Part shown: positions 1 to 64,000 of the stretch, piece by piece
Layout: each line of letters opens with the position of its first letter
Numbering within the stretch: position 1 is the first letter of the stretch
DNA from: Phycisphaerales bacterium
GTDB taxonomy: Bacteria; Planctomycetota; Phycisphaerae; Phycisphaerales; SM1A02
DNA: 64,000 nt
Assembly (NCBI GenBank): GCA_029268515.1
Contig: JAQWNP010000010.1
Coordinates: 344,330-408,329, forward strand
Direction of reading: 5' to 3'
The notes under the pieces: model-generated
Seen by the model: the letters and a program-made list of their open reading frames with translations, nothing else
The model's database searches: none
Told to the model about the DNA's origin: nothing
Position numbers and translations under genes: made by a program

Positions 1-213
1 ACTGAATCGAGTCGATCTTTTCTGGGCCGCGTCCAGGTACAGACAGAAGGCCAGACACCTTCTCGAGAACAGCATATCCAGGCCCAATGTGATGAATACA
101 TAACAAAGGTCCTTCCCGTACTGTCGGCGGGGAAAAATCCAAGCTGTTATGGCCTTCAGTCACTGTTTGATACTACCTTTTATGAACTCGATATGCTAAA
201 CAAGGCAGCGTAG
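1..213 (+). CDS. 3' end of an unidentified protein (partial)
   Basis: The first 70 codons of the window are open in frame 1 and close with TAG at 211-213, just before the SYLF lipoprotein gene. The peptide reads as a normal soluble C-terminus (ends ELDMLNKAA) with two cysteines and no membrane segment. I do not recognise the family. The evidence for a real gene is only the open frame across the window edge and its same-strand position 37 bases before the next probable start. It could be a chance open frame. Confidence 0.55.
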   Translation, partial: TESSRSFLGRVQVQTEGQTPSREQHIQAQCDEYITKVLPVLSAGKNPSCYGLQSLFDTTFYELDMLNKAA

Positions 214-250
214 GTGGATGATCAATCTAAAAGGCATAAGGGGAATCTCG

Positions 251-808
251 ATGCGACTTGTTTGTCAAATAGCAGTGCTGTTTTCATTGGCTTTGGTACT
301 TGGATGTGAGACAACCCCAAAAAATGAAAAAGAGAAAGAAGCACTCGATTCTAGTGTGACGGCCACCATTAAGGAGATGAGCGACAAAGACCCACGGGTT
401 GCTCAGTTCATGGGGACAGCCTATGGCTATGTCTGTTTTCCGACAGTGTCTTACGGTGGGTTAATCGCTGCTGCGGGATCTGGTCAGGGTGAGGTGTACG
501 TTCAAGGCAACTTGGTTGGGTATGCAAGAATATTTCAGGCGTCTGTTGGCGGAAATGTCGGTGGACGCTGGTATTCAGAGATGATCTTCTTTAAGAATGA
601 ACAAGCCTTTCAAGATTTTAAGGACGGCAATATTAAATTTCAGGCACATACTGCAGCGGTCGCTGTGACAGCTGGCGGTGGAACGCAAGTTGACTACCAA
701 AAAGGTGTTGCTGTCTTCACGCATGACAAGTTTGGCTTGTCGGCACAAGCATCTATTGGTGGTCAAGAGTTCAAGTTTGAACCCGCCAAGGCAATGCCTG
801 ATGCTTAA
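251..808 (+). CDS. Secreted SYLF/YSC84-domain lipoprotein
   Basis: Probable outer-membrane or periplasmic lipoprotein with a SYLF (YSC84) domain, a fold known for lipid binding. From the chosen start the N-terminus is a short basic stretch, a hydrophobic helix and a lipobox LVLGC, so Cys would be lipidated. The mature part has the family's Gly-rich strands: YGYVCFP, then GQGEVYVQG, then SVGGNVGG, and TAAVAVTAGGGTQ, ending with a GLSAQASIGGQ strand. An in-frame ATG at 218 would add 11 residues, but the AGGTGG there is one base from the codon. The ATG at 251 has AAGGGG about 8 bases upstream and gives a clean signal peptide. Length of about 185 aa is usual for bacterial single-domain members. 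No operon partner is evident. Confidence 0.85.
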   Translation: MRLVCQIAVLFSLALVLGCETTPKNEKEKEALDSSVTATIKEMSDKDPRVAQFMGTAYGYVCFPTVSYGGLIAAAGSGQGEVYVQGNLVGYARIFQASVGGNVGGRWYSEMIFFKNEQAFQDFKDGNIKFQAHTAAVAVTAGGGTQVDYQKGVAVFTHDKFGLSAQASIGGQEFKFEPAKAMPDA

Positions 809-954
809 AGCAGTTTCATGTCACAATCATGTACTCGAGATGAACGACATTCGCGCCGAAGCTCTTAGTGATTTTATGACCCCGAGTCTGCACAGCGACT
901 TAATGAAATGAGCAAAGGGCATTAAGCTGATGGATGGAGTGTCCCTTTTAGGGA

Positions 955-1593
955 TTAGTTTGGATTGAGTAAAACGCCATGCTGTTTTAGGCCTCGGCGA
1001 ATTTGTTCACAGGTTGGCTTTTTGGGATCAATTTGTACGGCCTCCCAGCCAGCAACATGAGCAGCAACAATATTGTTGCGATCATCATCGAAAAAAAGGA
1101 TGTCATTGGCACGTCGACCTAGTTTTCGTTGCATTGTTTCGTAGATAGAAGGTTGAGGCTTCGCCAGACCTAAGAGATGCGATGCTTCACATCGATCAAG
1201 TAAAGAGACGTTGGGATAGTTGATAAGTAAGTTCCAATGCGCGTCATTCGTATTTGATAAGCAGCACGTCTCATAGCCTGCCTCCTTTATTTCTTGTATC
1301 AGCTCAGTGGTGCCTTGATAGGGGCCTCGAAGCCAAGCGGCATGTGCTAGCTCAATTTCCGATGGGCGGTATGCTCCCTCAAGGAGAAGGCTCAAACGAT
1401 CGTAATACTCTATTGAGGAGAGTTGGCCTGTTTGGTGTTCATTGATAAGTTGTGCGTGTGCCGTATGGAACTCGTTGGTGATCGCAATGTCACGCGCTGG
1501 CAGGCCTGCATAGGCAATCGCTTCTTCAATAGATGCACTCAGTCTTACGAGCACACCGCCGAGATCAAAACAGATAAGAGGTGAGTGAGCCAT
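955..1593 (-). CDS. HAD-superfamily hydrolase, YihX-like phosphatase
   Basis: Cytoplasmic HAD-type phosphatase of the YihX/epoxide-hydrolase-N-terminal type. Motif I is FDLGGVLV with nucleophile D10; the usual second Asp is G12, as in YihX-like proteins. Motif II is LSNTN (S113), motif III is K145 in LAKPQP, and motif IV is FFDDDRNNI (D169/D170). All four motifs are in order and the length of 212 aa fits. The cap (residues 20-85) is all-helical, the C1 type. Substrate is probably a small sugar phosphate, by family analogy only. It is transcribed divergently from the sulfotransferase pair with about 300 bases between. Confidence 0.88.
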   Translation of the reverse strand: MAHSPLICFDLGGVLVRLSASIEEAIAYAGLPARDIAITNEFHTAHAQLINEHQTGQLSSIEYYDRLSLLLEGAYRPSEIELAHAAWLRGPYQGTTELIQEIKEAGYETCCLSNTNDAHWNLLINYPNVSLLDRCEASHLLGLAKPQPSIYETMQRKLGRRANDILFFDDDRNNIVAAHVAGWEAVQIDPKKPTCEQIRRGLKQHGVLLNPN

Positions 1594-1894
1594 TGTCTTG
1601 TTTCTTCAGTTGGCCATCGATGGCAACAGTTAAGGAAAATAGGTTGGTGGCGGCAGCCATGGGCTGGCTTTGATCGCCTCGGTGTACTGAAATCTAGGTC
1701 GGCCCTCTTTCCTAGCAGAGTCCATCAGTAAAAGAGGTTCAACAGATTGCTTTATGGTAGCTTCAGTGGCCTGCTATGCTGAAATAAAGCAAGTGGCATG
1801 TATCGGCTGATGATCTACAGCCACCGAGAGCCGGGGTCGATTATTATTCCAAGTTAGCAGAGGTCTTTCGCAGATAAAACGAGCACGGGCCGGT
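1594..1894. other. Intergenic, divergent promoter region
   Basis: About 300 bases between two divergent genes. It must hold both promoters, but I see no convincing -35/-10 pair, repeat or RNA. The frame of the downstream sulfotransferase is open back to about 1814 but has no ATG, GTG or TTG before 1895. Confidence 0.4.
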
Positions 1895-2584
1895 GTGCTA
1901 AAAAGGCATAGGCAGAGAAGGCGAGCATTGGACTTAGATCGATCGAAGACAATTTTAGTGAGTCACCCTCGAAGTGGGCTTAATTGGCTGAGATATTGCA
2001 TTGAGTTCTTTAGCCACCAGCGAACGCCGGGGTTGGCAAGATTGCAATCAACAGGCGAGCCGATTATCTATCGCACACACGATGTACGAAAGACGGAAGG
2101 CCCCGATAGCTGTGACTGTATGTTTTACGAGGAGGGGCGGCACTCCAGAGTTGTACGTCAAGCGATGGGACTGGTTGGTCATCGTTTCCAGCCAATCTTC
2201 AGCCGGATGATTCTGGTTCTTCGTGACTACAAAGAAAATGCTGTTCGTAGTCAGTGGAGTCTGTCTCGTTACATGAGCAATGTGTTGGCCTATGATCGTT
2301 TTGATGGTGAGAAGCAAGTGATTTACTACGAAGACTTGCGAAACGACATGTGGCCAGTCAAGAAGATCCTTGAGTTCCTTGAGATAGAGTTTGATCTATC
2401 TTCTTTTGATGAAGAGAAGCACCGGGCAGCTTCATTGAATCTTTACGATGTGCGTGGTATCGGGCGTAGTCCCGCCTTGCCAAAGCTCAGTGCTGATAAA
2501 CAGCGAACCATAGAGAAATATCTTAAGCGTAAGCTAGGCGATGGATTTGAGAGAAACCTCGGGCGATATGTAGAACGCTCATGA
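1895..2584 (+). CDS. Sulfotransferase-family protein, first of a tandem pair
   Basis: Predicted PAPS-dependent sulfotransferase. The 5'-phosphosulfate loop is seen as SHPRSGLNWLRY (residues 23-34) and the 3'-phosphate site as RDYKENAVRS (110-119), spaced as in the family. No signal peptide is seen, so it is probably cytosolic or membrane-associated, acting on a glycan, lipid or small hydroxyl acceptor; the acceptor cannot be read from sequence. The only start codon in the open frame is GTG at 1895, with no strong Shine-Dalgarno. The stop overlaps the next gene's ATG in ATGA at 2581-2584, so the two are translationally coupled. The neighbour is a diverged copy of the same length and motif order. 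At 229 aa it is short but complete in both cofactor motifs. Confidence 0.82.
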   Translation: MLKRHRQRRRALDLDRSKTILVSHPRSGLNWLRYCIEFFSHQRTPGLARLQSTGEPIIYRTHDVRKTEGPDSCDCMFYEEGRHSRVVRQAMGLVGHRFQPIFSRMILVLRDYKENAVRSQWSLSRYMSNVLAYDRFDGEKQVIYYEDLRNDMWPVKKILEFLEIEFDLSSFDEEKHRAASLNLYDVRGIGRSPALPKLSADKQRTIEKYLKRKLGDGFERNLGRYVERS

Positions 2585-3261
2585 AAGCCATAAAAAAACT
2601 AAAAGCGATCAGCCAAATTGACCCATCCAAGGTCATTCTCGTAAGCCATCCAAGAAGTGGCTTGAATTGGTTGCGCTACTGTATCGAGCACTTTAGTGGG
2701 CAGCGAACACCTGGCCCTGTACGTATCTTTGAAAAAGGCGATCCGATTGTCTATCGGACGCATGACGTGCGAAAGACTGACGGGCCCAATGATTGTGACT
2801 GTGCTTTCTATAAGGAGAGCCAGCTGCCGAAATTCATCCGCCAGGGTCTGAGTCTCGTTGGTTATCGCTTTCATCCAATCTTTAGTCGAATGGTACTGGT
2901 GATTCGAGATTATAAGGCCAACGCTGTTCGGAGTGAGTGGACGCTATCGCGATACATGGTGAACGTGCAGGCGTACAATCAATTTCAGGGTGAGAAGTGT
3001 GTGCTTTACTACGAGGACATGCAGGCGGATGTGCGTGCTGTCGGGCCGGTACTTGATTTGATGGGTATTGATCACAGCATCGATTCATTCGACGTCGAGT
3101 TTCATCGACAGCAATCACTCAAACTCTATGATCAACGGGATATTGGCAGAAGTAAATCGACCCCGAATCTTGAAGAGGGGCAACAGCAGGAAATTGAAAC
3201 GTACCTACGGCGAAAACTGGGGCCGGCATTTGATCGATATTTAGCTCGGTATGCCTCGTGA
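2581..3261 (+). CDS. Sulfotransferase-family protein, second of a tandem pair
   Basis: Paralogue of the upstream gene. It has the same cofactor loop SHPRSGLNWLRY near residue 21 and RDYKANAVRS near 108, plus shared blocks such as YRTHDVRKT and YYEDM. The N-terminal 15 residues, the middle (residues 70-90) and the C-terminal third differ most, which is where acceptor binding would be expected to diverge. Start and stop overlap by four bases with the upstream gene. Together they suggest two sulfation steps, or two acceptors, made from one message. Followed by about 350 bases without a clear gene. Confidence 0.82.
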   Translation: MKAIKKLKAISQIDPSKVILVSHPRSGLNWLRYCIEHFSGQRTPGPVRIFEKGDPIVYRTHDVRKTDGPNDCDCAFYKESQLPKFIRQGLSLVGYRFHPIFSRMVLVIRDYKANAVRSEWTLSRYMVNVQAYNQFQGEKCVLYYEDMQADVRAVGPVLDLMGIDHSIDSFDVEFHRQQSLKLYDQRDIGRSKSTPNLEEGQQQEIETYLRRKLGPAFDRYLARYAS

Positions 3262-3607
3262 TCGATCTGAAAGAACAAGGCGCTGCTGTTTGATCGTTCT
3301 GTATGGTGAAGCGAAGGCGCTCTCGGGGTCGTTGATTGCATTAAGAAAACCTTGGTTTGACGAGATGCAGGCTACTAAAATCCTGAGTCACGGAAATTTG
3401 ATTCGATTCCAGGCGTCCTTATGGTATTGTGACTCAACGACTTATGATCAATCAAAGGAATGACGGTCATTTGCACATCTGCAGAGGTGTTTTTGGCGTA
3501 GTTATTGATAGGGGATGGGCGTTTAAAAATGCGAGGGCATTTTTATCAATCAAGGAAAAACGACGGCAGATTCATTGGATTGAGATGATTCTAAACAGGA
3601 GTGCAAG
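3262..3607. other. Intergenic, upstream of the M64 gene
   Basis: About 346 bases with short open frames that resemble no family I know. The only feature I can support is AGGAG at 3597-3601, six bases before the ATG at 3608, which fixes the next gene's start. No strong terminator is visible for the sulfotransferase pair. Confidence 0.4.
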
Positions 3608-5083
3608 ATGCTGATGACCTTACTAAAACACAGGAGCGCTGTTGTTTCAACATGCGGCGTTATTGGGCTATTGGTCTTCGTTCCCTTGGCAACTGCAGAT
3701 GATCCGCCAACGACTGAGCGCGTCTACTACGACGGTCTTGATGAAGAGGGCAACCTTGTTGGGGGCTTTGTGGAAATGGCAATGCAGCCAATGACAGAGC
3801 ATCGTAGGCATGGATTCCGATCAATGTTTGGTGGGCCAGTTGTCACGACTGTGATTGACAATGGGGATCCTCTCAATCGTATTGATGCTGTATTTGTCGG
3901 CGATGGCTACCAGGCATCAGATTTATCCGCTTATAACAGCCACTGTCAGGCTGGTATTGATCTCTTCTTCTCAACAGAGCCTCTTGCTTCTTATGCCGGG
4001 CTATTCAACGTGCATCGAGTTGATGTGATCTCAAATGAATCAGGTGTTGATAATGATCCTACAGAGGGTATCGATCGTGATACCGCGCTCGATATGAGAT
4101 TCTGGTGTGGAGGAACCGAGCGACTCTTATGTGTCAATACAACATTAGCTTGGAACTTCGCAAACTATGCGCCCGATGCAGATCAGATTTTAGCGGTAGC
4201 GAACTCTACGAAGTATGGAGGCGCCGGCTATTCTTCATCTGAGATAGGCACCTATGCTGGTGGTAATGGTGCAGCTGCTCAAGTAGCGCTGCACGAATTG
4301 GGTCATAGCCTTGGTAATCTCGCAGACGAATATAGTTACGGTGGCAGCGAAACGTATAGTGGTGGGGAACCTTCTGCTCGCAACGTCTCGATCTATGATG
4401 CGAGTGAAATGCAAGCGAACACGACAAAGTGGCACCAGTGGCTCAATTACAATGAGGGTGGTTGGGATGGTCCAGTTGGCACATTTGAGGGTGCGAGCTA
4501 CTCAGAATTTGGCATTTTTCGTCCCAGTAATAATTCATTGATGAGAAGTCTGAATCGTCCCTTTAATCTCCCTTCAGGAGAAGGGCTGATCATCGAGCTC
4601 TACAAAATTGTCGATCCGATTGATGATGCCACGCCACTCTCACCTCCACTGGTTGGTGATGAGCTGATCTTTGTAGATCCAGTAGATCCGGGTGGGAGCA
4701 CACTTGATATCCAATGGTCCATTGATGGTGTAGAAATCGCAGGGGCTACCGGGGAGACATTTGACCTTGCGGACTTTGATCTTGCAACTGGGGATCATTC
4801 CATTTCTGTCAAAGTTGTGGACAACACACCATGGGTTCGCGATGAGGCCGCCCGAGCTTCCTACCTGAGTCAGACACGTACCTGGGAGATTGATAGGCCA
4901 GAAGAACCCTGTGTTGGTGATATCAATGGAGATCTCACTGTAGACCTGGCAGACTTTAGTGTTTTTCTTTTGAATTACGGACTTGAGAGTGGGGGGCCGT
5001 CAGATCTCAACAATGATCTGGTTGTTGATCTGGCAGATTTCTCTTTATTGCTAGTCAACTATGGCAGAGTCTGTTCCGAATAG
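3608..5083 (+). CDS. Secreted M64-type metallopeptidase with dockerin tail
   Basis: Exported zinc peptidase of the IgA-peptidase M64 type. Order: signal peptide (about residues 1-30, ending LATA-DD), an N-terminal region, then the peptidase domain starting near FVGDGYQASDL. The zinc site is HELGHSLGNLADEY, with H229, E230 and H233 and the family's downstream DEY. A short Ig-like region (DIQWSIDGVEIAG) follows, then a C-terminal double dockerin-like module from CVGDINGD to VNYGRVC. The last module has two 12-residue calcium loops of DxNxDxxxDxxD form. Substrate is unknown; M64 members cut glycoproteins or act broadly. Start is supported by AGGAG at 3597. A hairpin terminator follows directly. 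Confidence 0.88.
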   Translation: MLMTLLKHRSAVVSTCGVIGLLVFVPLATADDPPTTERVYYDGLDEEGNLVGGFVEMAMQPMTEHRRHGFRSMFGGPVVTTVIDNGDPLNRIDAVFVGDGYQASDLSAYNSHCQAGIDLFFSTEPLASYAGLFNVHRVDVISNESGVDNDPTEGIDRDTALDMRFWCGGTERLLCVNTTLAWNFANYAPDADQILAVANSTKYGGAGYSSSEIGTYAGGNGAAAQVALHELGHSLGNLADEYSYGGSETYSGGEPSARNVSIYDASEMQANTTKWHQWLNYNEGGWDGPVGTFEGASYSEFGIFRPSNNSLMRSLNRPFNLPSGEGLIIELYKIVDPIDDATPLSPPLVGDELIFVDPVDPGGSTLDIQWSIDGVEIAGATGETFDLADFDLATGDHSISVKVVDNTPWVRDEAARASYLSQTRTWEIDRPEEPCVGDINGDLTVDLADFSVFLLNYGLESGGPSDLNNDLVVDLADFSLLLVNYGRVCSE

Positions 5084-5108
5084 ATCAGGGTATATGTAAA
5101 AAAGAGAC

Positions 5109-5146
5109 AGGCTCTCCCTGGAAGAATCTAGGGAGAGTCTTTTTTA
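5109..5146 (+). terminator. Rho-independent terminator after the M64 gene
   Basis: Stem GGCTCTCCCT pairs with AGGGAGAGTC (one G-T pair) around a 10-11 base loop, followed by TCTTTTTT. It lies about 25 bases past the stop codon. Confidence 0.85.
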
Positions 5147-5534
5147 TGGTGCTCTCAATGACGTGCTCATAAATGGTCTTGAACGCCTCAATGGCCTCTT
5201 CTAAGTTTCCGTAGCTCGTATTTAAAAAAAATATCGTGTCAATGTTTATTGCCCCTCGCCTCGAGCGATGCCGCGTTGATTGATAAGTCGCATACATATT
5301 TTCTGGCGATCGCCCTAATAAAGGAAATGGTGTTTTATTGATTTATAGCCCTTGATTTACAGACGATCTGCTGCCCTCCCTCTCAGCTTGCGATTCATTC
5401 AAATAAATCCCATTGGCTAGCTTTTGAAAAAAGCCTTGTTGTCTTTCGTAGATAATTTGAATTTTTAAGTTGGTAATGAGGGTGCGAATTACAAAACGTA
5501 CTACTTATTAAAGAAAGCAAAAGGAGAATGTCTC
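5147..5534. other. Intergenic, AT-rich leader of the first metzincin gene
   Basis: Nearly 390 bases of AT-rich sequence without a believable gene. A minus-strand open frame here runs into the terminator hairpin and has no ribosome site. AAGGAG about nine bases before 5535 marks the next start. Confidence 0.4.
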
Positions 5535-8500
5535 ATGATAAAACGACTATCTCTATGCGTAGCAAGTCTTGTTTGTGCAATGAGTGCACAGACGACTTAT
5601 GCTCATGAAATCGGAATGAAATTTAACGAGGTTGTTCACACGAGTGATGCAGCTTTTGTTGGTCGTGTGAGTTCGATTACAAGCGTTCCACATCCGTCAG
5701 GTTTTATTTCAACAAAAATAGTTTTTGATGAAGTTTCTGAAGTGTTATCTCGCCCCTCGTCACGTGCTCAGTTGGGGCAAACAGTGACGATCGAAATGGG
5801 TGGGGGCACAGCAGGCAAGGTATCGCTGAGCATGTGTTGCTCGCCGGAGTTTAAGATTGGGGAAGAGTATTTAATTCTCAGTCAACTCGATGGTGGAAAA
5901 TACTTAAACCCATTCTCAGGTGGCCGGCAAGGCATCTTCCGTATTGCCTATGACGATCGTGGTACTGCATATCCACTCACCTACGGATTTCAGGGAATCG
6001 AAAAAGTTGGCGACAAAAAGCTACATCTGACTTCTCAGGTCATCTCACTTCGTGATGGTGTCCCTGAATACAATATCGTTTCTCGAAATCTCAATACGCA
6101 ATCACCAGTCGAAGTGAACGGTAATGGTGCATCGAAGACACGACTTGACTCAACACCAAGGCAGCTCGTCACACTTAATGAATTGGTTGAGTCTATTGGT
6201 CAAATCGCTCAAAGAAAGACGCCAACTGACGTTGAAAAACGGTCGGGGCAACGCCCAGCTTTTCAGGCGCCTCGGCGAATCGGTCAGCGAATGACTGAGA
6301 AACCTGTTTTTGATCAGACGGAACGGCTAGAGAGAGGGACCATTTGCTTTTGTGGTGATGTAGATGATGCAATCACTATGGAGCAAGTGCCCACAGCATG
6401 GACCGCATGGGGTCAAAATAACAACCTCATGTACCGCTTTAATCAGCACACAGACATCTTCACCTACACGGCTTCTGATGGTACTTGGGGAAATAATTGG
6501 GACGATGAGTTCTGCGGTTGGCCAACAAGCGGTCAAATTGCAAATCAATACCAGAGCGGATGGTCCTGGGGTGCTTCAGTCATTGCAGTGTGTTGGACGT
6601 CAGATTTTTGTAGCTGTTGTGAAATCCGTGAAGCTGACATTATGCATAACCCCGCATTTTCCTGGCGTTATGACCTCGATGATGTGATCGGTACCAGCAA
6701 TATTCTCTATCGGCCAACAACACGTCATGAACTTGGGCATGCAGTCGGGCTTGAACGAAGAGCTTGCGGTGCAGAGACCTATAGCTACAACCAACCTTGC
6801 TCAATGACAGCTCATTGGTCTGGTAGTGTCGTAGAAGATGGCAGAGGTATGCACGCCCTTGATGTGTTAGCTTTACGAAATCTTTATATTGACGAAGCCA
6901 TTGAGGATGTCGGCGTTGAGTCCTACTACGCATCGGGTGGTTTGATCAGTTCAACGTTGAGTGACACCAATCTTGAGCCAGGAGATACCTTCAATATCGA
7001 GAATGTGACCGTCGAAAATGTTTCAACGAATTCACAGAGTGGTATTCGCGTCAGAGTTTACTTGTCAGAGAACAAATACATCTCTGAGTATGATTATGAA
7101 CTAGCAGACTTCTCTTTTTCAAACTTTTCAGCAGCGACATTTTGGACTGGTGATTTGACGAGTATTAAAATTCCTGATTCATCGTCAACATCGATACCAG
7201 GTGGTACTTACTATGTTGGACTGATCGCGACACTCGATGGCACTAGCTATTGGTGGGATGATTGCTCTGTCAATAATTCAACATATATTCCTACACAAAT
7301 TACAGTCGGTGATTATGTTCCGAGCTGGACTCCAGGTATCGCTATCCCTTTAGATTTTACATGGCTGTACTATGCACTTCATATAAACAACTCAAACTCT
7401 GAGGATAACAGTGGGCAAGCTTGTGGCGGTGAATTCACAGGCGGTATTTGGTACCGATTTTTCGCAAAACATTCTGGACGCCTTAATCTAGCCATGAAGA
7501 ATGATCAAGAAGAAGGTGGTGGAACAGGCAACAATGAAGGCGATAGGTTTGCGGGTAGCTCTTGTAATGACGCTATTGAAGTGTACGCAGGATTTCCCGA
7601 TACTGGATCTCAGCCGATCGCTCAGGGATGCCGAACATGTGAAGCACCAGTGGTCGCTTCTATTCAAAAAGGCCAAGAGTACTATGTTCGCATAGGTGGA
7701 ATCGATGGTGCTGAAATCAATGGCGTGCTCAGCTTCGATCTTGAGCCTTTTGATTTGATTGGTGACAAGCCAGATCTTGCAATTCCTGCTGGTCATGAAC
7801 CCATTGTTGGTGATATGAATGGTTTTTCTTCTTCGACTGGCGCTGTTTGTACGCAAACGGATGTGATTGATGTGTGGTATCGCTATACAGCACCTGCTTC
7901 AGGTGACATTCGGGCATCAACATGTTCTCCAGCAACTCGTATTGATACGACGCTCGCAATTTATGATCGTGACGGCAATCAAGTTCTTGCCTGTAATGAT
8001 GATGATGAATGTGGAATCTCGGAATCTCAGCAGTCCTCTACAGTCGTTTGGAGTGCTGAAGCAGGACAAGAGTTTTTAGTCCGTGTTGGTGGTCCTGATT
8101 TGATGCGAGGCACCTTTGGTTTGAGCATCGAAGCCGCACCCAATACGCCAAGCAATACTGCCTGTGGTGGTGCGATTTCTGCCTCTACTAATAATCGAAT
8201 GCCATTTTCAACATGGGGTGCTCCATCGCCCGGCCAAGTTTTTGAATGCGATAACAACCGCATTGGCTGTGGCGTTTGGGTTAAGTGGGGTGCCTCCGAA
8301 ACAGGTACCGTTGCGATTGGTACTTCTGAAGACATTGGTGGATCAGCCACATTTGATGCGGCCCTTGCTATCTTCGATTCATGTGAAGAAAACATGAAAC
8401 CAGTTGCATGTAGTATGGATGCTTCCAATACTGGGCAGCCCATTGCTCTTCTCAATGTAGAAGCTGGTGATGTTTACTTTATCTATGTTGGATCGGATGT

Positions 8501-8732
8501 AGATGCTGGGTGCTTAGAAGGCAACGGAATGCTGTCAATGGAGTATCAAGAGCAAGAGTTGTGTGTTGGCGATGCGACTGGAGATAGAACTGTTGATCTT
8601 GATGATTTCAGCGAATTGCTTATACAGTTCGGGTCCACTGGTGAAAGCTCAGCCGACTTTAATGGCGATCTCGTTGTTGATCTCGAAGACTTTAGTCTTC
8701 TTCTTGTGAACTACGGAAACACCTGCTCGTAG
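5535..8732 (+). CDS. Secreted metzincin-like protease, multidomain, dockerin tail (copy 1)
   Basis: Large exported protein of 1065 aa. Signal peptide ends ...TTYA-HEIG (about residue 23). Residues 24-170 form a beta-rich N-terminal domain (AFVGRVSSI, then a Cys pair and YLILSQLDGG) that resembles NTR/TIMP-like secreted modules; this is a guess. Residues about 260-460 are a metzincin-like catalytic domain: EADIMHNP, then HELGHAVGLER at 398-408, and a Met-turn CSMT with M424. The third zinc-ligand position (408) is Arg, not His or Asp. A CARDB-like domain (VGVESYYAS to ITVGDYVP) follows, then three PPC-like beta domains with WYRY/WYRF and YVRIGG motifs, and the dockerin module CVGDATGD...VNYGNTC. 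It has AAGGAG before the ATG and a terminator after the stop. A full-length copy lies downstream. Confidence 0.82.
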   Translation: MIKRLSLCVASLVCAMSAQTTYAHEIGMKFNEVVHTSDAAFVGRVSSITSVPHPSGFISTKIVFDEVSEVLSRPSSRAQLGQTVTIEMGGGTAGKVSLSMCCSPEFKIGEEYLILSQLDGGKYLNPFSGGRQGIFRIAYDDRGTAYPLTYGFQGIEKVGDKKLHLTSQVISLRDGVPEYNIVSRNLNTQSPVEVNGNGASKTRLDSTPRQLVTLNELVESIGQIAQRKTPTDVEKRSGQRPAFQAPRRIGQRMTEKPVFDQTERLERGTICFCGDVDDAITMEQVPTAWTAWGQNNNLMYRFNQHTDIFTYTASDGTWGNNWDDEFCGWPTSGQIANQYQSGWSWGASVIAVCWTSDFCSCCEIREADIMHNPAFSWRYDLDDVIGTSNILYRPTTRHELGHAVGLERRACGAETYSYNQPCSMTAHWSGSVVEDGRGMHALDVLALRNLYIDEAIEDVGVESYYASGGLISSTLSDTNLEPGDTFNIENVTVENVSTNSQSGIRVRVYLSENKYISEYDYELADFSFSNFSAATFWTGDLTSIKIPDSSSTSIPGGTYYVGLIATLDGTSYWWDDCSVNNSTYIPTQITVGDYVPSWTPGIAIPLDFTWLYYALHINNSNSEDNSGQACGGEFTGGIWYRFFAKHSGRLNLAMKNDQEEGGGTGNNEGDRFAGSSCNDAIEVYAGFPDTGSQPIAQGCRTCEAPVVASIQKGQEYYVRIGGIDGAEINGVLSFDLEPFDLIGDKPDLAIPAGHEPIVGDMNGFSSSTGAVCTQTDVIDVWYRYTAPASGDIRASTCSPATRIDTTLAIYDRDGNQVLACNDDDECGISESQQSSTVVWSAEAGQEFLVRVGGPDLMRGTFGLSIEAAPNTPSNTACGGAISASTNNRMPFSTWGAPSPGQVFECDNNRIGCGVWVKWGASETGTVAIGTSEDIGGSATFDAALAIFDSCEENMKPVACSMDASNTGQPIALLNVEAGDVYFIYVGSDVDAGCLEGNGMLSMEYQEQELCVGDATGDRTVDLDDFSELLIQFGSTGESSADFNGDLVVDLEDFSLLLVNYGNTCS

Positions 8733-8757
8733 GCAATCTAGAAATCTTGTCTTTCAA

Positions 8758-8794
8758 GGGGCTCTCTCGAATGATTCGGGAGAGCCCTTTTTTT
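8758..8794 (+). terminator. Strong Rho-independent terminator
   Basis: Perfect nine-base stem GGGCTCTCT/GGAGAGCCC-type hairpin around TCGAATGATTC, then TTTTTTT, 25 bases after the stop of copy 1. Its stem resembles that after the M64 gene. Confidence 0.9.
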
Positions 8795-9069
8795 AAAAAA
8801 GAGATCATGCCCATAAAGCACCCAATACAGATTGGCAGTCCGGGGTGATAGATCTAAGTGAATAATTCAGGGCTTGTATCGCGTTCTAGGCAAGCAAAAA
8901 AGGGGGCACAAAAAGGGGGATTAAATTTTGGCTTCTTGGTGAGGGTTTTTGGTTTATTACTCCAAGGTAAGTCTGCTAGAGTTGAGGTCGGTGAGAGCCG
9001 AGTGGGGGTAGAAATCTACTTCCTCATTGATCAATGTGACTACCTACACACATAAGGGAGTGGAGGGCT
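8795..9069. other. Intergenic between the two metzincin copies
   Basis: About 275 bases. A 65-codon open frame (8858-9055) starts here, but its composition and lack of a ribosome site argue against a gene. GGAGTGGAGGG ends five bases before the ATG at 9070. Confidence 0.4.
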
Positions 9070-12000
9070 ATGAGAACTATTATCGCTTTGTGCGTTTGTG
9101 TCATTGGGAGCCTTTTTATAAAGGAATCGACCCTGGCACATGAAATTGGCTTGGGTTTTAACCAAGTGGTGCATACGAGTGATGCAGTGTTCGTTGGGCG
9201 CGTGGCTTCGATAAATGGCACAGCGAACAAGAGCGGTTTTATCTCGACTGAAATAGTTTTTGAGCAGGTGTCGCCGATCGTAGCGCGTTCGAGTGCACAA
9301 GCATATATTGGCGAAAAAGTGAAGATTCGCTTTGGTGGTGGAACCGCTGGCGGTGTTTCGTTGAGTATGTGTTGCGCGCCAAAGTTTGAAATAGGTCAGG
9401 AGTACCTCATATTTTCACAGTTAGATGATGGCCAGTACTTAAATCCATTTTCAGGTGGTCGTCAGGGCGTGTTTCCAATTGCATACGATCGTGGCGGAAA
9501 TGCGTATCCATTGACGTATGGGTATCAAGGAATAGATCGCATTTCGAGAACACGCCTTCATCTGACGGCACCAGTGATCTCGCTTCGTGATGGTGTTCCC
9601 GAGTACAGAATGGTTTCTGAGCACATGCATACACAAGCACCATTTGAGCTTGATGGTAATGGTGTTGCCCAGACACATGTAGAGCCAACTCCACGAAAAC
9701 TAGTGACCCTTCAGGAAATGGTCGTCGCAATCAGTGAGATTGCTCAGCAGCAAACGCCAGTTCAAGTTGAAAAACGTTCTGGAAAACGACCGAAATTTGG
9801 CAAGGCTCAGCGCCTGAATCAACAGCGTCCTGTCGGCTCTGTGTTTGATCGTGCGGATCGAATGAATCAAGGCATTATCTGTTATTGCGGAGATGTTGGT
9901 AGCAATATAACAATGGAACAGGTCCCGGAGTCTTGGACTTCGTGGGCGCAAAACAACAACATTATGTACCGTTTCAATCAGCAAGTAGATGTCTTTACTT
10001 ACTCTGATGATGATGGTGGATGGGACAGCAACTTCGAAGATGAGTTCTGTGGTTGGGCAACAAGTGCTCAAGTCGCGAGTGCCTATGGTAGTGGTTGGTC
10101 ATGGGGTGCCTCAGCAATTGCTGTCTGCTGGACAACAGATGCTTGTGGCTGTTGCAATATTGCTGAAGCTGACATTATGCATAATCCCGCATTTTCCTGG
10201 CGTTATGACCTCGATGATGTGATCGGCACCAGCAATATTCTCTATCGGCCAACAACGCGTCACGAACTCGGGCACGCGTTGGGCCTGGAACGTGGTAACT
10301 GTGCCGCAGAAACCTATGCCTATAACCAACCCTGCTCAATGACCGCTCATTGGTCGGGGAGTGTTGTAGAAGATGGAAGGGGTTTACATGCTCTGGATGT
10401 TTTGGCATTGCGAGCGTTGTATCCAGATGAGTCTATTGAAGATGTAGGTGTTGAGTCTTACTACGCATCGACTAACTTATTAACTGCCACACTAAGTGCA
10501 ACGCTATTCGACCCCGGTGATTCATTTGATATTGACAACATAACCGTTGAGAATCTATCAAGTAATTCACAAAGTAGTATTCGGGTGCGCGTGTATTTAT
10601 CTTCTAATAAAAATATCACCGAATCTGATTACGAGATAGCCGAGTTTAGTTTTGGCACGATCAATCCCGGAAAATATTGGACGGGCGACCTCAACGGAAT
10701 AACGATTCCAAATACTTCATCAACAGCGATTCCTGGTGGTACTTACTATGTTGGCTTAATTGCGACATTAGATGGTGACGACTACTGGTGGGATGAATGT
10801 TCGGTTAACAACGCGACCTATATTCCAACTCAAATAACAGTTGGCGATTATGTTCCTAGCTACACGCCAGGTCTTGCAGTACTGATTAATTTTGATTGGT
10901 TATACGCTAGATATCATGTCAACAATGCTAATTCGCCAGGCAATGGTGGGGATGCTTGTGGAGAGGAATTGACTGGTAGTGTTTGGCACTATTTTGTTGC
11001 TCCTCATGCCGGGAAATTATCACTTTCCAATCAAAATGATGAAGGTGAAAGTGATGAATCAAATAATAACTTCGGCGCAAACTTTGCAGGCAATCTTTGT
11101 AACGATGTCATCGAGGTTTATGAAGGATTCCCAGATATTGGTTCCAGCCCTATTGGCCAAGGGTGTCGATCGTGTGAAGAGCCAGTGGTCGCATATGTTG
11201 CACAGGGGCAGACATACTACGTTCGAATCGGTGGTATCAATGGCGCTCCAGTCAATGGAATCTTCAATCTGGAAATCGAACCTTATGAGACAATTGGTGA
11301 TCGACCCGATTTAGCGCGTCCAATTGTGCACGAGCCAATGTTTGGAAATCTCGAGGGGTTGACGACCACATTTGGACCTGTTTGCGCACAGTCAGATATT
11401 ATCGATGCGTGGTATCGGTATGAGGCGCCTGCTCATGGACTCGTTCGTGCGTCAACCTGTGATCCAGGAACTCAGATTGATACAACAATTGCAGTGTTTA
11501 ATACTCAGGTAAGCCAGCTGTTTGCTTGTAATGACAATACCCAATGTAGCTACTCAGGTTCTGAAAAGGCTTCCACTGCGATTTGGGGGGCCGAAGCGGG
11601 GCAGGTATTTCTGATTCGGGTTGCTGGTACACCCGGCGCACTTGGCGCATTCACACTCAATGTTGAGCCAGTTGCAGATCAGGCCAGTAATACGACTTGC
11701 CAAGGTGCTTTTTCAGCGGGTAGCGATCACAAAGTTCCATTTTCTACCTGGGGTGCAGCCGTGCCGGGTGATCTTGTTTCGTGCGAGGGGAATCGCGTTG
11801 GCTGCGGGGTGTGGATCAAGTGGGCCTCGCCAGAATCTGGAAGGGTTGCCATTGGCACATCTGTTGACATCGGCGGTTCTTCTTCTATCGATGCAGCGCT
11901 GGCCATCTTTGATGCCTGTGGTACCAGTAAGGATCCAGTTGCATGTAGTATTGACGCTTCAAATACTGGGCAACCAATCGCCTATCTCGACGTGATTCAA

Positions 12001-12270
12001 GGTGATAGTTACTTCATCTACATCGGGTCAGATTTTGACATGGGTTGTCTTGATGGAAGCGGCATACTTTCAATTGAATATCAAGAGCAGGAGATCTGCG
12101 TTGGTGATGCCACTGGAGACAGTATTGTGAATCTTGACGATTTTAGTCAGCTACTTATTGAGTATGGTGCGACTGGTGAGAGCTCAGCTGACTTCAACGG
12201 TGATTTGGTGGTTGATCTCGAAGACTTTAGCCTGCTTCTTATAAACTATGGCAATATCTGCCCGAGTTAA
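9070..12270 (+). CDS. Secreted metzincin-like protease, multidomain, dockerin tail (copy 2)
   Basis: A 1066-aa paralogue of the preceding protein with identical domain order: signal peptide (ending TLA-HEIG), NTR-like N-domain with the shared block LNPFSGGRQG, catalytic domain, CARDB-like domain, PPC-like domains and dockerin. The catalytic motif HELGHALGLER falls on the same residue numbers (398-408), again with Arg at the third ligand position, and the Met-turn CSMT is kept. Near-identical stretches cluster around the active site (for example NPAFSWRYDLDDVIG), while linkers and PPC loops have diverged. The dockerin CVGDATGD...INYGNIC is followed by a weak terminator that matches the one after the next gene. 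The GGAGTGGAGGG ribosome site is close to the ATG. Own promoter likely, as a strong terminator precedes it. Confidence 0.82.
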   Translation: MRTIIALCVCVIGSLFIKESTLAHEIGLGFNQVVHTSDAVFVGRVASINGTANKSGFISTEIVFEQVSPIVARSSAQAYIGEKVKIRFGGGTAGGVSLSMCCAPKFEIGQEYLIFSQLDDGQYLNPFSGGRQGVFPIAYDRGGNAYPLTYGYQGIDRISRTRLHLTAPVISLRDGVPEYRMVSEHMHTQAPFELDGNGVAQTHVEPTPRKLVTLQEMVVAISEIAQQQTPVQVEKRSGKRPKFGKAQRLNQQRPVGSVFDRADRMNQGIICYCGDVGSNITMEQVPESWTSWAQNNNIMYRFNQQVDVFTYSDDDGGWDSNFEDEFCGWATSAQVASAYGSGWSWGASAIAVCWTTDACGCCNIAEADIMHNPAFSWRYDLDDVIGTSNILYRPTTRHELGHALGLERGNCAAETYAYNQPCSMTAHWSGSVVEDGRGLHALDVLALRALYPDESIEDVGVESYYASTNLLTATLSATLFDPGDSFDIDNITVENLSSNSQSSIRVRVYLSSNKNITESDYEIAEFSFGTINPGKYWTGDLNGITIPNTSSTAIPGGTYYVGLIATLDGDDYWWDECSVNNATYIPTQITVGDYVPSYTPGLAVLINFDWLYARYHVNNANSPGNGGDACGEELTGSVWHYFVAPHAGKLSLSNQNDEGESDESNNNFGANFAGNLCNDVIEVYEGFPDIGSSPIGQGCRSCEEPVVAYVAQGQTYYVRIGGINGAPVNGIFNLEIEPYETIGDRPDLARPIVHEPMFGNLEGLTTTFGPVCAQSDIIDAWYRYEAPAHGLVRASTCDPGTQIDTTIAVFNTQVSQLFACNDNTQCSYSGSEKASTAIWGAEAGQVFLIRVAGTPGALGAFTLNVEPVADQASNTTCQGAFSAGSDHKVPFSTWGAAVPGDLVSCEGNRVGCGVWIKWASPESGRVAIGTSVDIGGSSSIDAALAIFDACGTSKDPVACSIDASNTGQPIAYLDVIQGDSYFIYIGSDFDMGCLDGSGILSIEYQEQEICVGDATGDSIVNLDDFSQLLIEYGATGESSADFNGDLVVDLEDFSLLLINYGNICPS

Positions 12271-12340
12271 AATCTTTCACTATTGTAGAATTTTTCTGCA
12301 AACAAGTAAGCCCGTCTTGACATTACTTAAGGCGGGTTCT
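12124..12340 (+). repeat. Dockerin-plus-terminator module, copy A
   Basis: From the first calcium loop of copy 2's dockerin to its terminator. It matches 14136-14354 at nearly equal length, through coding and 3' untranslated sequence. Shared runs include AATCTTGACGATTTTAG and GCAAACAAGTAAGCCCGTCT. Confidence 0.85.
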
Positions 12341-12345
12341 TTACT
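12310..12345 (+). terminator. Weak terminator after metzincin copy 2
   Basis: Stem CCCGTCTT pairs with AAGGCGGG (one G-T pair) and the T tract is interrupted (TTCTTTACTTT). It is a degraded version of the hairpin at 14321. Confidence 0.65.
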
Positions 12346-12440
12346 TTCGGAGCGAGCCAAGGGATCAATACTGAGTCGCGGATCGGCACTATAGTGTTTG
12401 AATACCATGACCTTTTCGTGGGGTCAAAGGAGTTTAAAAC

Positions 12441-14282
12441 GTGATTCATCAATTCATGAAGATCACCGTCTTCGCCGGTGCATTCGTCACCATGGCATGC
12501 GCTATGGTTGGATGCAGTTCCAGCGGTTCGATCGATCCGGCAATGTTGCAGGCCGAAGCACGCCCGCCGCAGTGGCCGGTCGGATGGACCCCTGACACCG
12601 GCCGTGAACGTCCCGACAATGTTCCAACCATCGCCATGGATGCCAATGGTTGGGCGAAAACGACGGTCACTCCGGTGATTATCGATACGCGAAAATTCCC
12701 AAAGCAGCGCCAGGCTCACGAAACCGATCCGGGCCCCGGCGTCCGTCCCGGCACGCTGCTCCGCGCCCACAAGCGAGACAAGACGCTTCCCCCGGGCCCC
12801 CGACTGGATCTCCCGCTTGGTCGGTTGCTAGAAGAGCCGCGCGTCGATGCAGCTCCGAATTTCCCGGCGATTTCCGCCACGGTCTGGACGCCGCCCGATC
12901 CAACGCTTGCGGTCGGACCCGATCACATCGTCGCGACGGTGAACATGGCGATCGCCTTCTATGACCGTGATGGCAACGAACAGTTCTATGCCAACCTCGA
13001 CAGCACGGGTAGTCCCGGTTTCTTCGAGACAGTCGGTTCGGGCGATTTCTGCTTCGATCCCAAGTGCTTCTACGATCCATACAGCGAACGATTCTTTGTG
13101 CTTGCCCTTGAGTTCTACGACTCGAGTGGTGAATCATGGATCACCGTCGCGGTGTCCGATGACAGTGACCCCAACGGCGTCTGGTACAAGTACCGCACTT
13201 GGGCCGTCTTGACGATCGAAGGCTCCGACTACTGGGTCGACTACCCGGGGCTTGGATTCAACGAAGACACTTTCTACACCACCAACAACCTCTTCCTGCT
13301 GTCCGGCAGTGGGCCGGGTTTCCGCGGAGCGATGTATCGATTGTTCCCGAAGGCGCCCATGCTCGTCGGTGACCCGGTGACATGGACCGATGTCAACGAT
13401 ACGAGCTCAGCGTCCGTGCAGTGTGCGCAGATATACGATGCACCTCCAGGAACGCCGCCGTTCTTCGTCTCCGGTGATTCCAGTTCGTCCATGAAGATTC
13501 AGGCCATCCGTTCCGAGGGTGGTCAACCGGATCTGCGTTCCGCATCCGTGGCCATACCCGGTCATGACGGCGGCCCTCCCGGTGCGGTGAACCCCGGTGG
13601 CTCCATCAATGCGCTTGACGGTCGGCTGATGAACGTCAATTGGCGAAATGGCCAGCTCTACACTGCGCATGCCATCGAATCAGGCAACCGTTCCGAGTCC
13701 CGCTGGTATCACTTCGACACCGGCAATTGGCCCGGCGTCAGCGGCAATCCGCCGTCGCCCACGCTCGTCCAAAGCGGCGCCATCGATTTCCCGGAGGGAC
13801 AGCACTCGTTCTATCCCGCCATCGCATCCAACAAGTACGACGATGTCGGACTGGTGATCGGCTACTGCCGGAGCGACCTCAATCCCAACGTGCAGGTCAC
13901 GGGTCGAATGAAGACCGACTCCGCCGGTTCGATGGGATCACCGGTGATCGTGGTTGAAAGTCCTTCCGGAGCCGACGGTCGATGGGGTGATTACTTTGAT
14001 CTGACGGTCGACCCGCTTGATGACACCACGTTCTGGTACATTGGCGAGTGGGCGTCCAATGGTGGTTGGCAGACCTGGATCGGAAGCTTCGAAGTGACCG
14101 AACCGAGATGTGACGGAGACGCCAATGGCGACAACATTGTCAATCTTGACGATTTTAGCCAGCTACTTATTCAATATGGTACGACCGGTGAGAGCACAGC
14201 TGACTTCAACGGAGATCTTGTAGTCGATCTCGAAGACTTTACGCTGCTTCTTATAAACTATGGGAATGTCTGCTCGAATTGA
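12441..14282 (+). CDS. GC-rich exported lipoprotein, beta-propeller-like, with dockerin tail
   Basis: Secreted 613-aa protein. GTG start with AAAGGAG at 12426-12432; signal peptide with lipobox MVGC (Cys about residue 24). The body has the PPDPTLAVGPDHIVATVN block and repeated sheet motifs (YDPYSERFFVLA, VSDDSDPNG, SGDSSSS) known from large secreted bacterial proteins that look like beta-propellers; function unknown. The C-terminal dockerin runs from CDGDANGD to INYGNVC. The body is far richer in G+C than its surroundings: by hand count 62% at 12901-12960 and 70% at 13741-13800, against 47% at 14161-14220 in its own dockerin and 38% at 11041-11100 in the neighbour. Dockerin and downstream terminator are a near copy of those of the upstream gene. 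I infer an acquired body joined to a local tail. Confidence 0.8.
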   Translation: MIHQFMKITVFAGAFVTMACAMVGCSSSGSIDPAMLQAEARPPQWPVGWTPDTGRERPDNVPTIAMDANGWAKTTVTPVIIDTRKFPKQRQAHETDPGPGVRPGTLLRAHKRDKTLPPGPRLDLPLGRLLEEPRVDAAPNFPAISATVWTPPDPTLAVGPDHIVATVNMAIAFYDRDGNEQFYANLDSTGSPGFFETVGSGDFCFDPKCFYDPYSERFFVLALEFYDSSGESWITVAVSDDSDPNGVWYKYRTWAVLTIEGSDYWVDYPGLGFNEDTFYTTNNLFLLSGSGPGFRGAMYRLFPKAPMLVGDPVTWTDVNDTSSASVQCAQIYDAPPGTPPFFVSGDSSSSMKIQAIRSEGGQPDLRSASVAIPGHDGGPPGAVNPGGSINALDGRLMNVNWRNGQLYTAHAIESGNRSESRWYHFDTGNWPGVSGNPPSPTLVQSGAIDFPEGQHSFYPAIASNKYDDVGLVIGYCRSDLNPNVQVTGRMKTDSAGSMGSPVIVVESPSGADGRWGDYFDLTVDPLDDTTFWYIGEWASNGGWQTWIGSFEVTEPRCDGDANGDNIVNLDDFSQLLIQYGTTGESTADFNGDLVVDLEDFTLLLINYGNVCSN

Positions 14283-14354
14283 GATATGTCACTATCGTTG
14301 AATTGATCTGCAAACAAGTAAGCCCGTCTTGACATGACTCAAGGCGGGCTTTTT
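14136..14354 (+). repeat. Dockerin-plus-terminator module, copy B
   Basis: Second copy of the module at 12124-12340. The match continues past the stop codon into non-coding DNA up to the end of the hairpin, so it cannot be explained by protein constraint. The hairpin here is intact, whereas copy A's is partly decayed. Confidence 0.85.
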
Positions 14355-14355
14355 C
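14321..14355 (+). terminator. Rho-independent terminator after the GC-rich lipoprotein gene
   Basis: Ten-base stem AGCCCGTCTT/AAGGCGGGCT (one G-T pair), loop GACATGACTC, then TTTTTC. Confidence 0.85.
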
Positions 14356-14531
14356 TATAGGGAATGAAGTGAGCAAGACTCAGTCACTCATAATCAACTG
14401 AGAGTGGCTATGGGTCCATTTCAGCACTGTACATAGAAGAGGGCAGGAATCGGCTAAAAGATAGAGAACAAGAGTGGTTGACTTCGGTAGGGGCGGGTAC
14501 TATCACCGAGACGTCAAAAAAGGAACCATGA

Positions 14532-16067
14532 ATGATCATTTCCTTCTTCATTTTACAATTTGTACTGGTGTTTATTGGCATAGCCCTTATTGCTGCTGGT
14601 GTTCGGGGCCGCTTGAAGCTTGGAGATCCAAGGTGCGTCAAGTGTTCATACGATCTGCGTACTTTCGGAGAACGTCCAACGAAATGTTCTGAATGCGGCG
14701 CTGATCTTACGGTGCCTGGCTCGGTTTGTTACGCGGAGAGAGATCGAAAACCGGTGTTGGCTTATGTTGGGGCGATACTCATCATCATTGGAATTGTGGT
14801 GCCATTGGTACTCATTCTCGTTATGACCTTAGGTGCACCGACTCTGGCGCCGACGATGCCGCAAAGAGTAGACGCAAAAGAAGCTGCCATGATGAGCGAT
14901 GATCAGCTTATTGGATCGATCAGTACAAATTTTAACAACCCGAAGTTGTGGAATGAAATTCAGATAAGAACAGTTAATAGCAACCTATCAGAGGAAGAAA
15001 TTACAACTGTTGTAGAAGAAATCATACAGCACATCCAACGAAGCAAAAGCGACGATCGAATTGTCGGTCTCTCTCGCATAGAGCCGTTTGTTAAGCTCAT
15101 TATTGCAGACAAACTGATTTCAGAATCTTCGCTCGAATCGCTTCTCTTCTCGGTTTACCCTAATGAGGTAGAAATTCCCAAGCTGGGTCGCGTTGAGCAA
15201 TCTCAATATACACTTGGATTAGACATTAAAAATCCGCGCCAGCGTAGACGCTTTGACATAGAAACGGTGTTAGTGATACGTAGCGTCAAGATCGAAGGTC
15301 AAGAACAGTCGATCCAGCATGGTGGTCAAAGCCACTACATTGGAAGTACTCAGGATGGTAAGTTCATTTCATTATTTCCGGGTGATCCATTGGTGAAGAT
15401 TAGTTTGCCCGAGCTAGAGGTTGGAAACCATGATGTCGTTATTGATTTAGAGTGGGCTGCTTTTGCACCAGATGCGATCAAAGATCTTCCAGTGCTTTGG
15501 CGCCAGTATCCCGAGAAGTGGCCAGAGCCCTTGCATCGTCAGCAAAGGGTGTTCGAGAGAAAGTTAGAAATCGTTCCTGAGGGTTCACTTCCTCTCAATT
15601 TGATCGATGATCCTGATCTGAAAGATGCCATCAGCTCTGCGATTATGGTGACCGGTGTGACCATCATGCCAGCACTTGGCCATGATGGCTTGGTCGCACG
15701 CGTCGGCCTCGCACACGGTATTGTCCCTCACTTAGATTATGCATTTGAAGTGGAGTTGGAAGTCGAAGGGTTTCCAGTTGTCAACTCAAAAATGAGCAGT
15801 TACCTAACCGGTATTACCGACGGTGAAAAATCAATCGAGCCAGAATTTCTAGGGCTGCATAATTGGACAAATGAATTCAAGCTGCCTGCATCTGCAACGG
15901 GTCAGGAACAAATCAACATTCACCTGATTCCTGTCACCAATAATGTGGCGGACTGGATAAACGATAACGGCGGACAAGTACTGTCATCGCAAGTGGACCA
16001 GTTGTGGCCAGAAGAAATTATTTTTAGGGATGTACCAAAGCGAATCGTTGAAAACGATCGGGAGTAG
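14532..16067 (+). CDS. Zinc-ribbon membrane protein of unknown function
   Basis: 511 aa. An N-terminal membrane helix (residues 3-25) is followed by a zinc ribbon CVKCSYDLRTFGERPTKCSECG (given here as CVKC...CSECG, residues 36-57), then a second helix near 75-100 (YVGAILIIIGIVVPLVLIL). The remaining 400 residues are soluble and acidic, without a motif I know. Planctomycetes encode many proteins with a CxxC-YDLR-CPECG head like this; their role is not known to me. Start: ATG at 14532; an overlapping ATG at 14528 is in another frame, and AAAAGGA lies upstream of both. The gene ends one base before the stop of the convergent MFS gene. Confidence 0.7.
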   Translation: MIISFFILQFVLVFIGIALIAAGVRGRLKLGDPRCVKCSYDLRTFGERPTKCSECGADLTVPGSVCYAERDRKPVLAYVGAILIIIGIVVPLVLILVMTLGAPTLAPTMPQRVDAKEAAMMSDDQLIGSISTNFNNPKLWNEIQIRTVNSNLSEEEITTVVEEIIQHIQRSKSDDRIVGLSRIEPFVKLIIADKLISESSLESLLFSVYPNEVEIPKLGRVEQSQYTLGLDIKNPRQRRRFDIETVLVIRSVKIEGQEQSIQHGGQSHYIGSTQDGKFISLFPGDPLVKISLPELEVGNHDVVIDLEWAAFAPDAIKDLPVLWRQYPEKWPEPLHRQQRVFERKLEIVPEGSLPLNLIDDPDLKDAISSAIMVTGVTIMPALGHDGLVARVGLAHGIVPHLDYAFEVELEVEGFPVVNSKMSSYLTGITDGEKSIEPEFLGLHNWTNEFKLPASATGQEQINIHLIPVTNNVADWINDNGGQVLSSQVDQLWPEEIIFRDVPKRIVENDRE

Positions 16068-17327
16068 TCAAGTTACTTGATCCTTCGCTCGCTTGCGTAA
16101 ATCTGGGAAGACATCCCCTAAAAAGAAGACCACAATAAAGAGGCAGATACCGACGGCAAAGGTAAGTAGGCACCACATGGGCCACGCTGTCTGAGAAACA
16201 AGTAATATTCCGAAAAATGAAAAGACAGCGCTAATAACGACAAACAGGGAACTCACGCCTGCATTGGCAACCCCGCCTGCATCGGGAAAGGCGCTGAGAC
16301 ACAGCGAAAAGAGGTTTGGCCAGATCGTTGATGCGAGAAAGAAAATGATGCCAGCTGGCAATGCAAGCCACCAAATCGAAAATGCGCCACTGAGATCGAG
16401 AAAAATCATGATGATACTGATGCTGCATGCGATGACACCACAGACAATGATTGTGGCAAATGTCGGAAGATAAGCGCTGAGTAGACGATTCGACAGACTG
16501 CCAAGTAACCAAAGGCAACCCATCACTAATTGTAAGTGGCCATAAACGATCGGCGTGTATTGCATATCTGTGATGACATAAAAGGGCGCAAGAACTTCAA
16601 AACCGTAGAGCACTGTAATTAAGCTACCCATCGCCAGAGCTGAGAATAGGTAGACACGATGTCTTATCATTTGTCCAAACGGTTTAAATGATGCAAGTAG
16701 TTTTGATGATTGAGTACGTGGGTGTGTCTCAGGCATAATGAAAAAAACCACAAGCAGAACAAGCACTCCCCAGCCAGCAATAAACCAAAAAGTGCTTGTC
16801 CAACCAAACCAATCTTGCAGATAGCCTCCGAGACCTGGAGAGAGAACCGGGCCCGCCGCCCAACTAATCGTCATCCAGTTTGCGGCCTTTGCTCGTTCTT
16901 TACCTTTGTAGCAATCGACCACAATAGATCTGGCACCGACGGCAGAAGAAGCCGCGCCGATTCCCTGGATAAATCGAAGTGCCAGTACCATCCAAATCGC
17001 ATCAGATAGAGTGATGGCAATGGCTGCCAGAATGAACAAAACGGTGCCAAGCAAAATCGGCTTGCGGCGACCAAAGTGATCAGTCACTGGGCCCATTAAA
17101 AATTGCGAGATGCCGTAGCCCGCCATGTAAACCACAATGCTGGATTGCACTGCAGTTTCGCTGGTCTTGAAATGCTCAGCCATTGCTGGAAGCGATGGTA
17201 AGAGGATGTCAATTCCTGCACCGCCCAGCGGCAAAGCCACCATCATTGAGAAGAAGGCACGACGACGAGCACCATCGGATAGCGAGGTAATTTGTGGTGT
17301 CTGGCCTTGATGATCAGGCTTCGGCAT
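16068..17327 (-). CDS. MFS multidrug-type transporter, Bcr/CflA family
   Basis: Inner-membrane proton antiporter of the major facilitator superfamily, 419 aa, about 12 helices. The family signature in the first loop is DILLPSLPAMAEHF followed by QFLMGPVTDHFGRRKP, with the GPxxDxxGRR loop typical of Bcr/CflA drug exporters. A charged C-terminus (LRKRAKDQVT) follows the last helix. Substrate unknown. It is divergent from the pyrimidine catabolic operon (about 150 bases between) and converges on the zinc-ribbon gene with no spacer. A second member of the same family lies at 26738, on the other side of the pyrimidine genes. Confidence 0.88.
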   Translation of the reverse strand: MPKPDHQGQTPQITSLSDGARRRAFFSMMVALPLGGAGIDILLPSLPAMAEHFKTSETAVQSSIVVYMAGYGISQFLMGPVTDHFGRRKPILLGTVLFILAAIAITLSDAIWMVLALRFIQGIGAASSAVGARSIVVDCYKGKERAKAANWMTISWAAGPVLSPGLGGYLQDWFGWTSTFWFIAGWGVLVLLVVFFIMPETHPRTQSSKLLASFKPFGQMIRHRVYLFSALAMGSLITVLYGFEVLAPFYVITDMQYTPIVYGHLQLVMGCLWLLGSLSNRLLSAYLPTFATIIVCGVIACSISIIMIFLDLSGAFSIWWLALPAGIIFFLASTIWPNLFSLCLSAFPDAGGVANAGVSSLFVVISAVFSFFGILLVSQTAWPMWCLLTFAVGICLFIVVFFLGDVFPDLRKRAKDQVT

Positions 17328-17480
17328 GCCGCTATCTCACTGTGAATCAGATTCCCTGTCAACTATCGGAGATAGGAAGCTACCAGGGTCGCCTGTTTTC
17401 TCATAAGCCGCTTCTTAGATCGCCATGTAGTAGAATGACAGAATTGAAATAGCACAAAAAACGGTCGGGAGTAAATCAAC

Positions 17481-18968
17481 ATGTCGACATCAACGATCCC
17501 GCATTTTATTGGCGGAAAACTAGAGTCCTTGGATGGATCTGAGGCTCGTAAAAATATCAATCCAGCAACTGGGCAGGCAGTGGGTATGGCTTCGCTTGAT
17601 TCGACCGACGCAGTTGATCGAGCTGTTCAGGCCGCGACCGAAGCGCTCCCCGCATGGTCTCAGACGCCCGTTGGTGATCGTGTTCAACATCTCTTTAGGT
17701 ACAAGATGGTGCTAGAAGCTCATATTGATGAGCTTGCAGACATCGTGGTGGAGGAACATGGCAAGACGAGGGGCGAGGCTATTGGATCTGTACGGCGTGG
17801 TATTGACTGTATTGAACATGCCTGTGGTGCGCCCGTCTTAATGCAGGGGCGAACGCTCCCACAGATTGCAGTGTCCTCGACATTTTGTCGGAGTGAAGAT
17901 CAGGGCGGAGTGGGAATTGACTCAGCAGTCGATCGTGTGCCAGTCGGTGTCTGTGCTGGTATCACGCCATTTAACTTTCCTGTCATGGTGCCGATGTGGA
18001 TGTGGCCCATGGCGATTGCAACAGGTAATACTTTTGTGCTCAAGCCTTCAGAAAAAGATCCTCGCTCTGCTTTGCGATGCGTGGAGCTCGCTCAAGAGGC
18101 AGGACTGCCAGCTGGCGTGCTTAATCTCGTTCATGGTGGTCATGAAGTCGTGAATCACCTACTCGCTCATCCAGAGGTAGCGGCTATTTCCTTTGTTGGA
18201 TCAACCGCGGCGGGTGAACATGTCTATCGAACTGCAGCAGCTCATGGTAAACGTGTTCAGTGCATGTGCGGTGCAAAGAATCATTCAATCATTATGCCTG
18301 ATGCAAATCAAGGTGCGGCTATTGATGGCGTTCTTGGATCAGCATTTGGAAATACGGGGCAACGGTGTCTTGCTGGGTCGGTTGTGGTTTGTGTAGGTGA
18401 TAGTGCGGACTGGCTTGTGCCTGGGTTGGTTAATGCTGCCCAGAAAATTAGGGTTGGCCCTGGTAATGAAGCTGATGTTGATATGGGACCGATGCAGGAT
18501 GCTGAATCACTCAGTCGCGTGCAGTCCTATATTGAGATTGGCGTAAATGAGGGGGCCACACTATTACTTGATGGTCGCCAGACATCAATGCCAAAGACGG
18601 GCTGTTTTGTTGGACCAACAATTTTTGATCATGTCACGCCCGACATGCGTGTCGGCCAAGAAGAGATCTTTGGCCCTGTCCTATCAGTGATGCGGGCCGC
18701 GTCGCTTGACGAGGCTGTGCAAATGGTCAATCGCTCTGAATATGGAAATATGGCCGTGATGTTTACAAACTCTGGGCATGCCGCTCGTAAGTTTGAGAAT
18801 ACAGTTGAGGCCGGCATGCTCGGCATCAATGTTGGAGTGCCCGCTCCGATGGCGGCGTTTCCTTTCGCGGGTTGGGGGCGTTCATTCTTCGGGGATCTTC
18901 ACACAAACGGCGAAGATGGATTCCGATTCTTTACAAAGTCACGTGTCACTGTGCGGCGTTGGCTATAG
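17481..18968 (+). CDS. mmsA: Methylmalonate/malonate-semialdehyde dehydrogenase (CoA-acylating)
   Basis: Cytosolic aldehyde dehydrogenase of the MmsA/IolA type, 495 aa, full length. It oxidises malonate semialdehyde (from beta-alanine) or methylmalonate semialdehyde to acetyl-CoA or propionyl-CoA with NAD and CoA. Seen: GITPFNFPVMVPMWM, the NAD motif FVGSTAAGEHVY, catalytic C296 in GQRCLAGS, and the family's IHFIGG-like start (HFIGGKLES). The semialdehyde produced by the aminotransferase at 21464 is the natural substrate here. First gene of a five-gene + strand run with spacers of 30, 67, 16 and 4 bases. GGGAG lies about 9 bases before the ATG. Confidence 0.93.
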   Translation: MSTSTIPHFIGGKLESLDGSEARKNINPATGQAVGMASLDSTDAVDRAVQAATEALPAWSQTPVGDRVQHLFRYKMVLEAHIDELADIVVEEHGKTRGEAIGSVRRGIDCIEHACGAPVLMQGRTLPQIAVSSTFCRSEDQGGVGIDSAVDRVPVGVCAGITPFNFPVMVPMWMWPMAIATGNTFVLKPSEKDPRSALRCVELAQEAGLPAGVLNLVHGGHEVVNHLLAHPEVAAISFVGSTAAGEHVYRTAAAHGKRVQCMCGAKNHSIIMPDANQGAAIDGVLGSAFGNTGQRCLAGSVVVCVGDSADWLVPGLVNAAQKIRVGPGNEADVDMGPMQDAESLSRVQSYIEIGVNEGATLLLDGRQTSMPKTGCFVGPTIFDHVTPDMRVGQEEIFGPVLSVMRAASLDEAVQMVNRSEYGNMAVMFTNSGHAARKFENTVEAGMLGINVGVPAPMAAFPFAGWGRSFFGDLHTNGEDGFRFFTKSRVTVRRWL

Positions 18969-18998
18969 GCGAGCTCAGCACCAATAAGGAAGATCGAA

Positions 18999-19868
18999 AT
19001 GCCACGCGTAACAAGAGCAGCACTCATACAAGCATCAAATCCAATACAGGGTTCAGAAGATCTTGTTGCGATTAAGAAAGCAATGATTGATAAGCATCTT
19101 GATCTGCTTTCAGTGGCGGCAAGTAAGGGGGCTCAGGTTTGCTGTTTACAAGAAATTTTTTACGGTCCGTATTTCTGTGCAGAGCAAGATACCCGTTGGT
19201 ATGCCACTGCTGAAGCAGTTCCTGATGGACCGACGATTACGCTTATGCAAAAGCAAGCGAAAAAGCTTGGCATGATTTTGGTGGTACCAATTTATGAAGA
19301 AGCAATGCCAGGTGTGTACTACAACACTGCTGCTGTTATTGATGAGAATGGCAACTATTTAGGGAAGTATCGAAAGCACCATATTCCTCATTGCAATCCA
19401 GGGTTCTGGGAAAAGTTTTACTTCAAGCCAGGTGACCTTGGGTATCCAGTCTTCGATACTTCAGCAGGAAAAATTGGCGTGTACATCTGCTATGACCGAC
19501 ACTTTCCAGAAGGGGCTCGAGAGCTTGGTCTTAACGGGGCTGAGATCGTTTTCAATCCTTCAGCAACCGTGGCTGGACTGAGTGAGTATCTATGGAAGCT
19601 TGAGCAACCTGCTCATGCCGTGGCCAATCAGTATTTTGTAGGCGCTATTAATCGTGTTGGTACCGAAGCACCTTGGAATATTGGTGAATTTTATGGAACG
19701 TCCTACTTCTGTGATCCGCGTGGGCAGATGGTTTCTGAAGCAAGTCGAGACCAAGATGAGGTGTTGGTTGCTGATCTCGATCTAGACATGATTCAAGAAG
19801 TACGAGATACGTGGCAATTTTTCCGAGATCGTCGACCAGAAAGCTACGAGCAGATATCAAGCTGGTAG
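18999..19868 (+). CDS. Beta-ureidopropionase (N-carbamoyl-beta-alanine amidohydrolase)
   Basis: Nitrilase-superfamily amidase, 289 aa. Catalytic triad seen as E52 (LQEIFYG), K126 (KYRKHHIP) and C164 (ICYDRHFPE). The HIPH...GFWEKFYF block and the ending RDRRPESYEQI match beta-ureidopropionases and N-carbamoylputrescine amidases. Placed between a malonate-semialdehyde dehydrogenase and a dihydropyrimidinase, the ureidopropionase role (N-carbamoyl-beta-alanine to beta-alanine, CO2 and ammonia) is the better reading. Cytosolic, likely a homo-oligomer by family. An N-carbamoylputrescine amidase activity cannot be excluded. Confidence 0.9.
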   Translation: MPRVTRAALIQASNPIQGSEDLVAIKKAMIDKHLDLLSVAASKGAQVCCLQEIFYGPYFCAEQDTRWYATAEAVPDGPTITLMQKQAKKLGMILVVPIYEEAMPGVYYNTAAVIDENGNYLGKYRKHHIPHCNPGFWEKFYFKPGDLGYPVFDTSAGKIGVYICYDRHFPEGARELGLNGAEIVFNPSATVAGLSEYLWKLEQPAHAVANQYFVGAINRVGTEAPWNIGEFYGTSYFCDPRGQMVSEASRDQDEVLVADLDLDMIQEVRDTWQFFRDRRPESYEQISSW

Positions 19869-19935
19869 TCACGAATAGCCAAAGATTGGATTAGGCATCT
19901 TGAATTATGTTCTTAGATCAGAGGTTTGAAAGCTA

Positions 19936-21447
19936 ATGGAATCTCTGAACGAGTCATTATCAAATCCAGATTTATGTCCTGTCCCATATTCGCAGCGAAC
20001 ATGGTCGATGTGGAACATCGCAGCGTTGTGGATCGGTATGGCTGTATGCATACCAACATATCTGTTGGCGTCAGGAATGATTGCAATGGGAATGAACTGG
20101 TGGCAAGCAACGGCCACAGTTTTGATCGGCAATCTTATCGTTCTTATTCCTATGATGTTGATTGGTCATGTGGGTCCAAAGTACGGCATTCCATTTCCCG
20201 TCTTTGCGCGTGCAAGCTTCGGTACCAAAGGCGCTCATATTCCGGCCATTGCCAGAGCCTTGGTCGCTTGCGGGTGGTTTGGTATTCAGACGTGGATCGG
20301 TGGAGGCGCGATTTATTCAATTCTTGGTGCCCTGGGGTGGATTGATACCACTACTGACACACATGTTATTGGCTTTCTCGGAATCACCACATTGCAGTTC
20401 CTTTGTTTTCTCGCTTTTTGGCTCGTGCATGTGGTCATCATTTGGACTGGTATCGAGTCTATAAAGTGGCTCGAGGTTTGGGCAGCGCCATTTCTTATTG
20501 CATGCGGCGCTGCTTTACTCATTTGGGCCTTGGTTAAGGTGCCTAGTGATGCGGTTCTGTTTAATAGTGATACGCGTTTTGGTGAGGATAGTGGTTTCTG
20601 GTGGGTGTTCTGGCCACAGTTGACAGCAGTGGTTGGTTTCTGGGCAACGCTTAGTCTCAATATTCCAGATTTCACTCGATACTGCCGTACTCAGAAGGAC
20701 CAGGTGGTGGGTCAGCTTATTGGATTACCCCCAACCATGACTTTCTTTTGTTTCATTGGCATTGTTGTCACAGGTGCAACATTCATCATTTTCGGCGAGT
20801 CAATCTGGGATCCCATTAAGCTTGTTGAGTTACTCGGTTCGAAGACGATCGTCGTGATCGCATTGTTTGCACTGTTACTGGCAACACTCTCTACTAATTT
20901 GGCAGCAAATGTAGTCAGCCCTGCAAATGGCTTCTCAAATCTCTTCCCACAGCGTATTAGTTTTCGTATTGGTGGCATGATCACAGCTGTTATTGGTGTC
21001 GTGATTATGCCATGGCGTTTATTGACAGATCTGCAAGAGTACATTTATACATGGCTCTTAGGCTACAGTGCATTACTGGGGCCAATAGCTGGCATTATGT
21101 TATGTGATTATTTTATCTTGCGACGTACACGACTCGACTTGAAGGGCCTCTATGATCCACGTGGTGTTTATGCAGGTATTAATTGGATCGCTGTTGCTAC
21201 GCTGGTGTTAGCGGTACTGCCTAATATCCCAGGTTTCATTAACGCAGTAACAAACACGGCTGGAACTGAAGAGGCACTATTTTGGTCGTTCTTTGATCGC
21301 CTCTATGATTACGCGTGGTTTATTGGTGTAGCGCTAAGCGTTATCATTTACTGGTTACTTATGCAATTGACTCCTGGTCGAGCAGCCCCTGCAATGTATG
21401 AGCAGCTTGAGTTTACAGGTGGCACAAATAAAGAGCTTTCGAGATAA
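19936..21447 (+). CDS. NCS1-family nucleobase/allantoin permease
   Basis: Inner-membrane nucleobase:cation symporter-1, 503 aa, about 12 helices. Family blocks: NPDLCPVPYSQRTWSMWN at the N-terminus, the helix-1 region NIAALWIGMAVCIPTYLLAS, and GIPFPVFARASFG. Given the flanking pathway genes it most likely imports uracil, thymine or a dihydropyrimidine/hydantoin with Na+ or H+. The same family also carries allantoin and cytosine, so the substrate is inferred from context. It lies in the middle of the catabolic operon, 67 bases after the ureidopropionase gene. Confidence 0.9.
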   Translation: MESLNESLSNPDLCPVPYSQRTWSMWNIAALWIGMAVCIPTYLLASGMIAMGMNWWQATATVLIGNLIVLIPMMLIGHVGPKYGIPFPVFARASFGTKGAHIPAIARALVACGWFGIQTWIGGGAIYSILGALGWIDTTTDTHVIGFLGITTLQFLCFLAFWLVHVVIIWTGIESIKWLEVWAAPFLIACGAALLIWALVKVPSDAVLFNSDTRFGEDSGFWWVFWPQLTAVVGFWATLSLNIPDFTRYCRTQKDQVVGQLIGLPPTMTFFCFIGIVVTGATFIIFGESIWDPIKLVELLGSKTIVVIALFALLLATLSTNLAANVVSPANGFSNLFPQRISFRIGGMITAVIGVVIMPWRLLTDLQEYIYTWLLGYSALLGPIAGIMLCDYFILRRTRLDLKGLYDPRGVYAGINWIAVATLVLAVLPNIPGFINAVTNTAGTEEALFWSFFDRLYDYAWFIGVALSVIIYWLLMQLTPGRAAPAMYEQLEFTGGTNKELSR

Positions 21448-21463
21448 AAGGCTGGATATCAAT

Positions 21464-22834
21464 ATGAACAAGGATGCTGAAAACACACCTCCGCTACCTG
21501 CCTGTGCATTTACGCCACTTCCTTATGATGGACCATCACGCGACGAAGTGCTGGCCATGCGTCGGGAATTTCTAACGCCGGCACTTGTGACTTATTACAG
21601 TGATCCAATCATGATTGTCCAGGGCCATATGCAGTGGCTTTTCGATGAAAAAGGACGACGGTATTTAGATGCCATCGGAGGTATCGTTACTGTTTCGGTT
21701 GGTCATTGCCATCCAAAGATACTTGAGGCTGTTCGTGAGCAGAATGAGAGACTGCAGCATACGACAACCATCTATTTGCATCCGAATGTTGCTGAGTTTG
21801 GAAAACTGTTGGCATCAACGTTTCCTAAAAAATCAGGTCTTGGTGTGAGTTACTTCACCAGTTCAGGAAGTGAGGCCAATGAACTGGCGATGTTGATGGC
21901 ACGGGTTCATACCGGTAACTTCGAAATGCTGTCATTACGAAATTCTTATCACGGACTCACGAATCAGGCGATGGGGCTCACCGCGCTGCATAATTGGAAA
22001 TATCCATATCCACATGGCATAGGCGTGACGCATGTGCCTTGTCCAGATCGATACCGAGGCCCATTTGGATATGAGGATCCAGAAGCAGGACCAAAGTATG
22101 CAGCTGGTGTAAAGGAAGTCTTAACATACGACACTCCAGGTCAAGTTGCTGGTTTTATCGCTGAGCCAATCCAAGGGGTGGGTGGGGCAGTCGAGTTACC
22201 GCCGGGATACTTGCAGCATGTGTATCAGTTAGTGCGGGATGCAGGTGGCATCTGTATTAGTGATGAAGTCCAAACTGGATTCGGACGGACTGGCACAGCA
22301 TTCTGGGGATTTGAAAACCACCATGTCGTGCCTGACATGGTAACGATGGCAAAAGGTATCGGAAATGGCGTGCCTTTAGCATGCTGCTGCACACGAGCAG
22401 ATATCGCAGAATCAATGGTGCAACGCTTGCATTTCAATACCTATGGTGGAAATCCGATGTCAACTGCACAGGGGCTTGCCACATTACAGATGATCTTGCA
22501 AGATAATGTTCAGGGGCATGCACATGAAATAGGTTCTTATCTAAAAGAAGGGCTTACTGAACTGAAGTCTAGGCATTCATTGGTAGGAGATGTGCGAGGG
22601 CAGGGTTTAATGTTGGGCATGGAATTGGTCAGTGAGCATGGCAGTAAAACGCCTGCTACAGCCGAAACGGCACAGGTTCATGAGCGAGCGAAAGATCTTG
22701 GTTTATTGTTAGGAAAGGGTGGCCTGCACGGAAATGTTCTTCGAATCAAGCCTCCCATGTGTATTGATCGAGCGGATTGTGATTTCTTATGTAGAGTGCT
22801 CGACATATGTTTAACCGAAGCAGAGAGGTCTTAG
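21464..22834 (+). CDS. Class III aminotransferase, AGXT2/beta-alanine:pyruvate type
   Basis: PLP-dependent aminotransferase, about 456 aa. Seen: YLDAIGGIVTVSVGHCHP near the N-terminus, the PLP-phosphate region FTSSGSEANELA, EPIQGVGG, ISDEVQTGFGRTG, and the Schiff-base lysine K297 in TMAKGIGNG. It is closest in feel to alanine-glyoxylate aminotransferase 2, a group that also transaminates beta-alanine. In this operon it should convert beta-alanine and pyruvate or glyoxylate to malonate semialdehyde. The frame is open back to 21398, but that start lies inside the permease gene; the ATG at 21464 gives the usual length. The dihydropyrimidinase ATG follows four bases after the stop. Confidence 0.9.
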   Translation: MNKDAENTPPLPACAFTPLPYDGPSRDEVLAMRREFLTPALVTYYSDPIMIVQGHMQWLFDEKGRRYLDAIGGIVTVSVGHCHPKILEAVREQNERLQHTTTIYLHPNVAEFGKLLASTFPKKSGLGVSYFTSSGSEANELAMLMARVHTGNFEMLSLRNSYHGLTNQAMGLTALHNWKYPYPHGIGVTHVPCPDRYRGPFGYEDPEAGPKYAAGVKEVLTYDTPGQVAGFIAEPIQGVGGAVELPPGYLQHVYQLVRDAGGICISDEVQTGFGRTGTAFWGFENHHVVPDMVTMAKGIGNGVPLACCCTRADIAESMVQRLHFNTYGGNPMSTAQGLATLQMILQDNVQGHAHEIGSYLKEGLTELKSRHSLVGDVRGQGLMLGMELVSEHGSKTPATAETAQVHERAKDLGLLLGKGGLHGNVLRIKPPMCIDRADCDFLCRVLDICLTEAERS

Positions 22835-22838
22835 ATAG

Positions 22839-24242
22839 ATGCCATTGTTAATTCGTAATGGTCGTGTAATCACCTCTGATCAAGATGTCATGGCCGATGT
22901 GTATGCTGAGGGTGAGACTATTACCCGTCTTGAGCCTGCTATTGATTTAGCGAGCTTGCCGTCAGATACCACAGTAATTGATGCAGATGGAAAACTTGTG
23001 TTTCCGGGTTTTATTGATCCTCATGTGCATATTCATCTGCCATTTATGGGTACGAATGCAATTGACGATCATGCCTCAGCAACTCAAGCAGCAATTGTAG
23101 GTGGCACAACATCAATTATTGAAATGATTTGTCCAGGGCCGCAAGATGAGCCAAGTGCAGCATTTAATGAGTGGAAAAAATTAGCTGAAGACCGATCGAC
23201 GGGGTCTTGTTGTGATTTTAGTTTTCATCTGTCGGTGGTGAGATTTGATGAGCTTGCAAGAAAACAGGTTCGTGAACTTGTGAGAGATGAAGGTATCCGC
23301 TCTTTTAAGATATTTCTGGCCTACAAAGGTGCACTTGATATCTCTGATGAAAATCTTTTTTCTCTGCTTGAGATGGCAAACGAGCTTGGCATTGTCGTGA
23401 CTGCTCATTGTGAAAATGCTGCCGCAATTGATCTCATGCAAAAGCGTTTGATTGCTGAGGGTAAGACAGGGCCGCAATGGCATGAGCCTTCTCGGCCTCG
23501 TAGTGTTGAGGCTGCTGGTGTTAATCATCTTTGTGCATTTGCCGAGCTGACAGGCGCTCATATTTATATCGTTCATACATCTTGTAATGCAGCCTTAGAG
23601 CAGGCACTTGGTGGACGGTCGCGCGGGGTGAATGTTTCTATCGAGGCGGTGGCACCCCATCTCGTTCTTGACAAGACATATGCAGAACGTGAGGATTTTG
23701 AAGGCGCAAAATATGTGATGTCGCCACCATTGCGTGATAGCGAAGAGCATAAGGCACTCTGGAATGCACTCGCTCGCCGTGATATTGCCACGGTCGGTAC
23801 AGATCATGCGCCTTTCAACTTTGCTGGTCAGAAAGATATGGGGCGCAAAGAATTCACAGCAATACCAAATGGCATTCCATCGATACAAGAGCGTATTGAT
23901 TTGCTGCATACGTATGGCGTTTGCACCGGTCGAATAGACCTAAATGTACTGGTTGATGCATGTTCAACACAGTCAGCAAAGATTTTTGGCATGTATCCTC
24001 AGAAGGGAACAATTGCAGTGGGATCAGATGCTGACCTTGTGGTTTATGATCCGAACTATAGAGGCAAGTTCACGGTGGATGACAGTCTTTCAAAAGTCGA
24101 CTACTGCGGTTTCGAGGGTATGGACCGCTGTGGTAGAGCTGAGTATGTCACGCTTCGTGGGAAGCTTGTGGCTCAAGAGGGTCGGTATATTGGTGGTGAC
24201 GCCAATGGCCAGTACATTGTTCGTGAATTTCTAAGTGTCTAA
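22839..24242 (+). CDS. Dihydropyrimidinase (D-hydantoinase family)
   Basis: Cyclic amidohydrolase, 467 aa. It opens 5,6-dihydrouracil or dihydrothymine to N-carbamoyl-beta-alanine or its methyl derivative. Binuclear zinc ligands are visible: H62 and H64 (DPHVHIHL), the carbamylated lysine K157 (SFKIFLAYKG), H190 (TAHCENA), H246 (VHTSC) and D322 (GTDHAPF). The set is complete. Hydantoinases share these residues, but the neighbouring ureidopropionase and PreA point to the pyrimidine role. The last four bases overlap the end of the convergent preA gene. Confidence 0.92.
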   Translation: MPLLIRNGRVITSDQDVMADVYAEGETITRLEPAIDLASLPSDTTVIDADGKLVFPGFIDPHVHIHLPFMGTNAIDDHASATQAAIVGGTTSIIEMICPGPQDEPSAAFNEWKKLAEDRSTGSCCDFSFHLSVVRFDELARKQVRELVRDEGIRSFKIFLAYKGALDISDENLFSLLEMANELGIVVTAHCENAAAIDLMQKRLIAEGKTGPQWHEPSRPRSVEAAGVNHLCAFAELTGAHIYIVHTSCNAALEQALGGRSRGVNVSIEAVAPHLVLDKTYAEREDFEGAKYVMSPPLRDSEEHKALWNALARRDIATVGTDHAPFNFAGQKDMGRKEFTAIPNGIPSIQERIDLLHTYGVCTGRIDLNVLVDACSTQSAKIFGMYPQKGTIAVGSDADLVVYDPNYRGKFTVDDSLSKVDYCGFEGMDRCGRAEYVTLRGKLVAQEGRYIGGDANGQYIVREFLSV

Positions 24243-25492
24243 TCGTTAGCGACCAAATCGTTGGACTGTTCGACAAACTTCTCTCCATCCCAGCGTTTAT
24301 CTTCTGTAACCATACCAGCACGCGCTGCTTTGTCTGCGGCTTTAACTGCAGCCTGACGACGTACAAGCTCTGCATGAGTTGTAAAGTACTGTAGCGCGTG
24401 ACCACGGAAATCATCAATGGTGTTGAAGTTATGCAGTTCCATAAACGCGGTGAGTTGTTCACACATTGTTTTAACGAGGCTGTAGCCATGTATCATGACT
24501 CCAGTGCAAACCTGTATGGTGGAAGCGCCCAATAAAATGAATTGAGCAGCATCATCGCCAGTCTCAATGCCTCCTATTGCCGAGAGACTTCGGTCAGAGA
24601 AATTGCCTGCGTTCGTCTGCGGGTCAAAATGACCGATTGCTGAGATTTTTCCCGTATCCAGTGAAGCTGACTTGCGATCAGGTGCTGGTATTGCGTCAAG
24701 TGCTTCTGGAATCGGCTTGCCGGAGTTTCCACCGTACATCATTGTTGCCAATTCCATGACCATTCGTAGGGCGATAGGCCGAACAGCTTTACAGGAATAG
24801 CCACCAGGTACGGTAAATCCCTCGACGGTTGGTTCAGGCCGAAGTGTATTGAGGTCGACGCTCATGACACTCAAGATGGTATTGATAGCAGAAACGCCAT
24901 CGCAGCCTGCCGCTAAAGCTGCTCGAGCGGGGTCTTCAATGTGGGTAATGTTTGGAGTCATCTTGGCCCATATGGGAACCTTCGATACTTCTTTAACCCA
25001 TGCACTTACTTCAGCGACGATGTCAGAATCTTGTCCCATCGCAGAACCCATTTTGCGTTCAGGTAGTCCGTGAGGGCATGAAAAATTGAGTTCAAAGGCA
25101 TCGACACCAGCCTCTTGGCAACGTTCTGTAATTTCTTGCCACGTATCTTTTCGATACTCTTCCATAATGGAAGCAATCAATATTCCATCTGGATAAAGGT
25201 CTTTGACTTTCTTGAACTCATCGATCCATGACTCGAAAGATCGATCAGAAATAAGTTCAATATTTTCCCATCCAAGGACCTCTCGCGTTTCACTTGCGCG
25301 AAGCCGAGCATAACGTGGCGCAACATTCGTGACCTTGTCTGCATCAAGAGAAATAGTTTTGGCGATTACCGCTCCCCAACCTTCTTTAAAGGCCTTCTCA
25401 ATGACATTGGCATTTGTTCCTGGAGGGCCAGATCCAATCACAAAAGGATTGGGTAGCTTCAGGCCATTGACTTCAACTTCTAGGGTCACCAT
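24239..25492 (-). CDS. preA: Dihydropyrimidine dehydrogenase catalytic subunit, PreA-like
   Basis: FMN flavoprotein with a dihydroorotate-dehydrogenase-type barrel. It reduces uracil/thymine, the first step of the pathway encoded next to it. Seen: LPNPFVIGSGPPGTN at the N-terminus and the active-site cysteine block NFSCPHGLPERKMG, which matches the SCPHGMxERxMG of mammalian DPD and E. coli PreA, then SAINTILSVMSVD. The C-terminal two-cluster ferredoxin domain of E. coli PreA is absent: no CxxCxxC occurs after the barrel, and the protein ends in a Lys/Ala-rich helix. No preT-like gene is present in the window. The frame opens at 25549, but MVTLEVEVNG at 25492 is the expected N-terminus and has GGGAG about ten bases upstream. 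Confidence 0.87.
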   Translation of the reverse strand: MVTLEVEVNGLKLPNPFVIGSGPPGTNANVIEKAFKEGWGAVIAKTISLDADKVTNVAPRYARLRASETREVLGWENIELISDRSFESWIDEFKKVKDLYPDGILIASIMEEYRKDTWQEITERCQEAGVDAFELNFSCPHGLPERKMGSAMGQDSDIVAEVSAWVKEVSKVPIWAKMTPNITHIEDPARAALAAGCDGVSAINTILSVMSVDLNTLRPEPTVEGFTVPGGYSCKAVRPIALRMVMELATMMYGGNSGKPIPEALDAIPAPDRKSASLDTGKISAIGHFDPQTNAGNFSDRSLSAIGGIETGDDAAQFILLGASTIQVCTGVMIHGYSLVKTMCEQLTAFMELHNFNTIDDFRGHALQYFTTHAELVRRQAAVKAADKAARAGMVTEDKRWDGEKFVEQSNDLVAND

Positions 25493-25882
25493 CGAAGAAA
25501 TACTCCCATGTAACGAACTTGTGCAGATCAAGAGAGGGCACTTGATCAATCAAGTACTTGCCGTGCGCGGTGGAAAGATTCTCTTTTTTAAGGTCTGAAT
25601 CTATGGCCACTATGGATCAATAGTATCTGTATGCAGTCATTATGGACTGTTCGGGATCGGAGTGTGGTCGAATTGACTGGAGAAATGCCTTTGAGAGACT
25701 CTCGGACCGCTTTTTATTGGCACTCCATAAATGACTGCAAAAGAACGACTTATGTTCAAAATAGTTCTATACTTGAGAGGTAGGGATGATCTATGGCCTT
25801 GGCTTTGCGAAGCCGAATAGGCAGCGAAAGCGGGTAGATCAAAAAGTGGTTTTCAGAAACCTCTTCTGGGAATGAGAAAGAG
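25493..25882. other. Intergenic, divergent region upstream of preA
   Basis: About 390 bases between preA (minus) and the exported protein gene (plus). The promoters of both must lie here. I see no clear operator, hairpin terminator or RNA. A GAGA-rich ribosome site precedes the ATG at 25883. Confidence 0.35.
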
Positions 25883-26611
25883 ATGCGAGTCCAATTCTGG
25901 AATTCCATAACGGTCGTTGTCGTCTGTGTAATGACGACTGCTGTCAATGCAGATGTCTTTGATATGACCTTTGCAAATAACAACACGTATGGTTATTCAG
26001 ATCTTGGAAGTGATTCCATGGTTGATGAAGCCACTGGCTCTATCATTGAAAATCCATTCTGTGGTGTTGCCAATACTGAGCTCGTATTTGGTTCGAGCAT
26101 GTCAATCGGCAGTACGGAAAACGACACTGCTTGGGATGGCTATTCACTGAGCGCTTTTGGAACGAGCCTGGCGACTTATTCAGGTGAAGAAAATAATGGC
26201 TACAAAACCATATCCAAAAGCAAGACAGTTATTAAATTTACCATAGAAAATGATGCGCTGTTTTCACTCGATGTTCAAGTCAGTAGCACCAATCAAGATG
26301 GTGGTAATTATTCAAAGGGATCACTTGTAGATTCAAGCGGGCTTGTTGTTGCAGGATGGAATTCGCTTGATCGTAGTGTTTTCGATTTTGATGGTATGCT
26401 GAAAGCAGGTGAGACCTACCATCTCCGTGCTCTATCTAGGTCAAGAGTAAAAGATAGTATGGAAGTTGGTCTAGAAGCTTTTGGAGAATTCAACCTGTCG
26501 ATGAGCACGACTTCACTACTGATTCCGCTTCCTTCTGCGATGCTATTCGGGCTCGTGGGCCTAGGTGGTATTGCTTTAGGTAGGCGTCGAAGCAGGACTG
26601 AGGCCCAATAA
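25883..26611 (+). CDS. Secreted protein with PEP-CTERM-like C-terminal sorting tail
   Basis: 242 aa. Signal peptide (ending VNA-DVF, about residue 23), then a beta-rich, Ser/Asn/Gly-rich body with no motif I know. The C-terminus is tripartite: a short motif IPLPSA, a hydrophobic helix MLFGLVGLGGIALG, and a basic end RRRSR. That is the layout of PEP-CTERM/VPLP exosortase-processed proteins, with IPLP in place of VPEP. Such proteins are cut and anchored by an exosortase, which is not in this window. It stands alone between preA and the second MFS gene. It is the only exported protein here using this sort of tail rather than the dockerin. Confidence 0.7.
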   Translation: MRVQFWNSITVVVVCVMTTAVNADVFDMTFANNNTYGYSDLGSDSMVDEATGSIIENPFCGVANTELVFGSSMSIGSTENDTAWDGYSLSAFGTSLATYSGEENNGYKTISKSKTVIKFTIENDALFSLDVQVSSTNQDGGNYSKGSLVDSSGLVVAGWNSLDRSVFDFDGMLKAGETYHLRALSRSRVKDSMEVGLEAFGEFNLSMSTTSLLIPLPSAMLFGLVGLGGIALGRRRSRTEAQ

Positions 26612-26737
26612 TCAATCTGGCTCATGAAAGCACGATAATCACTCTCTTGGATATTATTTTAGTTGGGTCGGTAGTAAACTGACCCGAGAACTACAATATG
26701 CCAAAGCACTATCTTAGGGCTTGAGTGAGATCGCTGA

Positions 26738-27958
26738 ATGAGTTGTGTAGAGAACGAGCCAAATCGCGGCTGCTTATTTCTCTTTCTAATTATCTTAATT
26801 GTTCCATTGGGACAAATCCCAGTGGACTTTTATAGTCCTGCACTGCCGGATATCGCCAAAGATCTACAGACGTCGGCCACACTGACACAGTTCACGGTCA
26901 CTATATTTATCATCTTCTCTGGTTTGGGTAACGTGCCGATTGGTGCGATATCTGATGCGCTGGGACGACGAAAGGTGCTACTTGTATCACTTGTAGGCCT
27001 GATACTGAGTACCGTTGGATGCGCTGTTGCACCCAGTATCGAGGTACTTTTTATCGCGCGGGCATTCGAGGGTTTATTTGCCGCATGTGGCTTTGTTATT
27101 TGTTATGCCTATGCTGGGGATACCTATTCTGGACACCAGCTTACCCGGACATTTGGAATTTTAGGTGCGGCATGGGCAAGTGTTCCAGTCATTGCTCCTG
27201 GTATCGGTGGCATCGTTGTGCACAGCCTTGGTTGGCGACCAATGTTCTGGATTCTTTCTGGTTTTATGCTGTTGTTGTTGGCACTCTTCTGGTGGATGCT
27301 GCCGGAGTCGCTTCCGCCTGAGCGACGTCAGCCACTCAAAATAAAAGGTGTTTTGAAATCATGTGGACTGACGCTAGGGAATAAGTCTTATCTCACATTA
27401 TGTGGTGTGTTCATGTTCGGGGCGTCTATACAGTTTGTCTTTGTTGCAGCAGCACCATTTCTCTACCAAGAAGAGATGCAATTTTCTGCTCGTACATACG
27501 GTTTTATTGCACTTGCCATAGGGTTTGGAAATCTAATCGGAAACGGTGCTGTTGGGCTACTGGCCAAGTCAATACGGCCAATTGGGCTGATCCTGATTGG
27601 GTTATGTCTAATCTGGCTCGGTACGCTAAGCCTTCTGATTTCAGGCTTTGTGGCACCGTTGAACGCGTTAGTGATCTCCATCACGCTTGGTATTGCGCTG
27701 ATTGGGTCGGCCATGACCTGCCCGGCGAGTGTAGCACTTGCCGTGGGGTTATTCCCAGAGCGGATTGGAATTGGAAGCGCTCTCATTAGTACGGTGGGGT
27801 TTTTTGGTGTGGGCATCTCGGTGGCAGTTGGGGGCATACTTAACATGACAACTCAGCTGCCGATGGCATTCGTCTTTCTTGTGCTGGTTAGCTTAGAAAC
27901 CGTGGCGTTCTTGCTGGCTAGATGGGCTCTGAGGCGTGAGACGCCAACAACCTCATGA
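26738..27958 (+). CDS. MFS transporter, Bcr/CflA family
   Basis: Inner-membrane MFS antiporter, 406 aa, about 12 helices. It carries DFYSPALPDIAKDLQTS and the loop VPIGAISDALGRRKVLL, typical of Bcr/CflA. It is a diverged relative of the protein at 16068. It is followed 40 bases later by the aldolase/dehydrogenase gene on the same strand, so it may carry a substrate or product of that pathway. Substrate not predictable from sequence. Confidence 0.87.
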   Translation: MSCVENEPNRGCLFLFLIILIVPLGQIPVDFYSPALPDIAKDLQTSATLTQFTVTIFIIFSGLGNVPIGAISDALGRRKVLLVSLVGLILSTVGCAVAPSIEVLFIARAFEGLFAACGFVICYAYAGDTYSGHQLTRTFGILGAAWASVPVIAPGIGGIVVHSLGWRPMFWILSGFMLLLLALFWWMLPESLPPERRQPLKIKGVLKSCGLTLGNKSYLTLCGVFMFGASIQFVFVAAAPFLYQEEMQFSARTYGFIALAIGFGNLIGNGAVGLLAKSIRPIGLILIGLCLIWLGTLSLLISGFVAPLNALVISITLGIALIGSAMTCPASVALAVGLFPERIGIGSALISTVGFFGVGISVAVGGILNMTTQLPMAFVFLVLVSLETVAFLLARWALRRETPTTS

Positions 27959-27998
27959 TCAGCCACCCATTATGCCAGGAACCGATTAACATGCTGCA

Positions 27999-30023
27999 AT
28001 GACCAGACTGAAAGACAGTATGCAGGCCAAAGCCAAGATCATGGAATGTGCAGAAAAGACGCTCCAAGAGCGCGTCAGAACAAGCCGTCTTTTGGGCTCT
28101 GATCCATCACTGGTGCTACATGGTGGAGGAAACACGTCAGCGAAGGGATGTATTGTTGACATTGATGGAGAGACAATTGATGTCATCTGGGTCAAAGGTT
28201 CGGGATGGGATCTGGCGACAATCGAAGAGGCGGGCTTTCCCGCTTTGGATCTTCAGCAGCTACGAAAGCTTCGGACATTGGATCATCTTTCTGATGAAGA
28301 AATGGTTCGCAGTGTCCAGCGTTGCATGATTGATCCCAGTGGCCCCTCGCCATCTATTGAGACACTTGTGCATGCCTTTTTGCCTCATGTGTTTATTGAT
28401 CACAGTCATGCAGATGCGATTTTGGCGATATCAAATCGTGTAAACGGTGAAACGCTCTGCCAAGATATTTTCGGTGATCGAGTCGTGGCACTGCCATTTA
28501 TCATGCCAGGCTTCCCGCTCTCTAAAGCAGTTGCTGATGCCGTAGACGCTCATCCAGATGTTGAAGGCGTCTTCCTTCATAAACATGGCCTCTTTACCTT
28601 TGGTGAGACAGGTGAGGAATCACTGCATCGGCATCTAGAGTTAGTCAATATGGCTAGTTCATACTTCAAAGAAGAGTATCGCAACGTTACAGAAGCAATC
28701 GCTCAAACATCGAAAGTCCCATCAAAGGTGCTACCGACTCTGCGTGGAACACTTGGTGGCGAGCACATGCTGGTGCTTGAAACACGTCAAGATGCCTGGA
28801 TACTTGCGGCTTTGGCACGATCTGATGCAGAGGCACTTCTGGTAACGCCACCATTGACTCCTGATCACACCATTCGAACAAAAAGTCTGCCATGTTGGGT
28901 TGATCCAGATAAACAATCAATTACCAGTGCGATTGATTGTTATATCGAAGCCTACAAGCATTATTACACTGCAGGGTGCGCAGCTCGAGGCTCACGAACA
29001 CCACTTGATCCAAGTCCAAGGGTACTGTTGGTGCCAGGTTTGGGTCTGGTTACTGCAGGTACGACATCAAAAGCAGCACGGATCGCTGGCGACATTGCAG
29101 AGCACACGATTCTTACCAAGCTAGCGGGCGCCGGTCTAGGTGCGTATGAAGGCCTCCCTGATCTTGATCTGTTTGATATGGAGTACTGGACACTCGAACA
29201 AGCAAAGATCTCTAAGCAGTCACGAAAGCCTCTGGAGGGTCAAGTTGCGGTCTTGACCGGTGGCGCGGGTGCGATCGGCGAGGGTATTGCAAGAGTGCTT
29301 GCTGATGCTGGAGCTGCTGTTGCGCTTCTTGATATCAGAGGAGATGAAGCGAAAGTCGTTGCAGATCAGATTGGCATGGAAGGTGTGACAGCTGTACAGG
29401 TAGATGTGACGGATGAAGGGTCTATTCGCTCAGCATTTGAAGAAATTTGCCTTCGGTACGGTGGAGTCGACATTCTAATACCAAATGCTGGAGTGGCGCA
29501 TTCAGCGCCACTTGATCAACATGACACTGATACATTCCGCCGGGTCGTAGAGATCAATCAGATTGGTGTATTTCTAACCCTCAAGGTGGCCATACCCATT
29601 CTTAAGAATCAGGCACGTGGTGGTTCTGTCGTTATTGTCTCATCTAAGAATGTGCTAGCGCCGGGCGCCGATTTCTCATCCTATAGCTCAAGTAAAGCAG
29701 GGGCCCAGCAACTCGGTAAGGTTGCAGCAATGGAACTGGCTGGGGATGATATTCATGTCAATATGGTTTGTCCGGATGCCGTCTTTGGCACCCGCGAAAA
29801 CCCATCAGGTCTGTGGAATGAAGTTGGTCCTCAGCGGGCGGCCTCAAGAGGGTTGGCTACAGAAGACCTCGAAGACTTCTATCGTCAGCGAAACTTGCTT
29901 AAGACAACGATTACAGCAGAAGATGTCGGTCGAGCAGTGCTATTTTTTGCATCAAGAGCGACGCCTACAACAGGAGCTTTGCTTCCTATTGATGGTGGTG
30001 TGCCTGCTGGATTTCCTCGTTAG
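27999..30023 (+). CDS. Bifunctional class II aldolase / short-chain dehydrogenase
   Basis: 674 aa, two domains. Residues about 20-400 are a class II aldolase/adducin fold with HGGGNTSAKG (phosphate loop) and zinc histidines in HSHADAIL and HKHGLFTF. Residues about 405-674 are an SDR with the nucleotide loop TGGAGAIGEGIA and active-site YSSSKAG. This fusion is known in bacterial rhamnose catabolism as rhamnulose-1-phosphate aldolase with lactaldehyde dehydrogenase. No rhamnose isomerase or kinase is nearby, so the substrate may be another sugar or sugar acid. The gene is the second of a four-gene run (MFS, this, TIM-barrel protein, Tm-1-like protein) with short spacers. Confidence 0.88.
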   Translation: MTRLKDSMQAKAKIMECAEKTLQERVRTSRLLGSDPSLVLHGGGNTSAKGCIVDIDGETIDVIWVKGSGWDLATIEEAGFPALDLQQLRKLRTLDHLSDEEMVRSVQRCMIDPSGPSPSIETLVHAFLPHVFIDHSHADAILAISNRVNGETLCQDIFGDRVVALPFIMPGFPLSKAVADAVDAHPDVEGVFLHKHGLFTFGETGEESLHRHLELVNMASSYFKEEYRNVTEAIAQTSKVPSKVLPTLRGTLGGEHMLVLETRQDAWILAALARSDAEALLVTPPLTPDHTIRTKSLPCWVDPDKQSITSAIDCYIEAYKHYYTAGCAARGSRTPLDPSPRVLLVPGLGLVTAGTTSKAARIAGDIAEHTILTKLAGAGLGAYEGLPDLDLFDMEYWTLEQAKISKQSRKPLEGQVAVLTGGAGAIGEGIARVLADAGAAVALLDIRGDEAKVVADQIGMEGVTAVQVDVTDEGSIRSAFEEICLRYGGVDILIPNAGVAHSAPLDQHDTDTFRRVVEINQIGVFLTLKVAIPILKNQARGGSVVIVSSKNVLAPGADFSSYSSSKAGAQQLGKVAAMELAGDDIHVNMVCPDAVFGTRENPSGLWNEVGPQRAASRGLATEDLEDFYRQRNLLKTTITAEDVGRAVLFFASRATPTTGALLPIDGGVPAGFPR

Positions 30024-30043
30024 AAGTAGAAGGGAAGTATGGA

Positions 30044-30901
30044 ATGATTACCGTAAGGCTTTCACGAAATGAGATCATGGCTCGACTTCGTAAGAAAGTA
30101 GAGAAGCGTATCCCTATTCTTATTTCGAGTGCAGGCAGTGGACTTGTTGCCAAGTTACTCGAACAAGCCGGAGCGGATTGCGTCAATACCTTCTCGGGTG
30201 CTCGTCTTAGAGCCAATGGCATGGGAACTATGTCAATGATGTGGCCCATTCTTGACGCAAACCAGCAGACGCTTGACTACACCAGAGAAGACATCATGCC
30301 AGCAATGAATGGAGCGGCATTTGTATGTGCATGCCTCAATGCAAACGATCCTCTGAAAGATATGCGTATGGTCTTACAGCAGTGTCAAGATATGGGTGTG
30401 ATGAGTGTTTCTAATATTGGGCCGTCGATTAGCTATGTCGACAAGGAATCAAATCTGTATAAAGTACTCGTCCAGTCGGGTATTACATTTCAAAACGAAA
30501 TAGAAATGCTTAAGCTGGCGCGTGAAATGGATATGGTTACGGTGGGATTAGCTTTTGACTTGGAAGATAGTATTGCCATGGTAGAGCAATCACGCCCAGA
30601 TATATTTTGCTTCCATGCTGGAACAACAAAAGGCGGTATCGTTGGATATGACTCCGGTGAAACTATTAAAGAGACCGCTAAACGTACTGATGATGCATAT
30701 AAAGAGCTCAAAAAGATTCATCCCGAGATGATTCTTATGGGGCATGGAGCTGCGATGGAGACCGCAAAAGATGCTCAGTACATGCTTGACCATACTTGTG
30801 GTCACGGCGTATGGACCGGATCTTCAACCGAAAGACTGCCGATTGAGAAAGCTGTTCTAGAAGCGGCAAAGGAATTTGCCGAGCTTCGGTTTCGTAAGTG
30901 A
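30044..30901 (+). CDS. TIM-barrel protein of the phosphoenolpyruvate hydrolase-like family
   Basis: 285 aa. Predicted TIM barrel homologous to the C-terminal half of plant Tm-1 and to proteins annotated as PEP hydrolase-like. Motifs: PILISSAGSGLVAKLLEQAG at the N-terminus, FSGARLRANGMG, and FHAGTTKGGIVG. It lies 14 bases before the Tm-1-like ATP-binding gene, its usual partner. In plants and fungi the two are one polypeptide. Enzymatic activity is not established as far as I know. AAGGGAAG lies just before the ATG. Confidence 0.82.
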   Translation: MITVRLSRNEIMARLRKKVEKRIPILISSAGSGLVAKLLEQAGADCVNTFSGARLRANGMGTMSMMWPILDANQQTLDYTREDIMPAMNGAAFVCACLNANDPLKDMRMVLQQCQDMGVMSVSNIGPSISYVDKESNLYKVLVQSGITFQNEIEMLKLAREMDMVTVGLAFDLEDSIAMVEQSRPDIFCFHAGTTKGGIVGYDSGETIKETAKRTDDAYKELKKIHPEMILMGHGAAMETAKDAQYMLDHTCGHGVWTGSSTERLPIEKAVLEAAKEFAELRFRK

Positions 30902-30915
30902 GATAGGGTGATTTT

Positions 30916-32139
30916 GTGAAGAAGACAATTGCCATTATCACAACCTTAGATACAAAGGGTGAAGAGGCTGCTTATCTGCGCCAGCAATTGCACAAACTGG
31001 GTGCTGAAACAGTACTCATTGATATTGGAGTCGTTGGTGAACCAGGTGTGGTTCCAGATATTACAAGGCAGCAGATTGCTGAGGCGGGTGGCGCATCCCT
31101 AGAATCTATGTTGGTGGCTCCAAGTCGAAAAGAAGCCTCGCCAATTATGGATGCAGGCGCCATCGCACTGATCAGCGAAATGGTTGCTGCCGGTAAGATC
31201 GATGGAATTGTCGGACTTGGTGGCAGCCAAGGAACGAGTAATTGCACAGCAGTGATGCGGCTACTGCCATACGGTTTTCCAAAAATTATGGTATCGACAG
31301 TAGCTTCGGGTGATACATCGTCGTTTGTAGACATAAAAGATATCACCATGATGTTTTCTGTTGGCGATATTCTTGGGCTTAACAATCTCATGCGTGCCAT
31401 TCTTGCAAATGCAGCTGGCGCGGCTTATGGAATGGCTTTAGTGGACACATCATTTACAAGTGTTCGTGGAAGTAAGCCGACCATTGGCATGACAAATCTT
31501 GGTGTATTGACCGAAGGTGCAATGTATGCCATGGAGCTGTTACGCAAGAGAGGGTTTGAGGTCATTGTGTTTCATGCGGTTGGATCTGGTGGGCGAGCCA
31601 TGGAACAGTTAATGCGGGAGGGCGTTATTGATGCGGTATTTGACTATGCATTGGGTGAACTATCCGATGAACTGTTTGGTGGATTCCGAGCCGGTGGGGC
31701 GGAAAGACTGACTGTTGGTGCTGAATTGGGGCTACCTCAGATTATCGTTCCCGGAGGCGCTGAGCATATCGGCTTGTTTGTAGAGCCTGATTCAATTCCA
31801 CCGGAGTATGACGGACGCCCTTACACTTTTCATAACCCAATTATTTACGTTCCGCGGCTTAATGCTTCGGAGATGAAACAGTTGGCTGAAGAAATTGCCA
31901 AGCGACTGTCAGGTGTGAAAGGTCAGATCAAGGTTCTACTGCCACTTCAGGGGGTTGGGCGATACTCAGTTGAGGGTGGACCACTATATGATCCTGAATG
32001 CGATCAGATCTTTATTGAGCACTTAAAGTCGGTGCTACCTAAAGCAGTCGATGTCATAGAAATTGATGCTGGAGCTGAAGACCCAGTATTTATTGAAGCG
32101 TGTGTCGATGAGCTGTGTGCTTTGATTAACGACGCCTAA
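30916..32139 (+). CDS. Tm-1-like ATP-binding (UPF0261) protein
   Basis: 407 aa; N-terminal half of the Tm-1 family. It starts with KKTIAIITTLDTKGEEAAYL, the family's ITTLDTKG hallmark, then GLGGSQGTSN and STVASGDTSSFVDIKD, and GGAEHIGLFVEP in the second lobe. Plant Tm-1 binds ATP and blocks a tobamovirus replicase; the native bacterial role is unknown. GTG start at 30916, close to GATAGGG. Last gene of the four-gene run. Together with the TIM-barrel protein and aldolase/SDR it suggests an uncharacterised catabolic or acyl-transfer pathway. Confidence 0.83.
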   Translation: MKKTIAIITTLDTKGEEAAYLRQQLHKLGAETVLIDIGVVGEPGVVPDITRQQIAEAGGASLESMLVAPSRKEASPIMDAGAIALISEMVAAGKIDGIVGLGGSQGTSNCTAVMRLLPYGFPKIMVSTVASGDTSSFVDIKDITMMFSVGDILGLNNLMRAILANAAGAAYGMALVDTSFTSVRGSKPTIGMTNLGVLTEGAMYAMELLRKRGFEVIVFHAVGSGGRAMEQLMREGVIDAVFDYALGELSDELFGGFRAGGAERLTVGAELGLPQIIVPGGAEHIGLFVEPDSIPPEYDGRPYTFHNPIIYVPRLNASEMKQLAEEIAKRLSGVKGQIKVLLPLQGVGRYSVEGGPLYDPECDQIFIEHLKSVLPKAVDVIEIDAGAEDPVFIEACVDELCALINDA

Positions 32140-32186
32140 GAAGTTATCCGTGAAACAGTTCGGATTCACGAGTAGGGGCGTCAGCC

Positions 32187-33035
32187 CTAGCGATAAAGTT
32201 TCTGCTTACGCGCTGCACTGATCGCCGCCTGAATCGCTGTTCGCGCATTTTGGCTGACGTACTGATCGTCGTTGGTCGCCGCTTCTCTTAGCTGTTTCTC
32301 AGCTGGCCCTCCGATTGCAGCCAGGGCACGCACTGCGTTCTGTTGCGTCACTTGGGAATGAGAACCACTGAGGCAATCGACCAACACCGGTATTGAAACC
32401 GGGCTCAAGCGTATCATTGAGTTTGTGCTGTTCTGTTGCTTGTAAGGATCTGAATCGCACATCAAATCGCTGAGCAAAGGCAAGGCAGATTCTCCCTGAG
32501 ACACCACCGCATTGATTGCTTGGGCTGCAACAGCCTGATTAGAAGAACCGAGTGCGTCGACCAGATCACTTTCATAGATGCTGAACTGATCTAAATCGAG
32601 CTCGATAAGAAGCAACTTCGTTTGAATATCGCTTTCGTCATTTTTGGCGGCTTCTTTGAGAACTGGCAAGGCAGTGGGGCCTATTCTCTTGATTGTTACT
32701 GCAGCATTAGAACTGGCTAACATATTATTGCTAGTTAGTATCGCTATGAGCTGGGGAACGACTGGTGAGCCAATGGCTGCCAATAAATTAATCGCTGCAG
32801 CCTGAACCACCTGTGAAGGAGATCCCAATGCCACAGTAAGTTGGGGGACAACGCTCGAACTGAAGCTCTGTAGGACTTCAATAATCCCCGCCTGAGTGAC
32901 TTGGTCATCTGTATCCAGCGCCTTAAGCAAGGGGTCTACAGTGCTCGGGCCGATCTGCTGTAGCTGGGTGATGCTCTGCGGCTGCATATACATGTCACCG
33001 AGACCAGAGATGAGGGTTGGGATATTGGATGGCAT
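32187..33035 (-). CDS. HEAT-repeat protein
   Basis: 282 aa made of about nine helical repeats of 30-40 residues, each with a pattern like VVQAAAINLLAAIGSPVVPQL. This is the HEAT/PBS-lyase-like repeat solenoid, normally a protein-binding scaffold. No signal peptide and no extra domain is seen. Part of a minus-strand block but separated by 300 bases from the next gene. Partner unknown. Confidence 0.75.
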   Translation of the reverse strand: MPSNIPTLISGLGDMYMQPQSITQLQQIGPSTVDPLLKALDTDDQVTQAGIIEVLQSFSSSVVPQLTVALGSPSQVVQAAAINLLAAIGSPVVPQLIAILTSNNMLASSNAAVTIKRIGPTALPVLKEAAKNDESDIQTKLLLIELDLDQFSIYESDLVDALGSSNQAVAAQAINAVVSQGESALPLLSDLMCDSDPYKQQNSTNSMIRLSPVSIPVLVDCLSGSHSQVTQQNAVRALAAIGGPAEKQLREAATNDDQYVSQNARTAIQAAISAARKQKLYR

Positions 33036-33343
33036 TCGGTTCTTCCTATAGGTGTTAAGTCAGCCGGCCCAAGGGAATTTCGCTCTCATAGGAAGAATAG
33101 CCTAATCGCCACAGCTAATTCTGCAAGCATTGCTCGCTTGGTGGCAGCTTGGCTCCAGCTCAGGCGGTCCTGGCAGCGATTGATTGCCTACTGAGTAAGA
33201 CGATCAGCAGTGAAGCGAGCTGAGAGGAGCAACCAAGAGTGTCTGACCTATCCCAGAAAGCTTGGGTACGAGGCGGTAGATCAGAGAGAACATTCTCTAT
33301 TTCAATGGGCGCATCTTATGTGTGGGCAGATTCGTTGATCAGC
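33036..33343. other. Intergenic
   Basis: About 308 bases between two minus-strand genes. I see no gene, hairpin with T tract, or repeat that I can support. Confidence 0.35.
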
Positions 33344-36058
33344 TCAGCGAATCATTCTAGATGGTCGGGATCGGCCATTGTTTGCCGATCTTTGGGGCGC
33401 ATTGCGCAATGGTTCTTCTTCGCATGTCGCACCGAACAAAATCAAAAACCAACTGAAGTCTGCGAGATCGACAACACCATCAGTATTAATATCTGCTGAG
33501 CATTCAGTCATGCAGCCCCACTCGATCAGCATAATGGAAAAGTCATCGATGTCGACAATGTTGTTATTATCGATGTCCGCATCACAAGAAAACACTTCGC
33601 ATTCATCTGGTGTGCCATTTTCATTATTATCAACGCTACTACCAGATGCAATATCACATTGGTCAGATATTCCGTTGGCATTGCAGTCAATGAGGGGTTC
33701 ACGAGGCTCGCAACTGTCTGGAATGCCATTGGCGTTGCAGTCTTGGGTCGGGTCAGCAGTATCGTACTCATCAGGGATGCCATTTAGATTGCAATCCAAG
33801 CTTGTGCCTGTCGCAATATCACAGCTATCTAGAACATTATTAAAGTTGAAGTCCGTAGCAGAGCCGGCAGCAATGTCCTGGATATCCGGAATTCCGTTGA
33901 GGTTGCAATCATCACACTCTCCTGTGGCGATGTCGCAAGGTTCGACAACTTTGATCTTCTGATCGGCTGGTACGTCCGTTAAGGTGACCTCTCGCCCATT
34001 TGGAAAACGCACGTGAAGCGTGTCGATCATTCCATTTGGTCCTAAGCCAAAGTGTGCTGGAAGCATGTGCGCTGCGAAATAGCCAGATCCTGACTCAATT
34101 TCTCTGATCTGGCTCACACCATTGGTTGTGACCGTAATTCGTGCTCCGATGGCACTTCGATTTGAAACGGTTCCAATACACTCAATCTCAATCCAGTGAG
34201 CACCGTTATTGAGATCATTTCGAATCAGGCGATTCGATACTGGAGCGCCAGTCGTATTTGCGATGCACACAATGACATCCATATCACCATCGCCATCATA
34301 ATCTGCCCAGCTCGCACTATTTGCATTTGTAATGCCAACAAGAAAAGGGCCACTGGCAACATTGCTAAATACAGGGTTGCCTGAGCTATCTATTCCATCA
34401 TTCTGAAGTAGCATCAAATTGGCATAAGAATTGACGAGTAGAAGATCAAGATCCATGTCATTATCAAAGTCAACCCAACTATGACAGCGAGAATGGCCCG
34501 TATATCCAAGATCACCAGTTGTAACTTCGGCGAAATTGCCGTTGCCATCGTTTCTAAAAAGCTGGTTGTTGCCACCAAAGTCAATCGAGCCTCGCGCATT
34601 GTGTGGTAAGCCATTTATTTCAAGTAAATCACCCATAAGGGTAAGGTCTTTAGCTGAACCTAAATGATTTTCAGATCGAAGCGGCTCGCCACAACTAACT
34701 TCTTCGCATATGGAGTTGTCGCCACGATAGGATCCGCCTAATTCAAGGCAAGAAGTCTCAGAAATATTAATGCAACCAATGCTTGTGCAACAGGCACCAA
34801 TTGTATCGGTGGTTGTACATTCAGAAAAATCGCAGTTTGTACCATTTGCGTCATACTCGCCGCCAAGAATGTCGCAGTCGGATTCTGTGAGGATAACACA
34901 AGAGTCAAGCGTGACGCAGCAGGCGCCTTCTGATGAAGCGATCGGGCACATTTGTGTGGCGCATGCAGTTTCGTCTCCTTTGAAAGATCCACCAATATTC
35001 TCGCAATCTGTTGCGTAGGATTCTTGGCATGATCCATCGGGTAAACAGCAGGCACCAAATTGATCACAAATGATTTCTTCACAGAGAACACCATGGCCAC
35101 CATAGACGCCAAAATATTCATTCGTGCAGTTGTAATTAGAATCGATCGTGCAGAAGATATTGTCAACACAACAGCTACCTACATTGACATAGATTGCAGA
35201 AAGATAGAGATCTAGATCCCCATCATTATCATAATCTCCCCAAGAAACACCTCTGGTATGAGTATTTGAGTTGAGTGGTGGGGTGCTCGCATCTACAAAA
35301 ATACCGCCATCATTACGGTACATTCGATTAATCCGCTCGTTATTGAGATTTGGTGTTCCATCTGGACTGTCACCGTTCGCAAGATAGATGTCAGGATCAC
35401 CATCATTGTCGTAGTCAGAGAAGGTGACACCACGTCCAATCGCTTCATCTTCGACAGGGCCAATGTCACTTTGTTGCTGAAAGGTGCCACCGCCCATGTT
35501 CCTAAGCAATCGGTTGCCTAGATCAGATCCATATTTTGTTGAAATATAGATATCAATTAGGCCATCCTGGTCATAGTCCCCCCAGGCTGCCGTGCGGGTC
35601 AGTTTGCCATTGTTCTTGAGTGGTTCACCGTTTGTAATATCAGTAAAACCATCTAAGCCGTCATTGCGTAAGAGATGGCTGTCTCGGCTTTGCGCAATAA
35701 ATAAATCGACATCACCATCATTATCAACGTCAGCCCAGACACTTCGGCCAGAGTAGTACTCGCCAGTGGGTGTAACGACTTCGGTTGTCACTTCAGTAAA
35801 GCTATCACCGCCATTGTTTTGATAGAGTTTGTTTGGCTGTGCCCAATTTGTAATGTACAGATCGAGATCGCCATCATTGTCATAGTCTGCCCAGGAGGCA
35901 CCGCGCGTGTTGCCACTGCCGATCGTTCCACTGGTTACTTCGGTCCAGCTCTGAGACGGGTGCTCTTTTCCTGTTGTCCATGAAGTCAGCGTAGCAATCG
36001 CGCCCCCAGTGATCATGAGCAAGCCTGCAAGAGTTCTCTTATTGAGCCGGCTAAACAA
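33344..36058 (-). CDS. Secreted VCBS/FG-GAP propeller with Cys-rich repeats, ASPIC/UnbV domain and dockerin
   Basis: 904 aa. Membrane-spanning signal peptide at residues 8-28. Residues 35-290 hold VCBS/FG-GAP blades with calcium loops such as WADYDNDGDLDLYI, the CRTAC1 type. Residues about 291-455 are four cysteine repeats of the form GACC...C......C...GG......C....C, set inside the propeller. Blades then resume (DFDNDMDLDLLLV), followed by an ASPIC/UnbV domain (near RITVTTNGVSQIREIESG). From about 713 to 823 come five DCNxNGIPD calcium repeats, then a dockerin of the WGC...C subtype. After the last dockerin Cys, a 25-residue basic tail (ending SRMIR) continues, unlike the other tailed proteins here. 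Surface adhesin or calcium-binding role is likely; no enzyme motif seen. Confidence 0.82.
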   Translation of the reverse strand: MFSRLNKRTLAGLLMITGGAIATLTSWTTGKEHPSQSWTEVTSGTIGSGNTRGASWADYDNDGDLDLYITNWAQPNKLYQNNGGDSFTEVTTEVVTPTGEYYSGRSVWADVDNDGDVDLFIAQSRDSHLLRNDGLDGFTDITNGEPLKNNGKLTRTAAWGDYDQDGLIDIYISTKYGSDLGNRLLRNMGGGTFQQQSDIGPVEDEAIGRGVTFSDYDNDGDPDIYLANGDSPDGTPNLNNERINRMYRNDGGIFVDASTPPLNSNTHTRGVSWGDYDNDGDLDLYLSAIYVNVGSCCVDNIFCTIDSNYNCTNEYFGVYGGHGVLCEEIICDQFGACCLPDGSCQESYATDCENIGGSFKGDETACATQMCPIASSEGACCVTLDSCVILTESDCDILGGEYDANGTNCDFSECTTTDTIGACCTSIGCINISETSCLELGGSYRGDNSICEEVSCGEPLRSENHLGSAKDLTLMGDLLEINGLPHNARGSIDFGGNNQLFRNDGNGNFAEVTTGDLGYTGHSRCHSWVDFDNDMDLDLLLVNSYANLMLLQNDGIDSSGNPVFSNVASGPFLVGITNANSASWADYDGDGDMDVIVCIANTTGAPVSNRLIRNDLNNGAHWIEIECIGTVSNRSAIGARITVTTNGVSQIREIESGSGYFAAHMLPAHFGLGPNGMIDTLHVRFPNGREVTLTDVPADQKIKVVEPCDIATGECDDCNLNGIPDIQDIAAGSATDFNFNNVLDSCDIATGTSLDCNLNGIPDEYDTADPTQDCNANGIPDSCEPREPLIDCNANGISDQCDIASGSSVDNNENGTPDECEVFSCDADIDNNNIVDIDDFSIMLIEWGCMTECSADINTDGVVDLADFSWFLILFGATCEEEPLRNAPQRSANNGRSRPSRMIR

Positions 36059-36366
36059 TGATAAACCTCGTCTTTGTGACTGGCATCATGTGACCTAGAT
36101 CATCGTGATTAAAAAGAATCATGAATCACTCAGGACGGTCATCTGAGAGGACCAGTAAATAGAGATTGTCTTCCTCAACAAATCGCCGCTTGGGAAACAA
36201 ACCCAGGGGCATCCTCAACTCCACTCAGATTTTATCAAAGAGCGCTGAGAGATTCACTGAAAAAACACTCATTAAAGCTCAGAGGGCTCTAGATTTGCTC
36301 AAAGATAGCGAAACGCCTTGCTGACTTCTAGGAGACTAAGAAATCAACCAAAAAAAAACGGACTTT
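36059..36366. other. Intergenic upstream of the CRTAC1-like gene
   Basis: About 308 bases. AT-rich, with an A9 run near 36350. No gene seen. It ends at the stop codon of the dockerin remnant. Confidence 0.35.
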
Positions 36367-36507
36367 TTATGGGCAACTTGTACCGAAGGCAAACAGGAAG
36401 AGGGAGAAATCATCGATGCCGACGACCTGATCATTATTAAGATCTGCTATACAAGTGCCTTGACAGCCCCAGTCGATCAATAGCAAAACGAAGTCATTGA
36501 CATCGCT
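36367..36507 (-). pseudogene. Orphan dockerin remnant (46 codons)
   Basis: Reading the minus strand, 46 codons plus TAA encode most of a double dockerin: DVNDFVLLLIDWGC, then ADLNNDQVVGIDDFSLFLFA, ending FGTSCP. The frame has a stop immediately upstream (TAA at 36508-36510), and the first calcium loop with its cysteine is missing. No start codon or signal peptide can be attached. It lies 40 bases past the stop of the VCBS protein gene, which has its own intact dockerin of the same WGC...C subtype. I read it as the decayed end of a lost gene or a partial duplication. Confidence 0.8.
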
Positions 36508-36547
36508 TTAGTAGGGAGAGATAGAACTGGGATGAGCGCTGCTATTG

Positions 36548-38101
36548 TTAGTCGAGATTGGTTATACAGGCGGCGCCGTAGGTCACAAGCAGAATAGAGA
36601 AATCGTCAAAGCCGACTTGCCCGTCTCTATTCATGTCTGCTGTGCAGTTCTTTCCAGCACATCCCCAATTAGTCAATAATATTGAGAAGTCGCCAAGATC
36701 AACTATTCCATCTTCATTGAGATCAGCAATGCAACCGATGGTATCGCATTGGTCAAGTATGCCATTTGAATTACTATCAATACTAGGATCATTCAGGATA
36801 TCACATGTGTCTGGGATGCCATTTGCATTACAGTCTTGACTCTGTCCGGTATCAATATCGCAGATGTCGGGAACAGTGTTGTTGTTGCAGTCACTGGTTT
36901 CGGAGGTATCACTACATGCTTCGCATGGAAGTGTGATATTGCGACGTATTGATAACATGCCATCAGTTACACCGGCACGGGATGGATGGCCTGCCACGAT
37001 ATCAATACGTTGATTGGCATCAATATCTACAAGAGCAACCTCTGCCACAACTGCTGTCATTGACACTCCAACCAATGAAAAAGTAAGACTGTTTCCATCA
37101 TTGAGGAGTAATTTCATGTTTTGATCGCCCACATGGCCAACCATGAGATCAAGATCACAGTCACCATCCAGATCGGCTGCTGCAATAGAGTGGGGAGCTC
37201 GGCCCACCACGCTCACCTGAGCGACTTCAAAATTGCGGTGTCCCTTGTTCTCGATAATCCAGGCTCCACCAGCCATTTCAGGATCCATAAACATAGCAAC
37301 GGCGATATCTTGGTCGCCGTCGTTATCAAGGTCAGCAAAAACGAGTGATCGTGGTCGGTATCCCACATCAATGGTCACTGACTCAACGAAGGAACCGTTG
37401 CCATCGTTGAAACGTAATTCGATTTGATCATCACCACGGCAGGCAATACCGATATCAGGTTGCTGATCTCCATCAAGATCACCTATCTCGATGTCACGTG
37501 GTTCGGCTGGAATACTGTAAGCAACCATCAGTTCATAAGTATGATTGCCATTGTTTCGGTGAAAATGCAATGTGTTGGTTGATAGACTGGAGCTACTTGC
37601 TGCCACGATATCCATGAAACCGTCATTGTCATAGTCGAGGGCATTGATAGAGGTAGGGTTTTGCAGTGTGTTTATTGAATACGTCGAGAAGTTCGCTAAA
37701 CCATCATTGACAAAAACGGTCAGAGAATCCGAATACCAGTTTGCAGTGACAAGATCAAAGTCTTGATCATTGTCAAGATCAACCGCAACAAATGATCGTG
37801 GATATGAATCGTTTTCTGGTAAGTCGATATGAACGGGGTTGTTGAGTGACCCATCTTTTCCAACAAGGAAAACCGAGATACTTCCTAGGCCTTGATCACC
37901 ACCAGCACGATTGGCTGTTGCAATGTCGATTGTTCCATTGCCATCAAGGTCAACATGAACCAGAGAGGTTGGACTGTTTTCTGCATATGCAGCTTCGGAA
38001 CTGTCGAACTTTGGCGATGTTTGAGCCACAACGACACTTGGTAGAGCCAGCGCCATCATCGCCATCATCATTCTTGAACTTTTGCCCCAGAAATACAACA
38101 C
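36548..38101 (-). CDS. Secreted VCBS/FG-GAP repeat protein with dockerin
   Basis: 517 aa. Signal peptide (cut near VVAQT-SPK). Residues 40-390 carry repeated VCBS blades with calcium loops (VDLDGNGTIDIATA, DLDNDQDFDLVTA, DYDNDGFMDIVAA). Two to three DCNxNGIPD repeats follow, then a dockerin with CIADLNEDGIVDLGDF and FDDFSILLVTYGAAC and a six-residue end. Likely a surface-exposed calcium-stabilised propeller. No ASPIC or Cys-rich insertion, unlike the downstream relative. Located between greA and the dockerin remnant on the minus strand. Confidence 0.82.
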   Translation of the reverse strand: MLYFWGKSSRMMMAMMALALPSVVVAQTSPKFDSSEAAYAENSPTSLVHVDLDGNGTIDIATANRAGGDQGLGSISVFLVGKDGSLNNPVHIDLPENDSYPRSFVAVDLDNDQDFDLVTANWYSDSLTVFVNDGLANFSTYSINTLQNPTSINALDYDNDGFMDIVAASSSSLSTNTLHFHRNNGNHTYELMVAYSIPAEPRDIEIGDLDGDQQPDIGIACRGDDQIELRFNDGNGSFVESVTIDVGYRPRSLVFADLDNDGDQDIAVAMFMDPEMAGGAWIIENKGHRNFEVAQVSVVGRAPHSIAAADLDGDCDLDLMVGHVGDQNMKLLLNDGNSLTFSLVGVSMTAVVAEVALVDIDANQRIDIVAGHPSRAGVTDGMLSIRRNITLPCEACSDTSETSDCNNNTVPDICDIDTGQSQDCNANGIPDTCDILNDPSIDSNSNGILDQCDTIGCIADLNEDGIVDLGDFSILLTNWGCAGKNCTADMNRDGQVGFDDFSILLVTYGAACITNLD

Positions 38102-38303
38102 GCTGTTATCTCAACTCCTTGGGGGTGGTGCATCAGCCCTACCTGGATTCGCATGGACCCCTAGCTCGTAGATACCTAAGAGTGTCTCCGGTATTCGAGG
38201 ATACGAGCCAAATTTCTAAAATGTTCGAAAACAAGCTAGAAAACGGTTCCAATTATCTCAGATAGTTCAATAAAAAGAGCAAGGCACATGGTGTGGGAGG
38301 GGC

Positions 38304-38771
38304 CTAATCCATGATTTCGACAATATCGAAATCGGTCCGCCCCTTCGGCAAATCCACACTCACCGTTTCTCCAACTTGCCGTTTCATCAGTGCTTCACCC
38401 AGGGCTGAGTTTGGTGTCACCTCAACGTAATCTATATCGAATCGGCCAGTGGCTTCCCCAACCAGTCGATAAAGATCTTCATCACCTGTTTTGGAGTTCT
38501 TGAGCTTTACGGTGGTGCCAATGTAGACCACACCTTCCGGTACTTCCGAACTGTCGACCAAGATGGCTTCTTTGAGGTCCTGCTCAAGTTCACGGATCTT
38601 TGCTTCATTGAGGCCTTGATCTTCTCGAGCCGCATGATATTCAGCGTTCTCTTTGAGATCACCCAGATCTCGAGCCTTGCCGATGCGTTCGGAGAGTTCC
38701 AGTCGTCTACCAATCCGATCATCAAGTTCTACTTGGAGCCGGTCGTATTCTTCATTGCTTAAGTATTTCAT
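38304..38771 (-). CDS. greA: Transcription elongation factor GreA
   Basis: 155 aa, standard length. N-terminal coiled-coil hairpin with tip GDLKENAEYHAA; D38 and E41 match the acidic pair that GreA inserts into the RNA polymerase secondary channel to promote cleavage of backtracked RNA. C-terminal FKBP-like domain with VTPNSALGEALMKRQVGETV. Stand-alone gene on the minus strand, divergent from ppc. Expected housekeeping gene. Confidence 0.95.
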   Translation of the reverse strand: MKYLSNEEYDRLQVELDDRIGRRLELSERIGKARDLGDLKENAEYHAAREDQGLNEAKIRELEQDLKEAILVDSSEVPEGVVYIGTTVKLKNSKTGDEDLYRLVGEATGRFDIDYVEVTPNSALGEALMKRQVGETVSVDLPKGRTDFDIVEIMD

Positions 38772-39056
38772 GTCGGGAAATATAATAGCTTCTGCTCGCC
38801 CAGTCGTGTATTGGATTCCCTTGCCGGGCCGGATTGATAAACGCCAGGCTGGTTCATAAGCTAAATATCAACCGATAGATCGCGTATGGGGGGCATCGAT
38901 CTGCCGTATCAGCAGCGTTTTGGCAGGTCTGGACTGGCAATCTGGCTGGAGACGAGAGGGGCTGCTGGGGCCTCAAGATGTGGTAGGCCCTCATGTTCAG
39001 GGCTCTACATGACACCTACCATGCATCTGCTTCAAAGGGGAGTAGACTGCGCAAAT

Positions 39057-41801
39057 ATGGCACCTCATGCTCCTGGATCCGAACAACAGCAAGCGGCCGC
39101 GACGGCTCTACGTGACGACGTCCGCGAGCTTGGTGAGCTACTGGGAAACATTATCAAGTTGCATGGTCAGGATGGCGACTTCGAGCGTGTTGAAGAGATG
39201 CGAGCACTGGCCAAGCAACGGCGAGCAGATCCATCGGCGCCAAGAGGGCAGTTGCAACGTCTTGTTCATGATCTCGATCTTGATGAGATCAGTAGTATGC
39301 TCAACGCCTTTTCAACATTTCTAGATGTCGCAAACTTGTGTGAAGACAATCAACGAATACGCATACTTCGCCAACGCGCCAAGCAAACGAGCAAGATCGA
39401 TCACGAGAGCCTGGCGAGTGTAATGAAATTATGGAAAGAGCAAGGGTGCACAGCGGATATAGCGAGAGATCGCTTAGCGTCACTCAGTGTTGAGCTGGTC
39501 GGTACAGCCCACCCAACTGAAGCAAAACGCCGAACAGTACGGCGAGTTATACAACGAATAAAAGACCGTTTGCGTCGTATAGAGCGCGTTGATTTATTGC
39601 CGTCGGAAATCGAAGAGATTCAATCTCGTATCAGAGCAGATCTTCTTGCATTATGGGCTTGTGATGGCTTGCCACCACAACGCCCCTCAGTACTCTCAGA
39701 AGTTGATCGGAATCTATTTGTTTTAGAGGCGCTCTGGACAGTGGCACCAAGATCGATAGATCTCTTGCGCCGAGCGTTTGCTCAAACGTGGCCGGGCGAG
39801 CAACTGGGTTCGGCGCCCGTGTTAGCTGTAGGCACTTGGATGGGGGGAGATCGAGATGGAAATCCCAACGTGACCGCTGAAATCACGCAGGAGACTTTGG
39901 TGCGGCTGCGTGCGTTTGCGATCAAATGTCATCGAGGTCTATGTCAGGATCTCACTGATCGAATGGCCGAAACCCTGCCCTCAGATGTAGCCATTGATCT
40001 ACTTAGTGAACTGAACTGTGCACTCATTGACGATCCCATACTTGCTCAACGCTGTGCTGATGATCATGAGCATGATGTACCCAGAAGATGGCTTCGACTC
40101 ATTGACCGACGCCTAGAAAAATCTGCGGAAGATGATGCTGAGTGTATTTACAAATCAAGTGGCGATCTGAGGCATGATATTCAAAGACTAGTTGATGCAT
40201 TGATGCAGTGTGGTTTACAAGAACACGTTGATCTGTGGATTCGTCCCTGGCTTGATCGTGTTGATATTTTTGGTTTACATCTAGCTCGACTTGATATACG
40301 GGAGAGTTCGGAAGTACTTGCTGAAGCAGTGTCAGATGCGATGCGCTCGCTCAAGATTGAAGAAAACTATCTGGAGCTTGATGAAGCCGCTCGCCAGGCG
40401 GCGCTTAAAAAGCCAATCGATGTTGTCTTAGCGAAGAGTCTTGATGTAGAGTTGTTTCACGGTCTAAGCCGTGAGACACATCGTCTGGCGTCTTTTCTCC
40501 AGAGTCCAAAGCAGCATGAAGAGGCCTTAGGTGTTTTCGTCATCAGCATGACACGTAAGCCAAGCGATGTACTGTCGCCGAATTGGTTAATGCGTTTAGC
40601 TGCAATGCGCCTTGGTACAGAGCCAGTGGCCATATCGGTGTCTCCGCTATTCGAGACGGTTGATGATTTGGCAGAAGCGCCTCGCACCTTAAAATCACTC
40701 TTGAAAAATGAGGCCTACCTCAAAGATCTTCATGCCGCAGGAGGCGTGCAGACCTGTATGGTTGGATACTCAGACAGCACCAAGGACTCTGGAATTATTG
40801 CGGCAAACTGGCACCTCTATCTAGCCCAAGAGCAGCTTTCCGAAGTGGCTGATGAGGAAAAGATTCCGTTGGTACTGTTCCATGGGCGCGGGGGTTCACT
40901 GGGGCGAGGGGGAGGGCCTGCGGCAAGGGGAATTCTCTCGCTTCCACCAGGAACGATGCGTGGTGAAATTCGTCTCACGGAGCAGGGCGAAGTGCTGGCT
41001 GATCGATACGATGATCATGAAATTGCAGAGCGTCATCTTGCCCAGGTGCTTTCAGCCACAGCTCGGACCATGGTCCAACCAAAAAAGAAAAGACCTACGC
41101 GATGGAGTGCGTTAATGACAGAGGCTGCGCAAGCGGGGCGTCTTTCATATCGCAACCTCATTGAGAATCCGCACTTTATTGAGTGGTTTGATTTGGCTAC
41201 GCCGATTTCTGTCATCGAGACGCTGACCATTGGTTCCAGGCCGTCACGTCGTAAACAAGAGCGTACGCTTCAGACGCTGAGAGCCATTCCATATACATTT
41301 GCAATGACGCAAAATCGAAGCATGGTGACAGGCTTTTACGGGTTTGGGAGTGGTATCGAAGCTTGCGGCCCGGAAGCTATTGAAGAGTTTCGTGAGATGA
41401 TGCAGGATTGGCCCTTTTTCGACGCGCATCTTAGATCAGTAGAAATTGCACTTGCAAAAGCTTCAATTGATGTCACCCGTGCCTACTCAGATCTCGCTGC
41501 TGAAAGTGGATATGAGGGTGTGTCTGAAATCGACGAACTGATTTCGGCTGAGTACGAGCGGTCTCGCCGCGTCGTCTTGGCTATTACTAGCCAAAGCAGT
41601 TTGCTTGAATCAACGCCATGGTTAGCAAGATCAATTGAAGTTCGTAATCTCTATGTCGACCCACTGAATGCCATTCAAATCGAATTGCTACGACGATCAC
41701 GAAGCATTGGGCAAACCGAATTACCTGCAGGTGATGTGCTGGCAGATGCGCTGCGGCGAAGCGTTCAAGCGGTTGCATCAGGGATGCGCACAACAGGCTG
41801 A
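39057..41801 (+). CDS. ppc: Phosphoenolpyruvate carboxylase
   Basis: Anaplerotic enzyme: PEP + bicarbonate to oxaloacetate. About 914 aa from the chosen start. Active-site blocks present: GTAHPTEAKRRTV (catalytic His152), GGDRDGNPNV, VGYSDSTKDSGI, FHGRGGSLGRGGGPA and TEQGEVLADRY; the C-terminus is GMRTTG, close to the usual GMRNTG. The frame is open back to 38886, adding 57 residues rich in Gly/Arg that do not look like the family. The ATG at 39057 begins MAPHAPGSEQ; ATGs at 39009 and 39021 are alternatives. An AAGGGGAG lies 17 bases upstream, farther than usual, so the start is uncertain. Confidence 0.93.
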   Translation: MAPHAPGSEQQQAAATALRDDVRELGELLGNIIKLHGQDGDFERVEEMRALAKQRRADPSAPRGQLQRLVHDLDLDEISSMLNAFSTFLDVANLCEDNQRIRILRQRAKQTSKIDHESLASVMKLWKEQGCTADIARDRLASLSVELVGTAHPTEAKRRTVRRVIQRIKDRLRRIERVDLLPSEIEEIQSRIRADLLALWACDGLPPQRPSVLSEVDRNLFVLEALWTVAPRSIDLLRRAFAQTWPGEQLGSAPVLAVGTWMGGDRDGNPNVTAEITQETLVRLRAFAIKCHRGLCQDLTDRMAETLPSDVAIDLLSELNCALIDDPILAQRCADDHEHDVPRRWLRLIDRRLEKSAEDDAECIYKSSGDLRHDIQRLVDALMQCGLQEHVDLWIRPWLDRVDIFGLHLARLDIRESSEVLAEAVSDAMRSLKIEENYLELDEAARQAALKKPIDVVLAKSLDVELFHGLSRETHRLASFLQSPKQHEEALGVFVISMTRKPSDVLSPNWLMRLAAMRLGTEPVAISVSPLFETVDDLAEAPRTLKSLLKNEAYLKDLHAAGGVQTCMVGYSDSTKDSGIIAANWHLYLAQEQLSEVADEEKIPLVLFHGRGGSLGRGGGPAARGILSLPPGTMRGEIRLTEQGEVLADRYDDHEIAERHLAQVLSATARTMVQPKKKRPTRWSALMTEAAQAGRLSYRNLIENPHFIEWFDLATPISVIETLTIGSRPSRRKQERTLQTLRAIPYTFAMTQNRSMVTGFYGFGSGIEACGPEAIEEFREMMQDWPFFDAHLRSVEIALAKASIDVTRAYSDLAAESGYEGVSEIDELISAEYERSRRVVLAITSQSSLLESTPWLARSIEVRNLYVDPLNAIQIELLRRSRSIGQTELPAGDVLADALRRSVQAVASGMRTTG

Positions 41802-41948
41802 TTTTAGGTATCACACCAGTAGGGCATTGTGACTGCCTCTGATCAGTTGTAGATGTCTTATGGCTCGCGTCCTGGAGTAAGAACACAATTTGAGAGTCTC
41901 AGTAGAGCTTTTTAATGACGATTGGCAGTTTTAAGTAATTTGCAAGCA

Positions 41949-43103
41949 ATGCCAAGGTCATTGACTCGTACTTCTTTTATGAACTTATTCATATCCCTCT
42001 TCTTGAGTACGGTTGTTGTTGTATCGACATCGATCTCGGCAGACGTTGAAGATAATGACAGGCAGTTGCGGCAAAAAATTGCTCGGCTAAAAGAACATCA
42101 ACAAGAAGTGAGTACGTTTGTTGATCTGAATAATTCGTCGTGGGAAGAAGCACTTAAAAAGCGAAGAGAAGCTGATGACGCCATGATGATTGTGCTGATT
42201 GGTGAGCTGATGAATCGAGAGCCAGCGGCGCCAGATTTGGGAGACTACGCGCCTTTGCGATGGCAAGCGATTCGCCGTGGCGGTGATCCAATCAAAGCGC
42301 TCAATGAAGCCGAAGCATTGTTCAAGTCCAGGCCAGATTTACAATCAACTCAGCCAGAGATGGCGCTGGAATTGGCCTGGTACCACAGTGTGCTTGAATC
42401 ACCGCAAGATGCTGTTGTGACAGCTCATAAATATGCAGATGCCTATCCAGAGATGGCAGAGGGGGCGTTACTTCTTGAAGCAGCTACCGCTCGTATCAAC
42501 TCAGATAGCCAGCAAGTGATCGAACTTCAATCGCGTATTGTCACGGAGTACCCAGACACCCCAAGTGCTTATCGAGTGGAGTTAGGGGCGCCGAACAATA
42601 AGATCTGGACTGATTCATTCTTTAGAAAACAGATGAATGATATTGCTACTGGAAACGTTGTGTTATCTGAAGAATATGAAGGCAAGATCACACTTATTGC
42701 TCATTGGACAAACTGGTGCGCACCTGCACATATTGCCATAGAAGAAGCAGTTGATGTTTATGAGGCGTACCAAGATCAGGGATTCCAAGTACTCGGTATG
42801 AGTGGTGATCTTAAGGCAGGAAAGGCCAGTGATTTTATTGAGCAGCATTCGTTGCCCTGGAATAATATTTCTACTCCTTGGGATCCATCAGCAACACCTC
42901 AGTCAGCAATAGAATTCTGGAGTCAGTCTTTTACGCCACGGTTTTTACTTGTTGATGATCAGGGGCGTATTCTGGCTCAGCCCCGTCAGAATCAACTCCA
43001 TTCATATGTGGAAAAAGCGTTGGCAGGAAAACTGCACGTATCACGTCAAATAGCTGATTCTTATGATCCAAAGAATCTCACTGGGCAACGAGCCGTACCC
43101 TAA
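41949..43103 (+). CDS. Exported thioredoxin-fold protein with N-terminal helical region
   Basis: About 384 aa. Signal peptide MNLFISLFLS...STSISA-DVE is preceded by a short basic stretch; starts at 41922 (TTG), 41949 or 41979 are all possible and none has a strong ribosome site. Residues 40-220 are helical, Glu/Ala-rich, TPR-like. Residues 235-370 are a TlpA/AhpC-like thioredoxin fold: ITLIAHWTNWCAPAH, then GFQVLGMSGD and PRFLLVDDQGRI. The redox motif is WCAPA, so the second Cys of CxxC is absent. It could act as a one-cysteine thiol protein, or be inactive. Periplasmic. Confidence 0.72.
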   Translation: MPRSLTRTSFMNLFISLFLSTVVVVSTSISADVEDNDRQLRQKIARLKEHQQEVSTFVDLNNSSWEEALKKRREADDAMMIVLIGELMNREPAAPDLGDYAPLRWQAIRRGGDPIKALNEAEALFKSRPDLQSTQPEMALELAWYHSVLESPQDAVVTAHKYADAYPEMAEGALLLEAATARINSDSQQVIELQSRIVTEYPDTPSAYRVELGAPNNKIWTDSFFRKQMNDIATGNVVLSEEYEGKITLIAHWTNWCAPAHIAIEEAVDVYEAYQDQGFQVLGMSGDLKAGKASDFIEQHSLPWNNISTPWDPSATPQSAIEFWSQSFTPRFLLVDDQGRILAQPRQNQLHSYVEKALAGKLHVSRQIADSYDPKNLTGQRAVP

Positions 43104-43168
43104 TGCAGAGGTGGTTTAGTTTGGATCGTGTCGGAAGACTGAATCAGATTAATCCAACACGTAGAGAA

Positions 43169-43711
43169 TCAGTCTGCATTCGGACCTAATTTGTAGAAGC
43201 CGCGGCCAAGAGATTCTAGTTGCCCCGTTCGCGTCAGCTCGAGCCAGACATTATCTTTAAATTCATGCGGTGCAACGATGGCATCAAAATCTGCTTCGCG
43301 GCCACTCGACATTGGGCCTACGCCAAGCCGTGATTCATGATCGAGTTTGGTAAGCTTCAATCGTTTACGAAAAGCCTTGAGCGCTTGCTTAAGCACCTCG
43401 TGGTCAATTGCTTCACTAGGTTCGTCTATCGGATCATCAGAATGCTCTTCCTCAATACCCTGCATCACGTGTACCAGATGTATGAGGTCATCAATATCAC
43501 GTGAGGCAATGATCTTAGCCGAACGTGTAGAATCGGCTTTGGTTTTGATCAATAGCTTATGTGCCTGGCCCCAAAGAGGGCCTGCCGAATCACCGGCATC
43601 GCAAATTTGCTGTACGACGTTCGCAAGATCATGAATGTCGGCGGGGCTACACCCAGCTTGTTTGTAGTGGCCGCCATCCGACTTTGGTTTTTTTCGCTTG
43701 CGTTTTGCCAT
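43169..43711 (-). CDS. Conserved hypothetical basic/acidic protein
   Basis: 180 aa with a strongly basic head (AKRKRKKPKSDGG), a helical middle and an acidic loop (EEEHSDDPIDEPSE). No signal peptide or membrane helix, so cytosolic. I do not recognise the family. Its start is 11 bases after the stop of the S9 peptidase gene on the same strand, so they are likely one transcript, with this gene second. Confidence 0.65.
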   Translation of the reverse strand: MAKRKRKKPKSDGGHYKQAGCSPADIHDLANVVQQICDAGDSAGPLWGQAHKLLIKTKADSTRSAKIIASRDIDDLIHLVHVMQGIEEEHSDDPIDEPSEAIDHEVLKQALKAFRKRLKLTKLDHESRLGVGPMSSGREADFDAIVAPHEFKDNVWLELTRTGQLESLGRGFYKLGPNAD

Positions 43712-43722
43712 CAGTAAACTTT

Positions 43723-45849
43723 CTACTGCATTTCTTTCAAATCTTTACCAACTCCAAGGTGATCTAGAATAAACGCATACTCAAATGCAATTTCTCTGAG
43801 CCGTTCATAGCGGCCACTGGCCCCACCATGGCCAGCGCCCATGTTGGTTTTGAGTAAAATAACGTCATCACTCACTGATTGATCGCGAAGTTTCGCTGTC
43901 CACTTTGCCGCTTCCCAATAAGGTACGCGTGGGTCATTAAGGCCAGCGGTAATGAGAAGAGCGGGATACGCTTGTGGATGCACATTGTCATAAGGTGAAT
44001 AAGACAACATTGATTCGAAGTATTGCTCCTGCTGCGGATTGCCCCATTCCTCGTATTCCATTTCAGTCAAAGGAATCGAGGGATCGAGCATTGTATTAAT
44101 GACATCGACAAACGGAACGCCGGCATGTGCAACAGCGAAGAGATCTGGCCGTTGATTGATGACGTTGCCAATGAGTAAGCCGCCAGCAGAAGCGCCCCGG
44201 ATCGCCAGGCGATTGGGAGAAGCCCAGCCAGTCTCAATCAACGTCTCTGCAGCAGCGATGAAGTCAGTAAAGGTATTGGGCTTATGTTCGTACTTTGCCT
44301 GCTCATACCAGTGGCGACCCATTTCGCCGCCACCACGAACATGGGCAACTGCATATACAACACCACGGTCAAGAAGTGACAGGATGACTGAAGAAAAATA
44401 TGGATCCATGGATGCACCATAAGAGCCATAACCATAGAGGAGGCAGGGATTGCTGCCATCAGGCTTCACACCTTTCTTGCATACAAGTGAGATGGGAATC
44501 ATGGTGCCATCAGGCGATTTAGCTTCGATTCGATGAGTGACGTATGACGCGGCATCATGTCCGCCGCGTACTGGTTGAATTTTGAGCGTCTTTGCTTTGC
44601 CAGTGCCGTCGAGTCGTGTTTCCATCACTTTTTCCGGCTGCGTGGGAGACTCGTAGTTGTAGCGTAAGACGTCGGTATGAAATTCTTTATTCACATTCAT
44701 ACCAAGTGTTGAGACACGTTCTGAAGCCGGTATCTGATGTGAAGAACCATTGGTGAGATCAACAACACGTAAGCGGCTGTAGCCTCCGCGTCGCTCTGAG
44801 AGGACCAAAAAATTATCAAAGACATTAATATCAGTGACATAGACCTCAGGATCATGTGCGATCACAGTTTCCCACTCGCCTGGCGTTGAGGTTGATCGGC
44901 GCTGCACTTTAAAGTTCTGTGCATCATCTTCATTCGTGCGTTTATAAATGTAGTCTCCGCCGTGATCAATGTCATATTCACTGCCAGTTTGGCGAGGCTG
45001 TACGCTGGTGAATGCAGTGGTCGCATCGTTGGAATCAAGCGTCCACCATTGGCTGGTCTCACTTGATTCAGCACGAGCGAGAATTGCATCACCTGAACGA
45101 CTGCGGGCAACCGACATCGAGAATCGTCCATCAGGTTCTTCCAAAAGCAGAACATCCTCATTCGGATTGCTACCAACCTGATGCCTAAAGATTCGATCTG
45201 ATCGATTTGTCTCATCAAGACGCTCATAGAAAACGGTTTGATTGTCATTTGCCCAGGCAAGGCCCCAAGGAGAAATATCGGTGACAGAGTCGTCAATGAT
45301 CTCGCCAGTATTAAGATCGACGACGATCATCTGGCATCTTTCATATCCTGAATGATCGATGATGTAAGCCAATTTCTGATGATCAGGACTAACCTGGGCG
45401 TTTGTCACCTTTGTGAAGTCATGGCCCTCGGACAGTTTATTAATGTCGAGAACGACTTGCTCAGAGCCGCCTTCTCGCTGCGTACGAATTCGAATGGGGT
45501 AACTTTGTCCTTGCACCGTCTTCGATGAATACATGTATGGTCCATGCGGGTGCGGTACAGAGGCGTCATCCTCTTGGATACGGCCAAGCATCTCCGAATA
45601 AAGCAAATCTGTGAGCCCGTCCAAATCGGCAGTCCGATTCTTGGTGTATTCATTTTCTGCCTCCAGATATGCAATGACATCTGGATTGTCTTTGTCTCGA
45701 AGCCAGAAGTAGGGGTCCACAAGTGTGCGGCTATGAATCTCCGTTAAATGTGGCTTTGCCTGCACATCGGGGGGGGTTAGCCCGGCCTGTTGGCTGATTG
45801 AATTGGTGGGATCCATCATGAGTGTCGCGATCAGAATAATGTTGAGCAT
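43723..45849 (-). CDS. Prolyl oligopeptidase-family peptidase, oligopeptidase B-like
   Basis: 708 aa serine peptidase (S9A). N-terminal beta-propeller (DPYFWLRDKDNPDVIAYLEA start typical of the family) and C-terminal alpha/beta-hydrolase domain. Nucleophile S554 in RGASAGGLL; the block PLTEMEYEEWGNPQ is typical of oligopeptidase B, and the His lies in MGAGHGGASGRYERL. Oligopeptidase B cuts after Arg/Lys in short peptides. The first 20 residues are hydrophobic (MLNIILIATLMM...), so it may be periplasmic. Divergent from the FUSC gene with about 140 bases between. Confidence 0.92.
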   Translation of the reverse strand: MLNIILIATLMMDPTNSISQQAGLTPPDVQAKPHLTEIHSRTLVDPYFWLRDKDNPDVIAYLEAENEYTKNRTADLDGLTDLLYSEMLGRIQEDDASVPHPHGPYMYSSKTVQGQSYPIRIRTQREGGSEQVVLDINKLSEGHDFTKVTNAQVSPDHQKLAYIIDHSGYERCQMIVVDLNTGEIIDDSVTDISPWGLAWANDNQTVFYERLDETNRSDRIFRHQVGSNPNEDVLLLEEPDGRFSMSVARSRSGDAILARAESSETSQWWTLDSNDATTAFTSVQPRQTGSEYDIDHGGDYIYKRTNEDDAQNFKVQRRSTSTPGEWETVIAHDPEVYVTDINVFDNFLVLSERRGGYSRLRVVDLTNGSSHQIPASERVSTLGMNVNKEFHTDVLRYNYESPTQPEKVMETRLDGTGKAKTLKIQPVRGGHDAASYVTHRIEAKSPDGTMIPISLVCKKGVKPDGSNPCLLYGYGSYGASMDPYFSSVILSLLDRGVVYAVAHVRGGGEMGRHWYEQAKYEHKPNTFTDFIAAAETLIETGWASPNRLAIRGASAGGLLIGNVINQRPDLFAVAHAGVPFVDVINTMLDPSIPLTEMEYEEWGNPQQEQYFESMLSYSPYDNVHPQAYPALLITAGLNDPRVPYWEAAKWTAKLRDQSVSDDVILLKTNMGAGHGGASGRYERLREIAFEYAFILDHLGVGKDLKEMQ

Positions 45850-45988
45850 GGGTTCATTGTATCTGGAGAATGACTTTATATGGTGCGCCGCAATAAGTCA
45901 GGCGGGGAGGTAAGATTGACCTATCAAACCTTCGCCACCCCAGCTTCTAGAGAATCGATTCGACCTCTATTCGTTCCTGAAAACGGAA

Positions 45989-48211
45989 TTGAAGCCAGTT
46001 CCTGGCAGGTGGAAGCGAGCCCTTCGCATCAGTCTCACCAGCATGATTGGCCTTATCGTTGCTCTCATGCTTCATATAGAAGAGCCGTATTGGACCTTGG
46101 TGACCATTTATATGCTGTCGATGCCGACTGTCGGATCGACCATTACCCGAATGTTGCAACGCATCCTTGGAACAGCTATTGGCGCCCTGATAGGTGTCAT
46201 GATTGCTTCGGCTTTTCCTCAAGAGCCTGCAGCACTCATACTGGCTTTTGCAGCGGCGTTATTCGTTTTTCTATACGTCGGATTGGTACAGGCTGTCGCG
46301 CCATACGCCATGTATCTTGGTGCAGTCACCATCATTTTAATTACATCTTCGATATGGGACAATCCTGGGAACGTGCCAGCAAGCGCCTGGGAACGTTTTG
46401 AAAATGTGACGCTTGGCGTCATTGTGTCTACATTCGGTTATTTGCTTTTTTGGCCAGTGACAGCAAAGTCGGGTTTAGTCGAATCAATGTGTGACAAGCT
46501 GAGAAGATCTTCTGTTCGTATAGATGATCTTCTCAAAGTGTGCGAAAACAATACCACCAAAGAGATCGAGTTGACGCCACTGCTGCACACCAACTTGTTG
46601 GCAACGCAGATAAATTTGTTGCATGAAGCTGAGCTAGAAGATCAATATATTCGAAAGCGACGTGATTGTATTTTGTCGCTCATGACTGCAATTGATCAAA
46701 TCGCAACACAAACAGTCGCTCTTCAACGTGGTTTTTCGCTTGGGCATATGGAGTCTACATCAGAGGATCTGAAACGCAAGATCATGAAGGGACTCTCCAT
46801 GGTGCGAGACGTTTGCGATCAAATGATCTGTGATCTAAAAAATAATGAAATCGAAAAGGCACCAAATAATGCCCCAATACGTCAACTCGCAGATGAAATT
46901 GATGAGCTGGTTACATCAAATGAATCACCGGAGGTGATTCCGTTGGCTGTTGCAGTCGGTGTTTTGCTGGGTAACGCGGCGAATGCTCCGGAAGTACTAG
47001 CTTGGTGGGCAGGTGGCACGCCAAAAGATAAGTATGACAATCCACTCAAAGACACAAGGTTGTGGCGCCCAGTGAGCCAACTGGTGAGAGACATTGATAG
47101 AAAAGCTTTTTTGACCGCGACGAAAGGAGTGCTTGCTGCGACAGTGGCGGTCATCTTAGCCTCGCTTACAGAGTGGCAGAGTGTGGGCGCAACTGCCATG
47201 GTGTCGACCATTATCGTGATACAGCCGACGGTAGGGGCCTCGCGCGCTAAATCGCTGCTTCGAATATCCGGTTGTATTGTTGGTTCTGTCATTGGTGTTG
47301 TCGGTATTATTATTCTGAGTCCAAATACCATAGACGTGGCTTGGTTTGTTTTGTTTGTAGGTGGATTTTCATGGCTTGCCGGCTGGATTATGGGTGGATC
47401 AGCTCGCACATCTTATGCCGGTGTACAGTTGGGTTTAGCTGCTTCAATTGCAATGGTGACACTCGCGCCGAGTGATGATGTGATGGGTGGACTCGATCGA
47501 GTGTTTGGAATTTTTCTAGGTATTCTTATTGCGCTACCAGTTGTGCGGTACTTTTATCCAGTCTCTGCAGCAAGAGAACTACTTGAGGCTATTTCAGAAG
47601 CAATCCGTACAATTGCAAGTGGGCTGAATATGGGATTAGGTGAACTCAGTGAAGAGCAGCGGGCGCGACCTACAAAAGGGTACCGATATCGAGTGAGTTG
47701 GCTCTTGGCCGATGCGTATCGTTTTCGTGAAGAAGCACGCCTTGAGCAGGACCTCACGCCACGAGATTGGTGTCCGGCATTAGAGGTAATTAGTTGTCTT
47801 CAAGAGTGCATGTTAATGATGATGCTTCTGATACGTAATCGACTCCGACATGGTGTCCGAGACCATCTCAGTAACATGCCTGAGTTTGTCATGCTGCGCG
47901 AAGGAATGATGGCTCGATTGAATGAAATTGCTGATTATCTTTGTGATGGTGAACCTCTATCGCCCTCAAATATGAATGAGTTATATAAGCGGGCGGAAGA
48001 GCGAATTAAAGGTAGGAAAGAAGAGTACTTGTTGGAAATGAAACAACAATTGACGGTCATAACCGCTTCCTTAGGTTACTACGAATCGCTGGTAAAGTGG
48101 ATTGAGAAGATAGAAATCGCTGTTGAGAATACGCGTGAAGCTTATCCACCTAAAGTATTGCGGCGGCGGTTTTCACGGCCATCTTTGGAGCGCAAGTCTC
48201 CAGTTGCATAA
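45989..48211 (+). CDS. FUSC-family inner-membrane efflux protein (MdtO/AaeB-like)
   Basis: 740 aa with the two-block FUSC layout: a first cluster of about six helices (SLTSMIGLIVALMLHIEEPY onward), a cytoplasmic linker of about 200 residues, a second helix cluster around 370-520 (TKGVLAATVAVILASLTEWQ), and a long soluble C-terminus. TTG start: it is the only start codon in the open frame after the stop at 45917. In E. coli such proteins (MdtO, AaeB) export aromatic acids or dyes with an HlyD-type adaptor. The matching adaptor, outer-membrane factor and YtcA-like lipoprotein are all adjacent. Its 3' end overlaps the convergent OMF gene by 70 bases. Confidence 0.86.
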   Translation: MKPVPGRWKRALRISLTSMIGLIVALMLHIEEPYWTLVTIYMLSMPTVGSTITRMLQRILGTAIGALIGVMIASAFPQEPAALILAFAAALFVFLYVGLVQAVAPYAMYLGAVTIILITSSIWDNPGNVPASAWERFENVTLGVIVSTFGYLLFWPVTAKSGLVESMCDKLRRSSVRIDDLLKVCENNTTKEIELTPLLHTNLLATQINLLHEAELEDQYIRKRRDCILSLMTAIDQIATQTVALQRGFSLGHMESTSEDLKRKIMKGLSMVRDVCDQMICDLKNNEIEKAPNNAPIRQLADEIDELVTSNESPEVIPLAVAVGVLLGNAANAPEVLAWWAGGTPKDKYDNPLKDTRLWRPVSQLVRDIDRKAFLTATKGVLAATVAVILASLTEWQSVGATAMVSTIIVIQPTVGASRAKSLLRISGCIVGSVIGVVGIIILSPNTIDVAWFVLFVGGFSWLAGWIMGGSARTSYAGVQLGLAASIAMVTLAPSDDVMGGLDRVFGIFLGILIALPVVRYFYPVSAARELLEAISEAIRTIASGLNMGLGELSEEQRARPTKGYRYRVSWLLADAYRFREEARLEQDLTPRDWCPALEVISCLQECMLMMMLLIRNRLRHGVRDHLSNMPEFVMLREGMMARLNEIADYLCDGEPLSPSNMNELYKRAEERIKGRKEEYLLEMKQQLTVITASLGYYESLVKWIEKIEIAVENTREAYPPKVLRRRFSRPSLERKSPVA

Positions 48212-49686
48212 ATCAGTGCTGCTGAAGCGGTCAGTAAGTCGGCGCGACTTGTAATACGCGTCGATTGCGCATCTGCAAGACTGTATTGTGCTGCGAGCAC
48301 TTCGGGAAGCGTACTTAAGCCAACGCTGAATGAAGCCTCAATGGCATCGGCGGACTCTTGTGAGCTTTCTAGAAGTGCTTCTGACCACTGATAGCGTCGC
48401 GTCGCTGCTTCATAATTAAAAAAAGCGTCCCACACTTCACCAGCAGCATCCAGTCTTATTTCATCGAGATGTGCTAGTGCCTGTTGATGTTGAGCTCGCG
48501 CAAGGCGCACATTGTTATCAAGAGCACCACCTTCAAAGAAAATCCACGATCCAACAACCCCGACAGACCAAATCGGTGAGAAATAATCACCATCTGCGGG
48601 AGGCGTGACAATATCATCGATGTGATATTTGGCATAGTTGAGGCCAAACATTCCCTCAAAGTCAATTTGCGGTCGTAGCATCGCCTCTGCAAATTGAATA
48701 CCGGCCTCAGTTGCACGGACTTCAGCGACAGCCGCGGTAAGATCAGGGCGCATGGCGAATGCCAGTTCCACGAGTTGGTCGAGATCGATAGGCAGTTCAT
48801 CGGGTAGCGGTGTTTCGCTATTGAGTTCAAATGCGATGCGAACATCTGGCCGAAGCCCCATAGCGGTTAACAAATTGGCACGAGAACTATGCACATCAGC
48901 ACGAGCTTGTTCAACCTCATAACTGGCAAGGGCAAATCGTTGCCTTGCGAGAAGAACTTGCGGCATTGTTGCTAGGCCCACGAGCAGTTGTTCTTCTGAT
49001 CCTTGCAAAACAGTTTCTGCTAGGGTGAGATCACTTAGCGCAGCGGTCAATAAACCATCAGCAGCTTCCAGAGTGAAGAAGTGAGTTTGTACATCAAACA
49101 AAACCTTTTGGATTTCGCGGTTGAAATCGTAGTTTGCCGCAATCAGGGCATATTTCATCTGGTCGTCTGCTGCCTCGCGACGACCAAAATCTAAGACAGT
49201 CCAGGTTGCAGTCACGCCTGGGCCTGTATCGAGCTGGTCGAGCTGTAAGACATTTTGTTCGCCACCAAGCCCAAGAACCTGACGGCCATAGATTGCCTGA
49301 ATCCAGGCTGTCATTGTCGGATACCACGCCGCTCTCGAGATACCGTATTCAGCGGCGGCTGCTCGAGCCGCCGCCCAGGCTTGGCGTGTTTTAGGGCTAT
49401 TAAGTAAAGCCAAGTCTGCAGCGATTGTCAGATCGATCAGTTCAGGAACATTGTCAAGGGTTGGATTGGATGGTAGGCCATGAGGCGTCATTTCTTGTTG
49501 AGGGGATGGCTGTAAGTTTTTGGGGCGTTGTTGTTGGGGCCACCACTCCGGTGACCATGAAGCCACAGGTGTCGGTGGAGAGAAAGCATATGGATCCCAT
49601 TCAGCCATTGGCCCTGGGCCACAACCATTAATAACTAAGAGTCCAGCCGTGAAGATACCAATCAGTGTTTTTTCAGTTTTATGCAT
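48142..49686 (-). CDS. TolC/NodT-type outer-membrane efflux lipoprotein
   Basis: About 514 aa. Outer-membrane factor with lipobox INGC (Cys about 22 from the chosen ATG). Two structural repeats of the OMF family are visible: LTIAADLALLNSPKTRQAW in the first half and FEGGALDNNVRLARAQHQQ/SFSVGLSTLPEVLAAQ in the second. The frame is open to 49725, but the ATG at 49686 (MHKTEKTLIG) gives the lipoprotein signal. It is the probable outer-membrane channel of the FUSC/HlyD set although oriented against them; it shares a 57-base divergent promoter region with the YtcA-like gene. Its last 70 bases overlap the end of the FUSC gene. Confidence 0.87.
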   Translation of the reverse strand: MHKTEKTLIGIFTAGLLVINGCGPGPMAEWDPYAFSPPTPVASWSPEWWPQQQRPKNLQPSPQQEMTPHGLPSNPTLDNVPELIDLTIAADLALLNSPKTRQAWAAARAAAAEYGISRAAWYPTMTAWIQAIYGRQVLGLGGEQNVLQLDQLDTGPGVTATWTVLDFGRREAADDQMKYALIAANYDFNREIQKVLFDVQTHFFTLEAADGLLTAALSDLTLAETVLQGSEEQLLVGLATMPQVLLARQRFALASYEVEQARADVHSSRANLLTAMGLRPDVRIAFELNSETPLPDELPIDLDQLVELAFAMRPDLTAAVAEVRATEAGIQFAEAMLRPQIDFEGMFGLNYAKYHIDDIVTPPADGDYFSPIWSVGVVGSWIFFEGGALDNNVRLARAQHQQALAHLDEIRLDAAGEVWDAFFNYEAATRRYQWSEALLESSQESADAIEASFSVGLSTLPEVLAAQYSLADAQSTRITSRADLLTASAALIYATGDLRSKDGRENRRRNTLGG

Positions 49687-49743
49687 TGTTGGATGATATC
49701 GGGCATTTATCGGCAACAGGCTCAAAACTGTTAGACTGCTTTT

Positions 49744-50001
49744 ATGATGAGTCGGAGATCGTGGTTACTGGTGCTTCTGTGCATGTTTATGGTGGGCTGC
49801 GACCCGCTGGTGGACTTCGATGGCGCCTATTTACCGGCTTGGCTGATTGCGGGTGGAGTTGGCTTGGTGTGCTCGTTTTTATTCAGTTTCATATTGTCCC
49901 GTCTGGGTATTGCAAACTATTTGTGGCCGCGAACGTTGGTTCACATCTCGATGTTTGTCATGTTCACAATGATCTGTTGGATTATTTTGTACGTTGACTG
50001 A
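49744..50001 (+). CDS. YtcA-like small membrane lipoprotein
   Basis: 85 aa. Signal ends with lipobox MVGC (Cys 19), then FDGAYLPAWL and two membrane helices. Layout and the GAYxPxW block fit E. coli YtcA, which is encoded next to mdtNOP; function unknown there too. It overlaps the TTG start of the HlyD-type gene by eight bases, so translation is coupled. Confidence 0.78.
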   Translation: MMSRRSWLLVLLCMFMVGCDPLVDFDGAYLPAWLIAGGVGLVCSFLFSFILSRLGIANYLWPRTLVHISMFVMFTMICWIILYVD

Positions 50002-51100
50002 TACAAACAACAAGACCGAGCTCACGGCGAAGCAGCGCACCCAGAAGCTATTAGGCAGAGTGCTCTCAATTGTCATTATGGCACTAGCAGTCATTTCAGT
50101 GGCGTTTGTCTGGTGGGATCTTGACGCTTACCCAAGAACAGCTGATGCCTTCGTGAGAGCAAATATTGTTGGGATTGCACCACACGTGGAAGGTCGTGTT
50201 GAACAGCTCAATGTTGTTGACAATCAGTGGGTCAATAAGGGTGATTTATTATTTGTGGTTGACCCTCGCCCTTATGCATTAGCAGTGGAAGAGGCGCGTG
50301 CCACATTAGCGTTAACCAATCTTGAAATTGAGGCACTCAATCGACAAGTCGAATCGGCAAATGCATATCTTGTAGAGCAAAGAGCGAAAGCAACTTATGC
50401 AATTGATCACTTTGAGCGGCTTGCGCCTCTACTTGAACAGCGATTTGTAACGCCGGATGAGGTGCAGAAATCTCAGACGCAAGCAGAGGCCGCTCAAGCA
50501 GCGGTGGTTGCGGCCGCCGCCGAAGTCGATCGTGCCCAACGTCTCGTGGGAAATCAGGGGCAAGCTAATGTGCGCCGTCAGGCAGCTCAGGCTGCACTCG
50601 GGACAGCTGAGTTATTCCTTGAATATTGCTATGTGACCTGTCCTTTTGATGGGTATGTCACGAATCTCAATATTGCACGTGGCGAATACGCAAATATTGG
50701 GCAGCAACTTTTTTCTATTATTGATGACTCTGTTTGGTATGTGCTGGCAAACTTCCGAGAAACTTTATTGCATGATATTCGGCCTGGCATGAGAGCAGAA
50801 GTGTTTATTCTCTCTTGTCCAGGACAACGTTATGAGGGTGTGGTGCAGGGCGTAGGTCGAGCCATCTATAACCCAGAGCAGGGTTCTATGGAGGATCTTG
50901 CCAATGTGCCTCCAACGCTTGACTGGGTTCGACTCGCTCAGCGATTTCCGGTCAGGATCATTATCACAGATGGTGCTGCTCGTAAAGATTGCCGGTTTTA
51001 TAGTGGAGCCACAGCAGTTGCCATTATTCGAGGTGGGGATGTCGAGCCCGATGACGAACGTTATGTGATTCCCGAGAGAGAAAGAGCAAATCTTCCATGA
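49994..51100 (+). CDS. HlyD/EmrA-type membrane fusion protein (MdtN-like)
   Basis: 368 aa periplasmic adaptor. One N-terminal membrane helix (LSIVIMALAVISVAFVWW), a split lipoyl domain (VGIAPHVEGRVEQLNV...GDLLFVVDPRPY and CPFDGYVTNLNIARGEY), and an alpha-hairpin rich in Ala/Glu between them (residues 100-205). TTG start (TTG ACT GAT) overlaps the YtcA-like gene, and no other start gives the membrane helix. It would link the FUSC pump to the TolC-like channel. The stop overlaps the next gene's ATG in ATGA. Confidence 0.88.
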   Translation: MTDTNNKTELTAKQRTQKLLGRVLSIVIMALAVISVAFVWWDLDAYPRTADAFVRANIVGIAPHVEGRVEQLNVVDNQWVNKGDLLFVVDPRPYALAVEEARATLALTNLEIEALNRQVESANAYLVEQRAKATYAIDHFERLAPLLEQRFVTPDEVQKSQTQAEAAQAAVVAAAAEVDRAQRLVGNQGQANVRRQAAQAALGTAELFLEYCYVTCPFDGYVTNLNIARGEYANIGQQLFSIIDDSVWYVLANFRETLLHDIRPGMRAEVFILSCPGQRYEGVVQGVGRAIYNPEQGSMEDLANVPPTLDWVRLAQRFPVRIIITDGAARKDCRFYSGATAVAIIRGGDVEPDDERYVIPERERANLP

Positions 51101-52200
51101 TCAAACTAGAGCAATCACTAGCGATCATTTTTTTGCTGTGCACGACAGTGTGTGGGCAGCCGGATGTTGGAGATCACTCAGAGTTGTGCCCGGGAGCAAG
51201 GGGGCATCTCACGATCGTGTTACCAGAACAACGCGAGTCAAGTATGCAACGCTCTACTGCAAGATTGGCGCTTGTCCAAACAACTGAGCCGAGCCCTGTA
51301 AAAGTCTTCATTTTGGCGGGTCAATCCAATATGCAAGGCAAGGGCGCTGCAAAAACATTGCCATGGCTTGGTGAAGATAAAGCGTATGGACACTTACTCA
51401 AGACGATTCAAAATGAAGATGGCACGTGGCGAAAGCGTGATGATGTTTGGATTGACTATCTTGGTCGCCGTGGGCCACTTGATGTTGGTTTTGGGTCTGA
51501 AGGAAGTGAGCATGGTCCACTGATCGGTCCCGAATACGGTTTTGGTATGGTTGCTGGTGATCACTTTGATGAGCCAGTGCTTCTGATCAAAGCCGCTTGG
51601 GGTGGAAAAGATGTGGCCGAGGACTTTAAGGCACCAGGCTCAGGTGGGCCTGGTCCGTTCTATGTCAAAACCGTCGAGCATGTGAAAGATGTTCTCAAGA
51701 ACATGGGCACCTATTTTCCTGACCTCGACGGTCGATCTTATGAGATTGCCGGAATTGTTTGGTTCCAAGGCTGGAACGATATGGTCGACGAAGAAAAACG
51801 TCAGGCCTACACAGCGAACTTAGCTCAAATGCTTCGTGATTTGCGTCGCGATCTAAACGCCCCCAATGCACCGGTTGTCATTGGCGAGCTTGGTGTCGAT
51901 GGGGATAAGGCAAAGGGTAACATTGCAGAATTCCGGAACGCTCAGGCGGCAGTCGCTGAAGTACCAGATTTGAAAGGCAATGTGATACTGACGCGAACGG
52001 CACCGTATTATGATCAACATGCCCATCAGCTATTTGAAGATAATGTATGGCAGGGCCCGGAAAAGCAGAAGTACTATGAGATCGCATCTGATCGTCCATA
52101 CCACTATCTGGGTAGCGGCAAGATTTACTTTCTCATGGGCCACGCCTTTGGGAAAGATATGTTGCAGCTACAAACCAAGGGCAATGATATCGCTCAGTAA
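51097..52200 (+). CDS. SASA-type carbohydrate esterase (sialate O-acetylesterase-like)
   Basis: 367 aa exported SGNH-type esterase. Signal peptide at residues 1-20 (ending VCG-QPD). The nucleophile block is VFILAGQSNMQGKG (Ser in GQSN), with a downstream GIVWFQGWNDM, both typical of PF03629 (SASA/DUF303) acetylesterases. The last third carries the catalytic Asp/His region (ENVWQGPEKQ... and YHYLGSGKIY). Likely removes acetyl groups from glycans. It starts inside the stop of the efflux adaptor gene, so it is co-translated with it, an unusual partnership. Confidence 0.85.
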   Translation: MIKLEQSLAIIFLLCTTVCGQPDVGDHSELCPGARGHLTIVLPEQRESSMQRSTARLALVQTTEPSPVKVFILAGQSNMQGKGAAKTLPWLGEDKAYGHLLKTIQNEDGTWRKRDDVWIDYLGRRGPLDVGFGSEGSEHGPLIGPEYGFGMVAGDHFDEPVLLIKAAWGGKDVAEDFKAPGSGGPGPFYVKTVEHVKDVLKNMGTYFPDLDGRSYEIAGIVWFQGWNDMVDEEKRQAYTANLAQMLRDLRRDLNAPNAPVVIGELGVDGDKAKGNIAEFRNAQAAVAEVPDLKGNVILTRTAPYYDQHAHQLFEDNVWQGPEKQKYYEIASDRPYHYLGSGKIYFLMGHAFGKDMLQLQTKGNDIAQ

Positions 52201-52219
52201 ATGCTCAGTGGTGCTCGTC

Positions 52220-53062
52220 TTAATGGTCTAAAAAGTTAAGCACTGCTTCATTGAAACGATCTGGATTAGCTAGAAACATAAAATGGCAGCCACCGTCATC
52301 GGGCTCAAAGATATTGAGTTGTGATCCAGCTATTTTTTTTTGTGTCCACTCTTGACTCTGCCATGGCACCAAGCTGCCGCGGCCACTAAAAATAAGTGTC
52401 GGAAGATCGATCGTTCGAATAACTGGGCGCCAATCGCCGGGCGCACAATTCCAGAGATATTCCGAGGCAAGATGGCGAGGTAACTTTAGATTCTCGTCTA
52501 CGATCCAATTGAATTCATCATTTGAAATGTTGCTGTCGATCATATTTGTGAGCATTGCTCGCGTCACTTCTTTGGCTTGATCGGACTTCAGATTTTGGCA
52601 AGTCTCTTTAAGCTCTTCATTCGTAAACAGTGCACCAGCGTTTAATATCTCCTCTTTAGACCATGATGGTGAATAGATCAGGCTCGCGGGTTGTTCTGCA
52701 ATCACACATCCGCGGAGTCGATCTGCGCCATACCTACGCCAGTAATTCCACAGAATTTGGTTTCCCATTGAATGCCCTAAGAGCGTGAGGTCGTGAAGGT
52801 CAAATGACTCAATAATTTCTCGTGTATCAAGTGTCAGCCGATCAATGGAATAACCCGTTTCAATATTTGAAGAGTCACCATGTCCGCGCAGATCCATCGC
52901 AAAAACGCGATATCTAGTAGACAGGCCTTCAATTTGATGTTTGAACATCGCAGCTGTTTGTGACCAGCCGGGAATCAATAGTATTGGGGGGCCGTCGCCA
53001 GCAATGAGCAAATTGATTTCTGCGCCATCACTGGTCACAAATTGTGATGATGAATATGACAT
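52220..53062 (-). CDS. Alpha/beta hydrolase
   Basis: 280 aa, cytosolic. Oxyanion block LIPGWSQTAAMF, nucleophile S98 in LLGHSMGN, and a C-terminal His in GGCHFMFLANP. The usual acid position GxxDxxxP reads GRGSLVP, with Ser in place of Asp; another Asp/Glu may serve (for example in FEPDDGG). Substrate not predictable: esterase, lipase or C-C hydrolase. It converges with the SASA esterase gene, about 20 bases apart, and is followed by marC-like on the same strand. Confidence 0.85.
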   Translation of the reverse strand: MSYSSSQFVTSDGAEINLLIAGDGPPILLIPGWSQTAAMFKHQIEGLSTRYRVFAMDLRGHGDSSNIETGYSIDRLTLDTREIIESFDLHDLTLLGHSMGNQILWNYWRRYGADRLRGCVIAEQPASLIYSPSWSKEEILNAGALFTNEELKETCQNLKSDQAKEVTRAMLTNMIDSNISNDEFNWIVDENLKLPRHLASEYLWNCAPGDWRPVIRTIDLPTLIFSGRGSLVPWQSQEWTQKKIAGSQLNIFEPDDGGCHFMFLANPDRFNEAVLNFLDH

Positions 53063-53110
53063 GTCTTAAGAAGATATCTTAAAAACAGACAACCTAAAGG
53101 CATCAGTATT

Positions 53111-53776
53111 TTAGAGGGGTTCTGTTGCTTTCGTGGAAGACTCTGGTGCATCTTGCTGTAAGACGCCAAGCACGCCTGTGATAATCATTTGTGCTGCAAT
53201 GCATACGAGCAAGAAGCCCATTATTTTTGTTACAGCGTTCATTCCAACCTCACCAAAGATTTTGAGCATATGTCCGGCATAGTGAAGCGGAATCCAGGTA
53301 ATAAGAATGGAAGCAAATGTCGCGAGGGTTGCCGCGGTCCACACGGCCCAACCATGATTTCTAGCGTGCTCGCCAGCAGTAATAACAACAGCGATCGCAC
53401 CTGGCCCGGCAATGAGTGGAATCGCCAATGGGCAAAATGAGATGTCTTGGCTCTCACGACTCTCTTCTTCTTCTCGAACCGATGCTTTTCGATGCTGTTT
53501 GGCTTGCAATAATCCCCAGCCAATAGAGCCAACAATAAGGCCGCCACCGAGGTTGAGGGCATTGAGTGTGATGCCAAAGAAGCTCAGAATCCACGGTCCG
53601 GCCCAAAGGAAGATAAGCAAAAGAACGCACGCATATAGGTTCCCCTTGAGGGCCTGCTCTCGGCGTACTTTTTTCGAAGTCCCCTCGGTGATTGAGAGGA
53701 ACACACCGACATTTCCTAATGGGTCAGTGATGACCAGGAGCGCTACAAGAAGAGCAATGAATTCATCGGTAAACAC
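53111..53776 (-). CDS. MarC-family integral membrane protein
   Basis: 221 aa with six predicted helices. It starts MFTDEFIALLVALLVITDPLG, the family's N-terminal DPxG motif, and carries CPLAIPLIAGPGAI in the second half. MarC-like proteins are of unknown function despite the name. A charged loop (KQHRKASVREEEESRE) lies between the halves. Gene lies between an alpha/beta hydrolase and the MFS gene on the same strand. Confidence 0.88.
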   Translation of the reverse strand: MFTDEFIALLVALLVITDPLGNVGVFLSITEGTSKKVRREQALKGNLYACVLLLIFLWAGPWILSFFGITLNALNLGGGLIVGSIGWGLLQAKQHRKASVREEEESRESQDISFCPLAIPLIAGPGAIAVVITAGEHARNHGWAVWTAATLATFASILITWIPLHYAGHMLKIFGEVGMNAVTKIMGFLLVCIAAQMIITGVLGVLQQDAPESSTKATEPL

Positions 53777-53847
53777 TTCAAGTCCATCGGCAGTTTTGGT
53801 CTTTGCCCCGCAGCAATTATGAATAGCGGTGGTGTGGGCTTCGTAGA

Positions 53848-55149
53848 CTATGTCACTGGTAGGCCTCTGGTCCGTCTTCTAATGGCCCTCACCAAAACAA
53901 TCAGGGCAATAAAAGAGGCAATGACCGCAGCTATGAAATAACCCGAAAGTGCAGTCTGAAGTGCATTGAGTTCGTGAGAATCAGTCAATGCAATGATTGA
54001 TCCAGGTAAATACAAGAAGATCGCGGCCCCAAGGAGACCAAGGCAGTTTACTACTGCAACTGTTGTGCCCGCTAGATGAGGACTCACACCTGTGCAAGCC
54101 AATGGAAAAGTGAGTCCACTTGCTGAAACCGATAAGCCCAAACAAAAAAAGCAACCAACAACAAGAAGCCAAGGCCATGGTGTTGATACAAATATGATTG
54201 GCCACAGAATGGCGCTCGTACTGAGGCAACCGATGAGAAGTAAGGATCTTCCCCAGCCAGTGCGATCTGCAAGTAGGCCGAAGAGTGGGCAGCCAATAGC
54301 AAGGCCTAGAAACATCCATGAGGTTAACTCAGCAGCCTCTGTTTGGTTTCTTCCAAAGGCTTCTTGAAGCGGTAGATTCCAGAGTCCTCCCAAGCCGAAG
54401 ACCACGCCGGCCAGTAAAGCGTAAATTAAGCCCATGCGCCAAACATGCCCTCGTCTCAGTACTTGTTTCAACGCGGTTGAGAAAGGAACGGCCTTCTGAG
54501 CCTCCTGTTGGCAAATAGGCGTTGGAGCGCATTTTTGACGGACAGTAAGCCAAACAAATGCCGCCAGCGGAAATGACATGAGCGCTGCAAGAGCGATCAC
54601 CCATCGCCAAGAGATAAAAGATAAGACTGATGTGACACCAGTCTGGCCAATAATCGCGCCAGTTCCAATAGAGCCTTCGGTCAAGCCAAGCGCAAGTGCG
54701 AGATAGGCAGGTGCAATTCGAGCTCTCGCTACAATTGCAGCGCCTGGGAAAGCGAAAGCGGCAGCAGCGCCCATCAGAAGACGAGAAACAAGCGCAAGCG
54801 TAGGTCCCTCGGCAAACGCCAAGAGCAATCCACAAAGGCCAGTGGCAATAACAGCCGCTGGTAGTAGGCATGCGGGCCTGAAGCGATCGAGTATGAGTCC
54901 TGCTGGGATCTGCATGGCAGCATATGAGAGAAAAAAAGCTGCCGAAATGAGTCCCAGGTCATTTGTGTCCAGGTTGAGGTCTGCCTTGAGATCAACCTGC
55001 ATAGCCGCTAAAGACGACTGAAATGCCATCTGATAGGTCACGAAGAAGGCTGCCGCTATCCACGCGATCCAGCCCATCTTGGCGGTGCGTCGACTGCAGT
55101 GCTCAGTCGTAATCAGTGAGGGCGGCATTTGTTGCTTCAGATCATTCAA
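53848..55149 (-). CDS. MFS transporter with Fur-box-like upstream site
   Basis: 433 aa, 12 helices, major facilitator. First-half motifs: NDLGLISAAFFLSYAAMQIPAGLILDRF (short of that: FLSYAAMQIPAGLILDRFRP) and an R-rich loop between helices 2 and 3; helix 5 region GTGAIIGQ. It resembles anion:cation symporter or nitrate-type MFS proteins; substrate unknown. The upstream region on the same strand has a Fur-box-like sequence (55244-55262) about 95 bases before the start codon, which hints at iron control. No clear ribosome site precedes the ATG at 55149. Confidence 0.82.
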   Translation of the reverse strand: MNDLKQQMPPSLITTEHCSRRTAKMGWIAWIAAAFFVTYQMAFQSSLAAMQVDLKADLNLDTNDLGLISAAFFLSYAAMQIPAGLILDRFRPACLLPAAVIATGLCGLLLAFAEGPTLALVSRLLMGAAAAFAFPGAAIVARARIAPAYLALALGLTEGSIGTGAIIGQTGVTSVLSFISWRWVIALAALMSFPLAAFVWLTVRQKCAPTPICQQEAQKAVPFSTALKQVLRRGHVWRMGLIYALLAGVVFGLGGLWNLPLQEAFGRNQTEAAELTSWMFLGLAIGCPLFGLLADRTGWGRSLLLIGCLSTSAILWPIIFVSTPWPWLLVVGCFFCLGLSVSASGLTFPLACTGVSPHLAGTTVAVVNCLGLLGAAIFLYLPGSIIALTDSHELNALQTALSGYFIAAVIASFIALIVLVRAIRRRTRGLPVT

Positions 55150-55243
55150 GGATCTGTTTCACCATCAACTGAGGTAGTGTCCTTGGCCGAATCAGACAGA
55201 TGCGAAGGAAAAATCGGCTGAGGCCAGATGTGATTGTTTCTTT

Positions 55244-55262
55244 GAAAATGATAATGATTGCC
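55244..55262. promoter_or_regulatory. Possible Fur box upstream of the MFS gene
   Basis: GAAAATGATAATGATTGCC matches the 19-base E. coli Fur consensus at 15 of 19 positions by eye. It lies about 95 bases from the MFS start codon. AT-rich matches can occur by chance, and the operator of planctomycete Fur proteins may differ. Confidence 0.4.
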
Positions 55263-55812
55263 GTCTCAACTTATGCCAATATCATAAATGAAGTTGATTA
55301 ATTGCGGTTCAATGGCCCTGGCGTATCATATCCAAACTCGATACCAGTCCGTATTATTTACTGATTGATGAGTTTGAGGCGGGGATTTTTGTTTCCACAT
55401 GGCACAGTAGATTGCCGTGAGGGTGATAAAAATCATGTTCGTAAAAAAGAACATCAAAAATCCACAGTCAGACACTATTACTTTGATGTGCATCACTGTT
55501 ATCCTATGACACAGTGAAGAAAGATCTGAAGGGGCGGAGGCTCCAGTCCCGAGAGAGGAAGAGTGCAGCCGCCGGCTAAAAAGCCGGCGGCTGTGTTTTT
55601 GTCAGGTATCTGATTCGAATCAGAGCATTCATTTCATACGCCTGTAGAAATAAGTAAACGTTTGTGTACTTTTTCTTCCTAATAAAAATTGTAAACAGAA
55701 TCTCAATGGAACCAGCCACGCGAGGTGGGCGTAGGGGCCTGTATAGAATGTGCGGCTACTTGGTTAGGTTGAGCACAAAAGAGTTTGGGGGCTAACTCGG
55801 AGATATCACCAT
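55263..55812. other. Intergenic region with candidate small RNA or short ORF
   Basis: About 550 bases without a normal gene. It holds an inverted repeat ATGTTC-N8-GAACAT (55435-55454), a 24-codon open frame (55435-55509, starts MFVKKNIKNP), and about 50 bases later a very strong terminator. The layout fits a short transcript ending at 55600: a small RNA, a leader peptide or the remains of a gene. No known RNA family was recognised. Confidence 0.4.
55566..55600 (+). terminator. Very strong Rho-independent terminator
   Basis: Perfect 12-base stem CAGCCGCCGGCT/AGCCGGCGGCTG around AAAA, then TGTTTTT. No annotated gene ends just upstream on the + strand; the stem also reads on the minus strand but the T tract favours +. 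Confidence 0.88.
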
Positions 55813-58728
55813 ATGCAATGGTCTTATTCAGTGTCCATGCGTTGTTCGGCAATGATGGCATCAGCAGCATTACTTTGCTTTACATATAGCGGGCTCACTC
55901 AAGAAGTGGTGGAAGTGGGTAAGGGCTCTTACTACGCAACCATTCCTGATGGATATGAGCGGCCAAGCAATAACAACGGGCAGGTTGTTACGCCACGCGT
56001 CAGCGATACATTCCAGGGTGCAATTCCTACGAATGAGTGGTGGAGTTCACTGATCTGGGAAAGGTATGCGGGAAATTCGACCGGGCAAAACATGTATCCA
56101 CTGCCTTTGGCACTGAAAGCTCAGCAAGGAGGGCTTAGCCTAGCGCATTTAAAGGGTTTTAGTATTAGTGACGTGGCCTATTTTCAGCCTTTCAATGCGG
56201 CAGTCACTGTTGGTGTAGAAGGCCTGCTGGCATCAGAAGTAGAAGTCGCCCATGCAGGGGATTGGTCAGTCACGGCGTCGTGGTCTGATGATGAACATTC
56301 AATGCAGGCGACTTTTGGGCATGGTCTCCCATACGTTTACTTTGATATTGCCGGTGGTGACATCATTGTTGAGATCGATGAGGTGCAGGGAACCCTAATA
56401 ATTGATCAGAGTACGGTGGTGTTCGATGTGGCTGGTGCTCGTTATGCATTATTTGCTCCAACGGGATCCCAGTGGACACAAGATGGGCCATCAGTTCTGC
56501 GTTCAGCACTCGATGGTCGAGGTTATCTCAGTATTGCAGCACTTCCTGATGCTTCAAGTAAGACACTCTCACTCTTTAAGGAGCATGCTCATGTCGTGGT
56601 CCAAGACACACAAGCATCTTGGACTTATGACGAACAGGCAGGCGTAGTCAATGCGCACTTTGAATTGGAAGTGAATGTCAAAGAAGGAAAGCAAACGGAA
56701 CCTTTGGCAGCACTATTCCGACATCAATGGTTGCATACCGCGCATCCCATGCTCGGTATAAGCTATGCCTCACCTCGCGGCCTTATGAAGTTAGTTAAAG
56801 CAAAAACGTTTGATGTCGCTTTGCCATATGCAGGACTGATGCCTTGGATTCCTGAAACAGGAGCAGTCGATGATTCGCGCCTCACTCAATTCTTGCAAGA
56901 GGCATTTGCTGAGCCAGAGTTATTTTCAGCGCCCGATACATACTGGTTAGGCAAGGCACTGGGGCGAGCGGCCCAGCTTCTGCCTTTGGCCGAGCAGGTG
57001 GGGATGAACGTTGAAAAAGAGCAGCTTATAGAACAGATGAAGACAGAGTTAGAAGATTGGCTCACTGCTGGCTCCGCATCAGGTGATGTAGAGAACGGCG
57101 AGCTTTCTGCGTACAGCAAAATCGAAGCTGAAAATTATGATCAAGCAAATGGTGTCGCAGTCTGTACTGATCAAAACGAAATACAAGCGGTATGCAGTTT
57201 TGGCGATGGTGACTGGATTCAAATAAGTGACGTTGATTTCGGTGTCACTGATCCTCCTGGAGCAGTACTGCGGGTTGCTTCTGGTGTTGGTGTCGGTGGC
57301 AGTGCATTGGTGGAGTTACGGCTGGATTCATTTGACGGACCACTTGTTGGAAATGGAGCAATTGCCAATACAGGTGGTTGGGATGTATGGACTGACTTTA
57401 GTATTGCTGTGAGAAGTGAGGTGCTAGAGCAGTTAGACGGTATTCATGATCTATACGTTGTTTGTGATACAGGGTATCCAGGTGATGTATGGAATCTTGA
57501 TTGGCTTCAGTTTGATGGGGGCAATGGTGGATCATCAGGTGGGACAGATGAAACATTCTTCGCTCGTGACGATACATGGAGCACATTGATCGGCTATCCA
57601 TCTTCATATGGCTCCGCGGGTGAGCTTAATGATCATCATTTTCACTACGGCTACTTTATTACTGCAGCTGCTTTCGTTGCAATTCATGATCCGGAGTGGG
57701 CCGCATCAAATCAGTGGGGAGGCATGATTGATTTACTTATCAAAGATGCAGCCAACTGGGAGCGAGACGATGATCGCTACCCATACCTTCGTAACTTTGA
57801 TCCATACGCTGGCTACTCATTAGCATCTGGGCACCAAGGTTTTGCATCAGGAAACAATCAAGAGTCATCTTCAGAGGCGATCAATTTTGCATATGGCGTG
57901 ATGCTTTGGGGGCAGGCGACGGGACGGGCTGAGATTCGAGATCTTGGTATTTATCTCTATGCAAGTGAAGCCGCTGCAATTGCTCAATACTGGTTTGATG
58001 TAGATAACGTGGTATTTCCTACTGCATTCCCTCATCCCATGATCTCGATTGTTTGGAATAACGGCGGCGACTATGCCACCTGGTGGACAGGTAATGTTGA
58101 GGAAATACATGGCATCAACATCTTGCCAGTAACAACCGCAACGCTACATTTGGGGCATTGGCCGCAGATGATTCAAGACAACTGGAACTACTTGCTGAGT
58201 CGAAATCCAGGCCAGCCAACTGTGTGGCAAGACATCTTGTGGAGTTTTCTGGCCATGAGCAGTGGTCAGGAAGCACTTGAGGCCTTTGATTTGAATCAAA
58301 GCTATGCGCCAGAGCCTGGTGATTCTCGAGCACACACCTATCAGTGGTTGGCAAGCATGAACCACCTCGGGCAGGTTGTTTCTGACGTCACTGCTGACAT
58401 TGCTAGCTATGCCGTGTTTGAGAATGGTGGACAGCGAACATACATGGCATGGAATCCAACAAGTGAGGAAAGGCAGGTTGTGTTCTCGGATGGATTTACG
58501 GCTTGTATTGCTGCGCAGACTATTCAAACATTGAATGATCAAGAAGTGGTTTGTCAGTGTCAGGGTGATCTTAATGGCGACAGTCAGGTCAACATCAGTG
58601 ATTTTACAATATTCCTTATTGCGTTCGGGCAAACAGGGGAGAACCAAGCGGACTTCAATGGCGATCTCATTGTCGATATCAACGACTTTTCCATATTTCT
58701 CATTGGCTTCGGGTCAGTCTGCCAGTGA
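55813..58728 (+). CDS. GH81 endo-beta-1,3-glucanase with inserted CBM6-like domain and dockerin
   Basis: 971 aa exported enzyme that should cut laminarin-type beta-1,3-glucan. Signal peptide ends near GLTQ-EVV. The GH81 N-terminal beta-sandwich begins at VTPRVSDTFQGAIPTNEWWS; the helical catalytic part has NDHHFHYGYF (D607) and NNQESSSEAINFAYG (E684, E688), the family's acid and base region. Between the halves, residues about 432-568 are a CBM6-like module (KIEAENYDQANGV ... NLDWLQFDGG) with a Gly/Ser linker, inserted where plain GH81 proteins run straight on. The C-terminal dockerin is CQGDLNGD...IGFGSVC. GGAG lies 11 bases before the ATG. Laminarin use fits a marine heterotroph. Confidence 0.9.
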   Translation: MQWSYSVSMRCSAMMASAALLCFTYSGLTQEVVEVGKGSYYATIPDGYERPSNNNGQVVTPRVSDTFQGAIPTNEWWSSLIWERYAGNSTGQNMYPLPLALKAQQGGLSLAHLKGFSISDVAYFQPFNAAVTVGVEGLLASEVEVAHAGDWSVTASWSDDEHSMQATFGHGLPYVYFDIAGGDIIVEIDEVQGTLIIDQSTVVFDVAGARYALFAPTGSQWTQDGPSVLRSALDGRGYLSIAALPDASSKTLSLFKEHAHVVVQDTQASWTYDEQAGVVNAHFELEVNVKEGKQTEPLAALFRHQWLHTAHPMLGISYASPRGLMKLVKAKTFDVALPYAGLMPWIPETGAVDDSRLTQFLQEAFAEPELFSAPDTYWLGKALGRAAQLLPLAEQVGMNVEKEQLIEQMKTELEDWLTAGSASGDVENGELSAYSKIEAENYDQANGVAVCTDQNEIQAVCSFGDGDWIQISDVDFGVTDPPGAVLRVASGVGVGGSALVELRLDSFDGPLVGNGAIANTGGWDVWTDFSIAVRSEVLEQLDGIHDLYVVCDTGYPGDVWNLDWLQFDGGNGGSSGGTDETFFARDDTWSTLIGYPSSYGSAGELNDHHFHYGYFITAAAFVAIHDPEWAASNQWGGMIDLLIKDAANWERDDDRYPYLRNFDPYAGYSLASGHQGFASGNNQESSSEAINFAYGVMLWGQATGRAEIRDLGIYLYASEAAAIAQYWFDVDNVVFPTAFPHPMISIVWNNGGDYATWWTGNVEEIHGINILPVTTATLHLGHWPQMIQDNWNYLLSRNPGQPTVWQDILWSFLAMSSGQEALEAFDLNQSYAPEPGDSRAHTYQWLASMNHLGQVVSDVTADIASYAVFENGGQRTYMAWNPTSEERQVVFSDGFTACIAAQTIQTLNDQEVVCQCQGDLNGDSQVNISDFTIFLIAFGQTGENQADFNGDLIVDINDFSIFLIGFGSVCQ

Positions 58729-59053
58729 TTGGTTATTGGTACTTGAGTGGGCAACTAAATAGGAAACGCTATTCATATTTGAAAGTGGATTTGTGAGGAT
58801 GACATCGTGAAGAAAGACACAAGGAAGTGCGGTCGAAAGAGCCAATAACGTAGGCGCGCCTAAATAAGTCGATTTTTTTGAGCGCGCTGAATTGTGAGAC
58901 ACAGCTGAATGAAATCTTTTTGTATTTTGAGGGTTGACTGTTGTCTACAAATCGTAAAATTTGTTGTGAAAGAGGCGTTGCCTTTTTTTTAAAATCGTGC
59001 GAGGAGAACGCACATATGTTCCGAATGAGTTCAAGAAGAAGGACTGATCGAGT
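58729..59053. other. Intergenic leader of the di-heme oxidoreductase gene
   Basis: About 325 bases. Holds a small AGGC-GTT-GCCT hairpin with eight T (about 58972-58990), then GTGCG-AGGAGAA-CGCAC (58997-59013), which puts an AGGAG ribosome site in a hairpin loop, followed by an ATG at 59016 opening a 34-codon frame that overlaps the start of the next gene. A weak TTGACT...TAAAAT pair lies at about 58935. These suggest a regulated leader but none is proven. Confidence 0.4.
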
Positions 59054-61828
59054 ATGTATGGAATTCGCGTTTTCTCATCACTGTATTGCTGCGCAGCGAT
59101 TGCTGTCGCGGCAAGTCTGACGCAATCAACAGAAGCTGCTACGCCTGCCTACTATGGGACAGCCTGCCCCAATGGCAATGGCCTTCGCTATGAGGTGCAT
59201 ACTGATCCAGATGTGATCCTATGTCTCATTTTCTTGGGTGCCCCTGGAGCCGGCGGCTATGCCATGACTCAAAATGAGCCGGGTTTGTGGTCAATAGATG
59301 TGCCGCAAGCAAATCCAGGTGATCAAATCGCTTTTTCTCTTTTACTTCAGAATCCTCTGCAGTACGTTTATCCTGACCATCAATTTGTGTTAACAGACGA
59401 GTGCTATAGCTTTGATTGGACCGACGTGACGCCTCCACCGGCACGAGGGTTCCGTCAATCAATAAAAGAGCTCAATGGAACTTATCTGTGGGCGTTTGAG
59501 GCAGGTGGTGAGTCTGGCAATATTCCTGCAACAAATCACGTTGAAGTTGGTTACAGACTTAATAACGGCCCGTTGTTAACAGCCATACTTGGTGAAGATG
59601 AGCCTGGCCGATGGACAGGAATTGTTCCTGGTGCTTCAGCAGGCGATCAAATTGAGTATTACTACAAACAGATGATCGGTGTGCAGCCAATGGATACGAC
59701 ACGTTTCACTCGAACACTCGGTGAAGCAGAGGAAGCTATTCCAGACTATCCCATCACAACTGTTACAACAGGTCGTTTTCGTGATCGCCATCCCAATGAA
59801 TGGCGTTTTGATAATTACGTTGACCTTTATAGTGTTGCTCGCACTTATGAAGTAAAGGTCATTGACTATGGCAACAAAATAGATGTCATCACAACAGTTG
59901 ATGCAGAGGTAGGCGTGGGAGGTGTAGACTTCAAATACTTCGTTCAAAGTGGTCCATATGATGAAATGTGTGATAGGCCGCTTACGAACATCAACCTCAA
60001 CATGGATCGCAATGGTCACATTTTTACGAAGACAGTTGAGGATCTCACGCCAGGTGCGATTATCGAATGGGACTACACATTTCTGGGTCTGCCGGCTGAA
60101 AGTCCTGTTGGTCAGTATTACAGCGAGTTCTTTTACTATCACGTCGGGCAAGGACGGTTTGGGAAATACAGTAATCCACGAGCCTATGCGGCGGGCGACG
60201 CATCAATTCCAGAGGTTGTCACGCCTCGATTTGGTTTTGCCCAACATGCCCAACGCCTAAAAATCGAGGAATTGAATGCGTTTATGGCAGGTAAGGTTCG
60301 TTTTGAAACGGATCATATGAATGGCGACTTAATTAATCTGCCTACGTACTTTGATTGTTGTTCAGGCCCGATTGGTTTTGTGATGAATCAAAGTCCTGTA
60401 TTTCAAACTGGTCAAATTGGTCCTAAATTTAATAGTGCTTCTTGTATCTCATGTCACATGCTTGATGGCAAAGGGGCAACACCGAATCAAGGTATGGATT
60501 TGCAAGCGCTTGTGATGCAGCTCTCTATACCTGGCGCCGATGAAAATGGTGGGCCAGTTGCTCATCCATATTATGGCCATCAATTCAACACACAGTCTGT
60601 AGAAGGTTCTCAAGCAGAAGGAAATCTAAGGGTTGACTACACCGAACAGTCAGGGGCATTTGCCGATGGTGAAGCGTATTCATTGCGAGTACCAAGCTAT
60701 CGATTCAGTGAAATGGCTTTTGGTGCTCTTGGTAAGAATGTGCCCGATGTTGATGGGACACCTGGATACCGCGGTATGGCAGAGGCCTCACCACGGATGC
60801 CGCCCATGCTTGCTGGTCTCGGCTTGTTGGAATCTGTAAGTGAGGAAGACATTCTTAGTCGTGTTGACGAAACTGATCACGATGGCGATGGAATTTCAGG
60901 CCGACCGAATTGGGTCTACGATCATATGAGTGATTCAATGAAACTCGGTCGTTTTGGCTGGAAAGCCAGTCAACCAAATCTTCTCCAGCAAACCGCTGCA
61001 GCTTTTCATCATGATATTGGCCTGACTTCACCTATTTTTCCAACAGCAGATTGCGGTGATGATGATGAGCAGTGCAATGATATCGAAGGCAGTGGTGTGG
61101 AAATTAGTCAAAGTGACCTCAGTCTTGTCGAAGCGTATATTCGCGGTCTGACACTTCCACCGCGGCGGAACTTTGAGGATCCAGATGCAATTGCTGGTAT
61201 GCATTTGTTCAAGCGAGCAAACTGTCACACGTGTCACACACCAAGTCTTCAAACTTCGCAGAACTATCCTATTGTCGGATTCCGTGGCCAGCGAATAGAA
61301 GCATTTACGGACATGTTATTGCATGATATGGGACCGGGACTTGCAGATAATCGACCGCACTTTGATGCATCTGGCAGTGAATGGCGTACACCACCCTTAT
61401 GGGCACTGGGATATGTAAAGCATGTACTGGGTGTACCTGAGACCTGCACAGATCCTTTTTCAGGTGGTGCTCAACCAAATTTCTTGCATGATGGTCGAGC
61501 GCGGTCTGTTTCAGAGGCGATTCTTTGGCACGGTGGCGAAGGTCAGAGTTCCAGAGATTCTTTCATCGCAATGACAAGCACAGAACGTTCTCAGTTACTG
61601 GCCTATCTTGAATATCCCTTTGCTGATCCAATCTTTGATAATAAAGAGACCCTTTGCCCATCAGACTTCGATGGCAGCGGCGTGGTTGATATTGGCGATT
61701 TTTCAATTCTGTTGCTGGAGTTTGGGACGGTTGGTTCATCACCAGCCGATCTTAATGGTGACAGTATTGTTGACATTACTGACTTCGGGGCATTTCTTGT
61801 GGCTTTTGGCACAACCTGTTCTGAATGA
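59054..61828 (+). CDS. Secreted di-heme oxidoreductase (DHOR/DUF1111-like) with dockerin tail
   Basis: 924 aa. Signal peptide cut near QSTEA-ATP. Residues 30-390 are two to three beta-sandwich, FN3-like regions with GDQIAFS/GDQIEYYYKQM repeats. Residues about 400-870 are the DHOR-type cytochrome domain: heme 1 C464-I-S-C-H468 and heme 2 C724-H-T-C-H728, plus RVPSYRFSEMAFGAL and YPIVGFRGQRIEAFTDMLLHDMG blocks typical of that family (the latter shortened: FTDMLLHDMGPGLAD). The C-terminal dockerin is CPSDFDGSG...VAFGTTC. Periplasmic or extracellular electron-transfer enzyme, thiol- or peroxide-linked by family. Start ATG 59054 with AGAAGGA about 12 bases upstream. Confidence 0.85.
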   Translation: MYGIRVFSSLYCCAAIAVAASLTQSTEAATPAYYGTACPNGNGLRYEVHTDPDVILCLIFLGAPGAGGYAMTQNEPGLWSIDVPQANPGDQIAFSLLLQNPLQYVYPDHQFVLTDECYSFDWTDVTPPPARGFRQSIKELNGTYLWAFEAGGESGNIPATNHVEVGYRLNNGPLLTAILGEDEPGRWTGIVPGASAGDQIEYYYKQMIGVQPMDTTRFTRTLGEAEEAIPDYPITTVTTGRFRDRHPNEWRFDNYVDLYSVARTYEVKVIDYGNKIDVITTVDAEVGVGGVDFKYFVQSGPYDEMCDRPLTNINLNMDRNGHIFTKTVEDLTPGAIIEWDYTFLGLPAESPVGQYYSEFFYYHVGQGRFGKYSNPRAYAAGDASIPEVVTPRFGFAQHAQRLKIEELNAFMAGKVRFETDHMNGDLINLPTYFDCCSGPIGFVMNQSPVFQTGQIGPKFNSASCISCHMLDGKGATPNQGMDLQALVMQLSIPGADENGGPVAHPYYGHQFNTQSVEGSQAEGNLRVDYTEQSGAFADGEAYSLRVPSYRFSEMAFGALGKNVPDVDGTPGYRGMAEASPRMPPMLAGLGLLESVSEEDILSRVDETDHDGDGISGRPNWVYDHMSDSMKLGRFGWKASQPNLLQQTAAAFHHDIGLTSPIFPTADCGDDDEQCNDIEGSGVEISQSDLSLVEAYIRGLTLPPRRNFEDPDAIAGMHLFKRANCHTCHTPSLQTSQNYPIVGFRGQRIEAFTDMLLHDMGPGLADNRPHFDASGSEWRTPPLWALGYVKHVLGVPETCTDPFSGGAQPNFLHDGRARSVSEAILWHGGEGQSSRDSFIAMTSTERSQLLAYLEYPFADPIFDNKETLCPSDFDGSGVVDIGDFSILLLEFGTVGSSPADLNGDSIVDITDFGAFLVAFGTTCSE

Positions 61829-61866
61829 AACGGGCCTCACCAGGTTATGACTCTTGCTCTGTTGTG

Positions 61867-63126
61867 TTATTGGCCGGCAGCGATTGTATTGGGCTGCAGA
61901 TCGAGTAGAGGAAGAATGGCGTGGGTTGAGAGATTGATGCTCAGCGGCAGTTGCTGTTGTTTAAAAAGATCAACCTGAGCTTCAAATGCTGCTTTCCTTT
62001 GTAAGCCAGATGGAAGTGAAATACATGGCTTGCTGAGCAGTACGATCCGCCGACCGTCTACGATCGAACGCGAGAGCTCTTCACGGAATTCAGCAATCCA
62101 TGGAATCGCGTTCTGGCCTGATAATTTCCCGCTGTCATCAAGTGGGCCGGTCACCCAGAGCCAGACGGTTGTGGACAAATCTTCGCCTATTGGTATGAGC
62201 GATTCGAGAAGATCAATTGCTCGTAAGCGTTCACTGGGTAACGACAAATCGTAACGCTCAATAGCAAGATCACCATCTCTGAGGCGACGTCTGTAGATAA
62301 TCTGCGTGGCTTTATTCGCAATTTTGGGGTCAATCCATCTGCCGGGTGGCAAGAGGCCCTTGCCCTCAGATTGTTCCTTAAGACTCGGATTCTCCACAAA
62401 GATCGGGATGATGTGTTTTCGGCGAACTTCTCGGCCAAAGTACTTGCAGTCTGAGAGACTAATTCTCTCGGCACCGATACGCATGATGACTTCCGGGCCA
62501 AGGTGCGAAGCATCGATCAGTGTCTGTGTATCTTTGGCCAACGATCTCAACGCTATTCGAGCATTCGTGATCTGGCGCGCAAGAGCCGGGGTGGCATGAC
62601 GTAAGGATGAAGTGGCCAGCCCAAAGAGCGTATCACTACGGGGGAAGCTGCCAAAGAGAGCATCAGCTGATGGAAGTTGGGTCCAACCATGGTCATTTTC
62701 TATTTCAAAGACGATCATCGGGTGGAGAGAATCGCCCTCCTGAATGATGGTTGCAGCTGCAGTTATCCAACTGGGGGGCAACATCAGGGCGTGGGACTCA
62801 TGCCGGTAGGGGTGATCTTGCTGTGAGAAGAGAGAGTCTCGAAGGACAAATATGCCTCGACATGAAGCGGCGACATGGCGCCATCGGAGAGATACAGTTT
62901 CGCCAGTATCAGAAAAGTCGCCTGACGATGTACGATCACCGCGCATGACAATATTGTTTCCTTCATAGAAGAGATTCTCAAAGAGCTGGTTCACGGGCAG
63001 TTGTATACGAGGTACCACGTGGTAGTAGCGAGGTGGGGCCTCAAGTCGGCTATTCACTTCAAAATGAGAGCCAGAGCCAGAACATACGATGGTGATTGTC
63101 AGCAGAATCTCATAAGCAATTGTCAT
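61867..63126 (-). CDS. Exported protein of unknown function
   Basis: 419 aa with a hydrophobic N-terminal signal (MTIAYEILLTITIVCSGSGS). The rest is soluble, with mixed alpha/beta character and no motif I recognise. Shared-looking blocks include YYHVVPRIQLPVNQL and TVWLWVTGPLDDSG. It has no dockerin, zinc ribbon or sorting tail. It converges on the di-heme gene with about 38 bases between and is divergent from the H-NOX gene. Hypothetical, but frame length and a credible signal make it a real gene. Confidence 0.65.
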   Translation of the reverse strand: MTIAYEILLTITIVCSGSGSHFEVNSRLEAPPRYYHVVPRIQLPVNQLFENLFYEGNNIVMRGDRTSSGDFSDTGETVSLRWRHVAASCRGIFVLRDSLFSQQDHPYRHESHALMLPPSWITAAATIIQEGDSLHPMIVFEIENDHGWTQLPSADALFGSFPRSDTLFGLATSSLRHATPALARQITNARIALRSLAKDTQTLIDASHLGPEVIMRIGAERISLSDCKYFGREVRRKHIIPIFVENPSLKEQSEGKGLLPPGRWIDPKIANKATQIIYRRRLRDGDLAIERYDLSLPSERLRAIDLLESLIPIGEDLSTTVWLWVTGPLDDSGKLSGQNAIPWIAEFREELSRSIVDGRRIVLLSKPCISLPSGLQRKAAFEAQVDLFKQQQLPLSINLSTHAILPLLDLQPNTIAAGQ

Positions 63127-63466
63127 GTATGCAGCTCATCGGCCAGATTGACCAGCACGCATCTAAATCAAATCAGATCAAAGAGAACTATATTCAGCGC
63201 GTGACTTAGTCATTCTCGATTTTTGAATTGGTTTATCTCCGCTTACTGCCTTGGTTGAGAAGTTGATTGGACTTCATATCTATCGGTGAGCTCTCGTCTT
63301 CATTTCTGGTAGATACCCACTGGAGAGCAGGCAGGGGCTGTCTGAGTATCAAAGAACCATAAAATGTACTGATCAGCTTGGTATGGTTCCCACCAGTGAG
63401 CTATATTGCAGGAGATGGCTGTAGTTTCGTTTGTTCCTTTGTGGTTGCCTTATAAGAGATAATCAG
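63127..63466. other. Intergenic upstream of the H-NOX gene
   Basis: About 340 bases between divergent genes. No believable ORF, hairpin terminator or known regulatory motif seen; the ribosome site before the ATG at 63467 is weak (AAGAGATAA). Confidence 0.35.
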
Positions 63467-64000
63467 ATGTACGGTCTTATTAATAAAGCAGTACGAGGTT
63501 TGGTGCTCGATCAGTTTGGAGCGGATGCTTGGCAGCGGATTCGCCAGGCCGCTGGCGTTGATGATGAAGACTTCATTGCAATGGATAATTATGGCGACGA
63601 GGTGACATATAAGCTTGTTGAGGCGGCTGCAGTCGAGCTAGAGCTGGAGCCGGAGCAGGTTCTGCAGGCCTTCGGGGAGTATTGGGTCGACTATGTCGCA
63701 GATGAAAATTATGGCCACTTAATGCAAACGGCCGGCCAGTCTTTTCCAGAGTTCCTGGCCAATCTCGATCAGATGCATGCTCGCGTCAAGCTGACTTTCC
63801 CAAATCTAGAGCCTCCATCTTTCTCAGTTACTGATCAGACAGAGAACTCCTTGCGACTGCACTACTATTCAAGTCGCCAAGGATTAGGCCCATTGGTAGT
63901 TGGATTGCTCCATGGATTGGGACGGCGATTTGATACCAGTGTCAAGGTGGAATCAGGTCGAGATGGTGAGGGCTCAGAGGCCCATGACGTTTTTGATGTG
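63467..64000 (+). CDS. H-NOX (heme NO-binding) domain protein, 5' part
   Basis: 178 codons to the window edge, in frame throughout. Nearly a whole H-NOX domain: MYGLINKAVRGLV start, AFGEYWVDYV, proximal heme ligand H104 (LDQMHARVKL), PPSF, and the porphyrin-propionate motif YxSxR as Y133-S135-R137. The position matching the distal Tyr of O2-binding Thermoanaerobacter H-NOX is P142, so an NO-selective sensor is likely. Bacterial H-NOX proteins are stand-alone or fused to signalling domains; the rest of this gene lies outside the window. Cytosolic. Confidence 0.92.
   Translation, partial: MYGLINKAVRGLVLDQFGADAWQRIRQAAGVDDEDFIAMDNYGDEVTYKLVEAAAVELELEPEQVLQAFGEYWVDYVADENYGHLMQTAGQSFPEFLANLDQMHARVKLTFPNLEPPSFSVTDQTENSLRLHYYSSRQGLGPLVVGLLHGLGRRFDTSVKVESGRDGEGSEAHDVFDV

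Follow-up and report, generated by a model that had tools for sequence, protein, structure and literature searches.

A beta-propeller lipoprotein gene in this planctomycete has very probably been acquired from a second genus of its family, here called g5, and its DLL-type dockerin replaced by a DFS-type dockerin, with the following 3' DNA and terminator, from the adjacent protease gene metz2. In many bacteria, dozens of secreted proteins that are otherwise unrelated end in a common C-terminal tag (dockerins, PEP-CTERM and T9SS tails), and it is seldom possible to see how a newly acquired protein gains the right one. In the present case a single locus shows the steps, with the donor tag, the recipient tag, a junction inside the tag, the neighbouring gene as source and the terminator included, giving a rare view, base by base, of an imported protein fitted with the recipient's address label. 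Domain shuffling and the transfer of proteins that bear a tag are events of a known kind; what is new is a record that reaches down to the junction, together with tag dialects that differ by genus. We found no named precedent for tail replacement in the open literature.

The locus and the matching gene ends

The window is the whole 64,000-nucleotide stretch of DNA that was analysed, part of a draft assembly of 20 contigs (genome 3.2 Mb, 4.2% estimated contamination). Three genes stand in tandem on its forward strand, each with a C-terminal dockerin-like tail. The first two, metz1 (5535–8732) and metz2 (9070–12270), are metzincin paralogues that are 63% identical. metz2 encodes a secreted metzincin-type protease with the motif HELGHALGLER and a dockerin tail in the host dialect (12097–12270, VNLDDFSQLLIEYG ... 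VDLEDFSLLLINYG), and is followed by 3' untranslated DNA with a terminator hairpin (12271–12342; core at ~12310–12337, z = −4.2 against shuffles). An intergenic and 5' region (12343–12440), in which an AAAGGAG-like ribosome-binding site lies immediately 5' of the GTG, leads into the lipoprotein gene (12441–14282), whose 613 residues comprise a signal peptide with lipobox, the beta-propeller body and a two-repeat dockerin. Counted from 3608 to 14282, four dockerin-tagged genes stand in a row: an IgA peptidase M64-type protease (Pfam, 1e-46), the two metzincins and the propeller lipoprotein.

The end of the lipoprotein gene is a close copy of the end of metz2. Positions 14115–14354 align with 12103–12342 at 85% identity over 240 nt, ungapped and at an offset of 2012, with E = 2e-73 in a search of the whole genome. 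The 72 nt beyond the stop codon (14283–14354 against 12271–12342) are likewise 85% identical, and each copy has a terminator hairpin, that of the lipoprotein gene lying at ~14320–14351 (−21.7 kcal/mol, z = −4.3). Outside the aligned block identity drops at once, to 4/15 at 14095 and to 2–5/15 after 14365. No second place in the 3.2-Mb genome matches past the coding part, the next-best matches to the tail piece being 68–73% identical and limited to coding DNA. The upstream paralogue metz1 serves as a control: it has a host-dialect tail resembling that of metz2, and its 3' untranslated DNA and terminator are unrelated. The first-pass annotation had proposed, from 12124–12340 and 14136–14354, that the 3' end of the lipoprotein gene, non-coding DNA and terminator included, nearly matches that of metz2; on alignment the match was recovered without gaps at 85%, widened to 240 nt of which 72 are non-coding, and stood well above that to any other dockerin gene. 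Homology beyond the terminators (12343–12400 against 14355–14412) is doubtful and is not claimed, a short stretch giving p = 0.006 and a longer one p = 0.11.

An AlphaFold2 model of the lipoprotein (pLDDT 81) gives the body a beta-propeller fold. Sequence searches of Pfam, NCBIfam and the PDB placed it in no family, and Foldseek returned generic beta-propellers, sialidases and arabinanases among them. Because these matches are only generic and of low TM-score, we claim no enzyme activity. The simplest reading is that the body may be a module for binding or catalysis that is secreted, each lineage adding a sorting tag of its own.

Origin of the propeller body

The body of the lipoprotein gene (12516–14120) differs sharply in composition from its surroundings. 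Its G+C content is 60.3% (54.5–69% in 200-nt windows) and its GC3 0.70; for the tail of the same gene the values are 45.8% and 0.475, and for metz2 the G+C content is 46.9% over the gene and ~42% over the last 200 nt. The GC3 of the 36 other genes in the window is 0.43 ± 0.04 with a maximum of 0.52, which puts the body at z = 6.8. In a one-change model the best GC3 change-point within the gene falls at base 14136, on a broad likelihood peak; this is the base at which the alignment proposed at first pass begins, and it coincides with the alignment junction described below. The compositional contrast noticed earlier is therefore real, although the figures then given, 62–70% and 38%, were extremes of single rows.

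Relatives of the body were sought in 151 genomes, mostly from the same family and order, and were present in 67. The nearest, at 88% amino-acid identity, belongs to the g5 genome G072 (locus L092, contig JAQWRC010000408.1, Phycisphaerales cluster2_bin.268); identities to the other two g5 genomes are 73–75% and to g8 62–64%. In the tree of the body the window gene is sister to G072 (support 0.998) and lies within g5 (1.0), with g8 outside. The identities of rpoB, compared over a 585-residue reading frame, conflict with this tree and group the host with its congener G001 (96%, against 80% for host and g5), so that the body is closer to G072 than rpoB is between the same genera. The congener genome, which is 89% complete, has no homologue of the body. 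In G072, G047 and G005 the gene sits in one conserved neighbourhood of convergent moaA, lipoprotein ORF, DNA-methylase-like ORF and dockerin ORF, as read from the ORFs, with moaA confirmed by Pfam in L092. The host copy stands alone between metz2 and an unrelated ORF.

These data bear on the idea that the gene was inherited vertically, propeller and dockerin being ancestral to the family, the GC-richness a local bias and the neighbouring tails homogenised by concerted evolution. The combination of body and dockerin is widespread in the family, and some other host dockerin genes reach a GC3 of 0.6–0.67. Vertical descent should, however, place the window gene at the host's position rather than inside g5, and it fits poorly with a body identity above that of rpoB, a congener that has no homologue and a different gene neighbourhood; we consider it very improbable. 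Tree conflict, donor-like composition and changed neighbourhood are found together, and they support horizontal transfer from the g5 lineage, within the same family of Phycisphaerales, as the very probable origin of the body. The earlier suggestion that the body is foreign is borne out by its place in the tree (0.998–1.0) as well as by its composition.

The synonymous divergence between the body and its closest relative, that in G072, is dS 1.28, the exact donor being unsampled; between host and G001 it is higher, at 1.98 for rpoB and 1.80 for MMSDH, in keeping with the tree. The dN/dS of the body against G072 is ~0.07, which indicates purifying selection and hence that the body has been kept functional. 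At the 5' side the L092 contig breaks off at query residue 58 and DNA homology to g5 begins at 12561, and the 5' junction should lie somewhere between 12343 and ~12560; the contigs of the congener stop inside the flanks (C199 in metz1, C284 in an MFS gene) and do not cover the insertion site. The viral contigs searched held no relative of the body and the plasmid relatives are distant (H1–H11, 23–28% identity, with Streptomyces, Deinococcus, Hymenobacter and haloarchaea among the hosts), so that no transfer vector is identified; the annotation of one plasmid relative includes a PEPxxWA-CTERM sorting tag.

Replacement of the tail and its junction

Each of the 26 aligned relatives of the body has its own dockerin-like tail at the C-terminus, and the immigrant was therefore already tagged on arrival. 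The tails of the g5 relatives follow the pattern VDVxDLLxVIAxWG (CDGDATGDNFVDVSDLLAVIAEWG...DGSGTVDVGDLLMIIANWN in G072) and that of the window gene the host pattern VDLxDFSxLLIxYG (CDGDANGDNIVNLDDFSQLLIQYG...FNGDLVVDLEDFTLLLINYG), joined inside the first calcium loop. Alignment with MAFFT shows the lipoprotein gene to be donor-like up to this loop and metz2-like beyond it. The junction zone (14103–14135), comprising the start of the dockerin and the first calcium loop CDGDANGDN, is donor-like still. At the DNA level the resemblance to L092 extends as far as 14135, and from 14136 the sequence resembles metz2 through the remainder of the dockerin (14136–14282, with the DF[S/T] code in both repeats) and the copied 3' untranslated DNA and terminator (14283–14354). 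The similarity thus switches abruptly from L092 to metz2 and takes in non-coding DNA, as expected of local tail replacement; judged from these alignments, the donor-type dockerin was replaced by the host tail, not newly gained. The first-pass annotation had described a foreign protein that received the host tail by recombination. Local copying stands, the non-coding match being unique in the genome, but "received" does not, as the gene's own tail was replaced.

Could the exchange have taken place elsewhere, the gene arriving with its DFS tail from an unsampled relative of that dialect and resembling metz2 by coincidence or through later conversion? With the nearest body relative at dS 1.28 there is room for an intermediate host, but the 72 nt of non-coding DNA with the terminator match only the adjacent gene genome-wide, and a source that is the neighbour merely by coincidence is unlikely. 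We regard this history as quite improbable. An assembly artefact, in which the assembler fused a g5-like body from a contaminant to host DNA, is extremely unlikely: the lipoprotein tail is identical to no other host locus (85% to metz2), so that a chimera would presuppose a third dockerin gene missing from the assembly, the reading frame is intact, and the gene, flanked by host-type sequence, is embedded in a contig of 445 kb. What speaks for such an artefact is that the genome is a draft with 4.2% estimated contamination and that the junction falls in a conserved stretch of ~17 nt, GATGCCAC[C/T]GGAGACA, which L092 and metz2 both carry at the junction zone. In the preferred reading, acquisition from g5 with replacement of the tail, this shared stretch is plausibly the site of exchange.

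The residues of metz2 before the junction, EYQEQEICVGDATGD, are those of metz1, and those of the lipoprotein (CDGDANGDN) are those of the g5 tails, so that metz2 is the likely source of the tail. The opposite direction, in which metz2 acquired tail and terminator from the lipoprotein gene, gains something from the cut congener contig, which leaves no outgroup to polarise the metz2 3' untranslated DNA. Against it stand the metz1-like residues in metz2 and the host dialect of both metzincin tails, with the g5-like loop on the other side, and it is highly unlikely. From the junction on, the lipoprotein and metz2 tails differ by dS ~0.38, with ~15% difference in the non-coding part. These values date the copying after speciation, more recently than both the host/G001 split (dS ~1.8–2.0) and the body/G072 split, and as not very recent; the earlier term "recent" is right relative to the G001 split but not in the sense of a fresh event. 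Intermediate events may be hidden because the pair of tails differs by ~15%, and the gene may have been inserted and its tail exchanged in one event or in two.

With metz2 as the source, a lipobox-bearing beta-propeller gene with a g5 DLL dockerin would have entered the host by horizontal transfer, and recombination would have begun within the first calcium loop, in the conserved ~17 nt that donor-type and host dockerins have in common. The exchange between the two tandem genes, whether a gene conversion or an unequal crossover, would have run through the terminator, giving the gene a host-type tag and 3' end while the body retained its donor composition. Elsewhere in the host genome two neighbouring dockerin genes, L043 and L044 (G000:C1:356578–357712), share 90% identity over 142 nt in their tails and may be another instance of tail copying between neighbours.

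Genus dialects and known dockerin systems

Tails were compared between the host (n = 67) and the g5 genome G005 (n = 41). Those of the host were retrieved with a host-type query and those of G005 with a g5-type one, so that each sample is biased; the query of opposite dialect returned mostly tails of each genome's own dialect, and the collections are not a full census. In these samples two DF[S/T]-type repeats are found in 57 of the 67 host tails and two D[LIV]L repeats in all 41 of those from G005, where DF does not occur (0/41). The positions of the repeat that differ between host and g5 are 10 (L/V), 13 (F/L), 14 (S/L), 16 (L or F/V), 17 (L/I), 18 (V or I/S or A) and 20 (F or Y or W/W). Profile log-odds of host over g5 are +33.9 and +38.7 for the two repeats of the window gene and −20.6 and −25.5 for those of G072. 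With the host genus DF-type and g5 D[LIV]L, the immigrant has therefore been brought over to the local dialect. The code seems to go with the genome and not with the protein family, since propeller and metzincin, two unrelated families, share a similar genus code in g7 (VDGADLSILL and VDGVDLAELL) and likewise in g19. Among the few host exceptions, L176 and L179 lie in a GC-richer stretch of contig C2. Two of the few host tails that are not DFS, one D[VI]L and one DLL (L248 and L249, G000:C2:5500–18500), lie within 10 kb of each other at ~55–58% G+C and are candidates for immigrants awaiting retagging, or for contamination.

The tail of the window gene has two tandem calcium-loop repeats (D-x-[ND]-x-D...D), with positions 1, 3, 5 and 12 present in both; at least 91% of the sampled repeats have D at positions 1 and 12, and a helix is predicted after each loop (residues 569–578 and 597–605). 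We call it dockerin-like because its scores fall below both curated cut-offs, 14.8 against 22.9 for PF00404 (type I dockerin) and 20.9 against 29 for NF041540 ("GC-type dockerin domain-anchored protein"). It shares with both families the two calcium-loop repeats with a helix, the C-terminal position and the occurrence on many secreted proteins per genome, but here the residues after the loop form a genus code (DFSxLL in the host, DLLxVI in g5). The host genome has 86 dockerin-tail matches (E up to 1) and no match to the Pfam cohesin PF00963 at E ≤ 1, a profile that divergent cohesins could escape. The tail may serve as a surface or complex anchor.

In anaerobic fungi, horizontally acquired enzymes have been fused to the dockerins of the recipient. 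There too a foreign catalytic body carries a docking tag of recipient type; what differs here is that the donor protein already bore a dockerin, in a different dialect, and that the new tag came with its terminator from the adjacent gene. Within the planctomycetes, the "planctosome" hypothesis proposes a cohesin/dockerin peptide-degrading complex in Nemodlikiaceae with cohesin-bearing anchoring and adaptor proteins (PMC6461901). The likeness lies in planctomycete dockerins on secreted peptidases, without a link to cellulose (PMC6461901). The planctosome model has cohesin proteins, however, and since none was detected in the host with PF00963, the present system does not correspond to it as far as tested. 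In cellulosomes the specificity of dockerins for their partners is generally considered species-specific (PMC12484212), which parallels the genus dialects; here, by contrast, no scaffoldin or cohesin was found and the variable positions include 10, 13, 14, 16, 17, 18 and 20 of each repeat.

The retagged gene would have persisted if the tails are genus-specific address tags read by a partner, an immigrant being useful only with the local tag. A broader and tentative proposal is that each genus of Phycisphaerales might mark dozens of its secreted proteins with a dockerin dialect of its own, for which a putative receptor other than a cohesin would be the reader, and that transferred genes might become functional only once recombination with one of the resident dockerin genes, at the calcium-loop DNA, has overwritten their tag. 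Given that no cohesin was found, the clean genus code makes the question of the receptor a testable one.

Two other features of the window may be mentioned. A GH81 endo-beta-1,3-glucanase with CBM6 and a dockerin (55813–58728) adjoins a di-haem oxidoreductase with a CBM56 match (59054–61828), and together (55813–61828) they look like a tagged pair for beta-glucan utilisation. Seven degenerate 42-nt direct repeats at 34268–35893, inside a gene on the minus strand (33344–36058), possibly encode calcium-binding or propeller-type repeats.
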